From: Pseudomonadota bacterium
GTDB lineage: Bacteria > Pseudomonadota > Gammaproteobacteria > Burkholderiales > Rhodocyclaceae
DNA length: 35,195 nt
Direction: 5' to 3'
NCBI GenBank assembly: GCA_021849505.1
Contig: JAJZSW010000022.1
Location: 1-35,195, forward strand
In this document: positions 1-35,195 of the stretch, one piece after another
Position numbering within the stretch: position 1 is the stretch's first letter
How the letters are laid out: every line of letters begins with the position of its first letter
Program-made: the position numbers and the translations under genes
The notes under the pieces: model-generated
The model's input: only the letters and a program-made list of their open reading frames with translations
The model's database searches: none
What the model was told of the DNA's origin: nothing

Positions 1-2
1 AT

Positions 3-146
3 TGCACGGGCGAAAAAGTCGCCAGCCAGGCCATGATCGTTGCCAGTCCCGCGCTGGGCGCCGCCGACTGGCCCACTCTGGCGCGTTCGAAACTCTACGA
101 CCCCGCCTTCGCGCATCGCTTCCGCAAGGCTACGGAGAAACCATGA
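3..146 (+). CDS. cbiF: C-terminus of probable cobalt-precorrin-4 C11-methyltransferase (partial)
   Basis: The first 144 bases read in one open frame that ends in TGA overlapping the ATG of the next gene (ATGA). The 47 visible residues include IVASPALGA and end SKLYDPAFAHRFRKATEKP. That resembles the usual end of CbiF/CobM, where a 'LILVGxAL' strand is followed by a 'S-x-LYdp-x-x-x-H-x-[FY]-R' tail. The family methylates C-11 of cobalt-precorrin-4. No CbiF is found elsewhere in the window, and the coupled position at the head of the corrin operon fits. The start lies outside the window and only the tail is visible, so the call rests on a short motif plus context. Confidence 0.65.
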   Translation, partial: CTGEKVASQAMIVASPALGAADWPTLARSKLYDPAFAHRFRKATEKP

Positions 147-1069
147 CGAATGACACCGCTCTCCTGCTGGTTGGCCACGGCTCGCGCGGCCGCGAAGGCA
201 ACAAGGAAACCATCGGCTTTGCCGCGCAATGGCGCGAACAACATCCCGATTGGCGCATCGAGGTCTGCTTCATCGAGCATGCCGAGGTGCTGCTCGACGA
301 GGGCCTCGACCGCGCCGCGCGGGACGCGAGGAAAGTGCTGGTCATTCCCTTCATCCTCAATGCCGCCGGCCACGTCAAGATGGAACTGCCGGCGGCCATC
401 GAGCGCGCCCGGACGCGGCATCCGCGGGTCGAGTTCGGCGTCACGCGCCATCTCGGCATGGGGCGCGAGATCTTCGCCGTGCTGCAGGGCCAACTGGAAC
501 GCCTGATGAAGGGACTGGCGATGCCCGATCCCCAGACCACCGGCGTCATCCTGCTCGGCCGCGGTTCCTCGGATGCCGGCGCCAACGGCGAACTGGCCAA
601 GATGGCGCGCTGGCTCTTCGAGGCCAACGATCACGAACTGGTGGATCTCGCCTTCACGGGTGTCACCTGGCCGCGCCTGGAAAGCGTCGTGCAGCGCCAG
701 GCCAGGCTCGGCACGATGCAGACATGCATCGTCCCCGTTTATCTTTTCACCGGCGTGCTGATCGAACGCATCCAGGCGCAGGTGGAACGCCTGCGGCGGC
801 AGTATCCGCGCATTGCCTTCGCGCTCGGCACCCATTTCGGTTTCGATCCCGGCATCTTCGCCCTGCTCGACCAGAGGGTGGCGGGGGTGGCGGGCGACGA
901 ACTGCCCGCGGGACGCATGCTCGAATGCGACGGCTGCAAGTACCGCGAGGCGGCGGCGGAGGAGCATCTGCACGATCACAGCCATACGGCCACCCATGGG
1001 CATGGCCGTCACGGCTGTTCCCACAAGCATTCCCGAGGCATTCCTGAACCGGAGACACGCACCGCATGA
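143..1069 (+). CDS. cbiX: Sirohydrochlorin cobaltochelatase CbiX, two-domain long form
   Basis: 308 residues. CbiX inserts Co2+ into sirohydrochlorin (factor II), the committed step of the anaerobic cobalamin route, in the cytoplasm. The N-terminal half carries the LLLVGHGSR motif (His12) and the second metal-site histidine in NAAGHVKMELP (His77). The second half repeats the chelatase fold (ILLGRGSSDAG) without the histidines, as in long CbiX proteins. The C-terminus has LECDGC (Cys262, Cys265) and then a tail with nine histidines within about 25 residues. A Cys-x-x-Cys plus His-rich tail is known from long CbiX proteins, where an Fe-S centre and metal storage have been proposed. The ATG at 143 overlaps the previous stop and begins the conserved TALLLVGHGSR segment; an upstream in-frame extension has no family support. 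Confidence 0.93.
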   Translation: MTNDTALLLVGHGSRGREGNKETIGFAAQWREQHPDWRIEVCFIEHAEVLLDEGLDRAARDARKVLVIPFILNAAGHVKMELPAAIERARTRHPRVEFGVTRHLGMGREIFAVLQGQLERLMKGLAMPDPQTTGVILLGRGSSDAGANGELAKMARWLFEANDHELVDLAFTGVTWPRLESVVQRQARLGTMQTCIVPVYLFTGVLIERIQAQVERLRRQYPRIAFALGTHFGFDPGIFALLDQRVAGVAGDELPAGRMLECDGCKYREAAAEEHLHDHSHTATHGHGRHGCSHKHSRGIPEPETRTA

Positions 1070-1740
1070 GCGCCAACACCGTCACGGAACAACTGACCGC
1101 CGCCGGGCGGGCCATCGAACACGACTCCTTCGCCATCATCGACGCCGAGGCCGGACCGCACGCCTATACCGCCGAGCAGTGGCCGCTGGTGCGTCGCATG
1201 ATCCACGCCAGCGCCGACTTCGAGATGAACGGCCTGACCGCCTTTCATCCGGAGGCGCTGCGGGCCGGCATGGCGGCCGTGCTCAAGGGCGGCACGCCCG
1301 TCGTCGCCGATGTCGAAATGATCTGTGTCGGCCTTTCCAGGCCGCGCCTGAAGCACTTCGGCCTGACGACGCACCACCATATCTCGGACGCCGATGTCAT
1401 CGCGGCCGCGCAGGCCGAGGGCGGCACGCGCGCGGTGCAGGCGATGAAGAAGGCGCAACGGCTGGGCACGCTCGACGGCGCCATCGTCGGCATCGGCAAC
1501 GCGCCGACCGCGCTGCTCGAACTGGCGCGTCTGATCCGCGAGGAAGGGGTTCGACCGGCACTGGTGCTGGCGATGCCCGTGGGCTTCGTCTCCGCCGCCG
1601 AATCCAAGGAGGCGATGATGGCCATCGACGCCGTGCCCTGGATCGCCATCCGGGGCCGCAAGGGCGGCTCGACCCTGGTGGTCGCGGCCATTCACGCGCT
1701 GCTGTCGCTGGCCGAAGCCGAGCAGAAAAAGGCGGCATGA
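1066..1740 (+). CDS. cbiC: Cobalt-precorrin-8 methylmutase (CbiC/CobH)
   Basis: 224 residues, the normal length. The enzyme moves the C-11 methyl to C-12, giving cobyrinic acid (or hydrogenobyrinic acid in the aerobic route). The catalytic histidine is expected in the RRMIHASADFEM segment (His47). The glycine-rich core GTLDGAIVGIGNAPTALLEL and the closing PWIAIRGRKGGSTLVVAAIHAL are diagnostic for the family. It starts with ATG overlapping the cbiX stop by four bases and ends in an ATGA overlap with cbiD, so it is translationally coupled on both sides. The surrounding cbiX/cbiD/cbiG set argues for the cobalt-containing substrate rather than precorrin-8X. Confidence 0.95.
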   Translation: MSANTVTEQLTAAGRAIEHDSFAIIDAEAGPHAYTAEQWPLVRRMIHASADFEMNGLTAFHPEALRAGMAAVLKGGTPVVADVEMICVGLSRPRLKHFGLTTHHHISDADVIAAAQAEGGTRAVQAMKKAQRLGTLDGAIVGIGNAPTALLELARLIREEGVRPALVLAMPVGFVSAAESKEAMMAIDAVPWIAIRGRKGGSTLVVAAIHALLSLAEAEQKKAA

Positions 1741-2876
1741 CGCCGGACAAGATCCGCAAGGGCGATGCCCGGCGCAAGCGCGGCAACCGCACCGGTTTCA
1801 CCACCGGCGCCTGTTCGGCGGCGGCGGCCCGCGCCGCCACGCTCGGTCTGCTGCAAGGCAGGGTGCCGGAAACGGTGGTCTGCCGCCTGCCCAACGGCGA
1901 GGATACCGTCTTCGCCGTCATCGACGGTTCGGTCGAGGAAGGCGCCGGCCTGGCGCACGCGGGGATCGTCAAGGATGCCGGCGACGACCCGGATGCGACG
2001 CATGGCGCCCGCCTGACCGCCGACGTGCGCATCCTCAGGCGCCATGCCGGCGAGGTCGTCCTGAAAGGCGGCACCGGCGTCGGCGTCGTGACCCGCGAGG
2101 GCCTGGGACTGGAAGTCGGCGGCCCGGCGATCAATCCGGCGCCACGGCGCAACATCGCCGACAACGTGCGCGCCGTCGCCGGGGATCTGCTCGAACACGA
2201 CGGACTGGAAGTCACCCTCTCGGTACCCGATGGCGAGGCGATCGCGAAAAAGACGCTCAACGGACGCCTCGGCATCCTCGGCGGCATTTCCATCCTCGGC
2301 ACCACCGGCATTGTGCGTCCCTATTCGACCGCCGCCTTCCGCGCCAGCGTCGTGCAGGCCATCGACGTGGCCGCGAAGCAGGGCCAGACCAGCGTGGTGC
2401 TGACCACCGGCGGGCGCACCGAGAAATTCGCCATGAAGCAGTTGCCGGAACTCGACGAGTCCTGTTTCGTGCAGATGGGCGACTTCGTCAAGGCGGCGTT
2501 CGCGACCGCCCTCAAGCGCAAGCTGCCGAACATCGTTGTCGGCGCCATGGTCGGCAAGCTGACCAAGATGTGCCAGGGTCTCGCGGTGACGCACGCCTGG
2601 AAGGCCGAGATAGACCGCGACATCCTCGCCGAGTCGGCGCGGGAAGTCGGCGCGCCGGTCGATCTGGTCGAGGAAATCCGCGCCGCCGAGACCGCCCGCT
2701 TCGCCGCCGAACGGCTGGCCACGCTGGGCCTGGCCGTCGCCTTCCACCAGCAACTGGCGAAAAAGGCCATCCGCAGCCTGAAGGACCGGTACCCCGGCCC
2801 CTACCATCTGACGGTGCTGGTTTGTGACTTCGAAGGCCATTTCATCTGCCGGGTGGAAGAGGAGGACGCGCAATGA
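1737..2876 (+). CDS. cbiD: Cobalt-precorrin-5B C1-methyltransferase CbiD
   Basis: 379 residues. CbiD methylates C-1 in the anaerobic pathway with S-adenosylmethionine; it is unrelated to the canonical corrin methyltransferases and marks the early-cobalt route. Diagnostic segments are NRTGFTTGACSAAAARAA near the N-terminus, GGTGVGVVTREGLGLEVGGPAINP, LGILGGISILGTTGIVRPYS and VVLTTGGRTEKFAMK. The ATG at 1737 overlaps the cbiC stop. The open frame runs far upstream (to 813), but that part is antisense-like sequence inside cbiX and cbiC and has no family similarity. It ends in an ATGA overlap with cbiE-T. Confidence 0.95.
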   Translation: MTPDKIRKGDARRKRGNRTGFTTGACSAAAARAATLGLLQGRVPETVVCRLPNGEDTVFAVIDGSVEEGAGLAHAGIVKDAGDDPDATHGARLTADVRILRRHAGEVVLKGGTGVGVVTREGLGLEVGGPAINPAPRRNIADNVRAVAGDLLEHDGLEVTLSVPDGEAIAKKTLNGRLGILGGISILGTTGIVRPYSTAAFRASVVQAIDVAAKQGQTSVVLTTGGRTEKFAMKQLPELDESCFVQMGDFVKAAFATALKRKLPNIVVGAMVGKLTKMCQGLAVTHAWKAEIDRDILAESAREVGAPVDLVEEIRAAETARFAAERLATLGLAVAFHQQLAKKAIRSLKDRYPGPYHLTVLVCDFEGHFICRVEEEDAQ

Positions 2877-4171
2877 ACACGGTTTCCATCGTCGGCATCC
2901 TCGACGACGGCTGGGAAGGACTCGCCGAACCTGCCCGGCGCCGTCTCGCCAGCGCCGACTTTGTGATCGGCGTCGGCCGCACGCTGGAACGGGTCGGACC
3001 GCGGCTTGCCGCCGGCTGCGAGGTGCGCGACATGGACGGCGCACTGACCAAAGCGCCGGAGTGGATCAAGGCGGCGCTGGCCGAGGGAAAATCCGTCGCC
3101 GTGCTGGCGACCGGCGACCCGCTCTGCCACGGCATCGCCAGCTACCTGCTCGACAAGCTCGGGGGCAAGAACGTAGAGATCCTGCCGACGCCATCCACGC
3201 TGCAGATTGCCTGCGCCCGCTGGAAGAAGCCGTGGCAGGACGTCGCGATCGCCTCCTGCCACGGCAAGGACGCCGGCGAATGGGTCGTCGGCGCGACGCC
3301 GGACCACGGCCTTTATCCGCTGATGCGGGCGATTGCGCTGAACCGTCGCGTGTTCGCCTTCATGAGCCCGGAAAACGGTCCGGCGCGCCTGGCCCGCGCG
3401 TTGCAGACGGCCGGCTATGGCGTCGATGGCGACGCGAAGCTCTCGGTGGCCGCGCGCCTGCTGCTGCCCGACGAAGCCGTCCATGTCGACCTGCCCGTCG
3501 CCGCAGCAGCAGGGATGCAATTCGCCGAGCCCTGCGTCGTGCTGGTGGAGCATGACGCCGACAACGCGCCCCGCTTCGGCCTCGAAGACGTCGAGTATCT
3601 GCAACGCACGCCCGAGAAAGGCCTGATCACCAAGCAGGAAGCGCGTGCGCTGTCGCTGGCCAAGCTGCAGTTGAAACCGGACGCCGTCGCCTGGGACATC
3701 GGCGCCGGCGCCGGCAGCGTTGGCCTTGAAGCTGCCCGCCTCGCGCCACTGGGCCATGTCTGGGCCATCGAAAAGAACGCGGACGATGCCGCCATCGCCC
3801 GCGCCAACGCCGTGAAATTTCGCGTTGGCAATTACACGCCATGCGAAGGCAAGGCGCCGGCCCATCTCGACGGCTGGCCCGACCCGGACGCGGTCTTCAT
3901 CGGCGGCTCGGGCGGCGAGCTGGCCGAGCTGATCCGCCTCGCCCTCGCGCGGCTGAAACCCGGCGGCCGACTGGTGATGAACTTCGTCACGCTGGAAAAC
4001 CTCGCCACGGCGACGGCCACGCTCAAGGACATCGGTGCCGCCTGGGAAGTCGTGCAACTCCAGGCCAGCCGCAGCCAGCCGATTCTCGACCTGCACCGCC
4101 TCGCGGCGCAAAACCCCGTGTGGATCATCACTGCAAGCAAGGAACCCTTATGTCCCGTTACGGCAAACTGA
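2873..4171 (+). CDS. cobL: Cobalt-precorrin C5,C15-methyltransferase/decarboxylase, CbiE-CbiT fusion (CobL-type)
   Basis: 432 residues with two fused enzymes. Residues ~1-210 are the CbiE-type tetrapyrrole methylase (C-5); residues ~235-425 are the CbiT-type Rossmann methyltransferase that methylates C-15 and decarboxylates the C-12 acetate. The CbiE start SIVGILDDGWEGL, the ATGDPLCHGIASYLL segment and the CbiT SAM-binding loop WDIGAGAGSVGLEAARL followed by AIEKNADDA are clear. The start overlaps the cbiD stop by four bases. The 3' end overlaps cbiL by 22 bases. A copy of the dispersed 23-bp repeat (one mismatch) lies at 2940-2962, read as RRLASADF in the CbiE half. Confidence 0.94.
   Translation: MNTVSIVGILDDGWEGLAEPARRRLASADFVIGVGRTLERVGPRLAAGCEVRDMDGALTKAPEWIKAALAEGKSVAVLATGDPLCHGIASYLLDKLGGKNVEILPTPSTLQIACARWKKPWQDVAIASCHGKDAGEWVVGATPDHGLYPLMRAIALNRRVFAFMSPENGPARLARALQTAGYGVDGDAKLSVAARLLLPDEAVHVDLPVAAAAGMQFAEPCVVLVEHDADNAPRFGLEDVEYLQRTPEKGLITKQEARALSLAKLQLKPDAVAWDIGAGAGSVGLEAARLAPLGHVWAIEKNADDAAIARANAVKFRVGNYTPCEGKAPAHLDGWPDPDAVFIGGSGGELAELIRLALARLKPGGRLVMNFVTLENLATATATLKDIGAAWEVVQLQASRSQPILDLHRLAAQNPVWIITASKEPLCPVTAN
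2940..2962 (-). repeat. Dispersed 23-bp repeat, copy 1 (1 mismatch)
   Basis: Matches the 23-bp consensus that starts AAAGTCGGCGCTGGCGGGAC and ends GGC at 22 of 23 positions, on the minus strand. It lies inside cobL. Its reading frame (CRPASADF-type) differs from that of most other copies, and the local sequence fits an ordinary CbiE helix, so this copy could have evolved in place rather than been inserted. Confidence 0.6.
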
Positions 4172-4920
4172 TCGGCGCCTCCCTCGGCCCCGGCGACCCC
4201 GAACTCATCACCCGCCGCGCCTGGGCGGCGCTGCAATCCGGCGCGCGCTGGCTGTACCCGGTGAAGAAGGCCGCGGAAGCGTCCTATGCGCTGTCCATCG
4301 TCGAGCGCGGCGGCCTGGCGCGGCCGGCCGACGCCGTCGAACTGGTGTTCCCGATGACGCGCGACGCGGAAATCCTCGCGAAGGCCTGGACGCGCGCCGC
4401 CGCGCAAACGGCGGTGCTGCTGGCCGAGGGACGCGACCTGGTGTTCCTCGTCGAGGGCGATGCCTCCACCTTCGCCACCTTCGGCCACCTCGCGCGCGCG
4501 GTGCGCGATCTCGCGCCCGAGGTGGCGGTCGAGACCATCCCCGGCGTTTCCTCCTTCGCCGCCGCGGCCGCCGCCACCGGCGTGACGCTGGCCGAAGAGG
4601 ACGAAACCTTCGCCGTCATCCCGGCCGCCTACGGCGTCGAGGTCATCGATCGCCTGCTCGACGAATTCGACACCCTGGCGCTGATGAAGGTCAAGCCGCT
4701 GATGGACGAGGCGATCGAGCTGCTGGCGCGGCGCGAGCTGCTGGCGAGCTCGGTCTTCGTCGAAAAGGTCGGCGCGCCCGACGAGCGCATCGTGCGCGAT
4801 GTCGCTCGCTTGAGGGGCGAGGCGGTGAACTACCTGTCGCTGCTGCTGGTGCAGAACCCCAAGCGCCAACGCGGCGAGTTGCGGCGCGGCTGCCGCAAGC
4901 GCAAGGAGGCGGTGGCGTGA
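4150..4920 (+). CDS. cbiL: Cobalt-precorrin-2 C20-methyltransferase (CbiL/CobI)
   Basis: 256 residues of the tetrapyrrole methylase fold. It transfers the C-20 methyl to cobalt-factor II, straight after CbiX. The N-terminal GASLGPGDPELITRRA motif, LVFLVEGDASTFATFGHL, ETIPGVSSFAAAAAATG and DTLALMKVKPLMDEAIELL place it with CbiL/CobI. The ATG at 4150 lies inside the end of cobL (22-base overlap) and immediately precedes the conserved GPGD segment. The last ~20 residues are rich in Arg and Lys. It ends in a GTGA overlap with cbiG. Confidence 0.93.
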   Translation: MSRYGKLIGASLGPGDPELITRRAWAALQSGARWLYPVKKAAEASYALSIVERGGLARPADAVELVFPMTRDAEILAKAWTRAAAQTAVLLAEGRDLVFLVEGDASTFATFGHLARAVRDLAPEVAVETIPGVSSFAAAAAATGVTLAEEDETFAVIPAAYGVEVIDRLLDEFDTLALMKVKPLMDEAIELLARRELLASSVFVEKVGAPDERIVRDVARLRGEAVNYLSLLLVQNPKRQRGELRRGCRKRKEAVA

Positions 4921-5648
4921 GAATCGCTGTCGTCGCGATTACCCGCCATGGCATCGCACTGGCCGGTCGGGTCGTTGCCGCCTGGCCTGGCGCGCAGTTG
5001 TTTGCGCCGGAGAAGTTCCGCACGGAGGCCGAAGCCGCCGCGCCCGGCGCCGCCCATTGCTATGCCGGCAAGGTCGGCGACCAGGTGCCGGCGCTGTTCG
5101 CCGCCTTCGACGGCATCGTCTGCATTGTTTCGCTCGGCGCCGTGGTGCGGTTGATCGCGCCGCATCTCAAGAACAAGGAAAACGACCCGGCCGTGGTGGT
5201 GGTCGACGAGGCCGGCCGTTTCGCCATCCCCGTCCTTTCCGGTCATCTCGGCGGCGCCAATGCCTTGGCCGGCCATCTGGCGACGGCGCTCGACGCAACG
5301 CCGGTGTTGACCACCGCTTCGGATGCGCGCGCAACCATCGCCGTCGATTTGCTCGGCCGCGAATTCGGCTGGCGCATCGAGGCCGATCACGACACGCTGG
5401 TGCGCGCGAGCGCCGCGATGGTGAACGACGAGCCCGTGGCGCTCGTCCAGGAGGACGGCGCGCGGGACTGGTGGGCCGGGCATGCCAACGGCCGCGGCGG
5501 GCCGCTGCCGGCCAATATCGTCCTGTTCGACCGGCTGGAGGATGTGGCGCCGGATGCGTTCGCCGCCGTGCTGTGGATCGCTTCGCGCGCCATACCCGCG
5601 GATATTGCCGCCCGCCTGGCGGGACGCTGCGTGGCGTATCGGCCATGA
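4917..5648 (+). CDS. cbiG: Cobalt-precorrin-5A hydrolase CbiG, N-terminal and central domains only
   Basis: 243 residues from a GTG start (GTGA overlap with cbiL). CbiG opens the delta-lactone of cobalt-precorrin-5A and releases acetaldehyde, a step found only in the anaerobic pathway. The core FDGIVCIVSLGAVVRLIAPHLKNK and VVVVDEAGRFAIPVLSGHLGGAN are the CbiG signature. The C-terminal CbiG domain (CobE-like) is absent from this protein and is encoded by the next gene, so the usual single CbiG is split in two. The two frames overlap by four bases (ATGA), which suggests stable co-expression rather than a recent frameshift. Confidence 0.92.
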   Translation: MRIAVVAITRHGIALAGRVVAAWPGAQLFAPEKFRTEAEAAAPGAAHCYAGKVGDQVPALFAAFDGIVCIVSLGAVVRLIAPHLKNKENDPAVVVVDEAGRFAIPVLSGHLGGANALAGHLATALDATPVLTTASDARATIAVDLLGREFGWRIEADHDTLVRASAAMVNDEPVALVQEDGARDWWAGHANGRGGPLPANIVLFDRLEDVAPDAFAAVLWIASRAIPADIAARLAGRCVAYRP

Positions 5649-6040
5649 ATATCGCACTGGGCATCGGCTGCGACCGCGGCACGCCCGCCGCCACCATCGC
5701 GCAATGCGTCGCCGAGGCGCTCGCCGCCTGCGGCGCGACGCTCGCCGACGTGCGCGCCGTCGCCTCCATCGACCTCAAGGCGAATGAAACAGGGATGCAG
5801 GAAGCCGCCCGCACGCACCGCTGGACGATCCGCTTTTACCCGGCCGTCGCGCTGGCAAGGGTTGCCGTGCCGAACCCCTCGGAAACCGTGCGCCGGCACA
5901 CCGGCACGCCCTCGGTCGCCGAAGCCGCCGCGCTGCTGGCCGCCGGCGCCGGGATGTCGCAACTGCTGATCGAAAAACACAAGCTGCGCGGCCCGGACGG
6001 CCGCAACGCCACAATCTCCATCGCGAGGATGTCCCAATGA
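5645..6040 (+). CDS. cobE: CobE / CbiG C-terminal domain protein
   Basis: 131 residues. The opening LGIGCDRGTPAATIAQCVAEAL, the middle VASIDLKANETGMQEAA and the end GPDGRNATISIARM match the CobE/CbiG C-terminal family. In the anaerobic pathway this domain is usually fused to CbiG; in aerobic producers it stands alone as CobE, whose exact role is unclear. Here it directly follows the CbiG N-terminal gene with an ATGA overlap and overlaps cbiH at its end in the same way. The likely role, by inference, is to complete a two-subunit CbiG. Confidence 0.9.
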   Translation: MNIALGIGCDRGTPAATIAQCVAEALAACGATLADVRAVASIDLKANETGMQEAARTHRWTIRFYPAVALARVAVPNPSETVRRHTGTPSVAEAAALLAAGAGMSQLLIEKHKLRGPDGRNATISIARMSQ

Positions 6041-6951
6041 ACGGAAAGATCATGCTCGTCGGCCTCGGCCCGGGCAGCCACGACCACCTGACGGCGCGCG
6101 CCCGCGCCGCCATCGCCGAGGCCGACGTGGTCATCGGCTACGCCACCTACATCCGTCTCGTCGCCGAGCTGCTCGACGGCAAGGAAGTCGTGAAGAAGGG
6201 CATGACCGAGGAACTCGACCGCGCCGTCGAGGCCCTCGACCGCGCGCGCCAAGGGAAGAAAGTCGCGCTGGTGTCCTCGGGCGACGCGGGGGTGTACGGC
6301 ATGGCCGGGCCGACCTACGAGGTGCTGTTCCAGGCCGGCTGGACGCCCGATGCGGAGATCGAGGTCGAGATCGTGCCCGGCGCCTCGGCGCTCAACACCT
6401 GCGCCGCGCTGATCGGCGCGCCGCTGACGCACGACTTCTGCGCGATTTCGCTGTCCGACCTGCTGACGCCCTGGCCGGTCATCGCGCGCCGTCTCGATGC
6501 CGCCGCCGCCGCCGATTTCGTCGTCGCCCTCTACAACCCGAAGAGCGGCCGGCGCACCGGCCAGATCGTCGAGGCGCAGCGCCTCTTCCTGCGCCATCGC
6601 GATCCCGCCACGCCGGTCGCCGTCGTCAAGTCCGCCTACCGCGCCAAGCAGCGCATCGAGTTCGCCACGCTGGAACGGATGGCCGAATGCGAGATCGGCA
6701 TGCTCTCCACCGTGCTGATCGGCAACTCCACCACCTATGTCCGCGACGGCCTGATGGTGACGCCGCGCGGCTACGCCCAAAAATACGACGGCACGGGGGC
6801 GTCAAGGGAAGGCGAGCGCGCCGGCCGCTCGCTGTCGACGGGACTGGACGGCTGGCTGGCCGCCATCAGGGCAAGCGGCAAGAGCGCCGCCGAACTCGCG
6901 CGCGAGCACCGCCTGCCGGTCGATTACGTCGAGGCCGTGCTGGCGTCATGA
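6037..6951 (+). CDS. cbiH: Cobalt-precorrin-3 C17-methyltransferase (CbiH/CobJ) with C-terminal extension
   Basis: 304 residues. The first ~245 are the tetrapyrrole methylase that methylates C-17 and contracts the ring: LVGLGPGSHDHLTARA, VIGYATYIRLV, VALVSSGDAGVYGMAG, EIVPGASALNTCAALIGAPL and FVVALYNPKSGRR are all typical. After TYVRDGLMVTPRGY come about 55 extra residues with an Arg/Ser-rich linker and a short helical end (AAELAREHRLPVDYVEAVLAS) that I do not recognise as a named domain. The gene overlaps cobE upstream and cbiA downstream by four bases each. No ferredoxin-like domain is attached. Confidence 0.93.
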   Translation: MNGKIMLVGLGPGSHDHLTARARAAIAEADVVIGYATYIRLVAELLDGKEVVKKGMTEELDRAVEALDRARQGKKVALVSSGDAGVYGMAGPTYEVLFQAGWTPDAEIEVEIVPGASALNTCAALIGAPLTHDFCAISLSDLLTPWPVIARRLDAAAAADFVVALYNPKSGRRTGQIVEAQRLFLRHRDPATPVAVVKSAYRAKQRIEFATLERMAECEIGMLSTVLIGNSTTYVRDGLMVTPRGYAQKYDGTGASREGERAGRSLSTGLDGWLAAIRASGKSAAELAREHRLPVDYVEAVLAS

Positions 6952-8231
6952 TGGCAGCCTGCCCCGCGCTGCTCGTCGCCGCCCCGGCCTCCGGCCACGG
7001 CAAGACCACCGTGGTCGCCGCGCTCGCACGGCTGCACACACGGCTCGGTCGCACGGTGCGCATCTTCAAGTGCGGCCCGGACTTCCTCGACCCGATGATC
7101 CATGCGCTGGCCGTGGGCCATTCCTGCGAGAACATCGACTTCCGCATGTGCGGCGAGGAAGACGCGCGCTGGCGGCTGGCGCGCGCCGCGCGGGAAGCCG
7201 ACCTGATCCTCGTCGAAGGCGTGATGGGGCTTTACGATTCGGAGCCGACCGGCGCCGAATTGGCGCGCCGGCTGGGCCTGCCGATCCTGCTCGTCGTCGA
7301 TGCCGGCGCGATGGCCGGCAGCTTCGGCGCGGTGGCGTGGGGCCTCAAGCATTACCGGGAGGGGGCGCCGATCGCCCATGCGCTCGCCAATCGCGTCGGC
7401 AGCGACTACCACGCCGCGCTGTGCCGCGCGAGCCTGCCGGCGGACATCGCCTGGGCGGGAAGTCTGCCGCGCGACGCGGATGCCGCGCTGCCGGAGCGCC
7501 ACCTGGGCCTGCTGCCCGCCGCCGAAATCGCCGATCTCGACGCCCGGATCGAGCGCATGGCCGACCTGCTCGTCGCCACGCCGGCCGCCGAACCGCCGCC
7601 CGCCGTCGACTTTGCCGTCCTGTCAGCGCCGACTTTTGAACCGCTGCTGGCAGGCAAAACCATCGCCGTCGCCCGCGACGCCGCCTTCTGTTTCCTCTAT
7701 CCCGCCAACCTCGAATGCCTGGCGGCCATGGGTGCGCGGCTCGCCTTCTTCTCGCCGCTCGCCGATGTGGTGCTGCCCGACTGCGATGCCGTCTGGCTGC
7801 CCGGCGGCTATCCTGAACTGCATGCCGAGCGCCTTGCCGCCAACCGCGCCATGGCTGCCGCGCTGGCCGCGCATGTGGCGGCCGGCAAGCCGCTGCTGGC
7901 CGAATGCGGCGGCATGATGGTCTGCTTCGAATCGCTGCATACCGTCGCCGGAGAAAACCATGCGATGTTCGGCCTGCTGCCCGGCCAGACGCGCATGCAG
8001 GCCAGGCTCGCCGGTCTCGGCATGCTCACGGCAGAACTGCCCGAAGGCCGGCTCACCGGCCACACCTTCCACTACTCGACGGCCGCAACGCCGCTCGTCC
8101 CCATCGCGCAGGCCATGAAGGCGGCAGGCCGGGGCGGCGAGGCGATCCATCGCGTCGGCCGGCTCACCGCCAGCTACATGCATTTCTATTTCCCGTCGAA
8201 TCCCGATGCCGCGGCGCGGCTGTTCCTGTAA
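6948..8231 (+). CDS. cbiA: Cobyrinate a,c-diamide synthase (CbiA/CobB)
   Basis: 427 residues. It amidates the a- and c-carboxylates of cobyrinic acid using glutamine and ATP. The N-terminal half has the P-loop APASGHGKTT (residues ~12-21) and LILVEGVMGLYD. The C-terminal half is a class I-like glutaminase domain with the nucleophile in LAECGGMMVCF (Cys320) and a closing YMHFYFPSNP. ATG at 6948 overlaps the cbiH stop; a second ATG follows at once (MM start). The linker between the halves carries a dispersed repeat copy (7614-7636) read as AVLSAPTF. It is the last gene before the riboswitch, which begins 13 bases after its stop. Confidence 0.95.
   Translation: MMAACPALLVAAPASGHGKTTVVAALARLHTRLGRTVRIFKCGPDFLDPMIHALAVGHSCENIDFRMCGEEDARWRLARAAREADLILVEGVMGLYDSEPTGAELARRLGLPILLVVDAGAMAGSFGAVAWGLKHYREGAPIAHALANRVGSDYHAALCRASLPADIAWAGSLPRDADAALPERHLGLLPAAEIADLDARIERMADLLVATPAAEPPPAVDFAVLSAPTFEPLLAGKTIAVARDAAFCFLYPANLECLAAMGARLAFFSPLADVVLPDCDAVWLPGGYPELHAERLAANRAMAAALAAHVAAGKPLLAECGGMMVCFESLHTVAGENHAMFGLLPGQTRMQARLAGLGMLTAELPEGRLTGHTFHYSTAATPLVPIAQAMKAAGRGGEAIHRVGRLTASYMHFYFPSNPDAAARLFL
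7614..7636 (-). repeat. Dispersed 23-bp repeat, copy 2 (2 mismatches)
   Basis: Minus-strand match to the consensus at 21 of 23 positions, inside the inter-domain linker of cbiA. In the gene frame it reads AVLSAPTF, the same frame as the copies in cobS and the NYN gene. Confidence 0.85.
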
Positions 8232-8244
8232 AATCCGCCCCGAC

Positions 8245-8407
8245 ATCAGCATCCAGGAACACGGTGCAATTCCGTGGCGGGCCCGCCGCTGTAATCGGGG
8301 ACGGATGCCGCAGGGCCGGGGGGAACCCGGCCGGCCACTGCCGGGCAGCCTGCCGGCGGGAAGGCGCGGCAGATCCGGTCGATCCGAGAGCCAGAAGACC
8401 TGCTGAT
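8245..8407 (+). promoter_or_regulatory. Cobalamin (adenosylcobalamin) riboswitch aptamer
   Basis: The stretch holds the ordered landmarks of a B12 aptamer: GGTGCAATTCCGTGGC, then the core GCCGCTGTAATCGGGGACG, GCCACTGCCGGGCAGCCTG, GGGAAGGCGCGGCAGAT and the 3' box GAGAGCCAGAAGACCTGC. The ends pair as P1: ATCAGCA at 8245-8251 with TGCTGAT at 8401-8407. A strong intrinsic terminator follows after 24 bases and the peptide gene cbpA after 94. This indicates transcriptional shut-off of cbpA-cbpB-bluB when cobalamin is abundant. A weak TAAAAT -10-like box at 8229-8234, inside the cbiA stop region, could start the leader; no good -35 was seen. Confidence 0.93.
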
Positions 8408-8431
8408 TCAGTTTGAAGAAACCAATGGCAA

Positions 8432-8476
8432 GGGTTTCGTCGTCGCGCTGGCCGCGCGGCGGCGAAGCCCTTTTTT
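8432..8476 (+). terminator. Intrinsic terminator, riboswitch expression platform
   Basis: The left arm at 8432-8448 pairs with the right arm at 8454-8470 over 17 consecutive positions (three of them G-U), with the loop TGGCC, followed by six T at 8471-8476. It lies between the B12 aptamer and cbpA, so it is the expected off-switch. A competing antiterminator helix was not worked out. Confidence 0.9.
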
Positions 8477-8501
8477 CATTCCGGAACCGAGGAGAGTTTC
8501 C

Positions 8502-8657
8502 ATGTCGCATACCGCTCAGCCGCAGCAAACCCAGACCACCCCCGCCACTTCGCAGCCCACGGCCCAGCCTGCGGTGATCGCCAGCCGCCGACGCTGCGAC
8601 GCCGACGGCGTCGGCCTCTCGCACTACATCCTGATGGACCGGAAGCCGGCCCGATGA
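8502..8657 (+). CDS. cbpA: Putative RiPP precursor peptide, CbpA-like
   Basis: 51 residues from ATG at 8502, preceded by a good ribosome-binding site (GAGGAGAG, ~7 bases upstream). The N-terminal ~25 residues are rich in Gln, Thr, Pro and Ala, as in a flexible leader. The C-terminal part RRRCDADGVGLSHYILMDR is sharply different and holds the only Cys (residue 32). The stop overlaps the start of a radical SAM/SPASM gene (ATGA), and a B12 riboswitch lies upstream. This arrangement is typical of ribosomally made, radical-SAM-modified peptides. From memory, curated family collections name such a cobalamin-riboswitch-linked peptide CbpA and its enzyme CbpB; I could not check. The modification, mature product and function are unknown to me. 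The gene is easily missed because of its size. Confidence 0.75.
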   Translation: MSHTAQPQQTQTTPATSQPTAQPAVIASRRRCDADGVGLSHYILMDRKPAR

Positions 8658-9997
8658 CGCTGCAGCCGCTGGATATCGGGCACGCCGACTACGTCGCCAT
8701 CACCGACCCCGCCACCGCCTTCTGGGCGCTGGTGAGGAAGGATCGCCTGGCCGAGACGCTGGCCGGCGGCCCGCTGCTCGACGCCTACCGCGAGCGCGCG
8801 GCGGATTTCGCGCGCGAACTGCACGGCCTGCGCTTCGAGCTCAAGCCCTCGGCCGTCTATGTGAATCCGACCGAGCGCTGCAACCTCGATTGCACCTACT
8901 GCTACATCCCGCGCGACATGCGGCGCGACGGCGAGCACATGGCGGCCGACAGGCTGCTCGCGGCGCTGGAGCGGCTCAAGGCGTATTTCGCGACGACCCT
9001 GCCGGCCGGGCGCAAGCCGCGCGTCATCTTCCATGGCGCCGAGCCGCTGACCAACCGCGAAGCGCTGTTCGCCGCCATCGACGCCTGCCGCGACGACTAT
9101 ACGTTCGGCGTGCAGACCAACGCGACGCTGCTCGACGACGCGGCGCTCGCCTTCCTGACCGGCCGCGGCGTTTCGATCGGCCTCTCGCTCGACGGGCCGA
9201 CGGCCGACGTCACCGACGCCACGCGCCTGAGCTTCGGCGGCAAGAGCGTGCACGACAAGGTGCTGTCGGCGATGGACCGCCTGCGCGGCTACGACGCCTG
9301 GAGCGTGATTGCCACCTGCACGGCGAAGAATCTCGACCAGCTGGTGCCGCTGGTCGAGCTGTTCCATGCGCGCGAGGCGCCGACCTGCATGCTCAACGCC
9401 GTGCGCTGCACGCTGCCCGGCGCGCGCACCGTGAAGCCGGCCGACGCCGCGCTGGCGCACGCCTTCATCGCCGCCGTCGAGCGCAGCCACGCACTGTTCC
9501 GCGCGAGCGGGCGCAAGCTGGTGGTGGCCAACTTCGCCAACATCCTGCTGGCGATCCTGGCACCGACGGCGCGCCGGCTGATGTGCGACATCTCGCCCTG
9601 CGGCGGCGGCCGCGCCTTCTTCGCGCTGGCGCCCGACGGCGGCCTGTTCCCGTGCAGCGAGTTCATCGGCCTGCCCCAGTTCGAAGGCGGCAACCTGTTC
9701 CGCGATTCGATGGAGGATGTGCTCGCCAGCCCAGCCTTCGCCAAGGTGACCGGGCGCGACGTGGACAAGTTCGCGCCCTGCTCGACCTGTGCGATCCGCC
9801 ATTTCTGCGGCTCGCCCTGCCCGGCCGAAGCGCACGAGATGAACGGCGGCATGGAGAAGATCGGCGCCTTCTGCGGCTTCTACGAGGAGCAGGTGCGTTA
9901 CGCGCTGCGCCTGATCGCCGACGGCAAGGCCGGCGACTTCCTGTGGGACGGCTGGGATGCCGGTGTCGAAACCAGCTTCAGCGTGAACCTGCCATGA
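8654..9997 (+). CDS. cbpB: Radical SAM/SPASM peptide-modifying enzyme, CbpB-like
   Basis: 447 residues. The radical SAM cluster motif CNLDCTYC (Cys76, Cys80, Cys83) lies in a TERCNLDCTYCYIPRDMR context, followed by VIFHGAEPL and GLSLDGP, as in peptide-maturing radical SAM enzymes. The C-terminal SPASM-type region supplies Cys311 and Cys316 (CDISPC), Cys334 (PCSEF), Cys376, Cys379, Cys385 and Cys389 (CSTCAIRHFCGSPC) and Cys407, enough for two auxiliary Fe-S clusters. Enzymes of this layout modify short peptides encoded next door (thioether, C-C or related crosslinks). The start overlaps the stop of the 51-residue peptide and the end overlaps bluB, each by four bases. The chemistry and the reason for B12 control are inference; an anaerobic sulfatase-maturase-like role is less likely since no sulfatase is nearby. 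Confidence 0.85.
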   Translation: MTLQPLDIGHADYVAITDPATAFWALVRKDRLAETLAGGPLLDAYRERAADFARELHGLRFELKPSAVYVNPTERCNLDCTYCYIPRDMRRDGEHMAADRLLAALERLKAYFATTLPAGRKPRVIFHGAEPLTNREALFAAIDACRDDYTFGVQTNATLLDDAALAFLTGRGVSIGLSLDGPTADVTDATRLSFGGKSVHDKVLSAMDRLRGYDAWSVIATCTAKNLDQLVPLVELFHAREAPTCMLNAVRCTLPGARTVKPADAALAHAFIAAVERSHALFRASGRKLVVANFANILLAILAPTARRLMCDISPCGGGRAFFALAPDGGLFPCSEFIGLPQFEGGNLFRDSMEDVLASPAFAKVTGRDVDKFAPCSTCAIRHFCGSPCPAEAHEMNGGMEKIGAFCGFYEEQVRYALRLIADGKAGDFLWDGWDAGVETSFSVNLP

Positions 9998-10665
9998 CCG
10001 ACCACCGCTATTCCGAAACCGAAATCGCCGCCGTCGAGCGCGCCATCCGCGAGCGGCGCGACATGCGCCACTTCCTGCCCGATGCCTTGCCCGCAGGCCT
10101 GCTGGAACGCCTGATCGAGGCCGCTCACCTGGCGCCTTCGGTCGGCTACATGCAGCCCTGGCGCTTCATCCGCATCGCCGACCGCGACCTGCGCACGCGC
10201 ATTCACGCGCTGGTCGAGGCGGAACGGCTGGCCACGGCGGCGGCGCTGCCCAGCCGCAATGAGGAGTTCCTCCAGGTGAAGATCGAGGGCATCCGCGACT
10301 GTGCCGAGCTGCTGGTCGTCGCGCTGATGCCGGAGCGCGAACGCCACATCGTCGGCCGCCGCACGCTGCCTGAAATGGACATCGCCTCGGTCGGCTGCGC
10401 GATCCAGAACATGTGGCTGCTGGCGCGCGCCGAGGGCATCGGCCTCGGCTGGGTGTCGTTTTTCGATCCGCAGGCCTTGGCCGATCTACTGGAGATGCCG
10501 GATGGCGCGCGCCCGCTCGCCATCCTCTGCATCGGTCGCGTGCCGGCCTTCTACCCGCGCCCGATGTTCGAGGACGCCGGCTGGGGCAAGCGGCTGCCGT
10601 TGGCGGACGTGCTCTTCGAGAACCGCTGGAAAGTCGGCGCCGGCGGGACGGCGCCGGCGTATTGA
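9994..10665 (+). CDS. bluB: 5,6-dimethylbenzimidazole synthase BluB
   Basis: 223 residues, nitroreductase-like fold. BluB cleaves FMNH2 with O2 to form 5,6-dimethylbenzimidazole, the lower ligand of B12. Family hallmarks are RRDMRHF near the N-terminus (an Asp in this segment is essential in studied BluB proteins), APSVGYMQPWRFI, the central NEEFLQVKIEGIRDCAELL and GLGWVSFFDP. Its position in the riboswitch-controlled unit, with an ATGA overlap to cbpB, supports BluB over a general nitroreductase. The last residues [11 protein letters not shown] come from a dispersed repeat copy (10630-10652) that forms the C-terminal end of the protein. O2-dependent lower-ligand synthesis combined with an anaerobic-type corrin pathway suggests a facultative or microaerobic lifestyle. 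Confidence 0.92.
   Translation: MTDHRYSETEIAAVERAIRERRDMRHFLPDALPAGLLERLIEAAHLAPSVGYMQPWRFIRIADRDLRTRIHALVEAERLATAAALPSRNEEFLQVKIEGIRDCAELLVVALMPERERHIVGRRTLPEMDIASVGCAIQNMWLLARAEGIGLGWVSFFDPQALADLLEMPDGARPLAILCIGRVPAFYPRPMFEDAGWGKRLPLADVLFENRWKVGAGGTAPAY
10630..10652 (+). repeat. Dispersed 23-bp repeat, copy 3 (1 mismatch)
   Basis: 22 of 23 matches on the plus strand, ending 13 bases before the end of the bluB stop codon. In frame it reads KVGAGGTA, the frame shared with the copies in cobQ, cobT, cbiB and the YqiA-like gene. Confidence 0.9.
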
Positions 10666-10677
10666 GCCCACCCCGAA

Positions 10678-10742
10678 ATCGCCGCTGCGCGGCGATCTCC
10701 CCTCAAGGGGCAGAAACACTCGGGGCGGCCCTTCGTGTTTCT
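10678..10742. terminator. Hairpin cluster between convergent genes, probable bidirectional terminator
   Basis: Two inverted repeats fill the gap between bluB (+) and the P460 gene (-). ATCGCCGC/GCGGCGAT at 10678-10696 has an 8-bp stem and a TGC loop. AGAAACAC/GTGTTTCT at 10712-10742 has an 8-bp stem flanking an inner GGG/CCC pairing. Neither has a long T run, so the terminator role is likely from position but not certain; the first hairpin could also be a REP-like palindrome. Confidence 0.5.
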
Positions 10743-10761
10743 TGAACACTCTCCGCGCCGC

Positions 10762-11235
10762 TTATTCGCGCCAGACGCTGAAGACCAGGTCGGTCTTGGC
10801 GGCCTGCTCGGCATGGCAACCGAAACAGGCGGTCCTGGCCTGAGCGCCGACCGCGCGCTGCTTGGGATCGCCCTTGGCGAAACCCTCGAAGCCCCAGCCG
10901 CCGGTGTCCTTGAACTTTCGTCCGTCGCGCTGCATCACGGCGACGAGCTTGCGCGGTCCCTCGGCGATGGCGTTGCCGCCCTTGCTGGTCTCGAACAGGT
11001 CGAACACGATCACCGCTCCATCCGGGAAGCGGCCGCCCCGGTAGCCTTTCATGGCCTTGTCGTTGGCGTAGATGTGATGCAGCCCGCCGACCAGTTCGTG
11101 GAGCGGATGGCCTTCTTCCAGAATCAGGCTTTTGACGTGCGTCCAGTCGCGATAGCCGGTCGGATAGGCGACCTCGGCGGCGGCGACGTTCAAGGATGCA
11201 AGGGTCAGGCTTGCGGCAAGCAGCAGGGTCTTCAT
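10762..11235 (-). CDS. Cytochrome P460 family c-type heme protein, exported
   Basis: 157 residues. Residues 1-20 form a signal peptide (MKTLLLAASL... ending NVAAA), and the C-terminal CFGCH (Cys137-His141) is a c-type heme-attachment motif, so the protein should act in the periplasm. The body (YRDWTHVKSLILEEGHPLHE, GLHHIYANDKAMKGY, FPDGAVIVFDLFET) matches the cytochrome P460 family, whose studied members bind heme through an extra lysine crosslink and oxidise hydroxylamine or NO. Whether this member does so cannot be told. A good ribosome-binding site (GAGGAGAC) precedes the ATG. It is divergent from a MarR gene with a shared operator region. Confidence 0.82.
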   Translation of the reverse strand: MKTLLLAASLTLASLNVAAAEVAYPTGYRDWTHVKSLILEEGHPLHELVGGLHHIYANDKAMKGYRGGRFPDGAVIVFDLFETSKGGNAIAEGPRKLVAVMQRDGRKFKDTGGWGFEGFAKGDPKQRAVGAQARTACFGCHAEQAAKTDLVFSVWRE

Positions 11236-11274
11236 GGCGGTCTCCTCGTGGGTGGATGCGATCTGCCGATATTG

Positions 11275-11339
11275 GTATCGACACGATACTTATAGGCCGT
11301 AATCGCGCGCTTGTCAATATGGTATCGATACGCTACAGT
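11275..11339. promoter_or_regulatory. Overlapping divergent promoters with two 15-bp MarR-type operators
   Basis: Leftward, for the P460 gene: TTGACA (complement of 11312-11317), a 17-bp spacer and TATAAG (complement of 11289-11294). Rightward, for marR: TTGTCA (11311-11316), a 17-bp spacer and TACAGT (11334-11339). The two -35 boxes occupy almost the same six bases. Two direct copies of a 15-bp element differ at two positions: GTATCGACACGATAC (11275-11289, itself an inverted repeat at the leftward start point) and GTATCGATACGCTAC (11322-11336, in the rightward spacer and -10). This predicts repression of both genes by the MarR protein. Confidence 0.75.
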
Positions 11340-11345
11340 ACGGCC

Positions 11346-11927
11346 ATGCAAAACGAAACCCTGCGCGCGCTGGATGTCGCCGAACGTCTCGCCAACCTGG
11401 CGGAGGCACGCCTGAAGGGCGCGGTGGCGGAGCTGGGCCTGCAAGCGGCGCATGCCCGCATCCTGCTTTACCTCGCCGCCGCCAACCGCTATTCCAATAC
11501 GCCCCAGGCGGTAACCGACTATCTGGGGGTAACCAAGGGCACCGTGTCGCAAAGCCTGATTCTGCTGGAAGGCAAGGGGCTGCTCGAGCGCGTCCAGGAC
11601 GACCGCGATCGGCGCGTGGTGCGCCTGGCCCTGACGCCGGCCGGCCGCCAGGTGTGCGCGCACGTCGCGCGCGACGGCCTGGAGCGGTTCGGCGCCGCTT
11701 GCCGCCTGCCCGCCGGGCTTGTCGACGGCCTCCTTGGGATGCTGCGTTGCCTGCAGGAGCAGGAAGGCCGGCGCGGTTTTGGCGTTTGCCGCAGCTGCCG
11801 CCATCACACCGCGGCGGGACGCGGTTACTGGCGTTGCGGGCTGACCGGCGAGCGACTGCTGGCCGCGGAGCGGGAACGCATCTGCCGCGAACACGAGGCG
11901 GTGTCTTCGGATGCCATTGCCGGGTGA
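11346..11927 (+). CDS. MarR-family transcriptional regulator with C-terminal Cys/His-rich motif
   Basis: 193 residues. Residues ~10-135 are a MarR winged helix-turn-helix: HARILLYLAAANRYSNTPQAVTDYLGVTKGTVSQSLILLEGKGLLERVQDDRDRRVVRLALTPAG is split here as dimer helix, recognition helix (GVTKGTVSQSLILLE) and wing (DDRDRRVVRLALT). The unusual part is the tail: CRSCRHH (Cys148, Cys151, His153-154), WRCGLTGE (Cys164) and CREH (Cys180, His183), which could bind a metal, Fe-S cluster or heme. The ATG falls at the expected transcription start of its promoter (7 bases after the -10 box) and has no ribosome-binding site, so the mRNA may be leaderless. It likely represses itself and the divergent P460 gene; the ligand is unknown. 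Confidence 0.85.
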   Translation: MQNETLRALDVAERLANLAEARLKGAVAELGLQAAHARILLYLAAANRYSNTPQAVTDYLGVTKGTVSQSLILLEGKGLLERVQDDRDRRVVRLALTPAGRQVCAHVARDGLERFGAACRLPAGLVDGLLGMLRCLQEQEGRRGFGVCRSCRHHTAAGRGYWRCGLTGERLLAAERERICREHEAVSSDAIAG

Positions 11928-11975
11928 ATGGCGGATAGGCTCGATCGTTTGTGTTGGGTGATCGCCGCGACTCGT

Positions 11976-12857
11976 TTACCGCCGCCCCCGCGCAACATCG
12001 AGATGCGCGCACAGTCGTTCCGCGCCCTCGACGAGGCGCGGCGTGTGGCGCTGGATCAGGTCGGGCTGGACGAAGAACAGGTTGTCGCGCTTCACCGCCG
12101 TCATGCTCTGCCACTGCCGCCAGTCGTCGAGCCACTCCGGGCGCGATTCGCCCATGCCGGAAGCGATGATGACCTCGGGATCGGCGGCGAGCACCGCCTC
12201 GACCGTGACCTTGGGCGCGAGCGGCTTCAAGTCGGCGAAGACGTTCTCGCCGCCGCACAGATGAATGACATCGCTGATCACCTGCCCGCCGCCGACGGTC
12301 ATCAGCGGCTGTTTCCATATCTGGTAGAAGACACGCACCCGCGGCCGCGTCGCATGGCGCTCGCGCAGCGCGGCGAGTCGCGCGCGGAAGTTCGCGGCGG
12401 CGGCGCGCGCCGGGCCTGGCGTGCCGGCGAGCTCGCCGTAACGTTCGAGATTGGCCGCCACGTCGTCGATGCGCTCCGGCTGCGCAAGATAGATGGGCAG
12501 GCCCAGCGCGCGCAATTTCTCGATGTGCGCCGGGCCGTTGCCGCTGGCCCAGCCGATGACCAGATCGGGCTTGAGGGCGGCGATGGCTTCGAGGTCGAGC
12601 CGCGAATAGCCGCCGACGCGGGGAATGGCTTTCGCCGCCGCCGGGAAATCGCTGTAGTCGACCGCGCCGACGATCCGGTGTCCCGCGCCGGCCGCGAACA
12701 GCGTTTCGGTGACGTGCGGCGCGAGGCTGACGATGCGCCGCGCCGGTTTGGCAAGGTGCAGCGTGACGCCGGTGTCGTCGGTGACGGCGATTTCCGCGTT
12801 GGCGGCGCGCGCGGCGGCGAGAACGAAGAGGGCAAACAGGGCAAGCAGGCGTTTCAT
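11976..12857 (-). CDS. btuF: Cobalamin/corrinoid ABC-transporter substrate-binding protein, BtuF-like
   Basis: 293 residues with an N-terminal signal peptide (LLALFALFVLAAARAANA). The fold is that of helical-backbone class III binding proteins: RIVSLAPHVTETLFAAGAG, VGGYSRLDLEAIAALKPDLVIGW, VFYQIWKQPLMTVGGGQVISDVIHLCGGENVFADL and EAVLAADPEVIIASGMG. Siderophore-binding relatives look similar; the setting in a cbiB-cobD-btuF operon points to corrinoids. No btuC or btuD is present in the window, so the permease must lie elsewhere. The ATG overlaps the stop of cobD by three bases (ATGA arrangement). Confidence 0.85.
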   Translation of the reverse strand: MKRLLALFALFVLAAARAANAEIAVTDDTGVTLHLAKPARRIVSLAPHVTETLFAAGAGHRIVGAVDYSDFPAAAKAIPRVGGYSRLDLEAIAALKPDLVIGWASGNGPAHIEKLRALGLPIYLAQPERIDDVAANLERYGELAGTPGPARAAAANFRARLAALRERHATRPRVRVFYQIWKQPLMTVGGGQVISDVIHLCGGENVFADLKPLAPKVTVEAVLAADPEVIIASGMGESRPEWLDDWRQWQSMTAVKRDNLFFVQPDLIQRHTPRLVEGAERLCAHLDVARGRR

Positions 12858-13792
12858 TCCATTTCCTTCAGGGCGTATTCGAGTCGTTGCCAGGCATCTT
12901 CGCTGCCCGGCAGACCAAGGCGCAGTGCGGCGGGTGCGTCGAGCCGGCGGACCAGTATGCCGCGCCGGGCCAATTGTTCATGGATTGCGGCGGCGCGCGG
13001 CGTGGCGAGGGTTTGAAACAGCGCGCAGCCGGTTGGCGTGCCGAGGCAGCCCAGCAGCGCGGCGAGGCGGCGGGACGCGACCTGTAGCCGTTCCCGCTGC
13101 GCCGCCTGCCAGACGCGATCGGTCAGCGCCCGCCGCGCCGCCCAGCGCGCGGGATGGGTCACCGCCCAGGGGCCGAGGGTTTCACGCAAACGGTCGAGCA
13201 GTTCCGGCGCGCCGAACGCAAACCCGACGCGCGCGCCGGCCAGCCCGAAGAACTTGCCGAGCGAGCGCAGCACGACAATATTCTCCGCGTCATTGGCGGC
13301 GGCCAGCGACTCCATCGGTTCCGCGTCGATGAAGGCTTCGTCGACGACCAGCAGGCGCAGCGCCCGGGCGCGTTCGAGCAGTGCGTTGCGTGAAAATCTC
13401 TCGCCGGTCGGATTGTTCGGGTTGCACAGCACCGCGTAGTCGGCCGGCTCGTCCCAACCGACGACTGTGTGGCCGGCGGCCTGCCAGGCGGCGGGATGCT
13501 CGGTGTAGATGGGCCGGGGCATGGCCACGCGGCCGGACGAAAATAGCCGCGGCAGCGCCTGGATCGCGGCCTGCGAACCGGGCAGCGCGAGCAGATTCGC
13601 TGTGCCGTAATAACCGTGCGCGGCGTCCTCCAACCCGTCATCTTCTTCGGGCAGGCGCTGCCAGACCTCGGCGGGTACGGCGGGCAACGGATAGGGCCAG
13701 GGGGCGATGCCGGTGGAGAGATCGAGCCACTCGGCGCGCGGGATGCCGAAGCGCCGCGCGGCCTCGCCCAGTCTGCCGCCGTGTTCAAGCAA
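12854..13792 (-). CDS. cobD: L-threonine-O-3-phosphate decarboxylase (CobD/CobC), PLP enzyme
   Basis: 312 residues from a TTG start. It makes (R)-1-amino-2-propanol phosphate, the linker of the nucleotide loop. The start [65 protein letters not shown] and the PLP-lysine segment [20 protein letters not shown] are typical. I chose the TTG at 13790-13792 because the family normally begins at LEHGG, a GGGAG box lies just upstream, and it overlaps the cbiB stop by eight bases. A longer frame to 13924 would only translate cbiB sequence out of frame. The end is coupled to btuF. Confidence 0.9.
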
Positions 13793-14699
13793 GGACGAGG
13801 CTCCCGGCGACAAAGAGGCCCACCCAAAGCCACTGGCCGCGCTCGACCAGCGCCACGGCACGGCCGATGTCGGCGGCAGTTGCCGTCCCGCCAGCGCCGA
13901 GTTTTGGCCGCTCTTCGACGGCACCGTGGTAACTCGCCGCGCCGCCGAGACAAACGTTCAGCGCCCCCGCACCGGCCGCCATCACGGGGCCGGCGTTCGG
14001 GCTGCTCCAGGCGCCAGCCTGCGCGCGCCAGCAGGCCAGCGCGCTGCGCGTGCGGCCAAGCAGCGCGTAGGTCAGCGCGGTCAGCCGCGCGGGGATGAAG
14101 TTGAGCCCGTCGTCGAGACGCGCCGCAGCCCAGCCGAAATGCAGGCGCCGCGCGTCCTTGTAGCCCCACATCGCGTCGAGCGTGTTGGCCAGCCGGAATA
14201 GCACCGCGCCGGCACCGCCCAGGACGCAGAACCAGAACAGCGCGCCGAACACCGCGTCGTTGCCGTTCTCCAGTACCGATTCGACGGCGGCCGTCGCCAC
14301 GCCGGTTTCGTCCAGCTGCGTCGTGTCGCGCGAGACGATCATGCCGACCGCCTGGCGCGCCGCCGGCAGATCGCCCGCCGCCAGTGGTGCGGCAATGGCG
14401 CGCGCGTGTTCGCCAAGACTGCGGCCACCGAGCGCGAGCCAGAGCAGCAACGCGTCGACAAGCGGATGGGAAAGCCACATGGCGAGTGCGACCAACGGCA
14501 GGACGATGGCGCTCCACGCCACGAGGCCGCGCAGCCGATTGCCGGCGGCATGCCCGGGCGCGCCTTGCCGCAGCAGGCGTTCCGCCGTGTCGGCGAGCCG
14601 GCCGAAGCCAACCAGCGGATGCCAGCGGCGCGGCTCGCCGAGCAGGCGGTCGAGCAAAACGCCGGCGAGGGCGGCGGCTGGAGCGGAAGGAAGGGACAT
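13785..14699 (-). CDS. cbiB: Adenosylcobinamide-phosphate synthase CbiB (membrane)
   Basis: 304 residues, several hydrophobic helices. CbiB joins aminopropanol phosphate to adenosylcobyric acid at the inner membrane. The N-terminal [72 protein letters not shown] and [15 protein letters not shown] are family hallmarks. The loop before the last helix carries a dispersed repeat copy (13882-13904) read as KLGAGGTA. It is the first gene of a minus-strand trio with cobD and btuF. Confidence 0.93.
13882..13904 (-). repeat. Dispersed 23-bp repeat, copy 4 (1 mismatch)
   Basis: Minus-strand match at 22 of 23 positions inside cbiB. In the gene frame it reads KLGAGGTA (Val replaced by Leu through the single mismatch). 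Confidence 0.88.
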
Positions 14700-14774
14700 G
14701 AAGTAATCGAACGAGGGGGGCGACGCAGTTTACCGGGGAAGCCCCTTTCGCACGGCGTATGCGGGTTTGATGCA

Positions 14775-14792
14775 TAAGGAATGGCGTATGAT
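14775..14792 (+). promoter_or_regulatory. Weak candidate promoter for the restriction-modification genes
   Basis: The 143-base gap between cbiB (-) and mod (+) contains TATGAT at 14787-14792, a fair -10 box about 50 bases before the mod ATG. A clear -35 at normal spacing is missing. The gap also has GGCGTATG twice (about 30 bases apart) and a small GGGG/CCCC hairpin near 14735; nothing else stands out. Confidence 0.3.
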
Positions 14793-14842
14793 TCCGCGGC
14801 CCGACCGTTCCGCCGGTCGACCGGGAATAAGAGGACCGCCCC

Positions 14843-17833
14843 ATGGAAACCAACCGCCGCCTGGCCGAATTGCTGCTTGCGCTGGTGCCGGAAGACGGCA
14901 GCCCGGTCGGCAATGCCGCGCTCAAACAAGCATTCGTTGCCGCCGCCGCGACCGCCGGCCTGAAAACCTCCGACACCTTGTTCGAGCAGATCAAGGACGG
15001 GCTCGTTACCGTCGGCGCGCTGGTCAAGGGCAAGGGGCGCGGCGGTTCGGTGCGCCGCTTGCTCGCCGAGGAGTTGGGCGGTTTCGACCTGGAGGCGCAG
15101 GACGCGCCGACCGCGGCAACCGCAGCCGCGAAAGCCGCCAAGCCGGGCAAGGCCAAAACGGCACCGCGTGCCCCGGCGGGCGAGGCGGCGCAGATTCTCA
15201 GTTACCGCCATCCCGAAAAGCGCAAGAACAATCCCGAAGTCGGCATGGTCACGCCGGACACCGACCCCGACGCGCCGCGCACCGTCTGGCAACACGATCC
15301 GCATCTCGACCCGACACTCTCCTGGACCGGCAAGGCCGAGCGCCTGAGCTTCGAGGTCGACACCGTCAGCCTGCACGTGCACGAGCGCATCGACCCGATG
15401 AGCATCCTCGCCGCCGTGAGGAAGGATCAGGCAAAGGGGAGAGACGGCAAAGCCAAGGCCATCCAGCCCGGCCTCTTCGACGCCCCCTTCGAGAGCCTGC
15501 CGCTCAGGGATGCCATCGATTTCTACAAACACGACAAAGGCTGGAGCAACCGCCTCGTCGCCGGCGACAGCCTGCTGGTGATGAACTCGCTGCTGCAAAA
15601 GGAAAGCATGGCCGGCCGCGTGCAGATGATCTACCTCGACCCGCCCTACGGCATCAAGTACGGCTCCAACTTCCAACCCTTCGTGAACAAGCGCGACGTG
15701 AAGGACAGGAAGGACGAAGACCTCACCCAAGAGCCGGAGATGATCAAGGCCTTCCGCGACACCTGGGAGCTGGGGATTCACTCGTATCTGACCTACCTGC
15801 GCGACCGGCTGCTGCTGGCGAAGGAACTGCTCAACGAAACCGGCAGCGTGTTCGTGCAGATTTCGGATGAGAATTTGCACCACACCAAGGAGATTCTGGA
15901 TGAGGTTTTCGGTGCAGCAAATGCAGTAAGCGTGATTACCGTAAGAAAGACGGGCGCAGTAAGCAGCCCAGACGCGCGGGTGAATTCGCTTGCCACCATC
16001 GGAGACTTCATTATCTGGTACGCAAAGGACAAGTCCAAGCTCAAGTATTCGCAACTGTTTCTGGATAAGTCAGACAGTGGAGCAGCCGAGTTGCAGTATC
16101 GCCTTAAAGACGAAGGGGGCTGGTATCAGTCGGTTTCGATCGAATCAAACGGCTATGCTGATTCATTCCACTTTCCAATCACTTTGGGCGGCCGAGAGTT
16201 TCGGCCCGCTGCGACAAGGCATTGGAGTACAACCGAAGCTGGCATTTATAGGGCTGCTAGGGCGGGAAGGGTATTGATAACGCCTGGAAAGCTGAGGTTC
16301 AAGAAATATCTCGAAGATTTCCCCGTGTCTCCCATTGCGAATATCTGGACTGACATGATGGGTGCCGCCGGTCTCATCTATGTTGTCCAAACAAACGAAC
16401 GAATCATCGAGCGCTGCCTCCTGATGACCACCGACCCCGGCGATCTGGTGCTCGATCCGACTTGCGGGTCGGGGACGACGGCGTATGTGGCTGAGAAGTG
16501 GGGGCGGCGGTGGATTACTTGCGATACGTCGCGGGTGGCGGTGACGCTGGCGAAGCAGCGCTTGATGACGGCGAGTTTCGATTACTTCGAGTTGCGCTAT
16601 CCGCACGAGGGCCTGCGCGGCGGATTTATCTACAAGACGGTGCCGCACGTCACGCTGAAGTCCATCGCCAACAACCCGGAGATCGACGAGATTTACGCGC
16701 GCCTGCACCCCGCCGTCGAGACGGCGCTGGCGGCACTGAACCAGGCGATCAAGGGCGAACTCAAGGAATGGGAAGTGCCGTTCGATATGCCGGCCGACTG
16801 GCCTGCGTCGGCCAAGGTGCATTTCGAGGCGTTCCACGCCGCGCGGCAGTCGATGCAGAAGGCGATGGATCGCTCAATCGCCGACCACGCCGACCAGGAA
16901 ACGCTCTACGACCAGCCGCAGAAGTCGAAGACCAAGCTGCGCGTGACCGGGCCGTTTTCGGTGGAGGCCGTGCCTTTCCCGACCGTGCAGTCGCTGGACG
17001 ATGAAAGTCGGCGCTGGCGGGACGGCACCGCCGACATCACCATCGCCCGCTCGGGCGAATCCTCGCGCCAGCACCAGTGGCGCGACGAATTGTTGAAGAC
17101 CGGCATCCGCGGGCGCGGCGGGCAGATATTGAAATTCGCGGAACTGGAAACCCTGCCCGGCACGCGCCACCTGCATGCGACCGGCCACCTCGACAGCGGC
17201 GAGCGCGTGGTGGTGAGCTTCGGCCCCGAGCATGCGGCGCTGGAGCAGCGCGCCGTGGCGCTGGCGCTCACCGAGGCGGGCGAACTGTTCCCGTTGCCGA
17301 AGATGATCGTCTTCTGCGCCTTCGCCTTCGACCCCGAAGCGGCCAAGGACATCGACCACCTGAAGGGCATCGTCGCCCTCAAGGCGCAGATGAACACCGA
17401 CCTCCTGACCGAAGACCTGAAGAAGGCGCGCGCCAGCAACCAGTCGTTCTGGCTGATGGGCCAGCCGGACGTGGAAGTGAGGACGCGCAAGGATGGCCGC
17501 TTCGAGGTCGAAGTGCATGGCTTCGACTATTTCGATACGGCGAAGGGCGAACTGGTCTCGGGCGGCAAGGGCAAGATCGCGCTCTGGTCGCTCGACACGG
17601 ACTACGACGAACGCTCGCTGTTCCCGCGCCAGGTGTTCTTCCCGCTCGCCGGCAAGGGCGAGGGCTGGGAAAAGCTCAAGCGCGACATCCGCGCCGAACT
17701 CGACGAGGCGCAACTCGACGCCTTCCACGGCACGGTCTCGCTCCCCTTCGAGGCGGGAGAAAACAGGAAAGTCGCGGTGAAGATCGTTGACGACCGGGGG
17801 CTCGAGTCGTTGAAGATCGTGGCGCTGGACTGA
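14843..17833 (+). CDS. mod: Type III-like DNA methyltransferase (Mod), beta class
   Basis: 996 residues. It would methylate an adenine in a specific site and act as the recognition subunit of the system. The catalytic motif IYLDPPYG (Asp266) precedes the SAM-binding motif LDPTCGSGTTA (from Asp538), with the target-recognition region between them; this order defines beta-class N6-adenine or N4-cytosine enzymes such as Type III Mod. An N-terminal ~100-residue helical domain with an Ala/Lys-rich linker and a long C-terminal region (after ~570) exceed the usual 600-700 residues and resemble the larger Mod proteins paired with BPTD_3080-type nucleases. AAGAGG precedes the ATG. The recognition region (about 15880-16440) is much poorer in G+C than its flanks. 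A perfect dispersed repeat copy lies at 17004-17026. Confidence 0.9.
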   Translation: METNRRLAELLLALVPEDGSPVGNAALKQAFVAAAATAGLKTSDTLFEQIKDGLVTVGALVKGKGRGGSVRRLLAEELGGFDLEAQDAPTAATAAAKAAKPGKAKTAPRAPAGEAAQILSYRHPEKRKNNPEVGMVTPDTDPDAPRTVWQHDPHLDPTLSWTGKAERLSFEVDTVSLHVHERIDPMSILAAVRKDQAKGRDGKAKAIQPGLFDAPFESLPLRDAIDFYKHDKGWSNRLVAGDSLLVMNSLLQKESMAGRVQMIYLDPPYGIKYGSNFQPFVNKRDVKDRKDEDLTQEPEMIKAFRDTWELGIHSYLTYLRDRLLLAKELLNETGSVFVQISDENLHHTKEILDEVFGAANAVSVITVRKTGAVSSPDARVNSLATIGDFIIWYAKDKSKLKYSQLFLDKSDSGAAELQYRLKDEGGWYQSVSIESNGYADSFHFPITLGGREFRPAATRHWSTTEAGIYRAARAGRVLITPGKLRFKKYLEDFPVSPIANIWTDMMGAAGLIYVVQTNERIIERCLLMTTDPGDLVLDPTCGSGTTAYVAEKWGRRWITCDTSRVAVTLAKQRLMTASFDYFELRYPHEGLRGGFIYKTVPHVTLKSIANNPEIDEIYARLHPAVETALAALNQAIKGELKEWEVPFDMPADWPASAKVHFEAFHAARQSMQKAMDRSIADHADQETLYDQPQKSKTKLRVTGPFSVEAVPFPTVQSLDDESRRWRDGTADITIARSGESSRQHQWRDELLKTGIRGRGGQILKFAELETLPGTRHLHATGHLDSGERVVVSFGPEHAALEQRAVALALTEAGELFPLPKMIVFCAFAFDPEAAKDIDHLKGIVALKAQMNTDLLTEDLKKARASNQSFWLMGQPDVEVRTRKDGRFEVEVHGFDYFDTAKGELVSGGKGKIALWSLDTDYDERSLFPRQVFFPLAGKGEGWEKLKRDIRAELDEAQLDAFHGTVSLPFEAGENRKVAVKIVDDRGLESLKIVALD
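17004..17026 (+). repeat. Dispersed 23-bp repeat, copy 5 (perfect)
   Basis: Exact match to the consensus over all 23 positions, inside mod. In the gene frame it reads SRRWRDGT, a frame not used by the other copies, so the DNA sequence rather than the encoded peptide is what is conserved. Confidence 0.92.
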
Positions 17834-17846
17834 AAACGAGAAGCCC

Positions 17847-19727
17847 ATGAACGCCCGCGAAATTTTCGACCGGCTGGTCAATCTGGACGAAACCGAACGC
17901 ATCGAAGCCAAGCGTTCCGCCGAGATCGGCAATTCGGTCATGGAAACCGTCTGCGCCTTTGCCAACGAACCGGGTTTGGGCGGCGGGCATCTGCTGCTGG
18001 GCGTGGCGCGCGAGGAAATGGCGCTGTTCCCGTCCTACGAAGTCGTCGGCATCGACAGTCCGGACAAGCTCGCCAGCGAGCTGGCGACCCGCTGCCGGAG
18101 CGAATTCAATGTGCCGGTGCGCGTGGATATCCGGCAGGAAGCTTTGAACGACAAGGTCGTTCTGCTGGTCTTCGTGCCCGAGGCACAGCCGGGAGAGAAG
18201 CCGGTTTATTTCAAAAGCCAGGGCTTGCCGCGCGGAGCGCTCCGGCGTATCGGGCCGACCGACCAGCGATGTACCGAGGACGACCTGACGGTTTTCTACG
18301 AAGGTCGCGGCAGCGAGGCCTACGACTTCAATGCCGTTGCGGATGCGACCCTCGACGACATCGACCCGGACGCCATCGCGGATTACCGCAAGGCGCGGGC
18401 CGAGGCGAACCCGGATGCGGAGGAACTCAGGTGGAGCGACCCCGAGCTGTTGCTGGCGCTCGGTTGCGTCCGGCCGCTCGAAGGCCGGCAGGTGCCTACC
18501 GTCGCCGGCCTCATGCTGTTCGGCAAAGCTATCGCGCTGCGGCGCTTCTTTCCCATGATGCGCGTGGATTACATCCGCGTGCCGGGGCGCGAATGGGTGC
18601 CCGACCCCGAAAAACGCTTCGACAGCATCGAGATACGCGATCCGCTGATCCGTCTTATCCGCAGGGCGACGGCAGCGGTGATGGACGACCTGCCCAAGGG
18701 GTTTTCCTTGCCCGAGGGTCAATTACAGCGTCAGGACGTCTATCGCGTCCCGCAGCGCGTGATCCGCGAGGCCATCGTCAACGCCGTCATGCACCGGAAC
18801 TACCGCGCGCAGAGCCCCATTCAGATCATCCGCTATAGCAACCGGCTGGAAATCATCAATCCGGGGTTCTCACTCAAGTCGCCCGAACACCTTGGCGAGC
18901 CAGGCTCTTTGTCGCGCAATCCGCGCATCGCCGCCGTGCTGCACGAAAGTCGCTTTGCCGAAACCAAGGGCAGCGGCATTCGCGTCATGCGGGACATGAT
19001 GGCCCAGGCCGGCCTGACTCCGCCGGCCTTCGAATCCGACCGGGCGCAGGACAAATTCAGCGCCCGCTACCTGTTCCACCACTTTCTGGGGCCGGACGAC
19101 ATCGCCTGGCTGAGCCGATTCAAGGACTTGGCCCTGACCGACGAGGAGGCCCGGGCGCTGATCTGGGTCAGGGAGGTCGGCGCCATCGACAACGCCACCT
19201 TGCGGGAACTCAACCGGGTGGACCCGCTCGCGGCCAGCCAGAAACTTCGCCGCTTGCGCGATGCCCGCCTGCTGAAACAAATGGGCAAGGGATCGGCCAC
19301 GTATTACATCCCCACCGATCAACTGCTGGGCGATGGCTTACCTCCCCAGTCAGAAACCTTATCTCCGGACCTCGTGGGCTTATCTCCGGACCTCGTGGGC
19401 TTATCTCCGGACCTCGTGGGCTTATCTCCGGACTCGGAGCGGGATGTACTGCTCGCCGAACTCGCTCCAGAAATACGGGAGCGGGTAACACAACTCGGGC
19501 AGCGCAGTCGCGACAAGGATCGCCTCAAGGAGACGCTTCTGGCGATATGCGGGCAGCGCTATTTCAGCGCGGACGAACTGGCCCGCATCACGGGCCGCAA
19601 TGCCGAATACCTGCAAAAGGGCTATTTATCCCCCTTGATCGCCGAGGGCCAGCTTGCCTATCGCTATCCGGACGATCCGACCCATCCTCAGCAGGCCTAC
19701 GGCTTGGCTGAGTCGATCGCAGGGTAA
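17847..19727 (+). CDS. AlbA_2 (Schlafen-type) DNA-binding domain plus GHKL-like ATP-binding domain protein, restriction-linked
   Basis: 626 residues. The N-terminal ~130 residues (ERIEAKRSAEIGNSVMETVCAFANEPGLGGGH is the start of it; then LLLGVAREE) look like the AlbA_2/Schlafen DNA-binding domain. The middle (VIREAIVNAVMHRNYR, LEIINPGFSLKS, RNPRIAAVLHESRFAETKGSGIRVM) is the HATPase_c_4 module found in proteins often misannotated as RecG-like helicases. A winged-helix-like part follows (ALIWVREVGAIDNATLRELNRVD). Near the C-terminus a 7-residue unit LSPDLVG is repeated (see 19358-19433). It sits 13 bases after mod and 3 bases before res, so it belongs to the restriction locus, perhaps as a regulator or accessory factor; its exact role is unknown. 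Confidence 0.8.
   Translation: MNAREIFDRLVNLDETERIEAKRSAEIGNSVMETVCAFANEPGLGGGHLLLGVAREEMALFPSYEVVGIDSPDKLASELATRCRSEFNVPVRVDIRQEALNDKVVLLVFVPEAQPGEKPVYFKSQGLPRGALRRIGPTDQRCTEDDLTVFYEGRGSEAYDFNAVADATLDDIDPDAIADYRKARAEANPDAEELRWSDPELLLALGCVRPLEGRQVPTVAGLMLFGKAIALRRFFPMMRVDYIRVPGREWVPDPEKRFDSIEIRDPLIRLIRRATAAVMDDLPKGFSLPEGQLQRQDVYRVPQRVIREAIVNAVMHRNYRAQSPIQIIRYSNRLEIINPGFSLKSPEHLGEPGSLSRNPRIAAVLHESRFAETKGSGIRVMRDMMAQAGLTPPAFESDRAQDKFSARYLFHHFLGPDDIAWLSRFKDLALTDEEARALIWVREVGAIDNATLRELNRVDPLAASQKLRRLRDARLLKQMGKGSATYYIPTDQLLGDGLPPQSETLSPDLVGLSPDLVGLSPDLVGLSPDSERDVLLAELAPEIRERVTQLGQRSRDKDRLKETLLAICGQRYFSADELARITGRNAEYLQKGYLSPLIAEGQLAYRYPDDPTHPQQAYGLAESIAG
19358..19433 (+). repeat. 21-bp tandem repeat, 3.6 copies, in-frame
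   Basis: Three identical 21-base units start at 19358, 19379 and 19400 (each CTTATCTCCGGACCTCGTGG plus G), followed by 13 bases of a fourth. They encode LSPDLVG repeats in the linker before the last helical domain of the AlbA_2 gene. The unit is a multiple of three, so copy-number changes would lengthen or shorten the linker without a frameshift. Confidence 0.95.
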
Positions 19728-19730
19728 ACC

Positions 19731-22520
19731 GTGGTGCAGCAATCCCTTATCCTCAATTCCCCATTCGCCGCTCCAACCCGCCACTGGCAGCAGGGCGCCG
19801 ACGGGCGTCTGGCGCTCGTCGAATCGCGCCGCCCGGCCGGCTACGAGATTTTCGACGTGCGCAACAACACCCGGCGCATCGAAAATCTCGACCGGGTGAA
19901 CGAGATTCGCGAACGGGTGGCTGCCTGGCGCGCGGCGGGCTACGACGGCGCCACCGCCGTGACCCGACGCTTGCTCGAACACTGGCATGATCGCTCGGCG
20001 CGCCAGTTTCCCTTTTACTTCTGTCAGCTGGAGGCCATCGAGACACTGATCTGGTGGCAGGAGGCGGCTCCGGAATTCCGCCAGGGCGTGTTCGTCCCCG
20101 GCGATGGCGGTCCTTGGGAACGCCTGTGCTGCAAGATGGCGACGGGAACGGGCAAGACCGTGGTGATGGCGATGCTCGTTGCCTGGCAGGTGCTCAACGC
20201 GCTGGCTTATCCGAAGCGGGGCAAGGATTTTTCCCGCGCCTTGTTCGTGGTGGCGCCGGGCTTGACGGTCAAGGATCGGCTGCGGGTGCTGTATCCGGGG
20301 GAACCAGGCAATGCCTATGACCAGTTCGGGCTTTGCCCGTCCGAGGCCATGCGCCAGCAACTCAACCGTGCGGAAATCCTGGTCGAGAATTGGCATGCCC
20401 TGATGCCCCTGGCGGCGCCCGAACGTTCGGTGGTCAAGAAGGGCCGGGAATCGGACGAGGCATTTGCGCGCCGGGTGCTGGGCAAGCTGGCGGCGTACAA
20501 GGATATCGTGGTTCTCAACGACGAGGCGCACCACGCCTATCGCGTGCCCGCCGAGGCCAAGATCAGCCGCAAGGAGGCGCTGGATGCCGGCATCGACCTC
20601 GACGAGGCAACGCGCTGGATCGAGGGTCTGGATCGGCTCCACAAGACGCGGCGCATCAATCGCGCCTTCGATTTGTCCGCCACGCCTTTCGCGCCCACGG
20701 GCAAGGCCAGCACCGAGGCCGGCCTGTTCGGCTGGATCGTGTCCGACTTCGGCCTCAACGACGCCATCGAGGCCGGACTCGTGAAAACGCCGCGCGTGGT
20801 GGTGCGCGACGATGCCCTGCCGGACGCGCGCACGCTGCGGCCCAAGCTCTATCACATCTATCGCGACGCCGAGGTCGCCGACGACTTGAACCGCAAGGCC
20901 GAGGCGTATGAGCCGCTGCCCAAGCTGGTGCAGGATGCCTATACCTTGCTTGGCGCCGACTGGCGAGCCGCCGCGGCCGACTGGCGGGCGGCAGGGCACC
21001 CGTCGCCGCCGGTGATGCTGACGGTCTGCAATCGCACCGAGACGGCGGCGCGCGTCGAGCACTATCTGTCCAAGGGTCATGCCCATTGGCCGGAGTTGCA
21101 TGCGCCGGAACGCACGCTGCGCGTCGATTCGAAGGTGCTCGACAAGGCCGAGATCGGCGAGACGGCGACGGCCGACAAGGATTACGAGGCAAAACTGGCG
21201 GCTATCGTCGAAGCGGCGGGGATTCCCGCCGAACGCAAGGTGCGCCTGCGCAATCTGAAAAAAGAGGAACTGCTGCGGGAGATGGTCGATAACGTCGGCA
21301 AGCCCGGCACGGTCGGCCAGGATCTGCAAAGCGTGGTTTCCGTGGCCATGCTCTCGGAAGGCTGGGATGCCAAGAACGTAACCCACATCATGGGCTTGCG
21401 CGCCTTTACCTCGCAGCTTCTGTGCGAACAGGTGATCGGGCGCGGCTTGCGTCGGGTCAACCACGATCTCGACGATAACGGTTTTTTCCGGGCCGAGTAT
21501 GTGAATGTCTTCGGCGTGCCGCTGTCGGTATTTCAGGATGTGGGGGCCGGCGGCGAGGCGCCGCCGCCGCCGAAGCCGAGTACCCAGATCGAATCGCGGC
21601 CCGAGCGCAATGCGCTGGAAATTCGCTGGCCCAATGTATTGCGCGTGGAGTCCGTGCTGCGCCCGACATTGGAGGTCGACTGGAGCGTCGTTGCGGCGCT
21701 CGCGCTCGATCCCGCCACCACCCCGATTGTCGCGGAGATCGCGCCGGCGCTGGGCGGCGCGGCGGACTTGGGCAAGGCGACAAAGATCGATTTGGCCTTG
21801 CTGCCGGAAGAGTTCCGTCTGCAACGCCTGATTTTCAAAGCGGCAGCCAAGGCGTTCGACGCAATGCATCACGGCTTCTCGGGCAACCGGGAATGGCTGG
21901 TGTTCCAGTTGATCCGTCTTGTCGAAATATTTCTCGACGGCGACAAGATCGAGATTCCCTCGTTGTTCCATCGGGAGCCGCTACGCAAGCGCATTCTGAT
22001 TGCATTGAACCTGGATAGGATCGTCCAGCATCTGATGCGCCATGTGACCGAGCAGAATCGGGAGCGGCAGGAACCGGTGTTCGACGAGGAAAACCCCATT
22101 GGCTCGACGCGCGCGATGCCGACCTGGTATACCACCAAGCCGAATCTCGCCACGACGAAGTCGCAGATCAGCCATGTGGTGGGAGACAGCGCCTGGGAAG
22201 GCTATGCGGCGAACCTGTTCGAATCGAGCAACCGGGTGCTGGCCTATGCCAAGAACGATCATCTCGGCTTCGAGATTTTCTATTTGTGGAATGGCGTGCG
22301 TCGCCGCTTTGTGCCCGATTTCCTGATTCGCCTGGCGAATGGCAAGACGCTGGTGCTGGAAATCAAGGGCGAAGACTCGGAACAGAACCGCGCCAAGCGA
22401 GCGGCGCTGGATGCCTGGGTGAAAGCGGTCAATGCCAAGGGCGGTTTCGGCGTCTGGACTTGGGACGTGGCATTCGAGCCGGCACGGATTCGAGACATTC
22501 TCGAAGCGCAGGGGGCATGA
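19731..22520 (+). CDS. res: Type III-like restriction endonuclease/translocase (Res), BPTD_3080-type
   Basis: 929 residues from GTG at 19731 (a second GTG follows). The helicase part shows Walker A in [16 protein letters not shown] (from residue ~136), [14 protein letters not shown], the Walker B/DEAH box [12 protein letters not shown] (Asp264), [31 protein letters not shown] and the motif VI region [15 protein letters not shown]. The C-terminal nuclease site is [19 protein letters not shown] (Asp863, Glu877, Lys879), a PD-(D/E)xK arrangement. It would cut unmethylated DNA with Mod. From memory, NCBI calls such proteins BPTD_3080 family restriction endonucleases. It is only 3 bases from the AlbA_2 gene and overlaps cobQ by four bases at its end. 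Confidence 0.9.
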
Positions 22521-23965
22521 TGCGCGCCCTCATGGTACAAGGCTGCACTTCCGACGCCGGCAAGAGCGTGCTGGTCGCGGCGCTGTGCCGCATCCTCCGT
22601 CGGCGCGGCGTGCGCGTCGCCCCGTTCAAGCCGCAGAACATGGCGCTGAACTCGGCCGTGACCGTGGACGGCGGCGAGATCGGCCGCGCCCAGGCCTTGC
22701 AGGCGCAGGCCGCCGGGCTGGCGCCGCGCATCGACTTCAACCCGGTGCTTCTGAAGCCCAACAGCGACAAGCGCGCGCAGGTAATCATCCACGGCAAAGC
22801 GGTCGCCGACCTGAATGCACGCGCCTACCACGACTACAAGCGCGTGGCGATGGCGGCGGTGCTGACATCCTGGAGCCGACTCACGCAGGAATTCGACTGC
22901 GTGATCGTCGAAGGCGCAGGCAGCCCGGCCGAGGTGAACCTGCGCGACCGCGACATCGCCAACATGGGCTTTGCCGAGGCGGTCGACATCCCGGTGATCC
23001 TCGTTGGCGACATCGACCGCGGCGGCGTACTCGCGCACTTCGCCGGCACGCTCGACTGCCTTTCGGCCAGCGAGCGGGCGCGCGTGCAAGGACTCGTCGT
23101 CAACAAGTTTCGCGGCGACATCGGCCTGTTGCAGCCCGGTCTCGACTGGCTGGAACAGCGCACCGGCAAACCGGTGCTGGGCACGCTGCCTTACTTGCAC
23201 GGCCTGTTCCTCGATGCCGAGGACGCGCTGGCGCATCACTCGGAACGGGAAGGCGAAACGAAACTGGTCGTGGCTGCTCCCGTGTTCCCGCGCATTTCCA
23301 ACGCCAACGACCTCGATCCGCTGCGACTGCATCCCGAGATCGATTTCCGCTGGGTCGGGCCGGGCCAGCCGCTGTCGCCGTGCGACCTGATCGTGTTGCC
23401 CGGTTCGAAGTCGGTGCAGGCCGACCTCGCTTGGCTACGGGAACAGGGACACGAAGCCGCGATCAAGCGCCATCTGCGTTACGGCGGCAAGCTCATCGGC
23501 CTCTGCGGCGGTTACCAGATGCTCGGCCGCGCGCTGCACGATCCGGCCGGCCTCGAAGGCAAGCCCGGCAGCGTGACCGGCCTCGGCCTGCTCGATTGCG
23601 AAACGACGCTGGAGGCGGAAAAGCAATTACGAAACGTGAAGGGCTTTCTGAAAGTCGGCGCTGGCAGGACGGCACCTATGCAGGGTTACGAGATCCACAT
23701 GGGCGTAACGACGGGTGCTGCGCTGGACCGGCCAGCCGTTCGCTTCGACGACGACCGAACGGACGGCACGATCTCAGCGGATGGCCAGATTCTCGGCACC
23801 TACTGCCACGGCCTGTTCGACACGCCGGAAGCACTCGTCGCCTTGTTGGCCTGGGCCGGCGCGGGAGACATCGCGCCGGTCGACCTCGCCCTCCGCCGCG
23901 AAGCCGACCTCGACCGGCTGGCCGATGCGGTGGAGGCGGCGCTCGACCTTCGCGGGCTTATTTGA
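22517..23965 (+). CDS. cobQ: Cobyric acid synthase (CobQ/CbiP)
   Basis: 482 residues. It adds four amide groups (b, d, e, g) to adenosylcobyrinic a,c-diamide. N-terminal [20 protein letters not shown] (P-loop, residues ~7-17), [48 protein letters not shown] and the glutaminase nucleophile [12 protein letters not shown] (Cys330) with GYEIHMG and GTYCHGLFD are diagnostic. A start at 22517 or 22520 is equally possible (tandem ATG); AGGGGG is a good ribosome-binding site. It overlaps the res stop by four bases, so it is coupled to the restriction genes. The segment before GYEIHMG carries a repeat copy read KVGAGRTA. It overlaps cobU tail to tail by eight bases. Confidence 0.95.
23651..23673 (+). 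repeat. Dispersed 23-bp repeat, copy 6 (1 mismatch)
   Basis: 22 of 23 matches, inside cobQ in the variable segment just before the GYEIHMG motif. In frame it reads KVGAGRTA. Confidence 0.9.
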
Positions 23966-24455
23966 GCGCCAGCGGCAATCCCGCCGCCACCAGCGTCACC
24001 CGGTCGGCCAGCGCGGCGACCTTCTGGTTGAGCCGCCCCTGTTCGTCGCGGAAGCGCCGCGCCAGCGCGTTCTCCGGCACGATGCCCCAGCCGACTTCGT
24101 TGCTGACGAGGATGATCCGGCCCGGCAGGCCTGGCAGGGCTTCGAGCAGCTTGGCGACTTCGCCGTCGCGCTCGGCGAGCAACACGTTCGCGAGCCACAG
24201 CGTGAGGCAATCGACCAGCACACAAGTGTCGCGCGCGGCCATGCGGGCAAGTGCGGCAGCGAGCGCGAGCGGTTCCTCGACCGTGCGCCAGCCGGCCGGA
24301 CGCCGTGCGCGGTGATGGGCGATGCGCGCGGCCATTTCGTCGTCGCGCGCCTCGCCGGTGGCGAGGTAGATCACCTTGAGTCCGGAGGCACGCGCCTGTG
24401 CCTCAGCGAAACTGCTCTTGCCCGAGCGGGCACCGCCGAGGATGAGTTCGATCAT
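23958..24455 (-). CDS. cobU: Adenosylcobinamide kinase / adenosylcobinamide-phosphate guanylyltransferase (CobU/CobP)
   Basis: 165 residues. It phosphorylates adenosylcobinamide and transfers GMP to it, activating it for CobS. The P-loop [15 protein letters not shown] (residues ~4-18), [21 protein letters not shown] (the guanylated histidine lies in the HHR region, residues 47-48), [23 protein letters not shown] and [15 protein letters not shown] are typical. I chose the ATG at 24453-24455; a GTG six bases upstream is possible. It is the only minus-strand gene in the cobQ-to-cobC stretch and is divergent from cobT over a 41-base gap. Confidence 0.94.
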
Positions 24456-24465
24456 GGGCACAGCT

Positions 24466-24471
24466 TACAAT
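24466..24471 (+). promoter_or_regulatory. Candidate -10 box for cobT-cobS-cobC
   Basis: The 41-base divergent gap between cobU and cobT contains TACAAT, 26 bases before the cobT ATG. The -35 region would lie in the cobU 5' end and has no good match, so the call is tentative. Confidence 0.3.
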
Positions 24472-24496
24472 GCCGGCTTTCTTTCCGGGAGCACGC

Positions 24497-25603
24497 ATGA
24501 CATTTTCCGTTCAACCGGTCGACACGGCGCTCGACGCCGCCCTGCGCGCGAAGATCGACGGCAAGACCAAACCCCTCGGCGCGCTGGGCCGGCTCGAAGA
24601 CCTCGCGCTGCAGATCGGCCGCGTGCGCGGCTCGCTGACGCCGACCTTGAACCAGCCGCACCTCGTCGTCTTCGCCGGCGACCATGGCGCGGCAAAAGCC
24701 GGCATTTCCGCCTTCCCGCAGGATGTGACTTGGCAGATGGTCGAGAACTTCCTTGCCGGCGGCGCGGCGATCAATGTCTTCGCTCGTGCCAACGGCATTG
24801 CGCTGACGGTGGTGGATGCCGGCGTGGCCCATGACTTCGGCGATCGTCCCGGGCTCGTCGATGCAAAACAAGCCGTAGGCGCAGTTTCGGTGCAGGCTAA
24901 CGTGAGCGCAGCGAACGTTATGCCGGAGCCAAAAGTCGGCGCTGGCGGGACGGCAAGTTATCTCGATGGCGCGGCGATGACGGCGGAGCAATGCTCCACG
25001 GCCATGAAGCGCGGCGCGGCCATCGCCGCCGAACTGGCCGACAAGGGTTGCGAGGTGGTCGGTTTCGGCGAAATGGGCATCGGCAACACTGCCTCGGCCG
25101 CGCTGCTGACGCATTGCCTGAGCGGCGCGCCGCTGGCCGACTGTGTCGGGCGCGGCACCGGACTGGACGACGCAGGGCTGGCGCGCAAGACCGTTCTGTT
25201 GCAGCAGGCGCTGACGCTCTGGTCGGAGCGCAACGACGATCCGCTGACCGTGCTCGCCCGCTACGGCGGCTTCGAGATCGCGATGATGGCTGGCGCGATG
25301 CTGGCCGCCGCACAAAGGAAAATGCTCATACTGGTCGACGGCTTCATCTGCGGCGCGGCGGCGCTGGTTGCCGCGCGGCTTGCCCCCGCTTTCCTGGACT
25401 ACGCGGTGTTTTCGCATCTCTCCAGGGAGCCGGGGCATCGCCTGCAATTGGATGCGCTGGGCGTCGAACCGCTGCTCGATCTCGACCTGCGCCTCGGCGA
25501 GGGTACCGGCGCAGCGCTGGCCTGGCCGCTGGTGCGCGCGGCCTGCGCCTTCCTCAACGAAATGGCGAGCTTCGAGTCGGCCGGCGTCAGCGAGAAGTTG
25601 TGA
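24497..25603 (+). CDS. cobT: Nicotinate-nucleotide--dimethylbenzimidazole phosphoribosyltransferase (CobT) with an in-frame insertion
   Basis: 368 residues. CobT attaches ribose phosphate from nicotinate mononucleotide to dimethylbenzimidazole (the BluB product). [107 protein letters not shown] and [10 protein letters not shown] are hallmarks. Between PGLVDAK and [13 protein letters not shown], where most CobT proteins have a short 'IxxGTxN' link, there are about 25 extra residues ([20 protein letters not shown] then PKVGAGGTA). The DNA there holds a palindrome (24898-24920) and a perfect dispersed repeat (24932-24954). All downstream active-site motifs are intact, so the enzyme is probably functional. 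ATG at 24497 was chosen; an upstream frame adds only PAFFPGAR. Confidence 0.93.
24898..24920. repeat. REP-like imperfect palindrome inside cobT
   Basis: TAACGT at 24898-24903 and ACGTTA at 24915-24920 form a 6-bp inverted repeat around GAGCGCAGCGA, bordered by GGC (24895-24897) and GCC (24922-24924). It lies 11 bases before the perfect dispersed repeat, and together they make up the extra segment of cobT. It looks like a small repetitive element, but only one copy is in the window. Confidence 0.5.
24932..24954 (+). repeat. Dispersed 23-bp repeat, copy 7 (perfect)
   Basis: Exact match to the consensus, in cobT, read as KVGAGGTA. The base after it is A, as in most copies, suggesting a 24-bp element. 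Confidence 0.93.
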
Positions 25604-26352
25604 AAGAGCTGGAATACTTCTTCGCCGCACTGCGCTTCTTCACGCGGCTGCCAGTGCCGGGCTGGGTTAGGCATTCGGCGGAACAGCTCAACCACGCCGC
25701 GCGCTGGTTCCCGGCAATCGGCCTGATCGTCGGCACCATTGGTGCGGCGGTCACGCTGGCAGCATTGCAGCTCTGGCCGGTGCAGATCGCCGTGCTGTTC
25801 GGCATGGCGGCGACACTGCTCGTCACCGGTGCCTTCCACGAGGATGGCCTCGCCGACAGCATCGACGGCTTCGGCGGCGGCTGGACGAAGGCGCAGGTGC
25901 TGGCGATCATGAAGGACTCGCGCATCGGCAGCTACGGCGCCATCGGCATCGGCATGGCGCTGCTGGCCAAATTCCAGGCCCTCGCCGTCCTGCCGGCGCC
26001 GACTTTGCCGCTGGCGCTGATCGCCGGCCACGCCGTCTCGCGCCTCGCTTCCACCACGCTGATCTTCGCGCTCGACTACGCGCGCGACGACGACACGTCA
26101 AAATCGAAGCCGCTCGCCACGCGCATGGGCAAGGGCGAACTCGCCGTCGCCGCGCTGTGCGGATTCGCGCCCTGCCTGCTGCTGCCATGGCCGCAGGTGA
26201 CGGTCGCATTGCTGCTGGTCGCTGTCGTCACGCTGCTTGCCGCGCGTTATTTCGTGCGGCGCATCGGCGGCTACACGGGAGACTGTCTGGGCGCCACGCA
26301 GCAACTGACGGAAATTGCGTTTTATCTCGGTCTGCTATGCGACTTTGGCTGA
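25600..26352 (+). CDS. cobS: Adenosylcobinamide-GDP ribazoletransferase (cobalamin synthase) CobS
   Basis: 250 residues, several membrane helices. CobS joins adenosylcobinamide-GDP with alpha-ribazole (phosphate) at the inner membrane, the last assembly step. [62 protein letters not shown] (metal-binding Asp/Glu cluster; given here as one conserved block in two parts, [16 protein letters not shown] and [10 protein letters not shown]) and [17 protein letters not shown] are family marks. The GTG start overlaps the cobT stop (GTGA). A loop between helices carries a repeat copy read AVLPAPTL. It overlaps cobC by 16 bases. Confidence 0.94.
25984..26006 (-). repeat. Dispersed 23-bp repeat, copy 8 (2 mismatches)
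   Basis: Minus-strand match at 21 of 23 positions in cobS, in a loop between membrane helices; read in the gene frame as AVLPAPTL. Confidence 0.82.
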
Positions 26353-26864
26353 TCCGCCATCCGCCGCCGGCCGTGCCGCCCGGCACTTGTTACGGTGCCA
26401 CCGATTTGCCGCTGGCCGAAGACCCGGTCGTTCATGCCGAGGCATTGCGGGCATTGCTGCCCGCGGACATCCCCCTCTTTTCCAGCCCCCTTGCGCGCTG
26501 CCGCCGGCTGGCCGAACGGCTGCATCCGGCGCCGATCATCGATGCGCGCATTCGCGAGATCGATTTCGGCGCGTGGGAGATGCAGGCCTGGGACCGCCTC
26601 GACCGCGCCCTGCTCGATGCCTGGGCGGCCGATCCGTTCCGCTTCGTGCCGCCGGGCGGCGAGGCGGTGGCGGCTCTGCGCGCGCGCGTCGCGGACTTTC
26701 TCGCGACGCTACCCGACGAAGCCGTGCTGGTGGCGCATGCGGGGGTGATCAAGGTCTGCGCCGCCGAGCTGGCCGGCGAACAGGACTGGTTCTCGCTGCG
26801 CTTCGACTACGGCAGGGTCAGCCTGATCGAGGACGGCCGCTTCGCCTGGCGCAATCGCCGTTAG
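26337..26864 (+). CDS. cobC: Alpha-ribazole-5'-phosphate phosphatase-like histidine phosphatase (CobC)
   Basis: 175 residues of the histidine phosphatase superfamily. CobC removes the phosphate from alpha-ribazole phosphate or adenosylcobalamin phosphate. The N-terminal motif is LIRHPPP, where most relatives have RHG; the catalytic His is present. CYGATDLPLAE, FSSPLARCRRLAERL, IREIDFGAWEMQAWDRL and the second His in VLVAHAGVIK are as expected. RHP in place of RHG does not remove the nucleophile, and the rest is intact, so an active enzyme is likely. ATG at 26337 overlaps cobS. The end overlaps the convergent beta-CASP gene by four bases. Confidence 0.88.
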   Translation: MRLWLIRHPPPAVPPGTCYGATDLPLAEDPVVHAEALRALLPADIPLFSSPLARCRRLAERLHPAPIIDARIREIDFGAWEMQAWDRLDRALLDAWAADPFRFVPPGGEAVAALRARVADFLATLPDEAVLVAHAGVIKVCAAELAGEQDWFSLRFDYGRVSLIEDGRFAWRNRR

Positions 26865-28267
26865 AGCAACGTGACGCTTTGCCCGGGTTCCGGGGCCTCG
26901 GCTGCCCAGCCGAGGGTGTCGTGCAGGGTCGCGGCAAATCCGGTGGCGGTTTCCGCCTCGCCATGCACGACGAAGGTGCGCCGCGGGGTGCTGTGGAACT
27001 TGCCGAGCCAGTCCAGCAGCGCGGCGCGGTCGGCGTGGGCGGACAGTCCGCCCAGCGTGTAGATGTCGGCCCGGACGGGGTATTCCTCGCCCAGGATGCG
27101 CACGTGGCGGGCGCCATCGACCAGCTTGCGCCCGAGGGTGCCGGCGGCCTGGAAGCCGGTGATCAGGACGGTGGACTCGGGGCGCGGCAGGTTGGCGCGC
27201 AGGTGGAACTTGATGCGGCCGGCTTCGCACATGCCGCTGGCCGAGATGATCACCGCCCCGCCCCTGATGCGGTCGAGCGCCTGCGATTCCTCGACGTCCT
27301 CGACGAAGGCGAGCTTGCGGAAATGGGCATCGCCGCCGTGCCGGCCGAGGACCGCGTGGGCCTCTTCGTCCAGCAGGGCCATGTGCCGCGCGGTGACTTC
27401 GGTGGCGGCCGTGGCCATCGGCGAATCGACATAGACCTCGAGCTTCGGGATGCGTCCCTGCCGGGTCAGGTCGGCGAGCAGGAACAGCATGTCCTGGGTG
27501 CGGCCGACCGCGAAGGCGGGCACAATCAGGTTGCCGCCCTTGCGCTCGATCGTGTCGAGGACGGCCTGCACCAGTTCGTCCTCGGTGGCGGCCATGCTCT
27601 TGTGCAGGCGGTTGCCGTAGGTCGATTCGACCACCAGCCAGTCGGCCTGGTCGACCGGCGTCGGATCGCGTACCAGCGGCCGCGCCGGCTGGCCGAGATC
27701 GCCCGAAAATACGATCTTGCGCGTGTGCGGGCCCTCCTTGACGGCAATCTCGATGATGGCCGAACCGAGGATGTGGCCGGCATCACGGAAGACGCAGCGG
27801 ACGTCCGGGTGCGGCGCGATCTCGGCACCATAGTCCACCGCCTGCAGGCGCTTCAGGCACTGGCGCGCCTGCGTCACCGTGTAGAGCGGGGCCACTTCGC
27901 TGCGCAGGCCCTGCTTCGAGCGGAAGCGCCGCTTGTTCTCGTATTCGACCTCCTTCTCCTGGATGTGGGCGGCGTCGGGCAGCATCACGGCGAGCAGGTC
28001 GCAGGTGGCGCGCGTCGCGTAAATCGGGCCCTTGTATCCCAGGGCCACCAGCCGCGGCAGCAGGCCGGAATGGTCGATGTGGGCGTGGGTCAGCAGGACG
28101 AAATCGAGGTGGCGCAAATCGAAGCCGAACGCCTGACGATTCTTGCCGCGCGCCTCGCGGCCGCCCTGGAACAGGCCGCAATCGACGAGGAAACGCGCGG
28201 CAGCGGTCTCGACGAGATAGCAGGAACCGGTGACTTCGCGCGCGGCGCCGAAAAAGCTCAGTTGCAT
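26861..28267 (-). CDS. Beta-CASP metallo-beta-lactamase RNA-processing nuclease (YSH1/RNase J-like family)
   Basis: 468 residues. The metallo-beta-lactamase site is LLTHAHIDHSGLLP (His61, His63, Asp65, His66), with later metal ligands in FRDAGHILGSA and IVFSGDLGQPARPL. The beta-CASP insert (VPAFAVGRTQDMLFLL, YVDSPMATAATEVT, VIISASGMCEAGRIKFHL) and the C-terminal RMMBL part (GGLSAHADRAALLDWLG, FVVHGEAET) follow. Such bacterial proteins are predicted endo-/exoribonucleases related to eukaryotic CPSF73; the substrate is unknown. The start at MQLSFFGAAREVTGSCYL is the conserved N-terminus, with GGAG upstream; a longer frame to 28522 lies in the mgtE region and is rejected. Confidence 0.92.
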   Translation of the reverse strand: MQLSFFGAAREVTGSCYLVETAAARFLVDCGLFQGGREARGKNRQAFGFDLRHLDFVLLTHAHIDHSGLLPRLVALGYKGPIYATRATCDLLAVMLPDAAHIQEKEVEYENKRRFRSKQGLRSEVAPLYTVTQARQCLKRLQAVDYGAEIAPHPDVRCVFRDAGHILGSAIIEIAVKEGPHTRKIVFSGDLGQPARPLVRDPTPVDQADWLVVESTYGNRLHKSMAATEDELVQAVLDTIERKGGNLIVPAFAVGRTQDMLFLLADLTRQGRIPKLEVYVDSPMATAATEVTARHMALLDEEAHAVLGRHGGDAHFRKLAFVEDVEESQALDRIRGGAVIISASGMCEAGRIKFHLRANLPRPESTVLITGFQAAGTLGRKLVDGARHVRILGEEYPVRADIYTLGGLSAHADRAALLDWLGKFHSTPRRTFVVHGEAETATGFAATLHDTLGWAAEAPEPGQSVTLL

Positions 28268-28308
28268 TGCGGTTCTCCGTTTTGCCGTGGGCGCTGACCG
28301 CCAGCAGG

Positions 28309-29784
28309 TTAAAGAAGGAATAGTGTCGCCAGCCCGAGGAAGATGAAGAAGCCGCCCGAGTCGGTGACGGCGGTGACCATTACCGAACCGCCGACCGCCG
28401 GGTCGCGGCCGAGCTTCTGCAGGGTCATCGGGATCGCGACGCCGACGGCGGCAGCGAGGCCGAGGTTGAGCGTCATCGCCGCGGTCATTACCGCGCCGAG
28501 GCGCCAGTCGCCGTAGAGCCACCAGGCGACGAGACCGAGCAGCCCGCCCCAGACCAGCCCGTTGATCAGCGCGACCTTGAGCTCCTTGCGGTAGAGGCGC
28601 CGTTCCGATTCCTGCCCGATCTGGCCGAGGGCGATGGCGCGCACGATCATCGTGATGGTCTGGTTGCCCGAGTTGCCGCCGATGCCGGCAACGATGGGCA
28701 TCAGCGCGGCAAGCGCGACGAGCTTCTCGATCGAACCCTCGAAGGCGCCGATCACGCGCGAGGCGATGAAGGCCGTGACGAGGTTGAGCGCCAGCCAGGC
28801 CCAGCGGTTCTTCACCGAGTCGATCACCGGCGCGAAGATGTCCTCTTCCTCCTTCAGGCCGGCCTGCGCGAGCTGCTCGGCCTCGGCTTCCTGGCGGACA
28901 TAGTCGAGCACGGCATCGACGGTCACGCGGCCGACCAAAATGCCATCGGCATCGACGACCGGTGCCGACACCAGGTCGTAGCGTTCGAAGGCCTGCGCGG
29001 CCGTCTCCGCCTTGTCTTCGGGTTGCAGCGTCAGGGCATCCTTACGCATCACCTGCGCGACGAGGGTTTCCGGATCGTTGACCAGCAGCGCGTTGATCGG
29101 CAGCACGCCCTGCAGGCGGTCCTCGCGGTCGACGACGAACAGCTGGTCGGTCTGGTCGGGCAGCGCATCGAACAGCCGCAGGTAGCGCAGCACGACCTCG
29201 AGCGTGACGTCCTCGCGCACCGAGACGAGGTCGAAATCCATCAGTGCGCCGACGGCGTCCTCGTCGTAGGACATCGCAGCGCGCAGCTGTTCGCGCTCCT
29301 CGGTGCCGAGGCTGCGGAACACGTCCTCCATGACCTCGGAGGGCAGGTCGGGCGCGAGGTCGGCCAGTTCATCGGCATCGAGCTGTTCGGCCGCGGCCTT
29401 GAGTTCGTGCGGCGCCATCGTCTCGATGAGGGATTCGCGCACCGCATCGGAGAGCTCGATGAGAATTTCGCCGTCGCGCTCGGCCTTGACCAGGTCCCAG
29501 ACCATGAGGCGCTCGTCAAGCGGCAGCGCCTCGAGGATGTAGGCGATGTCGGCGGCGTGCAGCTTCTCGAGCTTCTGCGCCAGCTTGGCGAGGTTCTCCT
29601 TGTGGACGAGCTGCTCGACGAGTTCGTGGCGCGGCATTTCCTGCCGGTGCACCAGGTCCTCGACGCGTTTCTGGCGGGCGAACAGATCCCTGATCTCGCG
29701 CAGGTGCTGCGCGAAATCCTCCTGGCGGGTGTCTTCCCGAGGTTCGGCGGGCAGGTCCGTGGGCAGTTTGTCCGGTTCGTCCAT
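28309..29784 (-). CDS. mgtE: Magnesium transporter MgtE
   Basis: 491 residues. MgtE is a Mg2+ channel gated by its cytoplasmic domains. Order: an N-terminal acidic segment, the superhelical MgtE_N domain (~60-170, AADIAYILEALPLDER, LADLAPDLPSEVMEDVF), two CBS domains (~175-300, VGALMDFDLVSVREDVT, VTVDAVLDYVRQEAEAE), then a membrane domain of about five helices with VAGIGGNSGNQTITMIVRAIALG and GRDPAVGGSVMVTAVTDSGGF, the conserved pore segments. Length and domain order are normal. Coupling to the beta-CASP gene is possible (41-base gap) but no functional link is known. Confidence 0.95.
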   Translation of the reverse strand: MDEPDKLPTDLPAEPREDTRQEDFAQHLREIRDLFARQKRVEDLVHRQEMPRHELVEQLVHKENLAKLAQKLEKLHAADIAYILEALPLDERLMVWDLVKAERDGEILIELSDAVRESLIETMAPHELKAAAEQLDADELADLAPDLPSEVMEDVFRSLGTEEREQLRAAMSYDEDAVGALMDFDLVSVREDVTLEVVLRYLRLFDALPDQTDQLFVVDREDRLQGVLPINALLVNDPETLVAQVMRKDALTLQPEDKAETAAQAFERYDLVSAPVVDADGILVGRVTVDAVLDYVRQEAEAEQLAQAGLKEEEDIFAPVIDSVKNRWAWLALNLVTAFIASRVIGAFEGSIEKLVALAALMPIVAGIGGNSGNQTITMIVRAIALGQIGQESERRLYRKELKVALINGLVWGGLLGLVAWWLYGDWRLGAVMTAAMTLNLGLAAAVGVAIPMTLQKLGRDPAVGGSVMVTAVTDSGGFFIFLGLATLFLL

Positions 29785-29812
29785 GACCCGCGATTCTAGG
29801 CGCTGGCGCAGG

Positions 29813-30508
29813 CTAGGGAATGACGGAATACTGCATGCGGCCCAGAATCAGCTGGCTGCGGCGGTCGAGGTAGGCGGAATTGGGGTTTTTCTCGAACTTG
29901 CGCGGCGCGGGCAGCATCACGGCAAGGCGCGCCGCCTGGGCGGCATTCAGCTGGCCGGCGCCGGTGTCGAAGTAGCGCCGCGCGGCCGCCTCGGCGCCGA
30001 ATACCCCCTCGCCCCATTCGACGACGTTCAGATAGACCTCGAGGATGCGGCGCTTGTCCCAGAGCAGTTCCAGCCAGACGGTGATGATCGCCTCCTGCGC
30101 CTTGCGCCACGGGGTTTTCGCCGCCGATAGAAACAGGTTCTTGGCGAGCTGCTGGCTGATCGTCGAACCGCCGGCGACGACCCTGCCCTTCTTCTGGTTC
30201 TTCTCGATGGCCTTCTGGATGCCTTCCCAGTCGAAGCCCTCATGGTCGATGAACTTGTCGTCCTCGGCGGCGATGACGGCGCGCTTGAGCTGGGCGGAGA
30301 TCTTCGCGTAGGGTACCCAGCTGTGGCGCAATTGCGCCCTGGGATTCTTCGCGCGCAATTCGTCCAGCCGCTGGGCCATGAAACTCGTCTGGCCCGGATC
30401 GACGTAACGCCACCAGACCACCCAGCCGAAATACCAGCCCTGCCAGAGCAGGAGCAGCAGGCCGGCCGCCGCCAGCCCCTTCAGCAGCCAGCGCGGGGCG
30501 GGTCTCAT
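29813..30508 (-). CDS. mtgA: Monofunctional biosynthetic peptidoglycan transglycosylase MtgA
   Basis: 231 residues, with one N-terminal membrane helix (~10-30) and a periplasmic GT51 domain. It polymerises lipid II into glycan strands. The catalytic Glu lies in VIAAEDDKFIDHEGFDW, followed by GGSTISQQLAKNLFLS, RKAQEAIITVWLELLWDKRRILEVYLNVVEWG and FGAEAAARRYF, all GT51 motifs. No transpeptidase domain follows, as expected for MtgA. The ATG overlaps the stop of the NYN gene (ATGA), so the two are co-translated. Confidence 0.95.
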   Translation of the reverse strand: MRPAPRWLLKGLAAAGLLLLLWQGWYFGWVVWWRYVDPGQTSFMAQRLDELRAKNPRAQLRHSWVPYAKISAQLKRAVIAAEDDKFIDHEGFDWEGIQKAIEKNQKKGRVVAGGSTISQQLAKNLFLSAAKTPWRKAQEAIITVWLELLWDKRRILEVYLNVVEWGEGVFGAEAAARRYFDTGAGQLNAAQAARLAVMLPAPRKFEKNPNSAYLDRRSQLILGRMQYSVIP

Positions 30509-31620
30509 GCCTGGCCGGATGGCTCCGTTTTCTTGCGGCGCGGCGCGGCGCGGGTCGAGCGGGACTTGCGGGCGGCTTTCTTCTGCGGGGCGGGCGCGGC
30601 GGCCGGTTCGGCAACCGGTGCGGCTTCAGGCACGGGCACGGGAACGGGTGCCGGTTCCGCTGCAGCGTCGGCGACGGGTGTGGCCGCCTTCGGCTTGCGG
30701 CCGCCGCGCGCGCGGCGCTTGGCAGGGGCCGCGGGTTCGGCCGCGGATGTTTCCTCAAAAGTCGGTGCTGGTGGGACGGCACTTTCTTCCGCGGGAACGC
30801 TCGGCGCGGACGTTTCGGGTTCTGCCGGCGGCGGCACGTTGCCCGGTGCGCGCCGCTTCACGTAGGCGCTGTTGTTCTCGCGGCCGAATTCGAGCAGGCC
30901 GCGCTTGTGGGCATCCTCGAGCAGCGCGCCGAGCGTCCGGTAGCCGTGGTAATTCTCGTTGAAGCCCGGATGGCGGCGCTTGATCGCCTCCTTGAGCACC
31001 GAGGCCCAGACCTTCTCGTCGTCGCTGCGGTCTTCGAGCAGGGCTTCGAGCGTATCGACCGCCTTGGTGATGCCCTTGAGGCGCAGCTCCTCCTGCTTCT
31101 GCGGGTCGGCCGGCAGGCGGCTCTGCCGGTCCTCGCGCTGGCGCTTCCTCATCAGGTCGTCGATGTAGATGAACTCGTCGCAGTTGGCGATCAGCAGGTC
31201 GGAGGTCGACTGCTTGACGCCGACGCCGATCACCCGCTTGGCGTTCTCGCGCAGCTTGGAGACCAGCGGCGAGAAGTCCGAATCGCCGCTGATGATGACG
31301 AAGGTGTTGACGTGCGCCTTGGTGTAGCAGAGGTCGAGCGCGTCGACCACCATGCGGATGTCGGCGGAGTTCTTGCCCGACTGGCGCACGTGGGGAATCT
31401 CGATCAGCTCGAAGTTGGCCTCGTGCATCGCGGCCTTGAAGCTCTTGTAGCGCTCCCAGTCGCAGTAGGCCTTCTTGACGACGATGCTGCCCTTGAGCAG
31501 CAGGCGTTCCAGGATGGGTTTGATGTCGAATTTCTCGTACTGCGCGTCGCGCACGCCGAGCGCGATGTTCTCGAAGTCGCAGAACAGGGCCATGCTGATG
31601 TCGTCGGCGGATTGGGCCAT
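30505..31620 (-). CDS. NYN-domain putative RNase with OST-HTH/LOTUS domain and disordered basic tail
   Basis: 371 residues. Residues ~8-160 form a NYN (PIN-like) domain: ALFCDFENIALG (Asp15, Asn18), SADIRMVVDALDL and VIISGDSDFSPLVSKLRE supply the acidic metal site expected of an RNase. Residues ~200-270 (VWASVLKEAIKRRHPGFN, GYRTLGALLEDAHKRGLLEF) form an OST-HTH/LOTUS RNA-binding domain. The last ~100 residues are low-complexity Pro/Ala/Glu and then Lys/Arg-rich, probably disordered. A dispersed repeat copy (30758-30780) lies in that tail, read AVPPAPTF. Family members are called LabA/DUF88 proteins; the RNA target is unknown. Confidence 0.88.
   Translation of the reverse strand: MAQSADDISMALFCDFENIALGVRDAQYEKFDIKPILERLLLKGSIVVKKAYCDWERYKSFKAAMHEANFELIEIPHVRQSGKNSADIRMVVDALDLCYTKAHVNTFVIISGDSDFSPLVSKLRENAKRVIGVGVKQSTSDLLIANCDEFIYIDDLMRKRQREDRQSRLPADPQKQEELRLKGITKAVDTLEALLEDRSDDEKVWASVLKEAIKRRHPGFNENYHGYRTLGALLEDAHKRGLLEFGRENNSAYVKRRAPGNVPPPAEPETSAPSVPAEESAVPPAPTFEETSAAEPAAPAKRRARGGRKPKAATPVADAAAEPAPVPVPVPEAAPVAEPAAAPAPQKKAARKSRSTRAAPRRKKTEPSGQA
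30758..30780 (+). repeat. Dispersed 23-bp repeat, copy 9 (2 mismatches)
   Basis: Plus-strand match at 21 of 23 positions, antisense to the NYN gene, in its low-complexity tail. In the gene frame it reads AVPPAPTF. Confidence 0.85.
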
Positions 31621-31635
31621 GGGTGTTTTCCTTGG

Positions 31636-32520
31636 TTAGTTGGTCTGCAGCTGGTCGGCGCCGGTGAAGGACCAGGTGCGGGTGATTTCGATGATGTCGG
31701 TGTCGCGCCGGATCGCGTCGGGGAAGGCGGCGTAGGGCGCCGCCAGCTTGACGATGCGCTGCGCGGCCTCGTCGAGCAGCCGGTGGCCGGAGCCGCGGTT
31801 GAGTTCGACGCGCTCGAGGCTGCCGTCGTTCCTGATCGCGACGGTCAGCACGAGATTGCCGTAGAGCCTGCCCTTGGCCGCCTGGGGATAGTTGAGGTTG
31901 CCGACGCGCTCCACCTTCTGGCGCCAGTCCTCGACATACTGCGCGAAGCGGTATTCCTCGACGCGCGCACCGATGTACTTGCGCTTGGGCCGCTGGTTGT
32001 ACTCCTCGATCGAGCGCGCGATCTCGGCCTCCATGCGCAGCATCGCGCGGGCGGAGGTGACGAGATCGCGGCCCGACACCTCGATTTCCGTGGCGCGCGG
32101 CAGCGGGTCGCCGTCGACGCGGACGGCGCGTTCCGCTCCCGGCCGCGTGAGCATTTCGCGCTGCTGCTTCTCGAGCTGGACGATGCGCTGCTGCGCGGCG
32201 AGGATGTCGTTGCCCGGCTGCGCCTCGCGCGTCGGCGGCAGGGGCGTCTTGGCGCGCACCGGCTTCTCGCTGTTGCCGCCCGCGTCGAGGCTGGCCTGCG
32301 CCTTGGCCTGCGCCTTGTCGGGCTTCGTCGCCTGCCGGCTGTTGACGAGGATGACGTCGAGCGCCTGCGCGCGCGTGCGATCGAGCGCCGCGGGCAGCTT
32401 GAAGTGGATCGACAGCAAAATCGCATGCAGGAACAGCGACACGCCCAGCGCGAGCGTCAGGTGACGCTGCGGCGGATCGAGGGAGCGCAGCCAACTCAGG
32501 GAGTTTGGGGTCGCGGGCAT
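31636..32520 (-). CDS. TonB-like energy transducer protein
   Basis: 294 residues. One N-terminal membrane helix (HLTLALGVSLFLHAILLSIHF, residues ~19-40), a long periplasmic spacer with charged and Gln-rich helices (IVQLEKQQREML) and a C-terminal TonB-type domain (KVERVGNLNYPQAAKGRLYG, LVLTVAIRNDGSLERVELNRGSGHRLLDEAA). TonB proteins pass energy from ExbB/ExbD to outer-membrane receptors. No exbB, exbD or receptor gene is adjacent and the spacer is not the usual Pro-Lys type, so the partner is unclear. It lies 9 bases after the RNB ribonuclease gene in the transcript order. Confidence 0.8.
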   Translation of the reverse strand: MPATPNSLSWLRSLDPPQRHLTLALGVSLFLHAILLSIHFKLPAALDRTRAQALDVILVNSRQATKPDKAQAKAQASLDAGGNSEKPVRAKTPLPPTREAQPGNDILAAQQRIVQLEKQQREMLTRPGAERAVRVDGDPLPRATEIEVSGRDLVTSARAMLRMEAEIARSIEEYNQRPKRKYIGARVEEYRFAQYVEDWRQKVERVGNLNYPQAAKGRLYGNLVLTVAIRNDGSLERVELNRGSGHRLLDEAAQRIVKLAAPYAAFPDAIRRDTDIIEITRTWSFTGADQLQTN

Positions 32521-32529
32521 CGGGAAATT

Positions 32530-34455
32530 CTACCCCGCGCCTTCCTCCGCCCCGGTTTCGTCGATCGCCGCATCAGCGCCGTCAGTTCCCAGCAATTCGA
32601 TGAAGCCGGCCTGCCCTTCGGCCGCCATCAGGTCGATCGCGGAAACCGCCAGCCGGACGCGCGCCCCGCGCGCCAGCGTGGGCATGCCGGTAGCCTTCAG
32701 CACCAGCGGTATCTCCTCGCAGCGCACGATGTTCTCCTTGAGCACCTGCGCCGTGACTTCGGTCACGCCTTCCTGGGCCAGCCAGCGCAGGCACCAGTAG
32801 CGCTCCATGCCGCGCTGGAATTCGGCGTAGCTCGCGTAGGTCAGCTCGAAATCGCGCAGCGCCGCCATCAGGTCGGCCGACCTGGGCGGGTAGGGGGGCT
32901 TCTCGCCGCGCAGATGAGCAATGAGTTGCCACTGGTTGGCCAGGTCGGCGAAGCGGCGCAGCGGCGAAGTCGACCAGGCGTAGCAGTCGACCCCCAGACC
33001 CTCGTGCGGCGTGGCGACGGTGGTCATGCGCGCCTTGCCGGCGGTCTGCGCGCGATACATGGCGGGAATCTTCGCGTCGCGCAGCAGGGCGCCCCAGGTG
33101 CTGTTGGCGACGATCATCAGCTCGGCGACCAGCGTGTCGAGCGGGCTGCCGCGCGGGCGCTCCTCGATGATCACGCGCCCCTGGCCGTGGGGCGTGACGG
33201 TATCCCAGTCGATCCGGAAGTTGTAGTCCTTGCGATTCTGGTTGGTCGAAGGTTGCCCGCGGCCCGCCTCGAGCACGGTGGCCAGCTCCCACAGGCGCTT
33301 GAGTTCATCGCGCCAGGGAAAATCGGCCAATCCGCCGGCCAGCGTTTCCGCGTTGAACACCGGTTCGATGTCGTGGTGGCGCAGGTTGGCGACCACCGGT
33401 ACCGCCTCGATCTTCGTTTCATGGCCGAGCACGCGCAAATCGGATGTCACATCAAGGTAGAGCGAGAGCGCCGGCACGGTCTGGCCGGCGGCGAGCGTGT
33501 GGCTGTCGATCACGGCCTCCGGCAGCATGGTGATCTTGCGGCCCGGCATGTAAACGGTTGACAAGCGGCTGCGCGCGATGCGCCCGAGGTCCGACTCCGG
33601 CCCGAAACCCAGGCACGGCGCGGCGATGTGGATGCCGACGCGCATGCCGCCGTCCGCCTGCATCTGCAGCGAGAAGGCATCGTCGATCTCGGTGGTGTGG
33701 GCGTCGTCGATCGAGAAGGCCTGCACGTCGGCGAGGGGCAGATCGTCCGGATCGACCGCGTCGGCGTAGGGAGGAAAATCCGTGCCGCCCTTGCTGTCCG
33801 GAAAATGCTCGAACAGGAAGCGGCCCAGATGGTAGGCGTGCGTGTCGGCCAGCGCGCCGCAGCGCTGCAGCAACTGTTCGGGCGTCTCGCCGCAATCGGC
33901 GCAGGCGGCTTCGAGCGCCTTGGTCTCGGGCCGGTTGCGGTCGGGCTTGTAGAGCAGCTGGGCCAGCAATGGCGGAAATTCCGGCGGCAGGCGGCCGGCC
34001 TTCAGCGCCTCCGCCATGTGCTCGATGGCGAGCGCCTGCTGGCGCTTCTTTTCCAGCCCGGCGAGGGCGGCCTGCAGGATCTCCGGCGGCGCCTTGCGGA
34101 AGCGGCCCTTGCCCTTGCGATGGAAATAGATCGGCGCCGAGTGCAGCCGCAACAGCACGGCACCGGCTTCGACGGGCGTCGGCTTGTGGCCGGCATATTC
34201 GGCCGCCAGTTCCTCGAAGCCGAACTCTGCCTCGCCGCAGACCTCCCAGAGGAATTCGGTGTCGATGCCTGCAGCTTCCGCTTCCGCCTGCGCCAACAGT
34301 TCGCCGGCGCCGGGCGCGGCGAAGCGCAGCAGCACGTTGGCGGCCTTCAGCTTGACGCGCTTGCCGCTGGCGGTGTCGACCTGGAGCGAGCTGTCGTTGT
34401 CGGCGACGATGGTGCCGGTCTTGAAGGCGCCATCCTCTTCGAAGAGGACATTCAT
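32530..34455 (-). CDS. RNB-domain exoribonuclease (RNase II/R family)
   Basis: 641 residues. The RNB catalytic domain begins near residue 245 with SIDDAHTTEIDDAFSLQ, giving the Asp cluster that binds Mg2+, and continues through RIARSRLSTVYMPGRKITMLP, NRKDYNFRIDWDTV, LVAELMIVANSTWGALL and AWSTSPLRRFADLANQWQL. The N-terminus (NVLFEEDGAFKTGTIVADND) is not a standard cold-shock pair and the C-terminal S1 part is short, so it is neither a canonical Rnb nor a canonical Rnr. It should degrade RNA 3'-to-5'. The start at NVLFEEDG is the conserved one. Upstream of this ATG the mRNA is pyrimidine-rich (CCTCCTCCCCCC), with no Shine-Dalgarno sequence. Confidence 0.88.
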   Translation of the reverse strand: MNVLFEEDGAFKTGTIVADNDSSLQVDTASGKRVKLKAANVLLRFAAPGAGELLAQAEAEAAGIDTEFLWEVCGEAEFGFEELAAEYAGHKPTPVEAGAVLLRLHSAPIYFHRKGKGRFRKAPPEILQAALAGLEKKRQQALAIEHMAEALKAGRLPPEFPPLLAQLLYKPDRNRPETKALEAACADCGETPEQLLQRCGALADTHAYHLGRFLFEHFPDSKGGTDFPPYADAVDPDDLPLADVQAFSIDDAHTTEIDDAFSLQMQADGGMRVGIHIAAPCLGFGPESDLGRIARSRLSTVYMPGRKITMLPEAVIDSHTLAAGQTVPALSLYLDVTSDLRVLGHETKIEAVPVVANLRHHDIEPVFNAETLAGGLADFPWRDELKRLWELATVLEAGRGQPSTNQNRKDYNFRIDWDTVTPHGQGRVIIEERPRGSPLDTLVAELMIVANSTWGALLRDAKIPAMYRAQTAGKARMTTVATPHEGLGVDCYAWSTSPLRRFADLANQWQLIAHLRGEKPPYPPRSADLMAALRDFELTYASYAEFQRGMERYWCLRWLAQEGVTEVTAQVLKENIVRCEEIPLVLKATGMPTLARGARVRLAVSAIDLMAAEGQAGFIELLGTDGADAAIDETGAEEGAG

Positions 34456-34486
34456 GGGGGGAGGAGGAAGCGGGAAGGGGCGCGGA

Positions 34487-35074
34487 TTATACGAGCCCCG
34501 CGAACACGATAACTTCATCCAGGTAGTCGCCCCAGCGCGTGAAGCTGTGGTCGCCGCCGGGCAGCACGGTCTGTTTCGCGCCGGCGTAGCGGGCCACGGC
34601 CTGGCGGTAGTCGAGGGTTTCGTCGCCCTCCTCGGCGAGCAGCCAGTAGCGCGCCGGGTCGGCGAGGCGCGGCACTTCGAGGGCGCGCAGCTCGTCGATG
34701 TGCCGGCGCGTGAATTCGAAGGGTTCGCCGCTGTAGAGCCAGGTCTGCGGACCGAGGTAGCGTTCGAGCTCGATCGCTGCGACGACGGCGGGATTGATAA
34801 GTACCGCCCGCAAGCCGTGCCTTTCGGCGAGCCAGGTCGCGTAAAAGCCGCCGAGCGAGGAACCGGCGAGCGTGACTGCCGTCCTGCCAGCGCCGACTTT
34901 CGCGATGATGGCATCGGCCAGCGCAATCGCGGCAGCGGGGGAGGCCGGCAACTGCGGGCAGATCAGCCGGTCGGCGCAGCCGCGTTGCGCCATGCGCGCG
35001 GCGAGGAGCTGGACCTTCCGCGACTGCGGCCCGCTAGTGAAGCCGTGCAGGTAGAGGATCAGTCGGCGGTCCAA
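34487..35074 (-). CDS. YqiA-like alpha/beta-hydrolase (esterase)
   Basis: 195 residues from a TTG start at 35072-35074. [16 protein letters not shown] (oxyanion region), the nucleophile elbow [32 protein letters not shown] (acid) and [18 protein letters not shown] (His) form a full catalytic set typical of YqiA/UPF0227 esterases; the natural substrate is unknown. The TTG lies 16 bases inside the end of uppP, and translation from it begins right at the conserved LILYLHGF strand. The loop before the nucleophile contains a repeat copy (34878-34900) read KVGAGRTA. Confidence 0.88.
34878..34900 (-). repeat. Dispersed 23-bp repeat, copy 10 (1 mismatch)
   Basis: Minus-strand match at 22 of 23 positions in the YqiA-like gene, read KVGAGRTA in the loop just before the catalytic GSSLGG. 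It shares its mismatch with the cobQ copy. Confidence 0.9.
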
Positions 35075-35195
35075 TCGACCAGACCCAGTTGCCAGGTGGC
35101 GATGACGACGATGCCGAAGGCGATGCGGTACCAGGCGAAGATCGTGAAATCGTGGGTGGAGATGTAGCGCAGTAGCCAGCGCACGCAGAGGAAGG
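35059..35195 (-). CDS. uppP: Undecaprenyl-diphosphatase UppP, C-terminus (partial)
   Basis: The last 45 codons of a minus-strand gene that begins outside the window. The visible part ([44 protein letters not shown]) fits the final helices of UppP/BacA, where 'FxxYRIxxG' is conserved before the last membrane helix. UppP recycles the lipid carrier for cell-wall synthesis. Its stop lies inside the start of the YqiA-like gene (16-base overlap). Confidence 0.82.

What the first reader, a model, noticed from the sequence alone, without database searches (positions are those of the whole stretch)
8245..10665. Vitamin-B12-riboswitch-controlled RiPP locus (peptide + radical SAM/SPASM) coupled to bluB
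Seen: a B12 aptamer, a 17-bp terminator stem with six T, then a 51-residue peptide gene, a radical SAM/SPASM gene and bluB, each joined by ATGA overlaps. Known: B12 riboswitches normally control corrinoid uptake, synthesis or B12-independent isozymes; SPASM enzymes next to short peptides build crosslinked RiPPs. I recall database names CbpA/CbpB for such a pair but know of no assigned product or function. Inference: when B12 is scarce the cell makes a modified peptide together with the lower-ligand enzyme, so the product may act in cobalt or corrinoid capture, signalling, or competition for corrinoids.
Basis: partly seen in the sequence, partly recalled or inferred. Interest (0 to 1): 0.93.

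Follow-up and report, generated by a model that had tools for sequence, protein, structure and literature searches.

The report
B12-switched modified-peptide gene pair
A vitamin-B12-sensing RNA sits in front of two genes, a tiny peptide and an iron-sulphur enzyme that should modify it, and the same trio recurs in many distantly related bacteria with the peptide core almost unchanged, pointing to an unknown peptide product made when B12 runs short.

Summary
The window has a cobalamin riboswitch (RF00174, 73.1 bits; 8230-8421), a strong terminator (8431-8476), a 51-aa peptide, a radical SAM/SPASM enzyme and bluB, joined by ATGA overlaps. NCBIfam names the pair CbpA (TIGR04164, cobo_pep) and CbpB (TIGR04163); my searches listed no paper on them. 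New here is how tight the unit is. In 80 named-genome loci a CbpA core lies upstream of cbpB in 80 of 80. A B12 riboswitch lies directly before cbpA in 73 of 78 testable loci, 3 more sit inside a riboswitch-headed cbi operon, 2 have none. In a phylum sample CbpA and CbpB occur in the same 11 genomes. The core (VIAxRKxCxADGxGLSHYxLMDK) is nearly invariant under labels of eight phyla, and two Sedimenticola precursors carry it twice. The coupling to bluB is not general: only the window and two close relatives have it. Eighteen of 77 carrier genomes lack both ring-synthesis markers tested, yet 15 of these have CobS, so the product is not simply a part of corrin-ring building. Best reading: a conserved modified peptide made when corrinoid is scarce, most likely for corrinoid or cobalt capture or handling. 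Product and activity are unknown.

The parts
8230..8421 (+). cobalamin riboswitch aptamer (RF00174)
   Evidence: cmscan 73.1 bits, E 2.3e-16, full model 1-189 (again in the whole-genome scan)
8431..8476 (+). intrinsic terminator: 18-bp stem, 5-nt loop, six T; expression platform
   Evidence: fold -35.0 kcal/mol; 0 of 370 shuffles of such segments reach -25
8489..8496 (+). ribosome-binding site GAGGAGAG of cbpA
   Evidence: read from sequence
8502..8657 (+). cbpA, modified peptide precursor, 51 aa
   Evidence: TIGR04164 51.4 bits, cut-off 35
8574..8648 (+). conserved CbpA block, residues 25-49 (VIASRRRCDADGVGLSHYILMDRKP)
   Evidence: TIGR04164 positions 1-25; near-invariant in 87 distinct blocks
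8654..9997 (+). cbpB, radical SAM/SPASM peptide maturase, 447 aa
9994..10665 (+). bluB, 5,6-dimethylbenzimidazole synthase; operon partner in this small clade only
   Evidence: TIGR02476 240.2 bits, cut-off 150; such adjacency in 3 of 72 testable loci
6948..8231 (+). cobB/cbiA-like cobyrinate a,c-diamide synthase; last gene of the upstream cbi operon, ends where the aptamer begins
   Evidence: Pfam GATase_3 and CbiA; gene call

Best explanation
This is a riboswitch-cbpA-cbpB cassette. With enough corrinoid, the aptamer binds it and the terminator stops transcription before cbpA. When corrinoid is scarce, read-through makes CbpA and CbpB. CbpB, a radical SAM enzyme with a SPASM set of Cys for two auxiliary Fe-S clusters, grips CbpA by the segment VIAxRK, perhaps through its small N-terminal domain, and changes the core xCxxxGxGLSHYxLMD, probably by a cross-link that uses the invariant Cys or the His-Tyr pair. 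The modified peptide of about 25 residues then acts as a whole in or for the producing cell: most likely it binds corrinoid or cobalt and so helps capture, salvage or hand on scarce corrinoid. Shown here: anatomy, family membership, conservation, riboswitch linkage. Inferred from established family knowledge: B12 switching and peptide modification (about 0.9). Guessed: the chemistry of the change and the corrinoid/cobalt-ligand role (about 0.4).
Confidence: 0.42

Rival explanations
1. The peptide is the precursor of a small cofactor, as PqqA is for PQQ: CbpB makes the first bond, host proteases cut out a few residues (GLSHY part), and the cofactor serves an enzyme that stands in for a B12-dependent one.
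For: Core conserved across distant bacteria, mostly a two-gene unit. B12 riboswitches are known to repress B12-independent isozymes (established knowledge).
Against: No further modifying enzyme or peptidase was seen among the recurring neighbour clusters annotated. Two Sedimenticola precursors carry the whole ~23-residue block twice, including the flanking charged residues, which fits a product that keeps the block. No isozyme gene was recognised next to the pair.
Confidence: 0.25
2. The modified peptide works inside corrin synthesis itself, for example as a cobalt carrier for CbiX or as a partner of BluB.
For: cbpAB lies between cbiF and cbiX, with the cobalt transporter gene cbiM upstream, in L053, L054 and L064, and next to bluB in the window, L043 and L045. 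CbiC is enriched in carriers.
Against: 18 of 77 carrier genomes have neither CbiC nor CbiD, among them Sedimenticola hydrogenitrophicus (G997, not titled a MAG) and the three genomes of one clade (G983, G991, G1001). BluB over cut-off in only 49 of 77 carriers (no background was measured). Most of the 18 are MAGs and may be incomplete.
Confidence: 0.18
3. A secreted peptide for signalling or for competition over corrinoids.
For: Tandem cores occur in some secreted-peptide precursors (recalled). An ABC-2 transporter gene set lies near cbpAB in four loci.
Against: Core nearly invariant under eight phylum labels, unlike bacteriocins (recalled); no exporter or immunity gene beside the pair in most loci.
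Confidence: 0.1
4. Chance or artefact: an unrelated small ORF between a cbi-operon riboswitch and a radical SAM gene.
For: Short ORFs are common in GC-rich DNA.
Against: Peptide over curated cut-off, present in 80 of 80 loci, synonymous variation in an invariant core.
Confidence: 0.01

Closest known systems
CbpA/CbpB of NCBIfam (TIGR04164 cobo_pep / TIGR04163 rSAM_cobopep)
   Same: Both proteins score over the curated cut-offs; same gene order as in 80 of 80 relatives.
   Different: Nothing essential: the window is a member. The NCBIfam lines seen here give a name, no product or function. The bluB link is special to the window's small clade.
SCIFF peptide and maturase CteB (TIGR03974; PDB 5WGG/5WHY)
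   Different: TIGR03974 78 bits against a cut-off of 425; SCIFF has six Cys (recalled), CbpA of the window has one; SCIFF is not known for B12 control (recalled).
Dynobactin maturase DynA and ranthipeptide maturase PapB (NF041298, NF047865)
   Same: Next-best NCBIfam matches of CbpB (112.6 and 105.4 bits).
   Different: Far under their cut-offs (450 and 340); no CX3D/E acceptor rule (recalled for PapB): position Cys+3 is neither D nor E in 11 of 87 blocks.
PQQ (PqqA/PqqE) and mycofactocin
   Same: Short conserved peptide and SPASM enzyme giving a product for the cell itself.
   Different: PqqE 48.3 against 381.35, mycofactocin 48.4 against 265 bits; no further pathway genes recognised here.
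Cobalamin riboswitch regulons (btuB, cbi operons, metE, nrd; recalled)
   Same: Same RNA family, mostly with a terminator platform.
   Different: The regulated gene is a RiPP precursor; no such case showed in the papers listed.

Membership tests
Cobalamin riboswitch RF00174 | covariance score over the gathering cut-off | tested here: met
   73.1 against 31.5 bits
Cobalamin riboswitch RF00174 | binds a cobalamin and changes expression | not testable with these tools
   needs binding and RNA assays
CbpA TIGR04164 | 25-residue profile over curated cut-off | tested here: met
   51.4 against 35 bits
CbpB TIGR04163 | full-length profile over curated cut-off | tested here: met
   693.3 against 375 bits, 428 of 428 positions
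CbpB TIGR04163 | CX3CX2C cluster motif and seven SPASM Cys (motif rules recalled) | tested here: met
   C76, C80, C83 and C316, C334, C376, C379, C385, C389, C407 invariant in 35 of 35 rows
RiPP | genetic: short precursor beside its maturase | tested here: met
   80 of 80 loci; same 11 genomes
RiPP | chemical: precursor is modified | not testable with these tools
   needs mass spectrometry
RiPP recognition element (RRE) in CbpB | winged-helix leader-binding domain | tested here: inconclusive
SCIFF/CteB TIGR03974 | score over cut-off | tested here: not met
   78 against 425 bits
PapB ranthipeptide maturase NF047865 | score over cut-off | tested here: not met
   105.4 against 340 bits
DynA dynobactin maturase NF041298 | score over cut-off | tested here: not met
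   112.6 against 450 bits
PqqE TIGR02109 | score over cut-off | tested here: not met
   48.3 against 381.35 bits
BluB TIGR02476 | score over cut-off | tested here: met
   240.2 against 150 bits

The most novel reading that the evidence does not exclude
CbpAB makes a peptide-based corrinoid or cobalt ligand (a ribosomal 'B12-ophore' or intracellular corrinoid carrier): a RiPP whose synthesis is switched by the very vitamin it handles, kept almost unchanged across many phyla.
Probability: 0.22. Interest if true: 0.88.

Novelty: new member of a known kind. Interest (0 to 1): 0.64.

Why it matters
B12 riboswitches are known for uptake, synthesis and isozyme genes (established knowledge). Here one leads, with strong conservation across distant bacteria, to a modified peptide of unknown function. 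The riboswitch gives a ready assay condition (B12 starvation), the precursor can be as short as 34 residues with one Cys (L099), and cultured strains carry it (for example Azospira oryzae DSM 21223, Dechloromonas denitrificans ATCC BAA-841, Rhodoblastus acidophilus DSM 137), so both product and role can be tested directly.

Tried and rejected
Literature: TIGR04163/TIGR04164/cobopep gave 0 papers; riboswitch + SPASM + radical SAM gave 1 paper, by its title on antisense drugs (listing only). Broader searches listed only the top of larger sets: 20 of 71, 20 of 129, 15 of 46, 15 of 1,904, 12 of 936; I saw titles and abstract starts, none on this pair. PMC9062424 was searched by terms, no mention. 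The paper 10.1128/JB.00040-11 is not held. That 'cobo' in the NCBIfam name reflects its curators' notice of a cobalamin link is my guess and comes from no call.

Other attempts: clustering of all six-frame ORFs was swamped by shadow ORFs and replaced by a home-made gene caller, which misses short genes (cbpA itself in many loci), so operon tables show mostly longer neighbours; only about 30 recurring neighbour clusters were annotated, one representative each. A NodI-like ABC ATPase cluster (14 loci within 10 kb) and the ABC/ABC2 genes near cbpAB in L060, L061, L071 and L073 (in L061 one starts about 90 nt after cbpB on the same strand) were not pursued; they could be an exporter in that group. 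p-Cresol-type lower-ligand supply from the core Tyr was considered and rejected because Phe replaces Tyr in 4 of 87 blocks. Transfer between lineages: CbpB is missing from the 11 other same-genus genomes listed, but the tree largely follows class, so I make no firm transfer claim. The first translation of the peptide was one base out of frame and was replaced. Families absent from the rows shown are not excluded.

Full report
1. Observation. The window carries one Rfam match over gathering score, a cobalamin riboswitch at 8230-8421 + (73.1 bits, E 2.3e-16). It begins at the end of the cobB/cbiA-like gene (6948-8231). Behind it lies a strong intrinsic terminator (8431-8476, hairpin -35.0 kcal/mol, six T), then a ribosome-binding site and a 51-codon ORF (8502-8657), a 447-aa radical SAM/SPASM gene (8654-9997) and bluB (9994-10665), with ATGA overlaps at both joints. 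NCBIfam assigns the peptide to TIGR04164 'modified peptide precursor CbpA', the enzyme to TIGR04163 'peptide-modifying radical SAM enzyme CbpB' and the third gene to BluB, all over the curated cut-offs.

2. Is the peptide real? A CbpA core ORF lies upstream of cbpB in 80 of 80, its end 9 to 373 nt before the start of the tblastn match. GLSH is the same in 87 of 87, Arg -13 and Cys -10 in 86 of 87; the one misfit is a one-residue insertion in L114 that still holds the Cys. The search pattern itself asked for Cys, G-x-G and S, but of 123 records only two gave no hit, a riboswitch-only locus (L001) and a contig cut inside cbpB (L041). The invariant Leu uses six codons and each invariant Gly four, so selection acts on the protein. 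Two Sedimenticola precursors (L076, L085) carry the block twice, which marks off a unit of about 23 residues; some precursors are barely longer than the block (L099, 34 residues).

3. Is the riboswitch part of the unit? Whole-genome RF00174 scans of the carriers gave hits in 37 of 37 and 39 of 40 genomes. Mapped to the loci and corrected by cmscan of 11 loci: 73 of 78 testable loci have the aptamer directly before cbpA. L053, L054 and L064 lie about 3.5-6.3 kb inside an operon headed by one. L058 and L118 have none. L089 and L117 have under 300 nt upstream and are not counted. All 69 sites that rest on mapped coordinates hold the B12 box. Terminator platforms: 50 of 74 segments have a hairpin of -25 kcal/mol or better before a T run, against 0 of 370 shuffles; the looser cut of -10 gives 53 of 74 against 57 of 370. 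The loci without a terminator are mostly Alphaproteobacteria, where a translational platform is likely (inference). Exception: cbpA/cbpB annotated on plasmid pHY1 of Methylovirgula, the only hit in the plasmid collection, with no RF00174 over gathering score in 17 kb.

4. Do the two proteins go together? In the phylum draw CbpB occurs in 11 of 398 genomes and CbpA in 11 of 396, and these are the same 11 handles. Distribution is patchy (window's genome counted): order 4 of 300, family 29 of 297, and none of the 11 other same-genus genomes listed. Record titles of the 80 loci, read through NCBI ranks, name Pseudomonadota, Thermodesulfobacteriota, Myxococcota, Planctomycetota, Nitrospirota, Verrucomicrobiota, Lentisphaerota and Chloroflexota; many are MAGs, so labels are those of the submitters.

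5. Neighbours. The unit usually stands alone: of 72 loci (window included) with sequence downstream, the next called gene is on the other strand in 40; a same-strand gene within 60 nt exists in only 6 (window, L043, L045 with bluB; L053, L054, L064 with cbiX). The gene caller misses very short genes. Identified neighbours within the loci include B12 genes (cbiX, cbiC, cbiD, cbiET, cbiF, cbiG, cbiM, cobA, cobB, cbiB, cobU, cobS, bluB) beside unrelated ones such as kinases, GGDEF proteins and ABC genes. BluB over cut-off occurs somewhere in 49 of 77 carrier genomes; its background was not measured.

6. Ring synthesis or something else? CbiC/CobH (used in both pathways, established knowledge) is found in 58 of 77 carriers and CbiD in 53 of 77 (52 over cut-off); the background is 87 of 200 genomes, about 77 of 190 without the known carriers (Fisher p 2e-7, not corrected for kinship or for the different phyla). 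Eighteen carriers have neither. Of these, 15 have CobS, among them Sedimenticola hydrogenitrophicus (G997) and three genomes of one clade (G983, G991, G1001); against this, the other Sedimenticola carrier (G989) has CbiC and CbiD. I gave 38 of the 77 carriers to the CobS search; 35 of 38 have it. So carriers look like corrinoid users that finish cobamides, but need not make the ring, though most of the 18 are MAGs. That weakens a role in cobalt insertion or ring building and favours acquisition, salvage, handling or replacement.

8. Mechanism. Low corrinoid, terminator read-through, CbpA and CbpB, modified peptide (regulation inferred from the RNA family; modification inferred from the enzyme family). 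A near-invariant core argues for a product that serves the maker rather than a weapon. The control logic of B12 riboswitches leaves two broad roles: help to get or handle corrinoid/cobalt, or replace B12. The doubled blocks, the lack of recognised further modifying enzymes and the salvage-only carriers lean me to the first, with modest confidence. An ABC-2 gene set near cbpAB in four loci keeps export open.

9. Known or new? The pair is a named NCBIfam family, so the window is a new member of a known kind. No paper on it was among those listed, and the library holds only open-licence papers.

Noticed in passing
window 14843-22520: A type III restriction-modification-like module (MTase_III 555 bits, AlbA_2/Schlafen-type protein, ResIII protein) sits inside the cobalamin cluster between cbiB (13785-14657) and a cobQ/cbiP-like gene (22517-23965).
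   Followed up: partly
G000 contig C2:6509-7102 and C2:9668-9872: The genome has a second CbiC gene on another contig with its own strong B12 riboswitch (114.4 bits), so two cbi clusters may exist.
   Followed up: no
window 10762-11235 - and 11346-11927 +: A cytochrome P460 family gene and a MarR-type regulator directly follow bluB.
   Followed up: no
L123 7804-9383 (Methylovirgula sp. HY1 plasmid pHY1): Plasmid copy of cbpA/cbpB without a detectable B12 riboswitch, about 2 kb from pqqA, pqqD and pqqE.
   Followed up: partly
L060, L061, L071, L073: NodI-like ABC ATPase, ABC-2 membrane and alpha/beta-hydrolase genes lie near cbpAB in these four loci; in L061 an ABC-2 gene starts about 90 nt after cbpB.
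   Followed up: no
L046 and L064; L050 and L051; L078 and L079: Three genomes carry two cbpAB copies each; in one (G961) the two are of different subtypes, one alone and one inside a cbi operon.
   Followed up: partly
L076 and L085: CbpA precursors with two complete core blocks, both in Sedimenticola.
   Followed up: yes
L064 5092-5230: Group II intron match (RF02003) about 300 nt before the B12 riboswitch of a cbi operon.
   Followed up: no
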